Of a stretch of 64,000 nt of DNA, positions 1 through 64,000 are shown piece by piece. The number at the start of each line of letters is the position of its first letter. The first letter of the stretch is position 1. The DNA comes from Bidens hawaiensis. Taxonomy: Eukaryota > Streptophyta > Magnoliopsida > Asterales > Asteraceae. Position numbers and translations under genes: made by a program. Below the pieces are notes generated by a model. It was not told the origin of the DNA. It saw nothing but the letters and a program-made list of their open reading frames with translations, and searched no databases. The stretch lies in the NCBI GenBank assembly GCA_021521415.1, contig JAIQDT010000233.1, positions 1,488,001 to 1,552,000 on the forward strand, written 5' to 3'.

Positions 1-1366
1 ATTTTGTGTGTTACTTTTATATGTTATAAAAAGCTTATCTTAAAGTTTCCAGAATTTTTCATGATGTTTAGCTATTTTTCACCATTTTTGGCCAAAACCG
101 AGCATTAAATTCACCAAATATTCATCCTTTATCCAAAAATTACCAAAAATTCACAGATCTCATATTTTCATGTGTAGATCATCTCTGTGAAATTTCGTGA
201 CCCAACTCTAGGTCTATCACAATCTGTCTAAAATAACTAAATCACACGAAAACCGAACTATCTTGTGTTTTCTAGCGTTAGATCGCAAAGATCTTGGTTT
301 CTAGCCTTTGCTAGCCACTAGATACAACACTTACAAGCACAACAACACCACACCAAGCAAGTTATACCCACAATCAAGCCATTTCTTTCATGGTTTCGAT
401 TAAAACATCAAAACAAAGATTTTGATCGTAAAAATTCGTTTTTGACTCTTTTAACTACTTTCTTGGACCAAGATCCTTTGTATAACTTGTATACATCACT
501 TGATCCTCCAAGAATCGGTTTCATCTCGGGTTTTCACCCATTTTCATTTGAAACCTCATTTCCTTGTAAATGAATCAAGAAAAGAAGAATAACACGATTA
601 TAACTCGGTCTATACCTCGTTTTCTTGCTTAAAAACTTGGATCTTTGGATGGATGATGAAGAGGTTGAGAGGATTTTGGGAGAAAGATTGTGGAAAAAAG
701 AAAAAATGAAGTGTGTGTGGTGAGGCTATGGACCGATCGGTCCATAGTAAGGTGGGGAGGGGGGCCCACAACTCCAACCATGGCCACACATTCAGATTAC
801 GCAATCTGGATAATGTTGTGGATAATCTGGTTCAGTTCGTTTTTCGGTTAAACGTTTAATTCCGCTCAAAACGAGGCCAAAACGGTCGTTTTTCGGCTTA
901 AAATTAAAATTTATATAAAACTGATTTAAAAACTTTAAAAACTTTAACCATGACGTTTATTGACTTAACACATCGTATTGTCGGTAATTGTGCATCTTTT
1001 TCGGCTTGATCGATCGTCTCTTGCTTGGTTTGATGTTAAAGGTTTCGTTTATCGTACCGACGTACTAATAAATCGAAATCCTTTTTCTGTGCTATAATTC
1101 ACTTATCCCGAAGCTTTATTACTTCGTAAACATCACTAAACATTATATATTTCGTCTATAATGTAATTCCCGATTCGTTCGGGTTTCAATAACCGTTCAT
1201 CGATTAATCGTAATTCCGATACGACTAGTTGTACATTTGAGTATAATTCGTACTGTGAATCTTATATACTCGTATAAACACATTATAATTCATATATTCA
1301 GTATTGAATAACACGTAAATAGTATATTCCGGCTAGGGTATACCTGAATTTGCCGGAATCGTTACA
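1..1366 (-). mobile_element. Partial LTR of an A-type Ty3/gypsy chromovirus (A3), cut by the window edge
   Basis: The stretch matches the inner and right parts of the A1 LTRs (from about 17022 and 26363) and of the A2 LTR. It ends with the same terminus, CGGAATCGTTACA, at 1366, so it reads on the minus strand with U3 at the right. No internal region follows it: position 1367 is already the 747-bp array. It is therefore either the 5' LTR end of an element lying to the left or a solo LTR. The short ORF at 610-804 falls inside the LTR and is not a gene. Confidence 0.85.
14..23 (-). promoter_or_regulatory. Candidate TATA box in the A3 LTR
   Basis: The minus strand reads CATATAAAAG, at the same place in this LTR as in both A1 LTRs. 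Transcription would run leftward out of the window. Consensus match only. Confidence 0.35.
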
Positions 1367-2113
1367 CATGGTATACTGGAATAAACTGGTCACTTTCAAA
1401 AGTTTCATTAGGCTTCTTCTTTTTGTTGTTCTTGATTTTTCTAAATACTTCTTTTCTTGGTGGCCTTACAGCATTGTAAGTAACCTTTATTCTTGTAGAC
1501 CCTTCACATATGTCAAATGACACACGTTGTATTCTCATCTTCTAACTTAGTCTCTTCATTTTTGGTGTTGTAGGAGGCAACAATGGAAGTTGATCAATTG
1601 AGTCAGGCTTCTTTATCTTTCTTTTTCTTTTTGCATCTTGGATTTCTTCATTTGAAACTTGATCACTGGAGTCAATTAAGTCATCCTTGTCCAAATCATC
1701 TTCATTGAAGTCATCTTCAGATTCATGCACACCAAGTGACTTTTCATCTTTCTTATCGTCTTTCAACACAAATTCTCGTTGTTCATCAACATTAAGTTTT
1801 TCATAATGTTCAATGAAATCTTCCTTGTCTTTGAACACATCTCTGAATTAGTTGAGATATGCCTCCCTTTTATCCCTATCAACTTTTAGAGAATAGCTAC
1901 TTTTAAAGGGTGGAGGAACAACTCTGTATTTGTCTTCTTTTTTAATTTTTTCAAAATACCACATATGTGTCCAGTGGAAACTAGATTCTTCATAAACTCA
2001 ACTTCAACTTGCGATGTGGTATTTCTCACCTCTTCTTCAATAACCATCTTCTTTAGTCCTTCAATCTCAGTCGCATACCTCTCCAATGTCAAATAATTCT
2101 TGACTTGAAAAGA

Positions 2114-5100
2114 CATGGTATACTGGAATAAACTGGTCACTTTCAAAAGTTTCATTATGCTTCTTCTTGTTGTTGTTCTTGATTTTTCTAAATACTTCTC
2201 TTCTTGGTGGCCTTACAGCATTGTAAGTAACCTTTATTCTTGTAGACCCTTCACATATGTCAAATGACACACGTTCTCTTCTCATCTTCTAACTTAGTCT
2301 CTTCATTTTTGGTGTAATAGGAGGCAATAATGGAAGTTGATCAATTGAGTCAGGCTTCTTTATCTTTCTATTTCTTTTTGCATCTTGGATTTCTTCATTT
2401 GAAACTTGATCACTGGAGTCAATTAAATCATCCTTGTCCAAATCATCTTCATTGAAGTCATCTTCAGAAACATGCACACCAATTGACTTTTCATCTTTCT
2501 TATCGTCTTTCAACACAAATTCTCGTTGTTCATAAACATTAAGTTTTTCATAATGTTCAATGAAATCTTCCTTGCCTTTGAACACATCTCTGAATTAGTT
2601 GAGATATGCCTCCCTTTTATCCTTATCAACTATTAGAGAATAGCTACTGTTAAAAGGTGGAGGAACAACTATGTATTTGTCTTCTTCTTAATTTTTTTCA
2701 AAATATCACATATGTGTCCAGTGGAAAATAGATTCTTCATAAACTCAACTTCAACTTGCGATGTGGTATTTCTCACCTCTTCTTCAATAACCATCTTCTT
2801 TAGTCCTTCAATCTCAGTCGCATACCTCTCCAATGTCAAATAATTCATGACTTGAGAAGACATGGTATACTGGAATAAACTGGTCACTTTCAAAAGTTTC
2901 ATTAGGCTTCTTCTTGTTGTTGTTTTACATTTTTCTAAATGCTTCTCTTCTTGGTGGCCTTCGAGCATTGTAAGTAACCTTTATTCTTGTAGACCCTTCA
3001 CATATGTCAAATGACACACGTTCTCTTCTCATCTTCTAACTTAGTCTCTTCATTTTTGGTGTAATAGGAGGCAATAATGGAAGTTGATCAATTGAGTCAG
3101 GCTTCTTTATCTTTCTATTTCTTTTTGCATCTTGGATTTCTTCATTTGAAACTTGATCACTGGAGCCAATTAAATCATCCTTGTCCAAATCATCGTCATT
3201 GAAGTCATCTTCAGAAACATGCACACCAATTGACTTTTCTTCTTTCTTATCGTCTTTCAACACAAATTCTCGTTGTTCATCAACATTAACTTTTTCATAA
3301 TGTTCAATGAAATCTTCCTTGTCTTTGAACACATCTCTGAATTAGTTTATATATGCCTCCCTTTTATCCCTATCAACTTTTAGAGAATAGCTACTTTTAA
3401 AGGGTGGAGGAACAACTCTGTATTTGTCTTCTTTTTTAATTTTTTCAAAATACCACATATGTGTCCAGTGGAAACTAGATTCTTCATAAACTCAACTTCA
3501 ACTTGCGATGTGGTATTTCTCACCTCTTCTTCAATAACCATCTTCTTTAGTCCTTCAATCTCAGTCGCATACCTCTCCAATGTCAAATAATTCTTGACTT
3601 GAGAAGACATGGTATACTGGAATAAACTGGTCACTTTCAAAAGTTTCATTATGCTTCTTCTTGTTGTTGTTCTTGATTTTTCTAAATACTTCTCTTCTTG
3701 GTGGCCTTACAGCATTGTAAGTAACCTTTATTCTTGTAGACCCTTCACATATGTCAAATGACACACGTTCTCTTCTCATCTTCTAACTTAGTCTCTTCAT
3801 TTTTGGTGTAATAGGAGGCAATAATGGAAGTTGATCAATTGAGTCAGGCTTCTTTATCTTTCTATTTCTTTTTGCATCTTGGATTTCTTCATTTGAAACT
3901 TGATCACTGGAGTCAATTAAATCATCCTTGTCCAAATCATCTTCATTGAAGTCATCTTCAGAAACATGCACACCAATTGACTTTTCATCTTTCTTATCGT
4001 CTTTCAACACAAATTCTCGTTGTTCATAAACATTAAGTTTTTCATAATGTTCAATGAAATCTTCCTTGCCTTTGAACACATCTCTGAATTAGTTGAGATA
4101 TGCCTCCCTTTTATCCTTATCAACTTTTAGAGAATAGCTACTGTTAAAAGGTGGAGGAACAACTATGTATTTGTCTTCTTCTTAATTTTTTTCAAAATAT
4201 CACATATGTGTCCAGTGGAAAATAGATTCTTCATAAACTCAACTTCAACTTGCGATGTGGTATTTCTCACCTCTTCTTCAATAACCATCTTCTTTAGTCC
4301 TTCAATCTCAGTCGCATACCTCTCCAATGTCAAATAATTCATGACTTGAGAAGACATGGTATACTGGAATAAACTGGTCACTTTCAAAAGTTTCATTAGG
4401 CTTCTTCTTGTTGTTGTTTTACATTTTTATAAATGCTTCTCTTCTTGGTGGCCTTCGAGCATTGTAAGTAACCTTTATTCTTGTAGACCCTTCACATATG
4501 TCAAATGACACACGTTCTCTTCTCATCTTCTAACTTAGTCTCTTCATTTTTGGTGTAATAGGAGGCAATAATGGAAGTTGATCAATTGAGTCAGGCTTCT
4601 TTATCTTTCTATTTCTTTTTGCATCTTGGATTTCTTCATTTGAAACTTGATCACTGGAGCCAATTAAATCATCCTTGTCCAAATCATCGTCATTGAAGTC
4701 ATCTTCAGAAACATGCACACCAATTGACTTTTCTTCTTTCTTATCGTCTTTCAACACAAATTCTCGTTGTTCATCAACATTAAGTTTTTCATAATGTTCA
4801 ATGAAATCTTCCTTGTCTTTGAACACATCTCTGAATTAGTTTATATATGCCTCCCTTTTATCCCTATCAACTTTTAGAGAATAGCTACTTTTAAAGGGTG
4901 GAGGAACAACTCTGTATTTGTCTTCTTTTTTAATTTTTTCAAAATACCACATATGTGTCCAGTGGAAACTAGATTCTTCATAAACTCAACTTCAACTTGC
5001 GATGTGGTATTTCTCACCTCTTCTTCAATAACCATCTTCTTTAGTCCTTCAATCTCAGTCGCATACCTCTCCAATGTCAAATAATTCTTGACTTGAGAAG

Positions 5101-6595
5101 ACATGGTATACTGGAATAAACTGGTCACTTTCAAAAGTTTCATTATGCTTCTTCTTGTTGTTGTTCTTGATTTTTCTAAATACTTCTCTTCTTGGTGGCC
5201 TTACAGCATTGTAAGTAACCTTTATTCTTGTAGACCCTTCACATATGTCAAATGACACACGTTCTCTTCTCATCTTCTAACTTAGTCTCTTCATTTTTGG
5301 TGTAATAGGAGGCAATAATGGAAGTTGATCAATTGAGTCAGGCTTCTTTATCTTTCTATTTCTTTTTGCATCTTGGATTTCTTCATTTGAAACTTGATCA
5401 CTGGAGTCAATTAAATCATCCTTGTCCAAATCATCTTCATTGAAGTCATCTTCAGAAACATGCACACCAATTGACTTTTCATCTTTCTTATCGTCTTTCA
5501 ACACAAATTCTCGTTGTTCATAAACATTAAGTTTTTCATAATGTTCAATGAAATCTTCCTTGCCTTTGAACACATCTCTGAATTAGTTGAGATATGCCTC
5601 CCTTTTATCCTTATCAACTTTTAGAGAATAGCTACTGTTAAAAGGTGGAGGAACAACTATGTATTTGTCTTCTTCTTAATTTTTTTCAAAATATCACATA
5701 TGTGTCCAGTGGAAAATAGATTCTTCATAAACTCAACTTCAACTTGCGATGTGGTATTTCTCACCTCTTCTTCAATAACCATCTTCTTTAGTCCTTCAAT
5801 CTCAGTCGCATACCTCTCCAATGTCAAATAATTCATGACTTGAGAAGACATGGTATACTGGAATAAACTGGTCACTTTCAAAAGTTTCATTAGGCTTCTT
5901 CTTGTTGTTGTTTTACATTTTTCTAAATGCTTCTCTTCTTGGTGGCCTTCGAGCATTGTAAGTAACCTTTATTCTTGTAGACCCTTCACATATGTCAAAT
6001 GACACACGTTCTCTTCTCATCTTCTAACTTAGTCTCTTCATTTTTGGTGTAATAGGAGGCAATAATGGAAGTTGATCAATTGAGTCAGGCTTCTTTATCT
6101 TTCTATTTCTTTTTGCATCTTGGATTTCTTCATTTGAAACTTGATCACTGGAGCCAATTAAATCATCCTTGTCCAAATCATCGTCATTGAAGTCATCTTC
6201 AGAAACATGCACACCAATTGACTTTTCTTCTTTCTTATCGTCTTTCAACACAAATTCTCGTTGTTCATCAACATTAAGTTTTTCATAATGTTCAATGAAA
6301 TCTTCCTTGTCTTTGAACACATCTCTGAATTAGTTTATATATGCCTCCCTTTTATCCTTATCAACTTTTAGAGAATAGCTACTGTTAAAAGGTGGAGGAA
6401 CAACTATGTATTTGTCTTCTTCTTTAATTTTTTCAAAATACCACATATGTGTCCAGTGGATACTAGATTCTTCATAAACTCAACTTCAACTTGCGATGTG
6501 GTATTTCTCACCTCTTCTTCAATAACCATCTTCTTTAGTCCTTCAATCTCAGTCGCATACCTCTCCAATGTAAAATAATTCTTGACTTGAGAAGA
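2114..6595 (-). repeat. Left sub-block of the array: alternating dimers
   Basis: Six units alternate between two types, giving a 1494-bp repeat. Type 1 (98-residue pieces at 2289, 3783 and 5277) reads MFKGKEDF, NVYEQ and IDSSDQ; the three predicted peptides are identical. Type 2 (3036, 4530 and 6024) reads MFKDKEDF, NVDEQ and IGSSDQ with FNDDDL. The alternation shows that the unit of recent amplification was a dimer. Confidence 0.85.
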
Positions 6596-9500
6596 CATGG
6601 TATACTGGAATAAACTTGTCACGTTCAAAAGTTTTATTAGGCTTCTTCTTGTTGTTGTTCTTGATTTTTCTAAATACCTCTCTTCTTAGTAGCGTTACAG
6701 CATTGTAAGTAACCTTTATTCTTGTAGACCCTTCACATATGTCAAATGACACACGTTCTCTTCTCATCTTCTAACTTAGTCTCTTCATTTTTGGTGTAGT
6801 AGGAGGCAATAATGGAAGTTGACCAATTGAGTCAGGCTTCTTTATCTTTCTATATCTTTTTGCATCTTGGATTTCTTCATTTGAAACTTGATCACTGGAG
6901 TCAATTAAATCATCCTTGTCCAAATCATCTTCATTGAAGTCATCTTCAGAAACATGCACACCAATTGACTTTTCATCTTTCTTATCGTCTTTCAACACAA
7001 ATTCTCGTTGTTCATAAACATTAAGTTTTTCATAATGTTCAATGAAATCTTCCTTGCCTTTGAACACATCTCTGAATTAGTTGAGATATGCCTCCCTTTT
7101 ATCCTTATCAACTTTTAGAGAATAGCTACTGTTAAAAGGTGGAGGAACAACTATGTATTTGTCTTCTTCTTAATTTTTTTCAAAATATCACATATGTGTC
7201 CAGTGGAAACTAGATTCTTCATAAACTCAACTTCAACTTGCGATGTGGTATTTCTCACCTCTTCTTCAATAACAATCTTCTTTAGTCCTTCAATCTCAGT
7301 CGCATACCTCTCCAATGTCAAATAATTCATGACTTGAGAAGACATGGTATACTGGAATAAACTGGTCACTTTCAAAAGTTTCATTAGGCTTCTTCTTGTT
7401 GTTGTTTTTGATTTTTCTAAATGCTTCTCTTCTTGGTGGCCTTAGAGCATTGTACGTAACCTTTATTCTTGTAGACCCTTCACATATGTCAAATGACACA
7501 CGTTCTCTTCTCATCTTTTAACTTAGTCTCTTCTTTTTTGGTGTAGTAGGAGGCAATAATGGAAGTTGATCAATTGAGTCAGGCTTCTTTATCTTTCTAT
7601 TTCTTTTTGCATCTTGGATTTCTTCATTTGAAACTTGATCACTGGAGCCAATTAAATCATCCTTGTCCAAATCATCGTCATTGAAGTCATCTTCAGAAAC
7701 ATGCACACCAATTGACTTTTCATCTTTCTTATTGTCTTTCAACACATATTCTCGTTGTTCATCAACATTAAGTTTTTCATAATGTTCAATGAAATCTTCC
7801 TTGTCTTTGAACACATCTCTGAATTAGTTTATATATGCCTCCCTTTTATCCTTATCAACTTTTAGAGAATAGCTACTGTTAAAAGGTGGAGGAACAACTA
7901 TGTATTTGTCTTCTTCTTTAATTTTTTCAAAATACCACATATGTGTCCAGTGGATACTAGATTCTTCATAAACTCAACTTCAACTTGCGATGTGGTATTT
8001 CTCACCTCTTCTTCAATAACCATCTTCTTTAGTCCTTCAATCTCAGTCGCATACCTCTCCAATGTAAAATAATTCTTGACTTGAGAAGACATGGTATACT
8101 GGAATAAACTTGTCACGTTCAAAAGTTTTATTAGGCTTCTTCTTGTTGTTGTTCTTGATTTTTCTAAATACCTCTCTTCTTAGTAGCGTTACAGCATTGT
8201 AAGTAACCTTTATTCTTGTAGACCCTTCACATATGTCAAATGACACACGTTCTCTTCTCATCTTCTAACTTAGTCTCTTCATTTTTGGTGTAGTAGGAGG
8301 CAATAATGGAAGTTGACCAATTGAGTCAGGCTTCTTTATCTTTCTATATCTTTTTGCATCTTGGATTTCTTCATTTGAAACTTGATCACTGGAGTCAATT
8401 AAATCATCCTTGTCCAAATCATCTTCATTGAAGTCATCTTCAGAAACATGCACACCAATTGACTTTTCATCTTTCTTATCGTCTTTCAACACAAATTCTC
8501 GTTGTTCATAAACATTAAGTTTTTCATAATGTTCAATGAAATCTTCCTTGCCTTTGAACACATCTCTGAATTAGTTGAGATATGCCTCCCTTTTATCCTT
8601 ATCAACTTTTAGAGAATAGCTACTGTTAAAAGGTGGAGGAACAACTATGTATTTGTCTTCTTCTTAATTTTTTTCAAAATATCACATATGTGTCCAGTGG
8701 AAACTAGATTCTTCATAAACTCAACTTCAACTTGCGATGTGGTATTTCTCACCTCTTCTTCAATAACAATCTTCTTTAGTCCTTCAATCTCAGTCGCATA
8801 CCTCTCCAATGTCAAATAATTCATGACTTGAGAAGACATGGTATACTGGAATAAACTGGTCACTTTCAAAAGTTTCATTAGGCTTCTTCTTGTTGTTGTT
8901 TTACATTTTTCTAAATGCTTCTCTTCTTGGTGGCCTTCGAGCATTGTAAGTAACCTTTATTCTTGTAGACCCTTCACATATGTCAAATGACACACGTTCT
9001 CTTCTCATCTTCTAACTTAGTCTCTTCATTTTTGGTGTAATAGGAGGCAATAATGGAAGTTGATCAATTGAGTCAGGCTTCTTTATCTTTCTATTTCTTT
9101 TTGCATCTTGGATTTCTTCATTTGAAACTTGATCACTGGAGCCAATTAAATCATCCTTGTCCAAATCATCGTCATTGAAGTCATCTTCAGAAACATGCAC
9201 ACCAATTGACTTTTCTTCTTTCTTATCGTCTTTCAACACAAGTTCTCGTTGTTCATCAACATTAAGTTTTTCATAATGTTCAATGAAATCTTCCTTGTCT
9301 TTGAACACATCTCTGAATTAGTTTATATATGCCTCCCTTTTATCCTTATCAACTTTTAGAGAATAGCTACTGTTAAAAGGTGGAGGAACAACTATGTATT
9401 TGTCTTCTTCTTTAATTTTTTCAAAATACCACATATGTGTCCAGTGGATACTAGATTCTTCATAAACTCAACTTCAACTTGCGATGTGGTATTTCTCACC

Positions 9501-11077
9501 TCTTCTTCAATAACCATCTTCTTTAGTCCTTCAATCTCAGTCGCATACCTCTCCAATGTAAAATAATTCTTGACTTGAGAAGACATGGTATACTGGAATA
9601 AACTTGTCACGTTCAAAAGTTTTATTAGGCTTCTTCTTGTTGTTGTTCTTGATTTTTCTAAATACCTCTCTTCTTAGTAGCGTTACAGCATTGTAAGTAA
9701 CCTTTATTCTTGTAGACCCTTCACATATGTCAAATGACACACGTTCTCTTCTCATCTTCTAACTTAGTCTCTTCATTTTTGGTGTAGTAGGAGGCAATAA
9801 TGGAAGTTGACCAATTGAGTCAGGCTTCTTTATCTTTCTATATCTTTTTGCATCTTGGATTTCTTCATTTGAAACTTGATCACTGGAGTCAATTAAATCA
9901 TCCTTGTCCAAATCATCTTCATTGAAGTCATCTTCAGAAACATGCACACCAATTGACTTTTCATCTTTCTTATCGTCTTTCAACACAAATTCTCGTTGTT
10001 CATAAACATTAAGTTTTTCATAATGTTCAATGAAATCTTCCTTGCCTTTGAACACATCTCTGAATTAGTTGAGATATGCCTCCCTTTTATCCTTATCAAC
10101 TTTTAGAGAATAGCTACTGTTAAAAGGTGGAGGAACAACTATGTATTTGTCTTCTTCTTAATTTTTTTCAAAATATCACATATGTGTCCAGTGGAAACTA
10201 GATTCTTCATAAACTCAACTTCAACTTGCGATGTGGTATTTCTCACCTCTTCTTCAATAACAATCTTCTTTAGTCCTTCAATCTCAGTCGCATACCTCTC
10301 CAATGTCAAATAATTCATGACTTGAGAAGACATGGTATACTGGAATAAACTGGTCACTTTCAAAAGTTTCATTAGGCTTCTTCTTGTTGTTGTTTTTGAT
10401 TTTTCTAAATGCTTCTCTTCTTGGTGGCCTTAGAGCATTGTACGTAACCTTTATTCTTGTAGACCCTTCACATATGTCAAATGACACACGTTCTCTTCTC
10501 ATCTTTTAACTTAGTCTCTTCTTTTTTGGTGTAGTAGGAGGCAATAATGGAAGTTGATCAATTGAGTCAGGCTTCTTTATCTTTCTATTTCTTTTTGCAT
10601 CTTGGATTTCTTCATTTGAAACTTGATCACTGGAGCCAATTAAATCATCCTTGTCCAAATCATCGTCATTGAAGTCATCTTCAGAAACATGCACACCAAT
10701 TGACTTTTCATCTTTCTTATTGTCTTTCAACACATATTCTCGTTGTTCATCAACATTAAGTTTTTCATAATGTTCAATGAAATCTTCCTTGTCTTTGAAC
10801 ACATCTCTGAATTAGTTTATATATGCCTCCCTTTTATCCTTATCAACTTTTAGAGAATAGCTACTGTTGAAAGGTGGAGGAACAACTATGTATTTGTCTT
10901 CTTATTTAATTTTTTCAAAATACCACATATGTGTCCAGTGGAAACTAGATTCTTCATAAACTCAACTTCAAATTGCGATGTGGTATTTCTCACCTCTTCT
11001 TCAATAACCATCTTCTTTAGTCCTTCAATCTCAGTCGCATACCTCTCCAATGTAAAATAATTCTTGACTTGAGAAGA
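6596..11077 (-). repeat. Right sub-block of the array: dimers and 2988-bp tetramers
   Basis: Units at 6771, 8265 and 9759 share KRYRKIKK and DSIGQLPLL, absent from the left block. Units at 7518 and 10506 share REYVLKDNKK and TPKKKRLS and lie exactly 2988 bp (four units) apart. A longer open frame (starting MLEGHQEEKH) recurs at 2669, 5657 and 8645, again 2988 bp apart and spanning both blocks. The array therefore has at least three nested periods: 747, 1494 and 2988 bp. Confidence 0.8.
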
Positions 11078-11824
11078 CATGGTATACTGGAATAAACTTG
11101 TCACGTTCAAAATTTTTATTAGGCTTCTTCTTGTTGTTGTTCTTGATTTTTCTAAATACTTCTCTTCTTAGTGGCCTTACAGCATTGTAAGTAACCTTTA
11201 TTCTTGTAGACCCTTCACATATGTCAAATGACACACGTTCTCTTCTCATCTTCTAACTTAGTCTCTTCATTTTTGGTGTAGTAGGAGGCAATAATGGAAG
11301 TTGACCAATTGAGTCAGGCTTCTTTATCTTTCTATATCTTTTTGTATCTTGGATTTCTTCATTTGAAACATGATCACTGGAGCCAATTAAATCAACCTTG
11401 TCCAAATCATCGTCATTGAAGTCATCTTCAGAAACATGCACACCAATTGACTTTTCATCTTTCTTATCGTCTTTCAACACAAATTCTCGTTGTTCATCAA
11501 CATTAAGTTTTTCATAATGTTCAATGAAATCTTCCTTGTCTTTGAATACATCTCTGAATTAGTTTATATATGCCTCCCTTTTATCCTTATCAACTTTTAG
11601 AGAATAGCTACTGTTAAAAGGTGGAGGAACAACTATGTATTTGTCTTCTTCTTTAATTTTTTCAAAATACCACATATGTGTCTAGTGGAAACTAGATTCT
11701 TCATAAACTCAACTTCATCTTGCGATGTGGTATTTCTCACCTCTTCTTCAATAACCATCTTCTTTAGTCCTTCAATCTCAGTCGCATACCTCTCCAATGT
11801 CAAATAATTCTTGATGTGAGAAGA

Positions 11825-12139
11825 CTTGGTATACTGGAATAAACTGGTCACGTTCAAAAGTTTCATTAGGCTTCTTCTTGTTGTTGTTCTTGATTTTTCT
11901 CAATACTTCACTTCTTGGTGGCCTTACTGCATTGTAAGTAACCTTTATTCTTATAGACCCTTCACATATGTCAAATGACACACGTTCTCTTCTCAACTTA
12001 GTCTCTTCATTTTTGGTGTAGTAGGAGGCAATAATGGAAGTTGATCATTTGAGTCAGGCTTTTTATCTTTCTATTTCTTTTTGCATCTTGGATTTCTTCA
12101 TTTGAAACTTGATCACTGGACTCAGTTAAATCATCCTTG
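11825..12139 (-). repeat. Partial, diverged terminal unit of the 747-bp array
   Basis: The last copy carries a small deletion next to the CTTAGTCTCTTC motif (about 11994) and many substitutions. It stops mid-unit after CATCCTTG at 12139, where sequence unrelated to the unit begins. It marks the right border of the array. Confidence 0.8.
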
Positions 12140-12880
12140 AGTGTTTGCTTAGCGAATCAGCTACAGTTGATAATGAATCAACTTGTAGCGAATTAGGTAG
12201 TTACAACGGTTGTAACAAACTTCTAACAACACATGACATGTGGCAAAATTTGTTATAAAACAATTACCGAGGTAAGACACGTGTCACACAAACTGTTGAC
12301 ACAAATTAGAATAGTTAGAGAATTAGTTCATGAATTAGATGATAATCTTAACGAATTAGCTAATGTTATTAGCGAATTTGCCAAAATGTTAACGAATTAC
12401 ACTGAAAGATTAACGAATTAGTATGAATCTTCAAATCTTCAAACCTTCAACCTCATAATTTCCAGATTTCTGGAAATCATATAAACACAAACCCAGAAAC
12501 CAAATCTGTAATACTTAACCAATTCTTAACCAAATTACTCAATCAAACTACCAAAACACTCGTAACCACAACGCGAATCCAATACAACTCGTTCCGTAAC
12601 CAATAACCAATTAACTCGTATCCGATCTAACCAAAGACATTCCCCTGTTCTCGGCTTAAACCAGATCCAATCCAATAACCACAACAATCCACACCAAATC
12701 ACAATTCCAGTTCAGTACAATATCCCAATACCTTAACACACTTAAATCCAATCCAAACAATCCAATTAACAATCAATTCGATCCAAAATCAAACTGAACA
12801 GAGACTTAACACAAACATTATCAATTATCAATCTAATAACATCAATTAACATCCAAATCAAGCGTAAACGAGCACCGAAA
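12140..12880 (-). other. Non-coding, leader-like DNA between PBS and array
   Basis: No convincing gene. Read on the minus strand it follows a PBS and LTR (12881-13405) and precedes the gag-derived array, so it sits where the 5' leader of a copia element would be. The left 290 bp hold repeated TAACGAATT or TAGCGAATT words, and the rest is A- and C-rich. The plus-strand 62-residue ORF at 12233-12421 is built largely from those words and is not taken as a gene. Confidence 0.45.
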
Positions 12881-12892
12881 GCTCTGATGCCA
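12881..12892 (-). other. Primer binding site next to the 511-bp copia LTR
   Basis: The minus strand reads TGGCATCAGAGC, one base from the usual TGGTATCAGAGC complementary to initiator tRNA-Met. It is separated from the LTR by 2 bases. Its side shows that the internal region it primed lies to the left, towards the array. Confidence 0.6.
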
Positions 12893-12894
12893 CT

Positions 12895-13405
12895 TGTTTG
12901 AACTTTGTTAATCTAACACAAATCTCAGATCTGATATATAATTAACCTAATGAGGATCTAGTTCATAATTACTCTTGATTGTATGTTGTGTATATGATAT
13001 ATTAGTTGTATGTATGTGTATAATATTAATACTTAGATTGAAGCTTGAGAGTGAATCTGGGCAGGGGTTCAGTAATATAACTCAAATGCTTAAATTAAAC
13101 TATGGACTAAAGCCACTATAAATAGAAGATGGATCTAGTTCGTTACACATTCTGTAACGAACTAGTATCTACTTCGTTACATACACTTAAATATCAATAA
13201 CTTAACGAATCACCCCTGATTCGTTAAACACCCTTAACGAATCAAGAGGGATAATAACATAGATCTAGTTCGCTAAACATCCTTAGCGAACTAGACTATA
13301 CTATAACGAACTACATAAATATGTTTAATAATTAATACATTAATTAAACGACAAATACATTAATGATAAATACAAAGACTCGAGACGCAAAACCGTGTAT
13401 TAACA
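12895..13405 (-). mobile_element. Copia LTR (C1), 511 bp, shared between PBS and PPT
   Basis: On the minus strand it begins TGTTAATACACGG and ends GTTCAAACA, giving TGTT/AACA termini. A purine tract (AGAAGAAG) lies just upstream and a PBS just downstream. An LTR with a PPT on one side and a PBS on the other is expected when two elements share one LTR in tandem. CTATTTATAG near 13115-13125 could be its TATA box. No second copy of this LTR is visible in the window, so the ends are inferred. Confidence 0.6.
13135..13295. repeat. Three perfect hairpins in the copia LTR U3
   Basis: Hairpin 1: arms 13135-13147 (CTAGTTCGTTACA) and 13153-13165, 5-base loop. Hairpin 2: arms 13202-13212 (TTAACGAATCA) and 13217-13227, loop CCCC. 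Hairpin 3: arms 13264-13276 (TCTAGTTCGCTAA) and 13283-13295, 6-base loop. All arms pair perfectly and share the core TTCGYTA/TARCGAA. They lie upstream of the candidate TATA box on the minus strand, in U3. Confidence 0.85.
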
Positions 13406-13413
13406 CTTCTTCT
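13406..13413 (-). other. Candidate polypurine tract of C1
   Basis: The minus strand reads AGAAGAAG directly against the LTR start TGTTAA. Short, but in the correct place for plus-strand priming of C1. Confidence 0.45.
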
Positions 13414-13423
13414 ATTATCACAT

Positions 13424-13945
13424 TCAGTTTTCAGACTGAAAATCATCAATCTCTTTCTCCAGTTGTTCCATCTCTTCATCATGCTCTACCCTCTTGGAGC
13501 TTGCTTGATCAGCTTCGCGTTCTTTGAGTACTAGCTCCTCAGTAGCATCATCATCATCAAGTGTCACATCAGTTTGTACTTCTATTGCAGTTAATACATC
13601 TGTCAGCACATCAGTTTGAATGTCAGTGGCAACATCAATAGTAGCCATAATTTCATTAATGTTCATCTTTTCAACTCCATCTTCTGTCTCTTTTTCTCCT
13701 CTTACCTCATCATCATCTCTATTCACAACATTCAGCACCTCATTATTAACATCATAATTCTGCTCATCTCCCTCTGACTCATCAGCCTCGTACTCATCCT
13801 CCTGTATTGATCTTGGACCACTGTCCTCATCATCACTTTCATCATATGCATTAAATAAACAAGTCAAACCATCAACATCAGTTGACTTTACAGTTGCATC
13901 TCCAATCACATCAACATCAACATTAACAACAACATCAGTTGACAT
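13424..13945 (-). CDS. Acidic C-terminal part of the C1 downstream ORF
   Basis: A 173-residue open frame (MSTDVVVNVDVDVIG... to ...IDDFQSEN) with no recognised domain. It is rich in Asp and Glu (ESDDEDSG, DEYEADESEGDE), has TDV repeats in the middle and a charged, possibly coiled-coil end (EEMEQLEKEIDDF). Its stop lies 18 bases before the LTR, so it is the 3'-terminal coding segment of C1. The Met at 13945 may be internal, since similar low-complexity coding DNA continues upstream. It probably belonged to the same protein as the segments at 13946-15268 and 27873-28166. Confidence 0.5.
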   Translation of the reverse strand: MSTDVVVNVDVDVIGDATVKSTDVDGLTCLFNAYDESDDEDSGPRSIQEDEYEADESEGDEQNYDVNNEVLNVVNRDDDEVRGEKETEDGVEKMNINEIMATIDVATDIQTDVLTDVLTAIEVQTDVTLDDDDATEELVLKEREADQASSKRVEHDEEMEQLEKEIDDFQSEN

Positions 13946-14394
13946 AATGATATTCTCCCCCTGTTTTGGGGCAGCTGAGGTCTTCTCAACCTCCTGCTCC
14001 GAGGCTTGAATTCGGGATTGTGCTTAGGCCAACTGTGCTTGTTGCTTCACATTCTCTTTTCTCAATTCTTCATTCTCATTTCTCAACTTTACAGCCTTAA
14101 TAAATAAATCAAAATTTCTTTGTTAAAGATTGGAAATATGGGAAGGTGTAGTGGGTGGTGAAATGTGAAATGGTCTGGTAGAGGATTTGAGGTTTGGGTC
14201 TGGGGTAAAGGGATTGGGTATTGGGAGGAACTAGGTCTTCGATTATGTTTTCACTTGTGGCAGGTAAAGGGTTAAGGGTTGTAAATGTATATGTTCTGGA
14301 TTGAACAATTCTGGATGATCTTTGAAAGATTTGTTCTAAGGTTTGGTCTTATGTGGGAATGGTTTCTGGAATGTATGGTTCATTGTCATGGGTT

Positions 14395-14485
14395 TGAGTT
14401 GTGGTTTGAGGTGGGGTTTGGGTTTTGGTTTTGGTTTGAGGTGGGGTTTGGTGTGTGGTTTGAGGTGGGGTTTGGGGTGTTTGCT
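14395..14485 (+). repeat. G-rich low-complexity block
   Basis: Runs such as GAGGTGGGGTTTGGG alternate with TTTGG on the plus strand. The minus strand encodes a degenerate Pro-Lys-Pro-His repeat of the C1 downstream ORF. Many GG/GGGG runs with short T loops could form a two-tetrad G-quadruplex. Confidence 0.5.
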
Positions 14486-15263
14486 CAGTTTGTGATGGTT
14501 GATAGGGTGGTGTTTGTGTTGGAGTACCAAGTGGTGTGGATGGTGGTGTTGGTATACTTTGAAACTACCCCTGAGGGTGTACATTGTCATTAAAATTTTC
14601 ATCACCTCCTTTTGCATTGCCAACATCATCATCAGCACCATCATTATCATCCTCATCATTATCACCATCTGAATTATCATTCCCATCATTATCACCCATC
14701 ATCTGAGGCATCATCTCTTTCATCCTCAACATGTTCTTCTTCAGCCAAAATCTCATGTAAATGAGGAATTTGAATATTATCAACAATCAACCATGGAAAG
14801 TCTTCATACACTTCATTAGGATTGAATCCACTTGTACTAGCCAGATTCTCAATTCTTTTGAATGTATCAGGGTTCTACAAGACATGTGTTGTTCCAACTG
14901 TAGGTAATCCCTCCAACTTCTGGTTAAATATAATCTGTAGGAACCTAGGATAAGCCAAAAACTTCTTCTTGTTTGTCTTCTTCATATTGTGAACCATTCC
15001 TTCAATATCATTTCGGAGAAATTGAATAGTTGAGTAAACAGCACAGCAACAATAGCATTGGCAAGATCCCTACTCATAAGGGTCCATGACCCCTTTATTG
15101 GAGCAAACCCATGAATTATGTGATGGATTAGAAATCTGTAAATATTAGAGAACATTCCCTTCTGAAATTGCCCATCATGTATATTCCCCTGATAGCCCAT
15201 AGCTTTAACAAAAATCTTCAGTAGTTGTTTTGTTTTAAGGTGAATTGGGTTGGGGTTGGCATC

Positions 15264-15268
15264 ATTCA
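15264..15268. other. Target site duplication of A1, left copy (ATTCA)
   Basis: The five bases ATTCA directly precede the TG of the left LTR and are repeated directly after the right LTR at 27873-27877. Confidence 0.9.
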
Positions 15269-15641
15269 TGTAACACCCCGTAACCGCAGCGGAAACGTAC
15301 ACGGGATGCAACAGACACATCTGATATCAACAACATTGCTTATAAAGAAAATACCACTACATTAATTTATAACATATTACATTGTTGCGAGTTTCGTTAC
15401 TGTCTAGGTGTTACACACATATTTTACCGATAAGACATTAATATATTCATTACAAAATATAGAGCAGCAAGCTTCCAACAGGTAGCACAGATAGTTAAGC
15501 ACATATCAATCATTCCAACTTGGGCATACCTAGAAAACATGTAAAGAAAACGGGTCAACTACGAATAGTTGGTGAATTTCACTAATTTAAATAAACACTG
15601 ACAGATCATTTTAATAACCATTTATTAGTAATGAAATTATG

Positions 15642-15912
15642 CTGGGAACTATGTTACCCCAGAACAATAATAACCTCTGGGAACTATGTTACCCCAGAAC
15701 AATAATAACCTCTGGGAACTATGTTACCCCAGAACAATAATAACCCCTGGGAACTATGTTACCCCAGAACAATAATAACCCCTGGGAACTATGTTAACCC
15801 AGAACAATAATAACCTCTGGGAACTATGTTACCCCAGAACAATAATAACCCCTGGGAACTATGTTACCCCAGAACAATAATAACCCCTGGGAACTATGTT
15901 ACCCCAGAACAA
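15642..15912. repeat. 35-bp minisatellite in the A1 3' LTR (8 copies)
   Basis: Copies start at 15642, 15677, 15712, 15747, 15782, 15817, 15852 and 15887, each beginning CTGGGAACTATGTTACCCC; the last is incomplete. CTGGG...CCCCAG makes each unit an imperfect palindrome. Two related single motifs (CTGGGGACATTGTTAACCC and CCGGGGACAATGTTAACCC) lie at about 16194 and 16231. Confidence 0.95.
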
Positions 15913-17035
15913 TTCCACACGATAAACAATTTATATATTCTATGCATCAAACCATGTATATATAAATATACAAGTGTTTCCATACGATCGGTATGTACTT
16001 AAATATTTTAACAAAGACATGTTTTCCGCCCCGGGAAAATATTTAAAACAGTTCAGTAAAAGGGGCTCGTGAAAACTCACCTTTTGGTGAGTCGGTGGGT
16101 AATACAATGAACAGCTACGTGCCTGGATCTGTAATATAATATCTAGTCGTTACTATATAATTCCCATAAATTAAATCCGTGTTAATCGGCACATCTGGGG
16201 ACATTGTTAACCCAGTACTGTACTCGATCCGGGGACAATGTTAACCCCGTGACACTCCTAAGGACTCAGATTGTGCCATTACTTAGAGTCGGACGGTCAA
16301 AATTATCATTTTTATGTTTTCCTTGATTTGCGTGCCTAGCACGGTCATCCGTTTTTAGTTTCAAAAATGAGTTTATTCACACTTAACCCAAAAATGGTGT
16401 TTGACTGTTATTTTAGTTAAAGTGATGAAATTAGAGCTCGGTTTGGACACCCCGTTTGGCCGCGGGGCCCGTTTCCGTCATTTAGGTGCCGGAAACAGTA
16501 AAATCGGGTAAAATTACCCAAATCATCCGAATTATTTTCGGATGATTTATTTTTACTTAATTTACTTAGTTTTATGGAAATGGTCCATTTTTAAGGTTTT
16601 CATATACCAGTCAGCTAGCTTATGCGAGTTTTGCCGGTTTACACGTTTTAAGCTTTAAAAATTTGTTTTTATGTTCTTTTTAGCACAAATAATTACCCGT
16701 TTAGTCTCGGGTCTGGAAATTTTGCACAAAACTTATTTTGACAGTAAGAAATTTTATAAAAATTTTCCAGATTTATTTTCTTATATTTACATTTATTTAT
16801 CTATTTTTAACCTTAATAAAACACTAAATATGTCAAAAATACCAAAAGACTTTAGAAAAATCCCAAATTTTTCTGGGATGATCCTTGCCATTCTCATGAC
16901 TCCCTGGAATTTTTCCAGAACCCAAAACTCATATTTCAAGCCATTTTCACAAAAACCGAGCTAGAAAGCCCTAAAACTCGTTTTACCGAAAAGCCCCTTT
17001 AGACTTTTCCAACTGAGCTCAAATTTTGTGTGTGA

Positions 17036-17045
17036 CTTTTATATG
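17036..17045 (-). promoter_or_regulatory. Candidate TATA box, A1 3' LTR
   Basis: The minus strand reads CATATAAAAG. In a 3' LTR it would drive transcription into flanking C1 DNA. Consensus match only. Confidence 0.35.
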
Positions 17046-18534
17046 TTATAAAAAGCTTATCCTTAATTTTTCAGAATATTTCATCAAGTTTAGCTATTTT
17101 TCACCATTTTTGGCCAAAACCGAGCATTAAATTCACCAAATATTCATCTTTTATCCAAAAATTACCAAAATTTCACAGATCTCATATTTTCATTTGTAGA
17201 TCATCTCTGTGAAATTTTGTGACCCGACTCTAAGTACACTACAATCTGTCCAAACTCACTAAATCACACGAAAACCGAACTATCTTGTGTTTTCTAGCGT
17301 TAGATCGCAAAGATCCGGGTTTCTAGCCTTTGCCAGCCACTAGATACAACACTTACAAGCACAATAACACTATACCAAGCAAGTTACACCAACAATCAAA
17401 CCATTTCTTTCATAGTGTCGGTTTTGATATAAAAACAAAGGTTTTAACCGTAAAAATCCGTTCTCGATTCTTTTTACTCATTTCTTGGACCAAGATCCCT
17501 TGTATAACTTGTATACATCTCTTGATCATGCAAGAGTTGGTTTCATCTCGGGTTTTCACCCGTCTTTCACATGGAAACTCATTTTTACAAGATTTCAACC
17601 GTAAAATTTCATTCTAAACTCTTTTAACTAATTACTTGGATCAAGATCCTTTGTATAACTTGTATACATCTCTTGATCACACGAGAATCGGTTTCATCTC
17701 GGGTTTTCACCCATTTTTCACATGAAACCTCCTTTTCTCAATATTGTAGAATTAGAAACAAGATTAAAGCCTTAAAACATGTGTTATACCTTCAAGTTTT
17801 TGGTAGAAATCAAAGAAACTTGGATGGATGTTGAAAGAGTTGAGAGATTTTGAGAGAATTGGTGTGAAAAAAAGAAAAATGTAATGTGTGAGTGTGTGTG
17901 TAGAGGGCCGGCCATATGGTGGTGTGGGGGGGGCCCACATCTCAAACCATGGCCACACATTTGGATTACACAATCCGGATAATGTTGTGGATAGTCTGGT
18001 TCAGTTCGTTTCTCGTTTAAACTCGTAATTCGGCTTAAAACGAGCCTAAAATGGTCGTTTTTCGGGTTAAAATAAAATTTACATAAAACTGATTTAAAAA
18101 CTTTAAAAACTCAAACCATGACATTAAATGACTTAAAACATTGTATTGTCGGTAAATGTGCATCTTTTTCGGTTTGATCGATCGTCTCTTGCTTGGTTTG
18201 ATGTGAAAGGTTTCGTTTATCGTACCGACGTACTAATAAATCGAAATCCTTTTTCTGTGCTATAATTCACTTATCCCGAAGCATTAATACTTCGAAAACA
18301 TCACTAAACATTATATGCTTCGTCTATAATGTAATTCCCGATTCGTTCGGGTTTCAATAATCGTTCATTGGTTAATTGTAATTCCAATACGATTCACTAT
18401 ATAATCGAGTATGATTCGTACTATGAATCATATATACTTGTATACACGTACTATAACTCATATAATCAATACTAAATGACACGTAAATAGTATATACCGG
18501 CTAGGGTATACCTGGATTTGCCGGAATCGTTACA

Positions 18535-18547
18535 TTCTCCCCCCGTT
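18535..18547 (-). other. Polypurine tract of A1
   Basis: The minus strand reads AACGGGGGGAGAA directly against the 3' LTR, in the place and form expected for plus-strand primer formation. Confidence 0.85.
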
Positions 18548-18551
18548 ATAA

Positions 18552-18571
18552 AAATTTCGTCCTCGAAATTT
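18552..18571. repeat. Hairpin upstream of the A1 PPT
   Basis: Arms AAATTTCG (18552-18559) and CGAAATTT (18564-18571) with loop TCCT, at the very end of the pol frame. The B1 element has the same kind of hairpin before its PPT, so it looks like a conserved 3' module of this clade. Confidence 0.75.
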
Positions 18572-19320
18572 TACACGTCAACTACTTCCTTTTGAGGAAA
18601 TAGGTGGGGGTATTTCTTCCGAAATTCATCCTTTCGTTCCCAAGTAAATTCTGGGCCTCGTTGCGAATTCCATCTAATTTTGACCAACGAGATCTTATTG
18701 TGTCTAAGTTGCTTGATCTTACCGTCCACTATTTCAATGGGCTCCTCTACGAAGTTGAGCTTATCATTTATTTGAACACCCTCTAAGGGTAACACCGATG
18801 TCTCATCCGCCAGACATCTTTTCAAATTTGACACATGAAACACGTTATGAACTGCACTTAGTTCCTCAGGCAGTTCTAATCGGTAAGCTACCGGACCGAT
18901 TTTTGCAGTGATGTCGAATGGTCCAATGTATCTGGGGGCTAACTTCCCCGCCTTGCCAAATCTGATCACTCCTTTCCATGGGGATACTTTCAAATATACT
19001 TTTTCACCCTTCTCAAATGACAACGGTTTTCGACGGGTATCGGCATAACTCTTCTGCCGGTCCCGCGCGGCTTTTAGGTTGTTCTTAATTTCAAGAATCT
19101 TGCTGGTCGTCTCCTGGACCAGATCCGATCTAATGACCTGCGGGTCACCCACTTCAGACCAGCAAAGTGGTGATCGGCACTTCCGCCCATACAATGCTTC
19201 ATAAGGTGCTGCCTTTATACTGCTGTGATAACTGTTATTATAGGAAAACTCAACGAGTGGGAGATGTTGATCCCAATTTCCCTTAAAGTCCAGTACACAA
19301 GCACGAAGCAAATCCTCCAA
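18571..19320 (-). pseudogene. A1 pol, C-terminal integrase and chromodomain-like tail
   Basis: This 249-residue piece continues the upstream pol frame after a TGA at 19345-19347. It starts near the integrase catalytic Glu region ([18 protein letters not shown]), runs through the C-terminal integrase domain ([39 protein letters not shown]) and ends in a chromodomain-like module ([27 protein letters not shown]). In chromoviruses this tail is thought to steer integration towards certain chromatin. The frame ends at 18571 within the hairpin next to the PPT. Sequence is intact here; only the upstream stop separates it from the rest of pol. Confidence 0.9.
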
Positions 19321-19344
19321 AGTTTGAATGGTCCTCTCAGACTG

Positions 19345-22326
19345 TCAATCGGTCTGAGGGTGGTAAGCCGTGCTTAGGTCAATACGTGTTCCCAATGCTT
19401 CTTGAACAGCTTGCCAAAGTTTGGAGGTGAAATGGCTATCCCTATCGGAGATGATCGAGATGGGGATGCCATGACGAGACACTATTTCATTTATATAAAT
19501 CTGCGCAAGTCTCTCAGTGTTAAAAGTATTCCTAATCGGAATAAAATGTGCCGATTTGGTTAATCGATCCACGATTACCCAAATCGCATCATGACCTCGG
19601 GGTGACTTGGGGAGATGAGTCACAAAATCCATTGTGATCTGCTCCCACTTCCATTCGGGAATTTCCGGCTGTTGTAGCATTCCCGAGGGTTTCTGGTGCT
19701 CCGCCTTAACTCTCGCACACGTCGTACACTTGCCGACGTATGTGGCTATATTCTTTTTCATACCTGGCCACCAGTAAAATTCTTTCACATCCTTGTACAT
19801 TTTATCTGATCCCGGATGTATGGAATATTTCGATTTATGCGCTTCATCCATGATCAAATCACGAAGGTCATGGAGGGTCGGGATCCAAATCCGATTTTTG
19901 AAATAGAGAATTTCGTCCACACGCTGTTCGAAATTCTTCTCATTCCCGTAAAGTCCTTCTTTATCCAATTGGTCCTCTTTCAACGCCTCGCGTTGAGCGA
20001 CTCGAATCAAATCCGAAAGGCTCGATTGGACTATCATTCCCAACGCTCGCACGCGTAGTGGCTTAACTCGATCTTTCCTACTCAAGGCATCGGCTACAAC
20101 GTCAGCCTTGCCGGGGTGATATCGGATGTCACAATCATAGTCACTTAGTAACTCGACCCACCTTCGTTGTCTCATATTCAGTTCTTTCTGATCGAATATG
20201 TGTTGCAAACTTTTATGATCAGTGAAGATGGTGCACTTTGTACCGTAGAGATAGTGTCTCCAGATTTTAAGTGCAAAGATGACTGCTCCCAGTTCCAAGT
20301 CATGAGTAGTGTAGTTTTTCTCATGAACTTTTAACTGTCGAGACGCATAGGCTATGACCTTTTTATTTTGCATCAACACGCATCCTAACCCTTTACGGGA
20401 TGCGTCACAATATACAACAAATCCATCGTCTCCGTCGGGGAGACTTAAGATTGGCGCTTGGCACAATCTTTGCTTTAGCGTTTGAATCGCCGATTCCTGC
20501 TCTTCACCCCAATCATACCTTCGATCCTTTTGGGTCAGCAGGGTTAAAGGTTGGGCAATGCTGGAAAAATTCTCAATAAATCGACGATAGTACCCAGCTA
20601 AGCCTAAGAATTGGCGGATTTCCTTTGGAGATTTAGGTGCTTGCCAATTCTTAATTGCTTCAATCTTACTTGGATCGACGTGTATTCCTTGATGATTTAT
20701 AATGTGACCAAGGAATTGCACTTCTTGTAACCAGAAGTTACATTTGGAGAATTTTGCATACAACTTCTCCTGATCCAAAAGTTCCAAAATTAACCTCAAA
20801 TGTCGTTCGTGTTCCTCTTTACTCTTCGAGTATATCAAAATATCGTCAATAAACACGATGACGAATTTGTCAAGATAGGGTTTACAGACTCGGTTCATGA
20901 GATCCATGAACACCGCTGGCGCATTTGTTAGTCCAAAAGGCATAACTAAAAATTCGTAGTGGCCGTAGCGAGTCCGAAACGCGGTTTTTGGGATATCCTC
21001 CTCCTGAATTTTAACTTGGTGGTATCCCGATCTAAGATCAATCTTTGAGAAATAGCTCGCACCTTGTAGTTGGTCGAACAAATCATCGATTCGGGGAAGA
21101 GGATACCTATTTTTGATGGTTAATTTGTTCAATTCCCTGTAGTCAATGCACATTCGAAGGCTTCCGTCCTTCTTTTTCACAAATAGTACATGTGCACCCC
21201 ACGGGGAATAGCTGGGACGAATAAATCCCTTATCCAACAATTCCTGCAACTGGTTGGATAATTCTTGCATCTCGGACGGTGCAAGTCTGTAAGGGGCCTT
21301 AGCAACAGGGCCAGCTTGTGGTAACAGATCGATTCTGAATTCGACCTGTCGGGTTGGCGGTAATCCAGGAAGTTCCTCTGGAAAAACTTGTGGAAATTCG
21401 CGTACCACGGGAATATCGTCCACCCGTTTTTCCTCAGAATCAGCGGCCGTCAGGCTCGCTAGATACGCCACACATCCCTGACGTATATATTTCAACACCT
21501 TGAGGTGGGATATAAATGGTATCATGGTGCCGGATTTTTCTCCCTGCACTAATACCTCCTCGTCATCCGACACCCGGATCTTGACGGTTTTCTTTTCACA
21601 GTTTATTTCTACCCTGTTACGTGCCAACCAATCCATTCCCACTATTACGTCAAAACTACCCAATTCTACCGGTAACAAGTCAATTAGGAAGGATTGTTCG
21701 CTCAGAATAAAAGGGCAATTCCGAACTATCCGATTAACTATCATGGTTTTACCGTTAGCGACTTCTACGGTGTAAGGTTCTATGGTTTCACCAATAGGAA
21801 GGTTTGCTATCGAAAGGAATCTAACGGAGACAAAACTTCTATCGGCGCCTGTATCAAATAATACAGAAGCGTAATGATCAGAGACGAGGAAGGTACCTGT
21901 CACTACGCTGGGGTCCTGGCACGCCTCGTTCGCTCCCATCACGAATGCTCGGCCTCGCGCCGGATTGGACGACGATGGCTGACCCGCGAGTTGTCTCCCG
22001 TTTCCTCCCTGGTTCAGTTTCGGGCAGTTCCTTTTGAAGTGATCCGTGCTGCCGCATTCGTAGCAAGCACGGCTAGTGGTTACCATCTGATTTCCTTGCG
22101 GGTTCTGCTGTCGGGCTGGTTGAGTTCTAAATGGTTGCGCACGAATAGGTTGCGGTTGACGGTTCAGGTTGTTCAGATTTGTCTTACAATTTGGTGCGTA
22201 GTGTCCAATCCTGCCACACCGATGGCACACCACCTCTTTGCACACGCCACTATGGTGGTAACCACATTTCCCGCACTTAGGAAACGTTCCCTTCTGCGGT
22301 TCTTGCCTTCCGCCTGAACTAGTCAT
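19345..22326 (-). pseudogene. A1 gag-pol middle: zinc knuckles, protease, RT, RNase H, integrase
   Basis: An open frame of 993 residues. Near residues 34-47 and 88-101 lie two CCHC knuckles ([28 protein letters not shown]). The aspartic protease active site DTGA is near 158. RT follows ([11 protein letters not shown]; catalytic FIDD in [12 protein letters not shown]), then RNase H ([25 protein letters not shown]), the integrase zinc finger ([13 protein letters not shown]) and the core ([28 protein letters not shown]). It is broken from the capsid part by TAG (22336-22338) and TGA (22354-22356), and from the integrase end by TGA (19345-19347), all in the same frame. In A2 the first two codons are Gln and Arg. 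Confidence 0.93.
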
Positions 22327-22353
22327 GGCATAACTCTAGGCAGCGGGCCTAGC

Positions 22354-23277
22354 TCATTTGCTTTGCTGCTTTTCCTGGATTCTATGATCATGCGTACCCC
22401 GTTTTCCCCCAGCGGATTCTCCTGTCATCTTTAGTGATCCGCTCCGCAAGAAATCATACGTGACAATGCCAGCTTGTGTCACTGCACTTTCATACGTCCG
22501 GTGTCCCCCCGCGTTGACTATACTCCTCACTACTGGAGTAAGTCCCCAAATATAACGTTCCACCCTCTTCGTCTCCGGGGTGACCAACCACGGTACTAAT
22601 CGTGACAGTTCATTAAACCGATTGGTATAACCCAAGTGGTCCGCCCCCTTCATCTCCAGATTCCACAACTCATTTTCCAATTTCTGCAATTCATTCTTTG
22701 GGCAGAAATGTTCCAACACAAGAGCCTTAAGCTCCGTCCAGGTCATGTGGTTTGTCGCCGCCTGACCTCGAGTCTGTACTATGGTGTTCCACCATGTCAA
22801 GGCATGGTCGGTGAATGTACAGGTGGCGTACTTAACGACACAATCCTCGGGACAGTTGCTAATATTCACCACTGATTCTATTTTCTCTATCCATTTAACT
22901 AACCCATTCGGTCCTTCAGACCCGCTAAACTCTAATGGCTTGCACAACATAAAATCCTTGATCGAACATCCCCTGGATGCACGAATTGGTTCAGTACGGT
23001 TTGTCTCTACCGTAGGTATAGGGCCATTGCTGTCAGTAACGACCACCCTAGGCGGTGCGTCATTACTCGGAATAGTGTTATCATTCCTTGGAGGATTAGC
23101 ATTTTGTTCCCCGTCATTATTTATGGGCGTTTGATTGCTCGGAGGGGTTGGATTGGTCGAGTTATTAATACTGGCGGCGATGCGCGATACTATATCCGGT
23201 ATCGCCTCCTCCAACTGTTGAGCAATCAAACGGCTCACATCTACTTCCGATATTTTCGTTGATCGTTTCGGTGCCAT
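22354..23277 (-). pseudogene. A1 gag capsid region
   Basis: Starts at the ATG at 23277 (MAPKRSTKISEVDVSRL), chosen because A2 has the same ATG and context; the frame upstream of it shows no conservation. A Ser/Pro/Asn-rich N-terminus is followed by a retrotransposon gag domain (FSGSEGPNGLVKWIEKIE, TFTDHALTWWNT, LEHFCPKNELQKLENELW, YTNRFNELSRLVPW). It forms the particle shell and packages RNA with the zinc knuckles downstream. It ends at an in-frame TGA where A2 reads Arg. The ATG lies one base after a candidate splice acceptor (AG at 23279-23280). Confidence 0.9.
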
Positions 23278-23278
23278 T

Positions 23279-24251
23279 CTACACAACATCAAGAAATACA
23301 TATAATCAATACCATCTCAAATTATAAAACACAATACATATTTCATTCATTAGTAAACATTGATACATATTACACAAACATCAGGTTACATACTTTCCAG
23401 TCAACATTACATAACTAAGTTTTAATACAAGGGCCCTATGTCGGTATCATCTCGACATAACCCGTAAAGGGGTCAGTGCTTGAATGATACCCAAAAGTAT
23501 CTATAGTGATATGCCCCAAAAGAGACCCCTTATGGGCCAGTGGTTGTATCATAACTAAACAAGATTCACTCCGTGTTAGTATCACCACTAACTAGTTACA
23601 CGGAGTATCAAAAAGTGGTCCCTGTCTATTCCCATCCATGCATAACTACTAAACACGGTGGTACGCCCACCACATCATCACTGCCGCCAACGCCACCACT
23701 ACTGCCATCACCCCCCGGAGCCACGCCTCTAACCGCTGAACCATCAATAGGGAGTACGAGCACTCCCTGGTCAACCGGTCGATTGCATACTGGCAATCCA
23801 GTATGCGGTCACCAAGGTACACTCGTCTCTGTACCCCCACGGTCAGGGCGGCTGAGTGCTCATTTACTTGCTCTGTGAGCACTCGTAGCCAGGCTACCGC
23901 CTCCCGCTCCTGTCTGGGAAGGCCCCAGACAGGTAGAGCCATCGGCTCGGGCTGGGATGAGGACTCTCCCCGACGAGTAGCAGGTCGGGGTGGGGGAGAG
24001 GTCGGTGGGACACGCGGAATGCTGATCCGCGCCGTAAGGCGAGGACCAAATCCCGGAGGTACAGAGGTGGCCTGCGGTGCGAGTGGAGTAGGGGATCTGA
24101 TGATCCGGGCCGGGGAGGACTGGCTCGAGCTCCTGTGACTCGCCTCGCTAGGCTCGGAGTCGGATGACACGTGTAAGCTCCCGGAGTTTCCGGGGCTAAC
24201 CTCCTCCGGATCCTCCTCCACAGATAAGCTATGCGGGCTTGACATTTTTAC
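23279..24251 (-). other. Candidate intron spanning the upstream ORF of A1
   Basis: On the minus strand CAG|GTAAAA occurs at 24251, and TTGTGTAG|AATGG ends at 23279, one base before the gag ATG. A T-rich stretch and a YTNAY word (TTGAT) about 35 bases upstream precede the acceptor. Removing these 973 bases would delete the whole upstream ORF and make gag the first ORF. A2 has both sites in the same places (CAG|GTAAGG and TTGTGTAG|AATGG). No transcript data were available. Confidence 0.5.
23649..24245 (-). CDS. Upstream ORF of A1: Ser/Pro-rich, tail-anchored-like protein
   Basis: A 198-residue frame starting at MSSPHSLSVEEDPEE, between PBS and gag. I chose this ATG because similarity with the A2 copy is strong from here and it lies 5 bases after a candidate splice donor; an in-frame Met 20 codons upstream exists. 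The N-terminal half is rich in Ser, Pro and Arg (SSQSSPARIIRSPTP). The middle looks helical (WLRVLTEQVNEHSAALTVG, DCQYAIDRL). The last 22 or so residues are hydrophobic (MAVVVALAAVMMWWAY), like a membrane tail anchor. No known domain is recognised. It is open in both A1 and A2 although gag-pol is broken in both. It could be an envelope-like or accessory protein; the function is unknown. Confidence 0.7.
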   Translation of the reverse strand: MSSPHSLSVEEDPEEVSPGNSGSLHVSSDSEPSEASHRSSSQSSPARIIRSPTPLAPQATSVPPGFGPRLTARISIPRVPPTSPPPRPATRRGESSSQPEPMALPVWGLPRQEREAVAWLRVLTEQVNEHSAALTVGVQRRVYLGDRILDCQYAIDRLTRECSYSLLMVQRLEAWLRGVMAVVVALAAVMMWWAYHRV

Positions 24252-24590
24252 CTGCACACAAGTTAACAAGCATATAGTTCTTTCCATAGTGTAATTCATA
24301 ATCAAATTAATACATACTTATTTATACAACTTTACCACATAATAATATTATCATATATTTACACATATGTTGCCAATTTTACCTATTTAAAGTTCCTCGT
24401 GACTTCCCCTGAATTCTCCCGTGCAGACAAGTCTGTTATTATGTTCCGGACCATAATAACTCACTTGTCCATCCAAGTTCATCCAGATCCCGTCACAATA
24501 AATTATTAGTTGATATTCAGATCCTATAATACTTGAGCTACTGGTTATATTTAGGTATCTCTTTCAGACATCCTAATTCTTTATAACCAA

Positions 24591-24604
24591 TGGCTCTGAT
24601 ACCA
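24591..24604 (-). other. Primer binding site of A1 (initiator tRNA-Met type)
   Basis: The minus strand reads TGGTATCAGAGCCA, complementary to the 3' end of plant initiator tRNA-Met, five bases inside the 5' LTR. It fixes the orientation of the element. Confidence 0.92.
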
Positions 24605-24982
24605 TGTTCTGTAACACCCCGTAACCGCAGCGGAAACGTACACGGGATGCAACAGACACATCTGATATCAACAGCATTGCTTATAAAGAAAATACCACTA
24701 CATTAATTTATAACATATTACATTGTTGCGAGTTTCGTTACTGTCTAGGTGTTACACACATATTTTACCGATAAGACATTAATATATTCATTACAAAATA
24801 TAGAGCAGCAAGCTTCCAACAGGTAGCACAGATAGTTAAGCACATATCAATCATTCCAACTTGGGCATACCTAGAAAACATGTAAAGAAAACGGGTCAAC
24901 TACGAATAGTTGGTGAGTTTCACTAATTTAAATAAACACTGACAGATCATTTTAATAACCATTTATTAGTAATGAAATTATG

Positions 24983-25253
24983 CTGGGAACTATGTTACAC
25001 CAGAACAATAATAACCCCTGGGAACTATGTTACCCCAGAACAATAATAACCTCTGGGAACTATGTTACCCCAGAACAATAATAACCCCTGGGAACTATGT
25101 TACCCCAGAACAATAATAACCCCTGGGAACTATGTTACCCCAGAACAATAATAACCTCTGGGAACTATGTTACCCCAGAACAATAATAACCCCTGGGAAC
25201 TATGTTACCCCAGAACAATAATAACCCCTGGGAACTATGTTACCCCAGAACAG
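24983..25253. repeat. 35-bp minisatellite in the A1 5' LTR (8 copies)
   Basis: Same unit as at 15642, with starts every 35 bp from 24983 to 25228. Copy number equals that of the other LTR. The order of CCCCTGGG and CCTCTGGG variants is not the same in the two LTRs, so some changes arose after insertion. Confidence 0.95.
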
Positions 25254-26376
25254 TTCCACACGATAAACAATTTATATATTCTATGCATCAAACCATGTAT
25301 ATATAAATATACAAGTGTTTCCATACGATCGGTATGTACTTAAATATTTTAACAAAGACATGTTTTCCGCCCCGGGAAAATATTTAAAACAGTTCAGTAA
25401 AAGGGGCTCGTGAAAACTCACCTTTTTGTGAGTCTGTGGGTAATACAATGAACAGCTACGTGCCTGGATCTGTAATATAATATCTAGTCGTTACTATATA
25501 ATTCCCATAAATTAAATCCGTGTTAATCGGCACATCTGGGGACATTGTTAACCCAGTACTGTACTTGATCCGGGGACAATGTTAACCCCGTGACACTCCT
25601 AAGGACTCAGATTGTGCCATTACTTAGAGTCGGACGGTCAAAATTATCATTTTTATGTTTTCCTTGATTTGCGTGCCTAGCACGGTCATCCGTTTTTAGT
25701 TTCAAAAATGAGTTTATTCACACTTAACCCAAAAATGGTGTTTGACTGTTATTTTAGTTAAAGTGATGAAATTAGAGCTCGGTTTGGACACCCCGTTTGG
25801 CCGCGGGGCCCGTTTCCGTCATTTAGGTGCCGGAAACAGTAAAATCGGGTAAAATTACCCAAATCATCCGAATTATTTTCGGATGATTTATTTTTACTTA
25901 ATTTACTTAGTTTTATGGAAATGGTCCATTTTTAAGGTTTTCATATACCAGTCAGCTCGCTTATGCGAGTTTTGCCGGTTTACACGTTTTAAGCTTTAAA
26001 AATTTGTTTTTATGTTCTTTTTAGCACAAATAATTACCCGTTTAGTCTCGGGTCTGGAAATTTTGCACAAAACTTATTTTGACAGTAAGAAATTTTATAA
26101 AAATTTTCCAGATTTATTTTCTTATATTTACATTTATTTATCTATTTTTAACCTTAATAAAACACTAAATATGTCAAAAATACCAAAAGACTTTAGAAAA
26201 ATCCCAAATTTTTTTGGGATGATCCTTGCCATTCTCATGACTCCCTGGAATTTTTCCAGAACCCAAAACTCATATTTCAAGCCATTTTCACAAAAACCGA
26301 GCTAGAAAGCCCTAAAACTCGTTTTACCGAAAAGCCCCTTTAGACTTTTCCAACTGAGCTCAAATTTTGTGTGTGA

Positions 26377-26386
26377 CTTTTATATG
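26377..26386 (-). promoter_or_regulatory. Candidate TATA box, A1 5' LTR
   Basis: CATATAAAAG on the minus strand, inside the LTR about 1.5 kb from its right end. It would place U3 to the right and R-U5 to the left. Consensus match only. Confidence 0.4.
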
Positions 26387-27872
26387 TTATAAAAAGCTTA
26401 TCCTAAATTTTTCAGAATTTTTCATCAAGTTTAGCTATTTTTCACCATTTTTGGCCAAAACCGAGCATTAAATTCACCAAATATTCATCTTTTATCCAAA
26501 AATTACCAAAAATTCACATATCTCGTATTTTCATGTGTAGATCATCTCTGTGAAATTTCGTGACCCGAATCTAAGTACACTACAATCTGTCCAAACTCAC
26601 TAAATCACACGAAAACCGAACTATCTTGTGTTTTCTAGCGTTAGATCGCAAAGATCCGGGTTTCTAGCCTTTGCTAGCCACTAGATACAACACTTACAAG
26701 CACAATAACACTATACCAAGCAAGTTACACCAACAATCAAACCATTTCTTTCATAGTGTCGGTTTTGATATAAAAACAAAGGTTTTAACCGTAAAAATCC
26801 GTTCTCGACTCTTTTTACTCATTTCTTGGACCAAGATCCCTTGTATAACTTGTATACATCTCTTGATCATGCAAGAGTCGGTTTCATCTCGGGTTTTCAC
26901 CCGTCTTTCACATGGAAACTCATTTTTACAAGATTTCAACCGTAAAATTTCATTCTAAACTCTTTTAACTAATTACTTGGATCAAGATCCTTTGTATAAC
27001 TTGTATACATCTCTTGATCACACGAGAATCGGTTTCATCTCGGGTTTTCACCCATTTTTCACATGAAACCTCCTTTTCTCAATATTGTAGAATTAGAAAC
27101 AAGATTAAAGCCTTAAAACATGTGTTATACCTTCAAGTTTTTGGTAGAAATCAAAGAAACTTGGATGGATGTTGAAAGAGTTGAGAGATTTTGAGAGAAT
27201 TGGTGTGAAAAAAAGAAAAATGTAATGTGTGAGTGTGTGTGTAGAGGGCCGGCCATATGGTGGTGTGGGGGGGCCACATCTCAAACCATGGCCACACATT
27301 TGGATTACACAATCCGGATAATGTTGTGGATAGTCTGGTTCAGTTCGTTTCTCGTTTAAACTCGTAATTCGGCTTAAAACGAGCCTAAAATGGTCGTTTT
27401 TCGGGTTAAAATAAAATTTACATAAAACTGATTTAAAAACTTTAAAAACTCAAACCATGACATTAAATGACTTAAAACATTGTATTGTCGGTAAATGTGC
27501 ATCTTTTTCGGTTTGATCGATCGTCTCTTGCTTGGTTTGATGTGAAAGGTTTCGTTTATCGTACCGACGTACTAATAAATCGAAATCCTTTTTCTGTGCT
27601 ATAATTCACTTATCCCGAAGCATTAATACTTCGAAAACATCACTAAACATTATATGCTTCGTCTAAATGTAATTCCCGATTCGTTCGGGTTTCAATAATC
27701 GTTCATTGGTTAATTGTAATTCCAATACGATTCACTATATAATCGAGTATGATTCGTACTATGAATCATATATACTTGTATACACGTACTATAACTCATA
27801 TAATCAATACTAAATGACACGTAAATAGTATATACCGGCTAGGGTATACCTGGATTTGCCGGAATCGTTACA

Positions 27873-27877
27873 ATTCA
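27873..27877. other. Target site duplication of A1, right copy (ATTCA)
   Basis: Matches 15264-15268 exactly and directly follows the right LTR terminus. Confidence 0.9.
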
Positions 27878-28166
27878 ACAATAAACACCTCAGAAACATG
27901 GCTTCATTTACCCGTATTTCCTGGTTTGCAACCGTGGCTTCAATCCTCCTTCCGTTGACATCATCAAATAGCCTCGCTGACATCCAAAAGTCCAGCGAAT
28001 GATTCCTGTAGATCACTGGATTCTCCGTTAGAGCAAACCGGATGTTTAACCGTTGCAACCATCTTATCATAGAAGCCACTTCTTTATTATCGGTTGTGAC
28101 TTGTAACAGAGCACACATATTGTGCTTATGTTCAAAGGGATAGGTCGGTTGATTGTCATCCGCCAT
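27873..28166 (-). pseudogene. N-terminal part of the C1 downstream ORF, cut by A1
   Basis: Starts MADDNQPTYPFEHKHNMCALL and runs about 98 residues (ALTENPVIYRNHSLDFW, VNEAMFLRCLLL) to the A1 insertion; the rest is at 13424-15268. The final residues of the apparent ORF, which runs on to 27810, come from LTR sequence. Layout and wording (MAD..., a HNM box near residue 15, an FW box in the middle) recall a protein carried downstream of pol by copia-type elements of Asteraceae. That family has no function I can name. A TATA-like box and a motif-rich region lie upstream on the minus strand (28371-29535), so the ORF may have had its own promoter. Confidence 0.65.
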
Positions 28167-28527
28167 ATCTTATCTTCGACAAGTTTATAACCTAAACAAG
28201 AAACAGAATTTTAGTAATCATGAATAATCAACGCTTACCGAGTCGGATTGTGAGGGCTGATAAATTAAGGTTAGGATTATTGTGATTTGATAAGTCGGTT
28301 TAGGTTTTCAGAGAGCAATCAGTGGAAGGAGAGAGAGGGAAAATAATGTTGAAAACTTCTCTCACTCCCTCTTATATGTCTTTTGAAAGTGAGTTTTAAA
28401 TGAATTTTGTCATTTACTGAGTTAATAGCTGTCAAACAGTACTATTAACAATTCAAAAATATTCTCATTTAAAACTTTGTTCATTTAAGTCCATTTATGA
28501 TACCTTACTCGAAAAATTTCATCAAAC
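28167..28527 (-). other. Leader-like DNA upstream of the C1 downstream ORF
   Basis: Non-coding. It contains a purine/pyrimidine-biased tract (minus strand TTTTCCCTCTCTCTCC at about 28330-28345) between the candidate TATA box and the ATG, and AT-rich DNA further right. Confidence 0.4.
28371..28378 (-). promoter_or_regulatory. Candidate TATA box before the C1 downstream ORF
   Basis: The minus strand reads CATATAAG, followed by GAGGGAGTGAGAG, about 205 bases before the ATG at 28166. Its place relative to the motif array at 28528-29535 copies the U3-TATA order of the copia LTRs in this window. Confidence 0.4.
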
Positions 28528-29535
28528 AAACCTTGCTTGGAAAAGTTAATTTGAGTTAAATGGTTTGCTAGAGATGTTCCACTTTCTCAAAGATTGCTCG
28601 ATTTAGTCAATTAAGACTTATTAAAAGTAAGTTTAAGTAAAATGAGGAAAGCTTACTTAAAATAAAGGATTGCTTGAGAACTGAATCACAAGACAGATAA
28701 TCAAGTATAAAATATCAAGTAGGCAACCTTGTTAGGAATCAATTAAGATGCCCAAATAAATTTCTCAAACATACTTCTAATAATTAACCTTACCCGAATA
28801 AATCAACTTATCACAAACTTTACCCGAAAATAGTTCACAAATATTCAGTAAGGTATACTTTGATGCAAAGTATGTCCGAAAACCTTCAGGAATACAAAGT
28901 GTGCTAGAGGTGGATTCTAAACACAAAGTGTACTCGAAAAGTTAATCTGAAATTACCGAGTATATTAAGGGAACTTTTGAAACTTCAAAGTGTGCCCGAA
29001 ATATAAAGTGTGCCCGGGAAACTAGGTCTACCCGAAAACACTTGTAATCTCAAAGAATCATAATCACTAAAACACAAAGCTTGCTAGAAATGAATTTAAA
29101 CAGTAAAACAAAAACCTAAGTGTGCTATAAAGTTCAAAATCACTAAAGCTTGTTAGAATATCACACCAAATCACAAAGATTACTATATTAACTTAAAACA
29201 ACCTACAACAGTTAAGTTTGCTAGAAAGTTTAAAAATCAACAAAGCTTGCTAGGTAACAATGCAATCAATCATATCAACTAGTTTGCTAGAAATAGGTGT
29301 ACTCTCAAACAAATCACTAAAGTATGCTCGAAAGTCCTAACTACATAAAAGCTTGCTAGTAAGCATCATATTCAAACATATACAAATATCAAGCTTGCTC
29401 GGAAAGTGAGTAGAATAGTGATATCTACCCGAAAAGTGTTAAGTACTTCAAAGCATGCCTGAAATTAATAAACTTAGATAAAAACATCTAAGTGTGCCCG
29501 GAAAGGTTATAAATCATCAAACTTTAACCGAAATT
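28528..29535 (-). repeat. Degenerate short-motif array, U3-like (about 26 copies)
   Basis: Plus-strand words of the form AAAGTGTGCCCGAAA or AAAGCTTGCTAGAAA recur roughly every 25-50 bp, for example near 28925, 28986, 29003, 29075, 29213, 29318, 29390 and 29488. The same motif (TTGCYCGG or, reversed, CCGAGCAAG) fills the solo LTR (38589-39732) and the C2 and C3 LTRs, in an orientation that makes this block minus-oriented. No coding potential is seen. Confidence 0.7.
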
Positions 29536-31425
29536 ACATAATCAAGCTTTTGTAGGTAAAATGCATCACTTTTTGACTAAAACACAATATTAATTAAATT
29601 TATCAATCAAGATCATTGTTTAAGAGCAAATGGTGCATTTAGAGATCAAATTTCAGTCATGTTTCTTTTCTAAACAATTTCCTTTATTTTATTGAAAAGA
29701 TCTCAAGTATGGGATCATATTGACTAAGTAGCTTTTTCAATACTTCAGTCTCGGGATTATTATGACAACATAGATAGGTTAATAGCAGGTCTAGACTTAG
29801 CATGAATTTCATCTCTTTGGTGATGTGATTAAGTTTCAATTAATATGCATAATACTCAATGGATAACAAATATTGCTTTCTGATGCTCCATATCTATTCT
29901 CAACGCTTATTTGGCTTTCTCCAGATCACCCCAATTTGACTTTGACTCCCTAGATTTGGTCAAAAATTTTAATGACAGAACATATTTTAAAATTTCTTAG
30001 ATTTTTCTTTTCAAATTTACAAACATATGTGAGGTTGAAACGTTGGACTTACATGCCACGCAAGTCGGACTTACATGCCTTTCATTCGGAATGTTTAAAG
30101 GACTTATATGATTGCCTCCACCCCTGTAGTTCTAGAATTAACCCTCATGTTTGCATTTTCTTTATAATAGTTTGTGAACATTGATCAACTTTTGGTTGAT
30201 AAAATTTTTAAAAACGTGTAGTTCACAGTTGTTCTTTTTCATTCATAAATCAGATAGTTCATTTTGGTGACCAAATACCAACAGGCTTGTGTATGACTGG
30301 ATAATCACTTTGCTGCCTATCATTTGGAAAGATTTACCTTGGAACATGCATAGACAACAATGTAACTCCAAATAAGACAGAGCAGTTTCTTTATGTTTAT
30401 ATTACCTTAGATTTTACACATCCTGTGAAAGCAACCATACATGTCAATGACTGTACTAAGTGCCCTATTGGCCTATAAAATCCATATGATTGGCTAGGTA
30501 GTCAATGTACTATCATTTCCCATATTAAAACAGTTTTAAATTCAGACACCCTAATATCTCTTATTTGATAGGTAAATGACTATCCTATATGACTACAAGT
30601 GGTCAACAGGACCAAACATATATGTGAGTATATGTCCTTTCAAAACAGTGTTATTGACATAAGTTTAAGTGAAGAAATAGAAAACAAGTTATAATTGCTC
30701 CAAATGCTTTCAGTTTTGCAGGTTAATGGCTATATTTCAATATGAAAACAGATGACAGGACCAAACATATACAAGTATTTGCCGTTCCAACTTGAGCAAA
30801 TGACATAATTTTCAGTAAAGTGAGCAAATGACATAATTTTCAGCAAAGGTAACTCTTTGAGACTTTTCATTGAAAATTTTCTTTTAAGCTTCTATAAAGC
30901 TTTGAACTGAATAGTATTATCATGTCTCTACACCATTAACAACTTGTTCTTGCATTTTCAAAAGATGTTTTGATCAAAAATGTTTCTTAACCATTTTCAG
31001 TCATGCATATCATCTTGACTTAAAAACACATTTTGACACAATCACAAGCATAGCATATTTAAATCATGATCATCAATGACATCATTAAAACAAGCAGACT
31101 TCACATCATTGCCTAGTCTAATTTATCCTAACAGCATCATCAGATCAGATTACTTACATAATCAAACAATCAATCATGACATCAGATAAGCATTTAATCA
31201 ATTTAGACAATTTAACTACTTAACATAACATCCTATCAGTCAACTGATAAACAAACATAAGCATCAATGATACCTAATTTGCACAGATAATCTTTTAAGC
31301 ACATATCAGTCAACATAAAATATATCATAATCAAACACACATACACAACATTCATTAGGATTGTAAGAAGATAGTCAGTTTGCACAGTCAAGCACACATC
31401 CTCAATCAGACTTCATCAGAGTTGA
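29536..31425 (-). other. Non-coding spacer between C1 pol and downstream ORF
   Basis: AT-rich with no credible ORF. The minus strand at 30280 begins TGTTGGTATTTGGTCACC, which looks like a copia LTR start, but I find no matching end, PPT or target duplication, so no element is called. A near-exact duplication of GTGAGCAAATGACATAATTTTCAG-like words occurs at about 30790-30845. Confidence 0.4.
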
Positions 31426-32885
31426 TCATCCCAGGGCTTTCAGAAGAAAGTTAAACCTGGTTCTATCAAGTGGTTTGGTGAATAGGTCAGCTAAGTTATC
31501 ACTTGTATCAACTATTTTCATCTCAATCAAACCATTTTCACTACAATCTCTTATGAAGTGATATCTAATCTAAATGTGCTTGGTCTTAGAATGTTATACT
31601 GATTCTTAACAGTAATGTATGCAACAGTACTGTTAATAAAAATAGGGGTGTTCGGAAAATTTAAACCATAGTCCAGCATTTGATTCTGAATCCAGAGAAC
31701 TTGTGCACAACAAGCAGTTGCAGCAATCTTTTCATCTTCTACTATTTAGATTAATACAGAGGTCTGCTTTTTGCATTGCCATGACACTAGTCTGTCTCCC
31801 AAGAACTGACATCCACCTGAGGTTGACTTCTTGCTCATGTTACACCCATCATAATCACTATTTGTGTAGGCAATCAAATCAAAAGACTGGTTCTTCAGAT
31901 ACCAAATCCCCAAGTCAGGTCTTCCCTTCAAATATCTAAATATTTTCTTGACTGCATTCATGTGAGAAACTTTTGGACTTGACTGGAATCTTGCACAGAC
32001 ACACACAGCATACATAATGTCAGGTCTTGTAGCAGTTAGGTACATCAGGGATCCTATTTTGGCTCTATATTCATGCTCATCCACAGGCTCCCCCTTTTCA
32101 TCACCTATCATCTTTTCTTTTGTGTCCATAGGAGTTGAAGTTGTTTTGAATTCATGACATTTGAAGTTATTCAAAATGTCCTGCACATATTTAGTCTGGT
32201 AGATGAAAATCCCATCAGTTTTCTATTGAACTTGCAGTCCAAGAAAGAAGTTCATTTCTCCCATAGAGCTCATACAGCATTTGGATTTTATCACCTCTTC
32301 AAACTCCATACACATTTGTTTATTGGTTGAACCAAAGATGATATCATCCACATAGACTTGTAGCAACAGCAAATCTGATCCTCTCCTTTTGTAGAAAAGT
32401 GTCTTGTCAATAGCTCCCCTTTGGAAACCATTTTCAAGCAAATGGTTTGACAACTCACCATACCATGATCTAGGAGCTTGATGCAATCCATAAAAGGCTT
32501 TGTTTAACTTATACACCCTGTTAGGATACACAGGATCCTCAAAACCTGGTGGTTGAGTTACATACACCTCTTCTTCAATCTTTCCATTTAGGAATGCAGA
32601 TTTGACATCAAGTTGGAATACCTTGATATTCTTTGAGGCAGCATAAGCAAGAATAATTCTTATGGCTTCTAGTCTTGCAACAGGTGCAAAGACTTCCTCA
32701 AAATCAATCCCTTCTTCTTGTAGGAATTCAAGTGCAACAAGTCTGGCTTTATTCTTAATCACTATACTCCTCTCATCCATCTTATTTCTGAAAACCCATT
32801 TTGTTCCTATTGCATATCTTTTTCTTGGCCTGTCCACAATCTCCCAAACAGGTTGATCTCTTAACTGAGCCAACTCCTCTTGCAT
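31426..32885 (-). pseudogene. C1 reverse transcriptase and RNase H (Ty1/copia)
   Basis: Residues from 32885 read [20 protein letters not shown], then the RT core ([50 protein letters not shown]) with catalytic YVDD in [16 protein letters not shown] stop near 32223 (after FLGLQVQ) interrupts the frame, which continues as DILNNFKC, YRAKIGSLMYLTATRPDI and the RNase H region (SDYDGCNMSKKSTSGGCQFL). Another stop after QTSVLI at 31746 precedes a broken but recognisable end (ACCAQVLWIQNQMLDYG; NLADLFTKPLDRTRF). In copia elements RT/RNase H forms the C-terminus of the polyprotein. The order after integrase identifies Ty1/copia. Confidence 0.9.
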
Positions 32886-33612
32886 TGCTTCTACCCAGAT
32901 GTTGTCCTTTAGGGCTTGAACAATATTCTTTGGTTCTATTTGGGATAGAAAGCAGGATTACAAACAGATGTTTGTAGATTCAGAATGACTTCTTGTAATT
33001 CTTTCATGTATATTTCCAATGATGTTTTCAGAAGGATGACTCTTTTCAACATAAGGGGTTTTAACTATCACATCTGAAGACACACAGTAGTGTCAAGATT
33101 TGATTCATTGAGATATGGATCCAAAATGATTAATTCAATTTCAGCATCAGGAAACTCTGGTGCTTCTTCATTATTCTGTCTTGAGGTGGATGCACCATTT
33201 TTTCCCAAATTCAATCTTTCAAATAGATCTTGAAAACCTTGCTGTTGAAACTGTTTCCTCTTCACTTGTTTGGTTGCTTAGGGCTCTCTCATTTTGAACT
33301 TTATCATTCTGCACTTCTTGATTATCTTGAGGATTATTTGCATGATCTTGTTCTGGACTTTGATTTTTCTCTTGATCAGGTTTTGAAGTTATTCAACATT
33401 TTCACTTGAGGGGTCCTTTATAAATGGATATTCAGTTTCTTTATTTGCAACCTTCTTCTACAATTTCTCCAAGTCCAGTGTTTTTTCTTGCTTTTCTCTT
33501 CCATTACCCTGGTCTTGTAGAATGAATCATCAAAGTCTTCCGGATAAATCTTGAATGACTTGATCAATTTTTCAAGATCAAACAGCCATGTTGCACCATT
33601 AACTGTGTTGAA
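32886..33612 (-). pseudogene. Degraded linker between C1 integrase and RT
   Basis: This span should encode the integrase C-terminus and the linker to RT. Only fragments are open, such as a 65-residue frame at 33068-33265 (QQQGFQDLFERLNLG, FPDAEIELI). Multiple stops and frame changes interrupt it. Confidence 0.6.
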
Positions 33613-34380
33613 CTAATTTTCATTAAAGATTATATCAGATGATTCAGTGACACTCAAATGGTCTATCACATATACTCTGTAGGCTTTTGAGTGTGTAGAG
33701 TAACCAACAAAGAAGCAATACAAGGTCTTATCTTGAAACTTGTTTAAATAGTCCTTGGTGTTCAAGAGTGAACATTTGCATCCAAAAGGCTTGAGAAACT
33801 TGATATAGGGTTTTCTATTAAAGAAGATCTCATATGGGGTCTTGTTGTGCCATTTGTTTATTAGTACCTTGTTCTGAACATAGCAGGCTATGTTAATAGC
33901 TTCTGCCCAAAAGGTCACAGGAAGAAAAGCATCAGCCAACATGGTTCTTGCAGTCTCGATGAGTGTCTTGTTTCTTCTCTCTGCAACACCATTCTGTTCA
34001 GGAGTTCTAGGAGCTGAGAATTGTTGAAGTATTTTTTCTGCACAAAATTCTTCAATTACTCCATTTTTGAACTTTGTACCATTGTCACTTCTCATCACTT
34101 TAACCCTTTTATCCAGTTGATTCTCAATCCTGGTTACACATCCTTTAATCAACTCTGCAGACTCATCCGTTGTACTCAGGAAATAAACCCAAGTATATCT
34201 TGAATAATCATCAATGATCACTAGACAATATCTTTTCTTTCCTATGCTTGGGACACTCACAGGACCAAAGAGATCCATTTGAAGCAAGTCAAGCACTTGA
34301 TCAGTTGAGTTGATGAGTTTTGACTTACGAGAAGACTTGTATTGTTTGCCTTTTTGGCATGAAATACAGTTATCATCCAA
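33613..34380 (-). pseudogene. C1 integrase core
   Basis: A 255-residue frame beginning with the last part of the zinc motif (CISCQKGKQ), then the core: LLQMDLFGPVSVPS (catalytic Asp near residue 36), VMRSDNGTKF (Asp near 99) and PEQNGVAERRNKTL (Glu near 134), giving the expected DD35E-type spacing. It continues into FWAEAINIACYVQNK, NKTPYEIFFNRKP and FGCKC, typical of copia. It catalyses insertion of the cDNA. The open frame itself looks complete for the core, but both neighbouring segments are in other frames or separated by stops. Confidence 0.92.
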
Positions 34381-34413
34381 TCTGAACTCTCTTATAGGTA
34401 AACCAATTACATG

Positions 34414-34878
34414 CTAACCTTTCACAAGTTTGTTCATGTTTTTTAGATTCACATGACAGAATTCCCAATGCCACAATTTTGACTCATTTTCAGTGGCTTT
34501 GGAAACAAAACATGTACCACCTCTTGAAACAGTTTTTTTCATGTTGAGCTCATATAAGTTGCCATTTCTTGGTGCCATCATCATGATCATATCAGGTGGG
34601 ATCACAAATTCAGGTCTTACAATGAAACAATGTGAGTCATCAAAACCAACTTTATAACCCTTATCACACATCTGTGATATGCTCAACAGGTTATATTTTA
34701 GTCCCTCAACATAGAACACATTGTCAAATGAGACTTTTCCATTTGTCAAAATTCCCTTTCCAACTATTTTTCCTCCATTCTCATCACTGCCAAATGCTAC
34801 AGGACCTTCAAACTTCTCTTCATAATTGACAAGTGACCTCTTGACACTGGTCATGTGCTTAGAACATCCACTATCCAT
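34414..34878 (-). pseudogene. C1 protease remnant and pre-integrase domain
   Basis: Starts at the aspartic protease signature (MDSGCSKHMT, near the DSG active site) and runs through AFGSDENGGKIVGKG, VFYVEGLKYNLLSISQMC and a pre-integrase block (KLWHWEFCHVNLKNMNKLVKG). In copia elements the last block normally reads LWH.RLGHVN, so FCH here has changed. It lies in the same frame as the integrase core at 33613-34380 but is separated from it by a stop, and is out of frame with gag upstream. Confidence 0.88.
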
Positions 34879-34921
34879 GTACCATACTTAATTCAATGGA
34901 GTGGATTGTTTCTGCACAAAT

Positions 34922-35575
34922 TTAAAGAAGTTGATAGTTGAGTGATGAAATGCAAGCTATTTCAACTTGCAAATCATCAGATTCATTTTCAGTAGCAACA
35001 TTGGGTGTGAGTGTTATGGGTTCAGAATCTTCATGAGTCAACTCAAGATTATCTAAATTTTCAGTTTCATAACCACATTCTCTTGGAGTTTTCACAAATG
35101 ATTTTGGACATGGGCAATCATCCAATAGTGTGACACATTCTTGGACAATATAGTCAATTGGTCTTGGATAAACTTTCACTTCATAATTCTTCTCCTCCTT
35201 AACTTCAACCTTTGGTTTCCAAAGGAATCCTTGAGGTTCATAACCATGTTTCAATAGAAACTTTTCATCACCAGTTAGTTCAGTTGGTTTCTTTCTAGTA
35301 AAGACGCCTTTGATTCTTGTCTTTTCACTGCTTGGTGATCCTTGAGAGTCATTAGACTTGACTGATTTTGTGTCCAGTTTTGGGATAATTCTCAAAGGTT
35401 GAAAATTCTTCTTGACAGCCTTTTCAGACTTCTTAGGATATCTGCTCCTTCTGACTGGTTCAGACACATGTTTCTTTGCCTTCACATCAGCTTTCTTTTC
35501 CTTATTAGTCACTACTACAGCTTTCAACACATCTTCACTCATGGTCTCTTTTCCACACACTTTTCCTTTTCCCAA
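34922..35575 (-). pseudogene. C1 gag, C-terminal basic region
   Basis: A 217-residue frame with a Lys-rich first half (KEKKADVKAKKHVSEPVRRS) and mixed charged sequence after it (GDEKFLLKHGYEPQGFLWKP, VQECVTLLDDCPCP). It lies in the same frame as the segments at 35612-36187 and 36203-36775, separated only by stops. It therefore belonged to one long gag that ended just before the protease. No domain is recognised. Confidence 0.65.
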
Positions 35576-35611
35576 GTACTCATCATATATCTATTTGTAA
35601 AGTACAAAATC

Positions 35612-36187
35612 TTATCCAAACTTTGTCTCACTGGGAACATGAAGAGGTTTAAAGTTGAATCTATCATTACAGGAGTCAGTGTGGTGACCATATTCATCAC
35701 ATTTCTTGCACCAAACGTTTCCTTTGTATTTTTCATGATCACTTCCTTTCTTGAACCTTTCACTTGGTCTAGGTGGTTTTACACCAAGTGTCTTTCGAGT
35801 CTTTAGACCATCAAAGTCAATTGAGAAAGGAACAAACTCCTTAATCTTGATATCTTGTCTTTCAATCTTGCTTTTAACAAATATAATTTTCTTCATATTC
35901 AGAGGTTCTTCATCTAGACTTCCCTTATGCCTTGACTGTCTCTTTTCATATTCTTCCATAGTCTCAACTTCCCCAATATCACACACCTCATGACTAGAGA
36001 AGACTAGGTAAACTGGGATAAAGTTATCAACATCTACTGTTTCAGTTACCTTTTTCTTGTTGTTTTTACTTATCCTATCCAATACAGCCTTTCTTGATGG
36101 CCTTACTACATTGTAGCTCACCTTTTTTTTCTCACATATGTTAAAAGAAACATGTTCTCTCTTTATTCTTTCATTTTGTTTCTTCAT
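35612..36187 (-). pseudogene. C1 gag segment with a CCHC knuckle
   Basis: Frame of 191 residues beginning MKKQNERIKREHVSFNICEKK. The middle has FIPVYLVFSSHEVCDIGEVE, the piece that closes the 747-bp array unit. Near the end lies CKKCDEYGHHTDSC (residues 160-173), a clean CX2CX4HX4C knuckle for RNA binding. It stops at TAA (35612). About the first 70 residues are the homologue of the 72-residue peptide repeated in the array. Confidence 0.75.
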
Positions 36188-36202
36188 CTTTGGTGTTACT
36201 GG

Positions 36203-36775
36203 TCAGTACATTGGAAGCGTGTCTATGGATTCTGGTTTCTTCACTCTTATGCCCCTTTCAATAGCTCTAATTTCTTCATCTGTGATCTGATCACTTAAGT
36301 CACTTAAGTCATCTGCATTCAGATCATCATAATCAAAATCATCTTCTGAGACTTGTATTCCTATTGACTTGTCTTCTCTTGCTTCTTCCTTGACTACAAA
36401 TCCTCTTTCTTCACTCACCTCAGTATTCTTGTAAAGATCAACAAATTCTTCTTTGTCTTGAAATACATCTCTAAATTGTTGTAGATATGCATCTCTCTTT
36501 TCTTTGTCAACTTTGGGCATAAAGTTGTTATTGAATGGTGGTTGAAATGCTTTGTACTTGTCTTCCTCTTTCACTTGGTTCAAGATACCACAAATTTTTC
36601 CTGTGGAAACCAAGTTCTTCAAGAATTCATTTTCAACTTGCAATTTTGTTTTCTGCACTTTCTCTTCAACAATCATCTTTTTCAAGTCGTCTATCACAGT
36701 GATGTATCTCCTTTGAGCTCTATAACTTATCATACAATCATCTTCCAAACTCTTAATTTTCTCTTCATTAATCAA
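36203..36775 (-). pseudogene. C1 gag segment homologous to the array unit
   Basis: A 190-residue frame: helical, charged N-part (VIDDLKKMIVEEKVQKTK), then FLKNLVSTGKICGIL, KRDAYLQQFRDVFQDKEE, KSIGIQVSEDDFDYDDL and TDEEIRAIERGIRVKKPE. These blocks occur in the same order in every 747-bp unit at 1367-12139. Where the array has a stop (YLN*FRDVF), this copy still reads YLQQFRDVF, so it is nearer the coding ancestor. It is joined in frame to the 35612-36187 segment across a single TGA. Confidence 0.8.
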
Positions 36776-37440
36776 ATCACTTGCCTCATACCCATTAATG
36801 ATACTTAATTTACATGATACTTAGTTTCATGTAAATCAACTGTAGGAGTAGAGTGTACCTGAGATGATGTTCCTGCCTCATTTTCAGTAATAGCCATCAA
36901 AGCAACATTTGCTCTTGATATGTCCTCTTCATGGTTTCTCCAATCAAAATCACCATCTTGCTTTGCAGCCAAAGCTACATTTCCCTAATTTCATGGTTGA
37001 TTTTGGTTGGTTCTGTTTGAGTTGGTTAGAGCTGTTTGAAGGCTTTGGTTGTTTCTCTAAAAGTTTTGATTTTGGGGCACAACCTGTTGATTGTTCATTT
37101 GAGGCCGTTGGTAGTTGTTGAAGTTGGGATTTTAGTTGTTGAAGTTGTTTGGATTGTTGTTGTTGTATCTTGGCTGATTTTGTTGATATTGTTGTTAGTT
37201 TCTTGGTTGTTGATTCTGGTACTGATTCATCTGAAAGTTTATTGGAAGATTGCACTCTCTTGAAAAATATCCAGGCTGTTGGCAATTGTAGCAAATTGAC
37301 TTTGACTTGTCGAACCCAATCCTTTAATTAGGACCAGACACCAGTGACCTCCCAATCCTATTGAACAACCTTTTACTTCTCAATCCCAACTTGGCAGCTT
37401 GTCATTTCAAATCCATATCCTCCAAATCATCTGCATCAAT
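36776..37440 (-). pseudogene. C1 gag region with altered zinc knuckle, many stops
   Basis: On the minus strand, at about 37252-37293, the sequence encodes [14 protein letters not shown]. This is a CX2CX4HX4C knuckle in which the His is now Tyr (CAT to TAT), so zinc binding should be lost. After it come Asn/Gln-rich stretches (NQQPRN, QQYQQNQPRYNN) broken by several TAG/TAA codons in Gln-rich context. Confidence 0.7.
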
Positions 37441-37850
37441 CTACTCAATGTCATCCTGGATGACACTGGTATGAATAAAGTTCTCTGCCACAAAAGCATT
37501 GTATGATTCAGTGAACATTGAAAACAAAGTCTGTGTTTCACTCCCTTGACCATTGCTTCCACTAGCATAAGGTGTGTGTCCATTTGCCATAGAAGCCGAG
37601 TCATTGTCTTCTAAAAGTTGGACATTGAACCTTGACTGGTTTCCTTGATGACTTGTACTACCACCAACAAAAGCTTTAGGTGCATCAACACCTTGTTCAA
37701 TTGGTTCCTCAATGATGGAAATCTGCTGTTTGTTTTTGGTTGACAAGTTTCCTATAGGTGCAATGAGAGCATTGGACACCTGAAAACAGGGCTTCTCTTC
37801 TTTGATCATTTTGTTCTCAATCATCTCTATTTCAGCAGCTTAAAGGAAGA
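37441..37850 (-). pseudogene. C1 gag fragment upstream of the knuckle; 5' end lost
   Basis: Open from 37824 (MIENKMIKEEKPCFQ) to HTSVIQDDIE, and continuing past a stop as QIDADDLEDMDL, a block that precedes the knuckle in many copia gags. A few codons upstream (AAEIE) are still readable. Beyond about 37850 no gag N-terminus, PBS or 5' LTR can be seen, so C1 is truncated here. Confidence 0.65.
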
Positions 37851-38447
37851 AAATTACATCATCCAACATAAGTGTTTCAAAGTTGGGCTAAATTCGGTAA
37901 ATTCCGACACCTTAGGTATGTTAAACCGAATTCACGGTGGTTCGTGGCTAAATTCGGTAAATTCCGATTATTGTGTTTTGTTATTTAATTGGTTAGTTGG
38001 GTGAAAAATCCATAGTATCCGTGGGCACTCGTACTATCCATTCCTCATCTTGTTTTGAATGTTATTTTTTGTTGGAGTTCATCATACGTGGTGATTCATG
38101 GGATGCTCCAACTACTCATATTTTTTCCTCGTTTATTCGTTATTTAGTTTTGTCGGTTAGAACGTCATGTAGCGCTCTTGGGCCGGTAAACTCTATTGTA
38201 TTGCTAATTCGTTAATTAGTTGGAACAATCAAAATTCCATGTAATGCTCATGGGCTGTCTAACTCAGTTACTTTATTCGTTAGTTACGTTGGGCCATTCA
38301 AACTGCTATGGAAAGCTCATGGGAGGCCAACATACAAATTATGTTTCATTAATTTGTTGTTAAGTTGACTTAATCAAATAAAAATTAACTTTTAAGGGAG
38401 ATTGATGAGAATATGGATAATGTTAAGGAGAACAATGTTGAGGAAAT
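37851..38447. repeat. Unassigned DNA with degenerate repeats of about 70 bp
   Basis: GCTAAATTCGGTAAATTCCG occurs twice (about 37888 and 37948). Four degenerate copies of a unit containing GCTCATGGG-like words lie near 38094, 38174, 38246 and 38315, spaced 69-80 bp and each followed by TTCGTTA-type sequence. No coding signal is seen. It separates the minus-strand C1 from the plus-strand C2. Confidence 0.55.
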
Positions 38448-38588
38448 ATGGAATATATAGAAATAGATCAAGGTGATACTGATGATGAATTCATTGAAAA
38501 TGATCCAGACCTTGATATTTTATATGGAGACTTTGTAGGGATTGATTCCCTGGTAGTGGATGAGAAAGAAGCTGTTGATGATGAACTT
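38448..38588 (+). pseudogene. C2 3' ORF, N-terminal fragment before the solo LTR
   Basis: About 47 residues (MEYIEIDQGDTDDEFIENDP ... DEKEAVDDEL) up to the solo LTR insertion at 38589. The target duplication AACTT overlaps the last codons. Reading on from 39738 without the LTR continues the acidic, helical sequence in frame, so this is one ORF split by the insertion. Confidence 0.6.
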
Positions 38589-39732
38589 TGTCGGTCCCGA
38601 ATATTCACTCACAATCACAATCAAGTCATAACTCACACATTTAATGTGTTGACAAGCGAGTTAATGACGGTTGCTATTTTAGGAAAGAAACAGTTTGTTA
38701 AAGGCGGAATCAATAACAAACAGGGTAGTTGCTTTAATGATTAATAACAGCTAACTAACAAACAAGAATCACTCAAAAGATTTCCATTCATATAATATAA
38801 ATCATACAAACGATAATCGATTTTAGGGTTTCTTATGGAAGGTTATGTCCGTTCTATTCTTAGACAGCCGTCACAACAAATATTCTCTGTTATGTCTATA
38901 TCGGTCTGCCCTCTCTCGTGTCCTAGGCGTGCCCTAAAAGTTTCCTTTTATAGGCCTGACACCTCAGGACATCTGTCATTCCATCTAGAAACCCTAAATA
39001 TAAAATACATATTCATATTACATATTCAAAACTATGTTAAATGTAAAACAAGTCTTGCGGGTAGGCTTTGTATAACTAATCTTCTCCGAGTAGACTTTGT
39101 GCTCTGCCTTCCTTGGTAGACTTGGTAACCTAGAAGTGTGTTCAGGAACGGTTTCCGGGTAGTCTTTTAACTTTCACCGAGTAGACTTCAATCTTCTTGA
39201 TCTTATCAGACTTTGCCCGGAAAGATCTTACGAGCAACCTTGTTCTTCCATGGTCCCTTAACTCCTTGCTATGTAATAGCTTATTAGCAAAGTGTGCCCG
39301 GTAGCACTGTACTCTGCAAGAGTTAAACCCTGCCCGATGTTACTTGGAATATATATTATTACTCACATAAAGCTTACTCGGACCACTGTTATTAATGAAT
39401 ACCTTGCCCGGTCTTCCAATCACTTGGTTTCATCAGCTTGGTTAGCCAAGAGCTTACCCGGGGTAAACCTTACTCGGCTATGAAGATAAAACTTTCTTGA
39501 TATAGTGAACCCAGCCAGGGTATACACTAACTGGTGAACCTTGCTCGGGTATTCACTAAAGAAGACTTCTTGAAGATATCCTTGCCCGGTAGGCAATATA
39601 TCATGTTCGGCTAAGTAAAACCTTGCTCGGATGTCTCAGGTGTGCCCGGTTTCATACTTAGCGATTTCTGAAGAGGTTGAGAAGATTCCAATCTTCCTTA
39701 TGATCATTTTTATGTCAAATCTTGAATCAACA
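38589..39732 (-). mobile_element. Solo copia LTR, 1144 bp, with perfect TSD
   Basis: The plus strand begins TGTCGGTCCCGA and ends TTGAATCAACA. AACTT flanks it at 38584-38588 and 39733-39737. No PBS or PPT adjoins it, so it is a solo LTR left by LTR-LTR recombination. On the minus strand it aligns with the C3 LTR (ATAAGGAAGATTGGAATCTT...) and with C2. It is full of CTTGCCCGG-type motifs. A TATA box lies at 38946-38952. Confidence 0.9.
38946..38952 (-). promoter_or_regulatory. TATA box of the solo LTR
   Basis: TATAAAA on the minus strand within GGCCTATAAAAGG, the same context as in the C3 LTR. Confidence 0.6.
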
Positions 39733-39737
39733 AACTT

Positions 39738-42663
39738 GAAGATCTATTCATAAATATTGATGAAATGCCACCTCCTACTATGAAAGAGGTTGGTAAATCT
39801 AAGCCTATAGATGAATATGAAGACTTGAGGAAATTGAAAGGAAAGGAAATGGTTGAGGATTAGAGCCAGCTGCAGCCAATAAAAAAGAAATATTCTAGAT
39901 CCAATGACCAAATCCTTGACAAGGATGACTCTGCATTAAAGGCAAAACTCTTGCATGATTAGTTAGTGAAAGAAATGTTTAACAGAGAATTCTTGAACTA
40001 CATGCTATCTGAAAAAGACATAGATGACCAAATACTCCTGTTAGAACAGATAGATATACAAAATTAGTTAAAGATAGATGAATAAGAGCTTGATCAAGAA
40101 GTTCTTAAAGGACTCTTGAAATTGAAACAAAATGAAGATGCATAAAAGGCTCTTGCTGTGGTAGTAGAAAACTTTCAGACTGAGAAGGAGAGTATGGTTG
40201 AAGAGACTGTTGATACAACATCAACTGCTGAACCAATCATTGAATAAAATGACAATAGACAATTGGTTTTTGTTCTAGTTGGTAAAAGAATCCAAGATGA
40301 GTTGGTAAAAAATGTAGCTTAACATGTCATTTCTGGCTTGTTGGAAAGAATACAAAGTGCTGAAAGAGAATAGCCAGTTGAAATGGTCTAATATGCTAGG
40401 AAAAGAAAAAGGTATGGACCGAACATTCCTAACTTAGAAGAGACTATCAAAAAGAAGAGAGTTCAAAAGGAAAATGTAAATGTGGTGGAAGAAAAGGAAA
40501 AGATAAATGTAGAACCCATCCAAGGAATTCCATTACAAATTGTGAAATAAGAAGAATATGAGCTTAATAACATTGTAGATCTCAATGTCTCGAATGGGGG
40601 CATTGGAATATCTAACTGATCTTGAAGAGGATGAGGATGGAAAAGGGGAGAATGAGAAAGAGGTTGAACGTAATTCACCTAAATCACTTTAACGGATGTA
40701 CATGTTGAAAATAGTGGAGCTAGAATGGAAGAACTGAGAAGGCAAGATCCAAGGATCATTGCACTGATGAGGCATGGGATGGAGTTTGATGTAATAAATA
40801 ATTTGAGTGATGAAGATATTGATAATTTGTTGGAAAAAAGTGAGAGGTTGAGAGGAAAAGGGGGGAAGAGAAGAAGAAGATCTTGGATCTACACTTATTT
40901 TATCTCAGATAATGCAATTACTCTGAGGAAGACTTGAACAAAATGTCATTTGAAGAAATTGAAAGTCTGAGAAAAGCATTAAAAGCCAAAGAAGATGAAA
41001 GGGAGAAGAAAAAGGTAGAATTGAAAGACAAAGCTGAATTGGAAAGAAAATCAAGTGTTTTGAAAAGGTTTGGGGGGGAGGTTGGTTTCCTTATAGAAAA
41101 TGGTGTTGGATTTGATGTAGTTGAATCAATGTCAACAAAGGAAGTAGGAGCAAAATTCAATTTACTATCAAAGAAAGCCCATGAAGAAGAGAAAATCACA
41201 GCCAAGCACAAGAAAGAAAGAGAGCAGAAGGAAAAGGCAGAGAGAAAGAAAGAATATAAGGAAAGAAAAAGATTGGCAGACAAGGCAAGGGCCAAAGCTG
41301 AAAAAGAAATAAATGTTTTTAGTATGCAATACGAAGAACTTCTGGAACGACTATTAACAGCTAGGAATGCACATGCAGACCTAAGAAAATTAGAAAAAAC
41401 TCAAAAGAGGCAGTTATATGATCTTTAATTGAAGAAATATTAAGAGGAGCTGAAGACTCAAGAAAGAATTGATGAAACAAGAACAATTTCCTCCTCTGCT
41501 ACACAAATAGAAAATAAATCAACTGTCACTAAGTAGGGTAAGATTGAAAATCCTTAGGAAGATAAAGAGAAGGTTGATATTTTGAGGCAAATAATGTTGA
41601 AGAAGGGTATGCCAATTGGTGTTTTTGATAACCCTGGAAAATCTCAAATGAAGGAGTTATTTGAAAGAGAGCTTCAATTATTTAATGAAGTAAACCAGGA
41701 AATTGAGAACTATAAATCTATCTCCAAACCACCTTCAAAGGAGTAAATGGAGAAAGACACAATTGACATGATCAAATCTTGTCTAAAGAAGGTGTTGACT
41801 ATCAATCACTGATAATGATGACCAAGAGTGATATAATCAAAATTTATGAAGCAAAGGGACATGTTAGAAGATCTCAACCACAAAGACATTTTTCATCAAG
41901 GGCTTTAATATCTAGAGTTCCCATTCCATCCACCAGGTCAAGTTTCCGAAGAGAACAACGTCCACCATTAACTATGGACTTACCAAAGAATCTATGCTTT
42001 GATTCCAGGACCAAGAATTTTAAAGTAATAATGAAGAGTGGTGTGTTGAAGACAATAATCTTCAGAGATGACTTTAGAGAATTCAACTGAGAGCAACTAA
42101 CTGAATTGACATATCTACATCTCTATGATTACCAATAGAGAGATAGGTTTGCTGGTTCACAAATGAATGACTTGTCCAGATATTTGAAAGATCACGCTAG
42201 GGTAGGCTTTTTATTATTGACTAAGCAGAGGAAGTTGGAATATACTGAATCAAAGAAGAGGAAGAGACAGAAGAGGCTTTGTGAAATAAGGATGGCAAGC
42301 ATATCTTTTGACAAATATAAAAGGCTTGTGAATCCTTATGCAAATATGAAAGAATGTATCAGTATGAAGAGAAGAATGAGCAGACCAAATTCAGAAGTAC
42401 AAAGAAATGGAAGGATTTCAAGAATAAGCTAGGAAAAGATACTGATAATTTCATCTTGAGAAATTGAAGGTCTTGCTCTGGGCATTATAGAATATGATTA
42501 TTAATTGAAATTTCTTCATGTTGATGACTTAAAAGAAATTATGAAATGGAACCTCCCTGAGGATCATTCACTCCACAAGAAGATAATTGTATTCCAATAG
42601 AAGGAAGTAGTTATTAGATGGGAGAGAAAAATGGAAGAAGGAACAAGTTCAAGAAGCTGAAGG
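39738..42663 (+). pseudogene. C2 3' ORF, coiled-coil protein with many Gln-to-stop changes
   Basis: Continuing the 38448 frame, the sequence encodes long charged helical stretches (EYEDLRKLKGKEMVED*, LKGLLKLKQNEDA*KALAVV). Open pieces are 40725-40937, 40934-41428 (Lys/Glu-rich coiled coil, KKEYKERKRLADKARAKAEK), 41779-42090 (LPKNLCFDSRTKNFKVIMKS) and 42163-42432. I count about 18 stops, nearly all TAA or TAG where a Gln codon would fit, and only a few frame changes. It lies between pol (not present here) and the 3' LTR, as an envelope-like or accessory 3' ORF of a Sirevirus-like copia would. The N-terminal fragment is at 38448-38588. Function unknown. Confidence 0.6.
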
Positions 42664-42868
42664 TAATTAATGTATGATTTACTTATAATTTTTAATTGTG
42701 TTTTTGATGTAATTTTGTTTTAATATGTAATGCCCTTGTGGCAGAATTCAAATATATAATCTTTTTTCTTTTAAGTTATGTAACTTATTTCTTTTAAGGA
42801 ATTAATGTGTATTTTTGAACAAGTGTGTGTAATCTAGAGGTGTTTTGGTACATCTGAGTTTGTTCCAA
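42664..42868 (+). other. C2 3' untranslated region
   Basis: AT-rich, no ORF, between the last coding remnant and the polypurine tract. Confidence 0.5.
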
Positions 42869-42879
42869 TCTAGGGGGAT
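42869..42879 (+). other. Polypurine tract of C2
   Basis: TCTAGGGGGAT immediately before the LTR start TGTTGGGC. It marks the right-hand LTR as the 3' LTR of a plus-strand element. Confidence 0.75.
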
Positions 42880-43821
42880 TGTTGGGCATAATGATCATGG
42901 AATATTGTAATCTTCTCAACCTCCTCAGAAATATGCTAAGTATGAAATTCGAGCAAACTAGGCACTTCGAGCAAGCTTTACACTAATTCAAGAAAGGTAT
43001 CGTATTTCGAATAAGGATATTTTCTGATATTCTTGTAAGTGTTAAGGTTCGAGAAAACTACACTTCATCAAGCAAGGTTGATCTTCAAGTCGAGAAAGGT
43101 TTGCTTCCGAGAACACTCTTGACTTATCCAAGCTTAAACCAAGTAATTTGGTGGATCGAGCAAGAATTCAATAAAGATGATCTCAAGCATGCTTGTTAAC
43201 AATTTAAAGGAATTATTATAAGCACTTATATGAGCAAAGTTCAACCTCGAGCAAGCTACAGTACCCGACCATACTATGTTTGCTGGAATTAGTCTTAGGA
43301 TAAAAGGTTGAACAGATCAAGGTTGAACAGTACCCGAGCAAAGTTTGGTTATATCATGAATATTGAAGTGTCCTTGATTCTATGTAAAAGCTTACTCGAA
43401 AGAATTACAAGGTCTGCTCGACAAAGACAAAATCTTACTCGAATACATATTTGACAATTGTAATAACTTTAAATATGTTTGAATATATTTACCAATGATT
43501 AGGTTTTCTAGAGGGTGTTAAGTGTGTCTATAAAAGGGAATGCTAGGTCACATTTATGACAATTGCTGATTACACACTTTTCTAAGTATACGGATTATTT
43601 TGTACGGAAAAGCAGCTGCACCTGACATACTACCTTAAACCCTAAAGATATTTCACTGAGTATTATGAATAGAAATATTTTGAGTTCATAGTGTGTTTGT
43701 CAGCTTTGTGTTATAAAGCAACACCCTGATTATTATAGTTTCTACCACATAGTTATTTCGTATACCGTCTTGTCAATATATTTGTGGGTTACAAGTTTGT
43801 GTTAAAAGATTGATCCTAACA
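42880..43821 (+). mobile_element. C2 3' LTR, 942 bp (copia)
   Basis: Begins TGTTGGGCATAATGATCATG and ends TTGATCCTAACA. The first third holds CGAGCAAGCTT-type motifs, followed by a TATA box and U5. It resembles the solo LTR and the C3 LTR in layout and in the CTTCTCAACCTC and GCTAAGTATGAAA blocks, but is clearly diverged from both. It inserted into element D about 11 bases from D's PBS. Confidence 0.8.
43529..43535 (+). promoter_or_regulatory. TATA box of the C2 LTR
   Basis: TATAAAA in GTCTATAAAAGGGAATG, about 290 bases before the LTR end, similar to the spacing in the other two copia LTRs of this type. Confidence 0.6.
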
Positions 43822-43834
43822 CAATCGCCAAGAG

Positions 43835-43852
43835 TCCTCGGCAACGGCGCCA
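43835..43852 (-). other. Primer binding site of element D (tRNA-Asp type)
   Basis: The minus strand reads TGGCGCCGTTGCCGAGGA, which fits the 3' end of plant tRNA-Asp with one mismatch. This type of PBS is usual in Athila/Tat Ty3/gypsy elements. Confidence 0.75.
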
Positions 43853-43858
43853 AAAAAT

Positions 43859-45272
43859 TGATGTGCTAAAAGCAGTTAAATTAAAATACACTAATATATA
43901 ACCTAAGTAATAAATTTTAGACTCTTAAACATACCTAAAACTACTAAACGGCAAGTGTACCGGTTGACTCTAGTACACTTTAGTAAGTCCGGATATTAAA
44001 CCCACAAACTTTTAAAATTACGTAAATTAACTAAATTAGACTCAACTTACTAACAAAACTATTTAATTATTATTATTATCAAAAGGGGGATTTTAATGAA
44101 AACTAAAATTAAGCTAATTATGTAAATAAATAAAATAAAACAAAAGACAATTTAGTTGATTTAAATCAGATGACGATGAAAAAATCACATAGGTTAGAAT
44201 CCCCAAAGTTTTTGTTATCACTTAATAAGAAAATTATATTTATGGAACTAGGATCATAAAATAGTCTCTTAAATAAAACCCGAACGTGACCCTGGCCCTT
44301 CTCAAAAAGACACCTATGGATTTCTACTAAGTTCTTAAAAACACTAGTTTTAATATTATACTTCCTTAAAGTTATCTAACTAATTATGAATGAGTGGCAT
44401 TAAAAAAATCCAACCTTATAGTGCGGAAATCAAACGTATTTAATACATTCATTCAACTCAATTGACAAAGTTGACAAATCAAACTTAGACGGACTTCCTA
44501 GGAAGAATTAAATCTAGCAGTCTTAATCAACAAAGATCTATCAAATACTATATCACCTTACTTCTTTTTAAATTAGCATAACACTTTTATTTATTTGATT
44601 AATAATTTTTTTTCTATGATCTTATTATATATCAATCACAAACTAGTAAAGAAGACACAGTAAATGACCTAACAGAATTATATCATATGAAACAATAACC
44701 AAACATTTTGTGAAACAACAAAACTCATCAAATAAAACCAAGCACACATATGCATCGAATAAATAAAATCAAAACTCTTTGCTTATTCATAAACCTATAA
44801 TCAACTCAATAATCAAAGAAAATAAAACATCAACGATGGTTCATGATAAAGCCTAGGAAGTCTATAATGTTTAGCCTAGCATCGGTATATCAAACAAAAT
44901 TGGAATTCATGGTGATTAAAAAGAATAAAGAAGTCTGGATTATAAAACAACTGAATTTTTCAATCTTACACTTGTAGCTCTTTAAACTGTGATTCATTGC
45001 CTTCGAGAATTCCAAATATTGCAATACTAACTCTGAAATTCATCCTTGGTGGCCTTTGATTCGTGTCTCTTTTTAGGGTTTTGATTAAGGATTTTATATA
45101 GTGATTTAGGCCTCTAATCATTTAAAACTATGGAACTTTGTGGAAAAAAGACCTCGTCGCATGGCATGCACAAAAATCAAAAAACACACAAAACTACCAC
45201 ACCACGACACGTCGCACGACATGGGTCTCCATCATGGTCGCATGTGGCGGCCATACCCATCAGGTCTTGTTC
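43859..45272 (-). mobile_element. LTR of element D (Athila/Tat-like), truncated by C3
   Basis: Starts TGATGTGCTAAAAGC on the plus strand, six bases from the PBS. It extends at least to 45272, where the C3 LTR begins. AT-rich, no gene. Near the right end, words such as GTCGCACGAC and GTCGCATG recall GC-rich patches of Athila-type LTRs. Its U3 end is not seen, so the length is a minimum. Confidence 0.6.
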
Positions 45273-46342
45273 TGTTGGTTTGAAAATATGAAAAGAAAAG
45301 ACATAAGGAAGATTGGAATCTTCTTAACCTCTCTCTAAAAAGGCTAAGTATGGAAACCTAGCACACATGGACCACCTAGCAAGCTTTCATTTATCCAAGC
45401 AAGGTATTTTGTCTTCCGGGAAAAGTTATATCCTAGAATTCCTCTTAAGTGTTAAACCGAGCAAGGTTCACTTTGTCTATCAAGGTAGTTCTTCAAACCA
45501 AACAAGGTTTGTTTTCCTAGCAAACTCTTGGCTAAAACCAAGCTAAAACCAAATCTAGCAAGGTTTTTTCTTAGTAAACAGTGTTCCCAGCAAGGTTGAA
45601 GGAAGTTGATCAAGAAACAAGTTAAAGACTTCGGCCGAGCATGGTTCAACTCCTAGCAAAGCTACAGTGTTATCAGCACACTTGGTTTGCTTAATAAGTT
45701 AATACTAACAATGAGTTGAAGGGATTCCTGAAGAACAAATTTGCTAGTGGGACTATAGAGCAAAGTTTGATATGGTCAAGAGGATCTGCTAAGGGAATAT
45801 TTTCTTTGGAAAATATTCTAAGTAGAGTCTGCCCGAAGAACTGTTTCCCAGCACACTTTGGTTACTAGGTCCGCTCGACAAAGAATACATGCTGCAAAGA
45901 TTTCCCAAAGACCAGTTTTACACTTAGCATTTATTGTAATAGCTTTAATTATGTATGAATGATTAGGGTTTCCAAAAGTGGAATATCAGGTGTTAGGGCA
46001 GGCCTATAAAAGGAATAATTTGGGGCACGCCTTTGACAGATGACACCTAGACCTTTCATCTGATATTGATTTTGAAGGATGTCTTTATCACGTACGGATA
46101 AACATTCCATTCTGAAACCCTAATTGATTTCCTATTGTTTCTGACATATTATATTAATGGAAATCTTTTGAGTTGTAGTGTGTGTTTGTTACCTTTGTGT
46201 CTTGTTAGCAACATTTAGTGTGTTAGTGTTACCACCATTAACACTCTATTGTTCTTTCCTAAATTAGCAAGTCGTTATCCCTTTTGTCGAAACTTAATAG
46301 TGTGGGTTACGACATAGTGATTTAGCGATATGATCGGGACCA
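45273..46342 (+). mobile_element. C3 5' LTR, 1070 bp (copia)
   Basis: Begins TGTTGGTTTGAAAATATG and ends GATCGGGACCA, followed five bases later by a PBS. It shares ATAAGGAAGATTGGAATCTTCT and later blocks with the solo LTR. U3 holds repeated CTAGCAAGGTT/CGAGCAAGGTT motifs. Confidence 0.85.
46005..46011 (+). promoter_or_regulatory. TATA box of the C3 LTR
   Basis: TATAAAA in GGCCTATAAAAGG. Transcription would run rightward into C3. Confidence 0.6.
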
Positions 46343-46347
46343 AGAAG

Positions 46348-46359
46348 TGGTATCAGAGC
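46348..46359 (+). other. Primer binding site of C3 (initiator tRNA-Met)
   Basis: TGGTATCAGAGC, an exact match to the usual copia PBS, five bases after the LTR. Confidence 0.92.
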
Positions 46360-46699
46360 TTGTTTTGCTATTTGGGAGAAGAACTTTTGCTGATTATTGT
46401 TGATTTTTGCTTATTTTAAGACGATGAATGACGTCAGCTGACTACTGTTTCATTGATTAGTGACGTCAGCTGTCATGTTTTTCATTTCTCAGATCTATAA
46501 TTTGTTTAAGGTTTAAAAGTGTTTTCTCTCTTAAATCTTCATTTCTTTGTTATTATCTTGCTCAAATCTGTCCAAATATTTCAGATCTAAGGATTTCATC
46601 AACAGATCTGATTATTTTCAAAAGAGTATTTGAGTATTTACTTAAGTATTTATTGAGTTTCTCTCTATTGTTTAAAATATCTTATAAAAGAACAAAAAT
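46360..46699 (+). other. C3 5' leader
   Basis: About 340 bases of T-rich, non-coding DNA between PBS and gag ATG, normal for a copia leader. Confidence 0.6.
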
Positions 46700-46977
46700 A
46701 TGTCTGGATATGATGAGCAAGAGTTGTCTACTAACAAAATTCCAAGGATGTACGGACAAGAGAACAATATCAAATGGAAAGTGCTATTCGAAGCAGCTGT
46801 CTGTTACAACAATGTGGAAATGTGGACTTTGATCAAGAATGGACCCTATGTGCCAGATGGAACAAACAAAAATCAGGTGGTTAAAGTAAGAATGAAAAAG
46901 GTTGATGGCAAAGCCATAGCCTTGCTGAAGTTGGGATTGTCTTGGGAAATTATGACAAAAGTTGCTCACCATACAAC
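46700..46977 (+). pseudogene. C3 gag N-terminus, cut by B1
   Basis: MSGYDEQELSTNKIPRMYGQ starts a copia gag N-terminal domain (NIKWKVLFEAAVCYNNVEMW, VKVRMKKVDGKAIALLKLGL). After about 92 residues, at HHTT, the B1 LTR begins; the residues beyond in the apparent ORF are LTR sequence. The rest of C3 is not visible in the window. This domain normally builds the capsid. Confidence 0.8.
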
Positions 46978-46980
46978 TGT

Positions 46981-47026
46981 CACACCCTCAAAATCCACTA
47001 ACGGAGTTTTACCGTCAGAGGGTGTG
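46981..47026. repeat. Hairpin at the B1 LTR end
   Basis: CACACCCTC (46981-46989) pairs with GAGGGTGTG (47018-47026), with an inner ACGG/CCGT pair (47001-47004 and 47012-47015). It lies at the U5 end of the LTR on the minus strand. Confidence 0.6.
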
Positions 47027-49186
47027 AACTAACAGGATCAGAATCATTAGTTACAATCAAACCATAAATAAAGTTTTCAAAACACGAAAACATTTAAGTG
47101 TAAATAAGTGCGGAAGCGTAAAACCATAAGCCAAGCGTTGCGTCACGCAGGACGACTTAAAACCCAATAACAATAGTGTAAAACAAGTTTGCATAAACAG
47201 TAACGTTCAAATTAATGCATGATCCTATACCGCGCGCCCGCCTCGGCTACCTGAGAATAACATACTAAAAGTGTCAACACGAGGTTGGTGAGTTCACAAG
47301 TTTATATAAAATAAAGCGTTTAGCGTTTTGCGTTACCAGATAGTGTTAAATCAATTATATATCTATAGGTAGCTAGCCTATAAAGCAAGTATTACTAAGT
47401 GTTCGACACCGAAGCTGACTTTTTATCATGTGCCTTGCCACCAGGTCTATCCCGACCATGGTAATGTGTTTAGCCAAGATTACACCCACTCGACCTCCAG
47501 TCGAGCTTAGCGTTGGGTGGGGTTTGTCAAACCCAGTAGTACTACTCAACAATGACTCGCTATTTTCCAATACTAAACGGTTCGATGTGTGAAGGACTTC
47601 AATTATTTCGTTTGCCACTTAGCCTTTACAAGTGATATATAATTTCATAACAAAATCTAAAAGCGTTTCGGAGTATGTTATCTCCCCCAAGTGAAAAGCG
47701 TTTAAAAAGTTTAAAAGGGGAAAGTGAAACTCACTGTTTGCGAAGAATTCCAAAAACAAGTCACCCAAGTGATGCGCGTCACAGAAAAACTCTCGCTAGC
47801 GTTCTAAAACAACAAGGAGATTTTCTAAGTGTCGGAACTATTATCGAGTCTCTAGACTCGGCACATAATACCTATGCACAAGATACGTTTCGTGTTTCGT
47901 TTGTGAATCGTGTGTGTGTCAACAAGCACATTAGTGATACGTTACGTGTGTGAACAACTATTTACGTGTCAAGTGTTAATGGTGTACATTACTAGCAATT
48001 ATTCCCCGCAAGGGCAATTTGGTCAAAACATAACAATTATCTAGCAATTAGCACGTTTCATGTATTTCCACAAAGTTTAGCAGCTAGTTTCATCAAGACA
48101 GAATTCTACTTGAAAGATTATTCTATCCAACAAATCATAGCATCTCAATTAATTTACCAAAAATCGTCACAAAAGCATACATGAGTTAGGTTTCTAGAAC
48201 ATATTTTATTGTATTTTTATTCTACATAGTTTACTCATAATGATCAAAACGTTACAACAACTTACAACAGTCAAATTCATGCGCAACAGAATGTTATTTG
48301 TTATCCCCGTTAAATGAAAAATCCAATTAATGCAAGACCAATTGGATTAGGTTCTTAACTCAACAAGTTAACTTCCAGAAGTGGAACCAACCCATTTGGT
48401 CTTGTAGTTCATCAGTTATGCTAATTACAAAACAACTTAACAGAAGGTCTCACAACTCAGATTTGCACTTCAGTTTTGTAAAATCATAAAGATTAACTTT
48501 TACTCGTCCAAAAATTACAAACTTAGACTTTATAGAAACTAGACTCATTATAGTACCCTGTAGTGTTAACAACCTCAGAAAATTTCCAAATTAACAATTA
48601 GTTACAGTTGTCTAAACATAACTTACAATCTGTCCAGTACCAGTTTTGACCTTTAATCATATTTAAATCGTTTGAGTAACCAAAACACCTCCAAATTAGG
48701 CGTGGTTGGACTTTCTGAAAACTAGACTCAGAGTACTACCTTGTAGACTCATAATTAGCTCAGTTTTCTTATATATTCAACAAGTTACATGTCGTTCAAG
48801 TTTAACAATCACTGCTGTCAAAACTCAGCAAGCACAAACAATCGTCTAACATGCATCCTAAGCATACGACATATCTCAAAACATGTAACGAGCATAATAA
48901 ATCACAAAAATCAGTAGTAACCCTCTAGGGTTTACAAACCATCAATGATTCAATAATCTTTCACCGTTCAAAATCACATATGATCATCAATATCAATAAC
49001 TAACACATAATCAATCATCATCTAATAAAAATTACACATGCAAACACTAAATACATGATTTACAAAGTTAGGGTTTCATGTTTATACCTTAAAAACGCAG
49101 AAACAACCAAGGGAAACGTGAGAGATGCTTAGAAACGAGTGTAGGATGCTCCGATTATGAAGAACAAGATCAAAACAAGGTGATAT

Positions 49187-49262
49187 GTGTGTGTGTGTGG
49201 GCTGCCGATCGCAAGGGAGAAGGGGGGGGGGGGCTGCCGTCGGGTAGAGAGAGAGAGAGGGA
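49187..49262. repeat. Simple repeats in the B1 LTR (TG, G and GA runs)
   Basis: A TGTGTG run (about 49187-49199), a run of about 12 G (about 49219) and a GAGAGAGAG run (about 49247-49262) in close succession. Lengths of such runs are prone to sequencing error. Confidence 0.8.
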
Positions 49263-49647
49263 AGAGAGTTAGGGTTTAATATTATTATTAATAATAACAT
49301 GTTACACATAGGTCCCTCAACTCTTTATTATTACTTTTCTAGCTTAAATTAACTCGTTTGCATCTTGAGTTAGCGTTTTATACCATGTTATCACATAAAA
49401 CATAAGTCTAACACATAATTATCACATAATTATTGTTTTGATGTTTTTCGTTTATTCACCAATGGTTTGCGTCAACTCGTTTGCGTTTCGGTGCAATCCC
49501 GAAAGACTACACATGTAGTGATTGTCAAGCGTCATTTAAAACCTTAGTTTAAATGTAATGAGATGTGCGTTATAGATCCAGTGATCTTAAGTTTGAATTG
49601 ACGGAGTTTGAGTTAACGGAGTTAACCTGAAATTGACGAGTGTCACA

Positions 49648-49660
49648 TCATTCCCATGTT
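49648..49660 (-). other. Polypurine tract of B1
   Basis: The minus strand reads AACATGGGAATGA directly against the 3' LTR. It is a weaker purine run than in A1. Confidence 0.55.
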
Positions 49661-49664
49661 AAAG

Positions 49665-49776
49665 AATTTTCGTCCCGAAAATTTTAGTCAAGTCGTGATG
49701 AGTGTCTGAAAAAGTAAGAACAATTTTCAGTTTGTCATATCATCCCCTAGTAGAAATAAATTTCGTCCCGAAATTT
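49665..49776. repeat. Duplicated hairpin plus PPT-like module in B1
   Basis: Two hairpins with loop TCC: arms AATTTTCG/CGAAAATT (49665-49672 and 49676-49683) and AAATTTCG/CGAAATTT (49758-49765 and 49769-49776). A second purine tract (minus strand CTAGGGGATG, 49741-49750) lies beside the distal hairpin, so the pre-LTR module is present twice. Confidence 0.7.
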
Positions 49777-49779
49777 AAT

Positions 49780-51048
49780 TCATACCTCCGATGATTTCTG
49801 ACGGTTTGCCGGGTTTCGCGGTTTTCGGTGTTTAGTCAATCCTTCAAAAAGGTGGGGATACTTTTTCATCATTTGATCCTCGCGTTCCCACGTGAACTCC
49901 GGTCCACGTCTCGAGTTCCAACGAACCTTAATGATTGGAATTTTGCTGTGCTTGAGTGTTTTGGTTTCCCAATCCAAAACTTCGACTGGTTCTTCAATGA
50001 AGCTTAGCTGTTCATCAACCTGCAATTCGTCCAGTGGGACTGCTTGGGTTTCATCGGATAGGCATTTCTTCAAATTGGATACGTGGAATACATTGTGTAC
50101 ACTGCTGAGTTCCGTTGGTAAGTCCAGTCGGTACGCCACCGGACCAATGCGCTCAGTTATCCGGTAAGGGCCAACGTATCGTGGATTGAGTTTGTTTCGC
50201 TTTCCAAAGCGAACCACACCTTTCCAAGGTGAGACTTTGAGTAATACTTGGTCGTTCACTTGAAATTCGAGAGGCTTTCGGCGCTTGTCGGCGTAACTCT
50301 TTTGGCGATCTCGTGCGGCTGCCATGCGGTTTCGGATTTGAACAATCTTTTCAGAGGTTTCAAGTACCAGTTCTGGACCGGTGATTTGGCTGTCACCCAC
50401 CTCTGCCCAGCAGAGAGGTGATCGACACTTCCGTCCGTACAACGCTTCAAACGGCGCTGCTTTAATACTTGCGTGGTAGCTGTTATTATACGAAAACTCT
50501 ACCAAGGGTAAGTGAGGTTCCCAACTTTTTCCGAAATCCAACACGCATGCACGCAACATGTCCTCCAAGGTCTGAATAGTGCGCTCACTTTGCCCATCCG
50601 TCTGAGGATGGTATGCTGTACTCATATCCAGGCGGATACCTAGTGCGCTTTGTAGTGACTTCCAAAAGTGCGAAGTGAAATGGGAATCTCGATCAGAAAT
50701 GATTGAGACAGGCACTCCGTGTCTAGACACTACTTCCTTCATGTAGACGCGAGTCAGTCTTTCCATTTTGTCCGATTCCTTAATCGCTAAGAAGTGTGCA
50801 GACTTAGTCAATCGGTCAACGATCACCCAGATGGTATCGCATCCCGTCGGTGTTTTAGGTAATCCCGTGATGAAATCCATTGAAATGTGTTCCCATTTCC
50901 ATATTGGAAGTTCCGGTTGCTGTAGCAAGCCAGATGGTTTCTGATATTCTGTTTTGACTCTTGCACAAGTCAAGCATTTGCTCACGTAGGTGGCAATGTC
51001 GGCTTTCATGTTTGGCCACCAGTAAAGTGCCTTTAAATCATGGTACAT
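49780..51048 (-). pseudogene. B1 pol: integrase with chromodomain-like tail
   Basis: 422 residues open from [20 protein letters not shown]. The zinc finger Cys pair lies in [13 protein letters not shown]; the core has [23 protein letters not shown] and [14 protein letters not shown], so all catalytic acidic residues are present. It continues through [11 protein letters not shown] and [14 protein letters not shown] into the chromodomain-like [20 protein letters not shown]. The reading frame itself is intact, but it is cut off from RNase H by a frame change near 51070. It belongs to the same broad clade as A but to a distinct family. Confidence 0.9.
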
Positions 51049-51632
51049 TTTATCTGAGCCAGGGTGGATAGATTATCGGACTTGTGTGCTTCGTCCATCA
51101 CTAGAGTTCTCAACTCTCCGTATCGTAGAACCCAAATCCGGTTCTCAAAATATCGGACCCCGTCCGATTGGGTTTCGAGTTGCTTGTTCATGCCCCGCAT
51201 GAGTTCTGATGGAAGATTATCATCTTTCAAAGCTTCGAGTTGCGCATCGCGAATCTGATCGGGTAAGTTGGCATGAATCGTGAGTTGCAATGCTCGCACT
51301 CGCCTGGGTTTATCGTTTTCTTTTCTGCTGAGAGCGTCGGCCACTACATTGGCCTTTCCAGGGTGGTACTTGATGGCACAATCATAATCCTTAAGCAGCT
51401 CGACCCAACGACGCTGTATCATGTTCAGCTCCTTCTGATCGTAGATATGTTGGAGACTCTTGTGGTCGGTGTAAATGGTAAACTTGGTACCGTACAAGTA
51501 ATGCCTCCATATCTTAAGAGCAAAAACCACAGCTCCGAGCTCCAAGTCATGGGTCGTGTAGTTCTTCTCGTGAATCCTTAGTTGTCGAGAGGCATAGGCT
51601 ATATAACCTTCTCGAGTTTCATCAACAGGCAA
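51033..51632 (-). pseudogene. B1 pol: RNase H segment, out of frame
   Basis: Reads [38 protein letters not shown] and [17 protein letters not shown], the RNase H domain and the linker to integrase. At its start, an extra dinucleotide (GTTATATAGCC where GTTATAGCC is expected) throws it out of frame with RT. At its end, [13 protein letters not shown] replaces the expected zinc-finger lead-in through another frame change. Confidence 0.88.
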
Positions 51633-52702
51633 CCGAGACCTTGTATCGATGCGTCACAATGCACCTCAAAATTCTCCGTTCCCTCGGGAAAGGCTAGAAT
51701 AGGGGCGCTACAGAGTTTGGTTTTCAACAGTTGAAAAGCGGATTCTTGCGCGTCACCCCAATTGTACTTAGTACCCTTGTGAGTCAAAGCGGTGAGGGGT
51801 TGAGCAATCTTAGAAAATCCCTCGATAAAACACCGGTAGTAGCCGGCCAGTCCTAGGAATTGTCGCACCTCAGTCGGAGTCTTAGGTGCTTCCCAGTTTT
51901 TGATGGCCTCTACCTTACCGGGATCGACATGGATACCATTCTCATTGATCACATGTCCTAAGAAGTGAACCTCGCGAAGCCAAAATTCGCATGTCGAGAG
52001 TTTAGCGTACAGTTGTTCCTTCTTTAGTAATTCCAGAATTAACCTCAAGTGTTCTTCGTGGTCGGTCTTGACCTTGGAGTAGACGAGGATATCATCAATA
52101 AAAACAATCACAAACTTGTCGAGGTACGCCTTGAATACTCGATTCATGAGATACATAAAAACGACTGGTGCGTTGGTTAAGCCAAAAGGCATAACCGAAA
52201 ACTCGTAGTGACCGTACCGAGTTCTGAAAGCCGTCTTTGAAATATCTTCTTCGCGCACTCTTAATTGATGGTAACCAGATCTTAGATCGATCTTCGAGTA
52301 GTAACTCGATCCTTGAAGTTGGTCAAACAGATCATCAATTCGGGCTAAGCGATAACGGTTCTTGATCGTCACCTTGTTCAGTTCTCTGTAGTCGATGCAC
52401 ATGCGGAAAGTCCCGTCCTTCTTTCGGACAAATAAGACAGGGGCTCCCCATGGTGATGAGCTAGGTCGGATAAAACCTTTATCCAACAAATCTTGCAATT
52501 GAGTGGACAACTCCTGAAGCTCCGCCGGAGCAAGCCGATACGGGGCTCGTGCTATGGGTGCTGCACCGGGGGTCAATTCGATTTGGAATTCGACTTGTCG
52601 AATAGGAGGGAGTCCAGGCAAATCCTCCGAGAAGACTTCCAGAAAAATCTCGCACAATCGGTACATCTTCGATTCGCTTCTCCTCCGCGGGTTTCTCGAC
52701 AA
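51599..52702 (-). pseudogene. B1 pol: reverse transcriptase
   Basis: RT with [50 protein letters not shown], the catalytic FIDD ([12 protein letters not shown]), [19 protein letters not shown] and [13 protein letters not shown]. Compared with B2 there are small changes such as RLARIDD for PLPRIDD. The frame differs from that of the protease because of one extra T in a T run (about 52650), a lesion also present in B2. Confidence 0.9.
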
Positions 52703-52888
52703 TAAGCGCTAAAATTGCCGGATGACCCTTTCGTAGATACTTCTGCGCCTTCATGAGGGTGATGACGCTGGTGGTCATGCCGCGCTTCTCGCCCTGGACC
52801 GAAATGTTCTCGCCGGAAGGGGTAGTGATGTGGACGATCTTGTCGTGACATATAATCTCCGCTCGGTTCTCAGATAACCAGTCCATCA
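52479..52888 (-). pseudogene. B1 protease end, cut at the A2 junction
   Basis: Begins at [20 protein letters not shown], downstream of the DTGA active site that B2 still shows. It runs through GEKRGMTTSVITLMKAQKYL to [11 protein letters not shown], where the T-run frameshift sends the frame into nonsense ([10 protein letters not shown]). Gag and the protease active site are missing because the sequence switches to A2 at about 52889. Confidence 0.85.
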
Positions 52889-52911
52889 CTAGACCAACGA
52901 AATCTAACTTT
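52889..52911. other. Junction of B1 and A2 with filler duplication
   Basis: GACCAACGAAATCT occurs at 52892-52905 and again at 52912-52925, the second being the true A2 sequence. A 20-bp duplication at a breakpoint is typical of end joining. It could also mark an assembly join. Confidence 0.65.
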
Positions 52912-55821
52912 GACCAACGAAATCTTATTGTGTCTAAGTTGCCTGATTTTCCCGTCTACTATTTCTATGGGTTCATCTACGAAATTGAGCTTATCACTTA
53001 TTTGGACACCCTCTAAAGGTAACACCGACGTCTCATCCGCCAGACATCTTTTCAAGTTCGATACGTGAAACACGTTGTGAACTGCACTCAGTTCATCGGG
53101 TAGTTCTAATCGGTATGCTACGGGACCGATTTTTGCAGTAATATTGAATGGTCCAATATATCTCGGGGCTAACTTCCCCGCCTTTCCAAATCTGACTACA
53201 CCCTTCCAAGGTGATACCTTCAAATACACTTTATCACCTTTCTCAAACGACAACGGTTTTCTACGGGTATCGGCATAACTCTTCTGCCGATCGCGCGCGG
53301 CCTTCAGATTGTTCCTAATTTCAAGGATTTTGCTGGTCGTTTCCTGGACCATGTCTGATCTAATAACCTGGGTGTCGCCCACTTCAGTCCAGCAGAGTGG
53401 TGATCGGCACTTCCGACCATACAATGCTTCGTAAGGCGCTACCTTTATACTGCTATGGTAACTGTTATTATAGGAAAATTCAACGAGTGGGAGATGTTGA
53501 TCCCAATTTCCCTTAAAATCCAGTACGCATGCACGAAGAAAATCCTCTAGGGCTTGGATGGTCCTCTCAGACTGACCATCGGTCTGAGGGTGGTAAGCTG
53601 TGCTTAGATCAATACGCGTTCCCAGCGCTTCTTGCACAGCTTGCCAAAGATTGGAGGTGAAATGGCTATCCCGATCGGAGATGATTGAGATGGGTATCCC
53701 ATGACGAGACACAATTTCATTTATATAAATCTGCGCAAGTCTCTCAGTGTTATAATTATTCCTAATCGGGACAAAATGTGCCGATTTGGTTAATCGATCC
53801 ACGATTACCCAAATTGCATCATGTCCTCGGGACGTCTTAAGGAGATGTGTCACATAATCCATCGTGATTTTCTCCCACTTCCACTCGGGAATTTCCGGTT
53901 GTTGTAACATCCCCGAGGGTTTCTGGTGCTCCGCCTTAACTCTCGCACAAGTCGTACACTTACCGACATACGTTGCTATATCCTTTTTCATACCCGGCCA
54001 CCAGTAGAACTCCTTCACATCCTTGTACATCTTATCCGATCCCGGATGTATGGAATATTTCGATCTATGCGCTTCGTCCATGATTAATTCACGAAGGTCA
54101 TGGAGGGTCGGGATCCAAACCCGATTTTTGAAATAGAGAATTTCGTCCACGCGCTGTTCGAAATTCTTCTCATTGCCGTAAAGTCCCTCATTTTCCAATT
54201 GTTCCTCTTTCAACGCCTCACGTTGAGCGACTCGAATCAGGTCCGAAAGGTTCGACTGGACTATCATCCCCAGCGCTCGCACTCGCAATGGCTTAGCCCG
54301 ATCTTTCCTACTCAAGGCATCGGCTACGACGTTAGCTTTGCCGGGGTGATAACGGATGTCACAGTCATAATCGCTTAACAACTCGACCCATCTTCGTTGC
54401 CTCATATTCAGTTCTTTCTGATCGAATATGTGCTGCAAACTTTTATGATCGGTGAAGATGGTGCACTTCGTACCGTAGAGATAATGTCTCCAGATTTTAA
54501 GTGCGAAGATAACCGCTCCCAGTTCTAAGTCGTGAGTAGTGTAATTTTTCTCGTGTACTTTTAACTGTCGGGAAGCATAGGCTATAACCTTATTATTCTG
54601 CATCAACACGCATCCTAACCCTCTACGCGATGCGTCACAATACGCGACAAAACCATCGTCTCCATCGGGGAGACTTAAAATCGGCGCTTGGCACAATTTT
54701 TGCTTTAACGTTTGAAACGCCGTTTCCTGCTTTTCTCCCCATTCATACTTTCGATCCTTTTGAGTCAGGAGAGTTAAAGGTTGGGCGATGCTGGAGAAGT
54801 TATCTATAAATCGACGATAATATCCAGCTAAGCCTAAGAATTGGCGGATTTCCTTTGGCGATTTAGGCGCTTGCCAATTCTTAATTGCTTCAACCTTACT
54901 CGGATCAACGTGTATTCCTTGATGGTTTACAACGTGACCGAGGAATTGCACTTCTTGTAACCAGAAGTTACACTTGGAGAATTTTGCATACAACTTCTCC
55001 TGATTCAGAAGCTCTAAAATTATTCTTAAGTGTTGCTCGTGCTCTTCTTTTCTTTTCGAGTAGATCAAAATATCGTCAATAAACACGATGACGAATTTGT
55101 CGAGGTAGGGTTTACAGACTCGATTCATGAGGTCCATGAACACTGCCGGCGCATTTGTTAGTCCGAAAGGCATAACTAAGAACTCGTAATGGCCGTAGCG
55201 AGTCCGGAATGCGGTTTTTGGGATATCTTCTTCCTGAATTCTAACCTGATGGTATCCCGATCTAAGATCGATTTTTGTGAAATAGCTCGCACCTTCCAGC
55301 TGGTCAAACAGATCATCAATTCGGGGAAGAGGGTACCTATTTTTGATTGTTAACTTGTTCAACTCCCTGTAATCAATGCACATTCTAAGGCTCACGTCCT
55401 TCTTTTTCACGAATAATACAGGTGCACCCCACGGGGAATGACTAGGACGTATGAATCCTTTATCCAACAATTCTTGCATCTCGGACGGTGCAAGTCGGTA
55501 GGGTGCTTTCGCAACAGGGCCAGCTTGAGGTATTAAACCGATTATGAATTCGACCTGTCGGGTTGGCGGTAATCCAGGAAGTTCTTCTGAGAAAACTTGT
55601 GGAAATTCGCGTACCACCGGGATATCATCCACCCGTTTCTCCTCAGAATCTGTGGCCGTCAAGCTCGCTAGATACGCCACGCATCCCTGGCGTAAATATT
55701 TTAACACCTTGAGGTGGGATATAAATGGTATCATTGTGCCCGACTTCTCTCCTTGCACTAACACCTCTTTGTCATCCGACACCCGGATCTTGACGATTTT
55801 CTTTTCACAGTTTATTTCCAC
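52890..55821 (-). pseudogene. A2 pol: protease end to integrase, 3' truncated
   Basis: A long open frame (about 977 residues of A2) with RT ([25 protein letters not shown]), RNase H ([22 protein letters not shown]), the integrase zinc finger ([13 protein letters not shown]) and core ([37 protein letters not shown]) and the start of the chromodomain-like tail (ISLVKVRF), where it joins B1 DNA. No internal stop, in contrast to A1. It is preceded by TGA (55846-55848) and TAG (55837-55839), which split it from gag and the protease active site. Confidence 0.92.
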
Positions 55822-55845
55822 TTTGTTACGTGCTAACTAATCCAT

Positions 55846-57486
55846 TCACACTATTACGTCAAAACTACCTAATTCTACCGGTAATAAGTCAATCAGGAAG
55901 GATTGATCGTTCAGAATAAAAGGGCAATTCCGAACTATCTGATTAACTATCATGGTTTTACCGTTAGCGACTTCTACGGTATAAGGTTCTATGGTTTCAC
56001 TAATCGGAAGGTTTGCTATCGATAGGAACTTATCGGAGACAAAACTTCTATCGGCGCCCGTATCAAATAATACAGAAGCGTAATGATCAGAGACGAGGAA
56101 TGTACCTGTCACTACGCTGGGGTCCTGGCGTGCTTCGTTCGCCCTCATCACAAATGCTCGGCCTCTCGCCGGATTGGACGACGATGCCTGACCCACGGTT
56201 TGCCTCCCATTTCCTCCCTGGTTCAGTTTCGGACAGTATCTCTTGAAGTGATCTGTGCTGCCGCATTCAAAGCAAACACGGCTGGTGGTCATCATTTGGT
56301 TACCTTGTGGGTTTTGTTGTCGGGTTGGTTGGGTCCTATGTGGCTGCGCACGGATAAGTTGCGGTTGTCGGTTCAGATTGTTTAGGTTTGTCCTACAACT
56401 CGGTGCGTAGTGCCCATTCCTGCCACACCGGTGGCACACTACCTCCTTGCACACGCCACCATGCTGGTAACCGCATTTCCCACACTTATGGAACGTCCCT
56501 TTCTGCGATTCCTGCCTTCCGCCTGAACTAATCATGGCGTAGTTCTGGGCAGCGGGCCGAGCACGTTTATTTTGCTGCTTCTCCTGGATCCTATTGTCAT
56601 ACGTACCTCGCTTTCCCCCAGCAGACTCTCCTGCCACCTTCAGTGACCCACTCCTCACGAAATAGTATGTGACGATACCAGCTTGCGTCACCGCACCCTC
56701 AAACGTCTTGTGTCCCCCAGAGTTGACTATACTCCTTACTACTGGAGTTAGTCCCCATATATAACGCTCAACCCTCTTTGACTCTGGGGTGACCAACCAT
56801 GACACCAATCGCGACAATTCATTAAATCGGTTCGTATAACCCAAGTGGTCTGCCCCCTGCATCTCCAGGTTCCACAACTCGTTTTCTAACTTCTGCAGTT
56901 CGTTTTTCGGGCAGAAATGTTCCAGTACAAGGGCCATGAGCTCTGCCCAGGTCATGCGGTTTGTCACTGCCTGACCGCGAGTTTGCACTATTGTGTTCCA
57001 CCATGTCAAGGCATGGTCCGTGAACGTGCAGGTAGCATACTTAACAACGTAATCCTCAGGGCAGTTGCTGATGTTCACAACAGCCTCTATTTTCTCAATC
57101 CACTTAACCAACCCATTTGGTCCCTCAGACCCGCTAAATTCTAGGGGTTTGCACAACATAAAATCTTTGATTGAACATCCCTTTGTTGCAGGAGTCGGTT
57201 CAGTGCGGTTCGTTTCTACACTAGGTATAGGGCCATTACTGTCGGTAACGACCACCCTAGGCGGTGCGTCATTACTCGGAATCGGGTTACCGTTCGGTGG
57301 AAGATTAACATTTTGTTCCCCATCATTATTGGTGGTCGTTTAATTGCTCGCAGGGTCTGGATTGGTCGTATTGTTAATACTGGCGGCGATGCGCGATACT
57401 ATATCCGGTATCGCTGCCTCTAACTGTCGAGCAATCAGACGGTCCACATCCACTTCTGACATTCGAGCTGACCGTTTTGGTGCCAT
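55846..57486 (-). pseudogene. A2 gag, zinc knuckles and protease active site
   Basis: Start taken as the ATG at 57486 (MAPKRSARMSEVDVDRLIAR), matching A1. A TAA near 57340 replaces a Gln of A1 (NQT to N*T). After that the frame is open for 469 residues: gag domain (LEFSGSEGPNGLVKW, DHALTWWNTIVQTRGQ, ENELWNLEMQGADHLG), knuckles CHRCGRNGHYAPSC and [14 protein letters not shown], and the protease site [13 protein letters not shown]. It stops at TGA (55846) where Gly is expected. In A2 gag and the knuckles are continuous (KRARPAAQNYAM), which shows that the two stops in A1 are lesions. Confidence 0.9.
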
Positions 57487-57487
57487 T

Positions 57488-58454
57488 CTACACAACATTA
57501 AGAAAAATACATATAATTAATACAAGTTCCAATCTCGATACACAACACACATTCCATTCATTAATAAACATCAGTACATATTACATAAACATCATCACAT
57601 AGATTAAGTTTTCATACATCGGTCCTACATCGGCATCATTTCGACATAACCCGCTATGGGTCAGTGCTTGAATGATACACCAAAAGTATCTACAATGACA
57701 TCCTCAAAAGAGACCCCCTATGGGCTAGTGGCTGTACTATAACTACCCAAGATTCACTCTATGTTAGCATCACCACTAACTGCTTACACAGAGTATCAAA
57801 AAGCGGACCCTGACTACTACCACCCTAACACAACTAAGCATGGTGGTATACCAACCACACCAACACTGCCACCATCGTCACCAACACCGCCAGCACACCC
57901 CGGATCCGTGTCTCCATCCGGTCAATCATCCACTGGGAGTATGCGCCCTCCCTCCTCAGCTGAGCAATCGCATACTGGCTGTCCAGTACGCAGTCCGCCA
58001 AGTGCCTCCTCCTCTGGATCCCCACCGTCAAGGCGATGGTGTGCTCAACCACCTGCTCGGTGAGCACTCGGAGCCATGCAGCCTCGGAGGAGGGACGCTC
58101 ATCCCTCTCCAGCCTAGGGGTACCCCACACGGGTGGAGGCACAGGCTCGGGCTGGGGGCGGGAGGACTCGCCCCTGTGGAAAGTAGGTCCGGGTGGGGTA
58201 GAGGTAGGTGGGACATAGGGGACACTGATCCGCGCCGTGAGGCGGGATCCGGGTCTGGGAGGGGTAGGGGTGGCCTGTGGTGCGGGTGGGGTGGGGGATC
58301 TGGCAACCCTAGTAGGGGAGGACAGACTAGTACTCCTACGGCTAGTCTCACTAGGCTCAGTGCTGGATACTAGGCGTAAGCTCCTAGAGTTCCCGGAACT
58401 GATCTCCTCCGGGTCCTCCTCCACTGACAGACTTCGTGATCTCGACATCCTTAC
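57488..58454 (-). other. Candidate intron spanning the upstream ORF of A2
   Basis: Minus-strand donor CAG|GTAAGG at 58454 and acceptor TTGTGTAG|AATGG ending at 57488, one base before the gag ATG. A TTAAT branch-like word and a T run (ATTTTTCTT) precede the acceptor. Length is 967 bases against 973 in A1, with the same arrangement. Confidence 0.5.
57834..58448 (-). CDS. Upstream ORF of A2: Ser/Pro-rich, tail-anchored-like protein
   Basis: 204 residues from MSRSRSLSVEEDPEEIS, aligned along its whole length with the A1 copy: acidic start, Ser/Thr/Pro/Arg-rich region (RVARSPTPPAPQATP), a conserved block with WGTPRLERDE, AWLRVLTEQVVEHTIALTVG and DSQYAIAQL, and a hydrophobic end (LAVLVTMVAVLVWLVYHHA). 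Relative to A1 it has small in-frame insertions (for example extra residues around ERPSSEA) and many substitutions but no stop. No known domain. A membrane-anchored accessory or envelope-like role is possible, unproven. Confidence 0.7.
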   Translation of the reverse strand: MSRSRSLSVEEDPEEISSGNSRSLRLVSSTEPSETSRRSTSLSSPTRVARSPTPPAPQATPTPPRPGSRLTARISVPYVPPTSTPPGPTFHRGESSRPQPEPVPPPVWGTPRLERDERPSSEAAWLRVLTEQVVEHTIALTVGIQRRRHLADCVLDSQYAIAQLRREGAYSQWMIDRMETRIRGVLAVLVTMVAVLVWLVYHHA

Positions 58455-58788
58455 CTGTACACAAGTTAGCAAACATATAGTTCCTTCCATAATGTAAATC
58501 ATAATTAATATACACATACTTATACAACTTTGTCAAATAAAAATATTATCATATACTTACACATATGTTGCCGATTTTACCTATTAAAGTTCCCCGTGAC
58601 TTCCCCTGAATTCCCTCGTGCGGATAAGTCTGTTATTATGTTCCGGACCATAATAACTCACTTGTCCATCCAAGTTCATCCAGATCTCGTCACTATAAAT
58701 TGTTAGTTGATATTCAGATCCTATAATACTTGAGCTACTGGTTATATTTTAGGTATCTTTTAAAGACATCCTAATTCTTTATAACCAA

Positions 58789-58802
58789 TGGCTCTGATAC
58801 CA
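58789..58802 (-). other. Primer binding site of A2
   Basis: TGGTATCAGAGCCA on the minus strand, five bases inside the LTR, identical to A1. Confidence 0.92.
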
Positions 58803-58807
58803 AGTTC

Positions 58808-61800
58808 TGTAACATCCCGTAACCGCAGCGGAAACGTAAACGGGATGCAACAAACACGTCTGATATCAACAGCATTGCTTATAAAGAAAACACCACTACA
58901 TTAATTTACACCATATTACATTGTTCCGAGTTTAGTTACCGTCTAGGCGTTAGCACATAAGTTTTACCAACAGTACATTAACATATTTAATACAAAAAGA
59001 TCATTAAGCTTCCAAAAAAAGCACGCATCGTCAAGCATGTAGCAATTATTCCAGTTTGGGGGTACCTAGAAAGCATGTAAAGAAAACGGGTCAACTACGA
59101 ATAGTTGGTGAGTTTCACTAATTTAAATAAACAGTGACAAATCATTATAATAATCATATATTAGCGATGTAATTATGCTGAGCCCACAAGTGAAACCTCT
59201 GACTATCCACATATAACCCCGTGGCATACTCCGCCCACGAACCTGCCCCAAACCGCTATGCCTAACATTACATAGCAAAATAAATAACAACAAAATAGAC
59301 ATGTGCAACTGGCTGGGAAACATCAGCAAATCCATGCCGGACCAGTTGGGTTTGTCAGACCAATAGTACTATTCACACTCTACCGGCTTTTAGCTAATCA
59401 CTCGTGTTACGGGGCCTTACAATGTTAGCAACTCAGACAATTACCATCTTAGTACATTTCCGTACGATTCCTGTACAATAAAATATATATAAATACACGC
59501 AAATCCATGCGTTCAGTATGTACTTAAACATTTTAATAGTAACATGCTTCCCGCCCCGAGAAAATATTTAAAAACAATTCAGAAAAAGTGGCTCGTGAAA
59601 CTCACCTTATCGCAAGCAAGCAGGTAACACAGTACGTAACCTACTAGTCCGGATCTGTAATACGATCCCTAAGTTCGTTACTATACAATCACTATTAATA
59701 TAACTTTAACCGTGTTAACCGGTACATCTGGGGACACTGTTAACCCAGTACTGTACCCGTTCCGTGGGCAATGTTAACCCAGAAACACTTCTCCGGACTC
59801 AGATTGTGATATCGTTTGGAGTTCAATAGTCAAAATTACTATTAGTTCGTTTTCATCGTTTTGCGTGCCTAGCACGGTTATCCGTTTTTACGTTTCAAAA
59901 TGAGTTTGGTCACACACGACCCGAAAATAGTTGTTGCCTGATAATTTAATTAAAGTTGTGAAATTAGAGCTCGGTTTAGACGCCTCGATTGGCCGCGGGA
60001 CCCGTTTCCGTCTTTAGTGCACCGAAAACTGTTAAATCGGATAAAATTACTCAAATCATCCGAATTATTTTCGGAGGATTTATTTTTACTTGTTTAACTC
60101 AGTTATATGAAAATAGTTCATTTTTAGGGTTTTTATACCCCGGTCAGCTCGTTTAGGCGAACTTTACCGGTTTACGCGTTTTAAACTTTAAAAGTTTGTT
60201 TTTATTTTCTTTAGCACAAATAATTATCCGTTTAATCTCGGATCTTGAAATTTTGGACAAATCACTTTTTGACAGTGGGGAATTTTATAAAAATATTTCC
60301 AGAATTAATTTTTATATTTAAAATTTATTTATCTATTTTTAAACACCATTTAAACACTAAATATGTCGTAAATACCAAACGACCTTAGAAAAATCCCAAA
60401 TTTTTCCTGGATGACCCCTGGCATCCACATAGTCCCCTGTAATTTTTCCAGAACCAAAATCTCTTTTTACATGCCATTTTCACTAAAACCGAGCTAGAAA
60501 CCCCTAGAACTCGTTTAACCGAAAAACCTACTTAGACTTCTCCAACTGACCTAAAATTTTGTGTGTGACTTTTACATGTTATAAAAAGCTTATCTGGAAT
60601 TTTCCAGAATTTATCATGATATTTAAGTATTTTTCACCATTTTTAGACAAAACCGAGCATTAAATTCACCAAATATTCATCCTTTATCCAAAAATTACCA
60701 AATTTTCACAGAACTCATATTCTCATGTGTAGATCATCTCTGTGAAATTTCGCAGCCTAACTCTAAATGTACCACAATCTGTCCAAAACACATATAAAAA
60801 CCGAACTACCTTGTGTTTTTAGCTTCAAATCGCAAGGATCTTGCTTTCTAGCCTTTGTTAACAACTAGATACAACACCTACAAGCACAATAACACCACAC
60901 CAAGCAAGTTACACCCACAATCAAGCCATTTCTTTCATGGGTTCGGTTATGATTTAAAAACAAAGATTTAAACCGTAAAAATTCGTTTTTGTTTCGTTTA
61001 ACTCCTTTCTTGGACCAAGATCCCTTGTATAACCCGTATACATCACTTGATCATGCAAGAATCGGTTTTCATCTCGGTTTTCACCCTTTTTTACTTGAAA
61101 CCTCATTTTCTTGCAAATAAACTCAAGAAAAGAAGATGAAAACGTAAATAACTCGATTTTTACCTTGCTTTTCTTGCTGCAAATCCGGGTTTTTAGGTCA
61201 TAATGTGGAGAGAAAGGAAAGATCTTGCAATGGTTTGATGTAAAAAGAAATATAAGTGGCAAGGGGTTATACCCTTGTCCGATCGGAAGGGAAGGGGAGG
61301 TGGGGTGGGACCCACCTTTCCATTTCTAGCCACTCATTTGGATTTTGGAAATCCGGATAATGTTTTGGATAATCTGGTTCAGTTCGTTTTTCGGTTAAAT
61401 GTTTTAATTCAGCTTAAAACGAGGCTAAAACGGTAGTTTTCGGCTTAAAAATGAAATTTATATAAAACCGATTTAAAAACTTTAAAAAACTTAAACAATG
61501 ACATTTATTAACTTAAAACATCATATTATTAATAATTGCGCATCTTTTTCGGCTTGATCGATCGTCTCTTGCTCGGTTTGGTATTAAAGGTTTCGTTTAA
61601 CGTACCGACGTACCATTAAATCGAAAATTCTTTTTCTGTGCTTTAATTCACTTATCCTGAAGCTTTAATACTTCGTAAACATCACTAAATATCATATATC
61701 TCGTCTATAATGTAATCCTCGATTCGTTCGGGCTTCAATAACCGTTAATCAGTTAATCGTAATTCCAATACGATTAACTGTATAATCGAGTATAATCCGT

Positions 61801-61915
61801 ACTGTGAATCATACATAGTCGTATAAACGCATTATAATTCATATATTCATTATTAAATAACACATAAATAGTATATACCGGTTAGGGTATACCTGATTTT
61901 GCCGGAATCGTTACA
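58808..61915 (-). mobile_element. A2 5' LTR, 3108 bp
   Basis: Plus strand TGTAACATCCCG to ATCGTTACA. It is similar to the A1 LTRs outside the minisatellite zone. There (about 59175-59420) it has different sequence with TTGGGTTTGTCAGACC, which resembles part of the B1 LTR (about 47520). Single CTGGGGACACTGTTAACCC-type motifs remain at about 59727. Confidence 0.92.
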
Positions 61916-61920
61916 TCGCA
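61916..61920. other. Probable target site of A2 in B2 (TCGCA)
   Basis: TCGCA follows the LTR. B1 has the uninterrupted sequence AATTGTCGCACCTCAG at the same point of RT, so A2 entered B2 here. The matching left duplication is lost with the A2 3' end. Confidence 0.6.
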
Positions 61921-62755
61921 CCTCAGTCGGAGTCTTAGGTGCTTCCCAGTTTTTGATGGCCTCTACCTTACCGGGATCGACATGGATAACATTCTCGTTG
62001 ATCACATGTCCTAAGAAGTGAACCTCGCGAAGCCAAAATTCGCATTTCGAGAGTTTAGCGTACAGTTGTTCCTTCTTTAGTAATTCCAGAATTAACCTCA
62101 AGTGTTCTTCGTGGTCGGTCTTATCCTTGGAGTAGACGAGGATATCATCAATAAAAACAATCACAAACTTGTCGAGGTACGCCTTGAATACTCGATTCAT
62201 GAGATCCATAAAAACGACTGGTGCGTTGGTTAAGCCAAAAGGCATAACCGAAAACTCGTAGTGACCGTACCGAGTTCTGAAAGCCGTCTTTGAAATATCT
62301 TCTTCGCGCACTCTTAATTGATGGTAACCAGATCTCAGATCGATCTTCGAGTAGTAACTCGATCCTTGAAGTTGGTCAAACAGATCATCAATTCGGGGTA
62401 AGGGATAACGGTTCTTGATCGTCACCTTGTTCAGTTCTCTGTAGTCGATGCACATGCGGAAAGACCCGTCCTTCTTTCGGACAAATAAGACAGGGGCTCC
62501 CCATGGTGATGAGCTAGGTCGGATAAAACCTTTATCCAACAAATCTTGCAATTGAGTGGACAACTCCTGAAGCTCCGCCGGTGCAAGCCGATACGGGGCT
62601 CGTGCTATGGGTGCTGCACCGGGGGTCAATTCGATTTGGAATTCGACTTGTCGAATAGGAGGGAGTCCAGGCAAATCCTCCGGGAAGACTTCCGGAAAAA
62701 TCTCGCACAATCGGTACATCTTCGATTCGCTTTTCCTCCGCGGGTTTCTCGACAA
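61916..62755 (-). pseudogene. B2 pol: N-terminal RT, cut by A2
   Basis: Same protein as B1 RT from [20 protein letters not shown] through [27 protein letters not shown] and [12 protein letters not shown] to [12 protein letters not shown], where the A2 LTR begins. Residues of the apparent ORF beyond that point are LTR. The frame is offset from the protease by the same extra T as in B1. Confidence 0.9.
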
Positions 62756-63437
62756 TATGCGCTAAAATTGCCGGATGACCCTTTCGTAGATACTTCTGCG
62801 CCTTCATGAGGGTGATGACGCTGGTGGTCATGCCGCGCTTCACGCCCTGGACCGAAATGTTCTCGCCGGAAGGGGTAGTGATGTGGACGATCTTGTCGTG
62901 ACATATAATCTCCGCTCGGTTCTCAGATAACCAGTCCATGCCGACAACGACATCGAAACTACCAAGCGCAAAAGGTATAAGGTCGATATCAAAAATATGA
63001 CCTGACAGTTTCAACTTACATCCCGCAAGTACATGAGTTGTTTCTATAGACTTTTCGTCAGCTAATTCAACAGGAAACTTAGCATCTAACGGGGTTGGAG
63101 TTAAGTCTAAGAGTTTACTAAAGGCTTTCGATACAAAACTCCTATCAGCTCCAGTGTCAAACAAAACAGAAGCAAAACAGTCGTTCACAGGAAACTTACC
63201 AGTCACCACATACGGATCGTTGCGGGCTTGACCCGAACCGATGACGAAAGCTCTTCCTTTACCATTACTTCCTCCACCGCTGCTGCCTCCATTGTTCTCG
63301 TTCTGTTTTAGTTTGGGACAATCCTTCCTGAAATGACCCTCTTGACCACACTCGAAACAACCCTTAGTCGTCATAGGTGGTTTAGGAGCACCCTTTTCCG
63401 CTAGGTCTCCCCTACATTCCTTGGCCTGATGACTCAT
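62532..63437 (-). pseudogene. B2 zinc knuckle and protease
   Basis: Starts at MSHQAKECRGDLAEKG, the end of one CCHC knuckle (C...GKMSHQAKEC), followed by a second (CFECGQEGHFRKDC). A Gly/Ser/Asn-rich linker (NNGGSSGGGSNGKG) leads to the protease with [13 protein letters not shown] and [16 protein letters not shown]. The true product ends in the T-run frameshift at about 62700 (after VPIVRDF). The remaining residues to 62532 are out-of-frame RT. Confidence 0.9.
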
Positions 63438-63503
63438 TTTTCCACATCTCAGACACTTGATGCGATCACACGGGCCAGCATGGTGATAGTTGCACCTGTT
63501 TCA

Positions 63504-64000
63504 TTTCGGGTGTTTCCCAGCATAGCCGCTCGAACCCTGCCCGCTACCGTTGTTGTTATTGTTGTGACCCTGATTATTGAAGCTCCGAGTGAGTTCGGGC
63601 TTACGGTAGTGTTGTTGCTGTGGGGAGTTCGAGGATGAGGACCTGGCGTTATCGAACTTTCTCTTTCCATTACTCGGGTTGTTGTTGCTGTTGTTGTCAG
63701 TGCTCGGGTTGTCACGGGCTTTAGTGGTTGAACCTCTAGGTGGTAACGCACCTTGGGTCACAGCTTGATCCGTCAGTTTGTGAGCTAACCGAATCGCTTG
63801 TTGAATCGTAGCCGGTCTGGAAGACGTCACCATGCCCTGAATTTGTGGTGCTAACCCATCAATATACATCTCGATCCTCTTACTCGGCGGGTCTACCATC
63901 CGTGGACACATCACAGCTAACTCGTGAGAACGGGTGGTGTAGGATTTAATTTCGGAACCCACCATCTTCAACGACCAAAACTCGGATTCCAACTTTGCAA
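63504..64000 (-). pseudogene. B2 gag C-terminal part, running off the window
   Basis: Reads LESEFWSLKMVGSEI-like capsid sequence (open from MESEFWSLKMVGSEIKSYTT), MCPRMVDPPSKRIEMYIDGL, TIQQAIRLAHKLTDQAV, then an Asn/Ser/Gln-rich linker (STDNNSNNNPSNGKRK). A TGA at 63501-63503 after KHPK separates it from the zinc knuckles, in the same frame. The N-terminus, PBS and 5' LTR lie beyond 64000. Confidence 0.85.

Follow-up and report, generated by a model that had tools for sequence, protein, structure and literature searches.

A long satellite-type array in Bidens hawaiensis that probably grew in place from an internal coding segment of a copia element

A tandem array of retrotransposon coding sequence in Bidens hawaiensis probably arose by one microhomology-mediated duplication in a resident copia element, followed by expansion in place by unequal exchange. 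The stretch analysed in this study (the window, 64,000 nucleotides) corresponds to C233:1488001-1552000 of a 3.47-Gb assembly; C233:1330001-1488000 was added, and the unit was then mapped. The array extends from approximately C233:1356653 to 1500139, a span of 143 kb, and the block in the window is its right end. The features of the window referred to below are the following:

1 to 1366, minus strand: right LTR (last 1,366 bp) of an element nested in the array, C233:1477047-1489366
1367 to 1371, no strand: target duplication CATGG, the other copy of which is at C233:1477042-1477046
1367 to 12139, minus strand (coding strand): part of the array in the window, 14 full 747-bp units and 312 bp, a dimeric higher-order repeat
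2055 to 2089, minus strand: unit junction (AGGT joint), the first of 14 copies, repeated every 747 bp up to 11766-11800
12140 to 13424, no strand: right flank, at which the array stops in mid-unit
30216 to 35955, minus strand: downstream half of the window copia with pol domains, homologous to C233:1350913-1356652 directly left of the array
35953 to 36700, minus strand: homologous single-copy segment of the diverged window copia, identical to the unit in 531 of 770 alignment columns
37200 to 37299, minus strand: upstream of the homologous segment in the window copia, a zf-CCHC zinc knuckle (PF00098, E 9.9e-5, passing the curated cut-off)

In the window block, the unit phases start at positions 1370 to 11828 with a spacing of exactly 747 bp, and the fifteenth unit is a 312-bp partial ending at 12139. 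A preliminary description of this DNA had counted 14 exact 747-bp units plus a partial one; the exact length and the remainder hold, whereas the sequences differ, with 70 of 747 columns variable and unit pairs differing at 0 to 37 sites. Identical units throughout are ruled out by these variable columns together with a dimeric alternation: adjacent units share 95.7-97.2% identity, while units two apart share 96-100% (at least 98% in 10 of 12 comparisons), and unit 4 is identical to unit 6, as are units 8, 10, and 12 to one another. The block is a dimeric higher-order repeat with a period of 1,494 bp. The 35-bp word spanning the unit junction is found 14 times without mismatch, a number reached in none of 100 shuffles. 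Position 1367, previously taken as the boundary of the array, is the edge of the nested LTR element with its CATGG duplication; because this insertion ends at position 1366, what looks like a left array edge within the window is simply where that element stops, and the array resumes beyond it.

Mapping of the unit on C233 gave 155 matches, of which 148 are full-length and none is inverted; unit sequence adds up to 112,971 bp and ends at C233:1500139. The first full unit starts at C233:1356671, with unit sequence beginning approximately 18 bp before it, and the full units are 743-750 bp long except for a single one of 755 bp. As in a satellite, the arrangement is head to tail in one orientation apart from four insertions, and the units are homogenised (0.957 identity between units vs 0.896 between units and dispersed relatives); the mean pairwise identity is 0.953 (range 0.919-1.000, 10,878 pairs), and 20 pairs are identical. 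The long satellite-type array of the preliminary description is thus borne out by 148 full units over 143 kb, far more than one or two in the assembled locus, and the units form an array instead of occurring only within full-length copia genes. Array length and unit order are given as assembled, and the exact number of units may be off. One array locus was seen with 28 of 3,220 genome candidates scored.

The unit aligns with positions 35960-36700 of the window at approximately 68% identity (E 5.8e-66), and the window copia segment shows a mean identity of 67% to the 148 units when gap columns are excluded. The source belongs to Ty1/copia, since rve precedes RVT_2 in the window copia as well as to the left of the array, and the copia gag domain Retrotran_gag_2 (E 1.9e-11) is found in L036, a piece of DNA that lies ahead of the segment in one dispersed relative. 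A second knuckle-like match in frame 35612-36202, below the curated cut-off, lies downstream of the segment and before the pol domains. Because the copia gag domain and the zinc knuckle are located upstream of the segment, the unit is not the capsid core of gag; as judged from the order of domains, its source is the polyprotein spacer between the nucleocapsid knuckle and pol, behind the first zinc knuckle. The earlier assignment to a contiguous segment of copia gag therefore keeps its one internal copia coding segment, but not "gag" if that word is taken to mean the capsid core. When two reading frames of the unit were used as queries, protein searches gave no match. The same search with the window copia segment gave three, of which P0001 (75% identity) and P0002 (63% identity) are clear relatives; in P0003 (263 aa), a short stretch near the end matches the segment, and this entry is possibly a chimeric contig.

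In a genome search with the unit, which scored 28 of the 3,220 candidates, 27 contigs besides C233 were listed, each with a single long match (88-91% identity). For 26 of these contigs, a short second match abuts the long one in single-copy order. Ten of the 27 were compared, each with approximately 350 bp per side, and all ten align across essentially the whole unit with identities of 0.892-0.922; i.e., the monomer is derived wholly from one parental retrotransposon family. The segment of the relatives typically starts with TCAAGGTATGTGACTGAG and ends with GACATTGGAGAGGTTGAAACTATGG, and the array junction GACATTGGAGAGGTATGCGACTGAG consists of their 3' end GACATTGGAGAGGTTGAAAC followed by their 5' end TCAAGGTATGTGACTGAG. 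The two ends share AGGT in six of the ten relatives and AAGGT in one; the remaining three do not have it in register, the word being changed in L025 and L031 and the register shifted in L032. By comparison with these ten dispersed single-copy relatives, the repeat joint reads as a 4-bp AGGT microhomology, although two ends may share a word of 4 bp by chance. The preliminary description had placed a microhomology of 'GAGAGGTA' words at the joint; a short-homology joint is retained, and the word reduces to AGGT, in register in 7 of the 10 relatives. In L026, the distance from AGGT to AGGT is 748 bp, and one frame has a single stop.

The duplication may also have been made during reverse transcription, by template switching in one copia copy that was inserted with at least two units and expanded on the chromosome afterwards. 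Template switching has been put forward as the origin of the tandem repeats in the 3'UTR of Ogre/Tat elements (PMC7004042, in the part available), and it would likewise put copia sequence beside the array. On the other hand, a second full unit occurs in none of the 27 other contigs listed, a weak objection with 28 of 3,220 candidates scored, and we consider this origin rather unlikely.

The sequences on both sides of the array differ in what they retain. On the left, C233:1350913-1356652 is 75.9% identical over 5.8 kb to positions 30216-35955 of the window and contains gag_pre-integrase, integrase, and RVT_2 in copia order. The DNA left of the array aligns with the downstream flank of all ten relatives (0.895-0.921 identity), a deletion of 33 bp at the left array edge (measured against L026) excepted. 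Since the same copia family continues at the left end, the array apparently grew inside its founder, and the copia half at this place, homologous and contiguous as it is, looks like that founder. On the right, the array stops in mid-unit, and at E 1e-3 the flank resembles nothing in the DNA that precedes the segment in two relatives (L035 and L036); the right end is therefore probably a rearrangement breakpoint. With no founder sequence at this end, only one of the two expected founder flanks is present, and the upstream half would most simply have been removed by a later deletion or rearrangement. The founder's own LTRs were not identified at the array locus.

Positions 12140-13424 were considered as the leader and LTR of the founder and rejected, as they do not match the upstream DNA of L035 and L036. 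That upstream DNA resembles LTR-like regions at approximately 38.6-39.7 and 45.3-47.0 kb of the window. The LTR-like sequences at 38613-39702 and 45302-46322 are in inverted orientation and 64.6% identical, the latter being followed by a primer-binding-site word; two dispersed relatives have DNA similar to them ahead of the segment. No second copy of the right flank was found in the window or left of the array. An exact primer-binding-site-like word (the reverse complement of TGGCATCAGAGC) is located at 12881-12892, with no recognisable partner LTR in the DNA examined.

The 148 units form one clade against the ten relatives and the window copia, with a FastTree local support of 0.83, which is moderate support from a tree with 10 of the 27 listed relatives. 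Units one to five apart are 0.963 identical, compared with an average of 0.953 and at most 0.954 in 500 shuffles of the unit order. Several blocks consist of multimers, which exceed the value of approximately 0.96 at k = 1: dimers in the window block (k = 2, 0.988), hexamers in 19 units from C233:1462117 (k = 6, 0.990), and pentamers in 41 units from C233:1390620 (k = 5, 0.972). These blocks were picked after a scan and then shuffle-tested, and 0 of 1,000 shuffles reached the observed value in each of the three. An 8-unit multimer in a fourth block was discarded, its value being reached by 550 of 1,000 shuffles. Similarity is lowest among the ten leftmost units (0.944). In satellite evolution generally, differing multimers are expected where unequal exchange or conversion acts locally and its register shifts; the pattern found here fits such a process, which we infer as the mechanism.

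Rolling-circle amplification on an extrachromosomal circle, with insertion of a long concatemer at this site, would explain the single orientation, the homogeneity, and the mid-unit right end. Random re-insertion, however, would not place the left end in the same copia family unless the concatemer was inserted into copia by homology, and the several different multimers point to repeated local exchange; this course is accordingly given a low probability.

Four interruptions were found in the array on C233, at 1364078-1371071, approximately 1390279-1390455, 1433171-1444144, and 1477047-1489366. Exact 5-bp target duplications (ATAAC, TGCAT, and CATGG) flank three of the insertions, and the three empty sites, rebuilt by joining the flanks minus one duplication copy, each restore an uninterrupted unit with 0 gap columns in 795. 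The LTR of the element at C233:1477047-1489366 resembles the LTRs of a Ty3/gypsy element at 15269-27872 of the window, and its part at positions 1 to 1366 has the same terminus as the LTRs that end at 18534, 27872, and 61915; the partner LTR is C233:1477047-1480166, and the empty site of this element is among those restored. Two insertions have LTR pairs that could be compared, one with 1 difference in 2,635 sites and the other with 32 in 3,119. At an assumed rate of 1.3e-8 substitutions per site per year, the older insertion is about 0.4 million years old (0.74 million at 7e-9), and the part of the array around it is at least as old. The 7.0-kb insertion at C233:1364078-1371071 (L010, L011) is flanked by a target duplication, and close to its left edge lies a reading frame that resembles reverse transcriptase; an LTR pair was looked for in the insertion and not found. 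The short stretch at C233:1390279-1390455 (L013), which starts with poly-T, ends with poly-A, and replaces approximately 50 bp of a unit, seems SINE-like by its appearance.

These insertions bear on the suspicion that a short true array was inflated or misjoined in the assembly. The assembly is what supports the array, and 20 of the 10,878 unit pairs are identical; nevertheless, the units differ (mean pairwise identity 0.953), the multimers vary from block to block, and the four insertions are at different places, three with exact target duplications, so that an artefact of this kind is very improbable.

The Ty3/gypsy-type element at 15269-27872 is on the minus strand with its pol domains in gypsy order and the target duplication ATTCA. 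Its 3.3-kb LTRs differ at 22 of 3,263 sites, and each contains a 35-bp tandem repeat of approximately 7.8 copies (15642-15913 and 24983-25252). A long acidic reading frame on the minus strand (13427-15268 and 27873-28130) is apparently split by this insertion. The tested pieces of this frame gave no Pfam match, and it is reminiscent of the additional reading frame that retroelements of composites (Asteraceae) commonly carry.

With the frame of the window copia as reference, AGGT is in different codon phases at the two ends of the segment, and the duplication therefore changes the frame. Each of the 14 window units has 7-12 stops per frame in the two frames showing homology. The stops and the frame change exclude coding selection on the array, which thus cannot explain its homogeneity, in agreement with the preliminary description. 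A repeat selected to encode a long repetitive gag-like protein, for which one could cite the coding source and a window period of 747, a multiple of three, has practically no chance of being correct in view of those stops, unit lengths of 743-755 across the array, and the shift of frame at the joint.

The favoured course, one duplication in a resident copia and growth in place, would have run as follows. A copia element resident at the site would have undergone one tandem duplication of a polyprotein-gene segment of approximately 748 bp, in a repair event that presumably used the 4-bp AGGT microhomology between the segment ends. The duplication would have changed the frame, leaving the array non-coding at once or shortly afterwards. 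Misaligned repeats may then have undergone unequal exchange or conversion, giving approximately 150 units in place and the local multimers of 2, 5, and 6, and later elements would have inserted into the array, as the target duplications show for three of them. The downstream half of the founder would have stayed at the left end, while the upstream half was presumably lost at the right. We lean slightly towards the fuller reading that this is a satellite at its birthplace, in which a single duplication of copia coding sequence with a 4-bp microhomology grew in place to approximately 150 units and formed several multimers independently, without an LTR, a UTR, or prior tandem repeats. If this reading is true, any single-copy stretch of retrotransposon coding sequence could seed a satellite.

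The beginnings of satellites are hard to see because founders are usually erased. At this one locus, the founding joint, its microhomology and frame change, the parent family, the presumed founder half, the multimers, and the later insertions can be read together. The locus indicates that a satellite can start from single-copy copia coding sequence, and it offers a test case for models of unequal exchange.

According to the available part of a review (PMC10794571), LTRs and UTRs are a frequent source of long satellite monomers in plants, and the part available of PMC9659126 lists a small number of satellites with gag reading frames, which it assigns to gypsy-type elements. In the portion of PMC7004042 at hand, 9 of the 11 Lathyrus satellites studied were traced to tandem arrays inside Ogre elements. 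As in these Ogre/Tat 3'UTR satellites of Lathyrus and pea, the present array lies within or beside its own LTR retrotransposon and then expanded. The Ogre/Tat satellites, however, grow from existing tandem repeats in a non-coding hypervariable region present in many copies (PMC7004042), downstream of a gypsy pol, whereas the listed dispersed relatives here carry the segment once, upstream of a copia pol (RVT_2).

Closer parallels are found in CRM1TR and CRM4TR of maize, which come from CRM centromeric retrotransposons (PMC3648361, in the part available). Like the present array, they are derived wholly from one parental retrotransposon, illegitimate recombination was proposed for their founding joint, and later retrotransposon insertions interrupt them and were used for dating; alternating similarity has also been reported within the CRM4TR monomers. 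Their source is LTR and UTR sequence of a gypsy-type element, whereas the source here lies within copia coding sequence, ahead of pol and between zinc-knuckle motifs. No short direct repeats were found at their joint according to the same portion of that report, in contrast to the 4-bp microhomology here, and unlike them the present array is still joined to copia pol at one end. In rye E3900 and the Cereba gag-related repeat (PMC9659126 and PMC3648361, as far as available), the monomers include a partial gag frame, as here. Those repeats are assigned to gypsy, and E3900 contains a gag fragment; the present monomer, by contrast, is a single unbroken stretch taken from a copia polyprotein gene. 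No satellite wholly of copia coding sequence is described in the parts available of the open-licence PMC literature searched, which is not proof of absence. Retrotransposon-derived satellites, some with pieces of gag, are thus already known, and one that is made of copia coding sequence and attached to its presumed founder is unusual among them.
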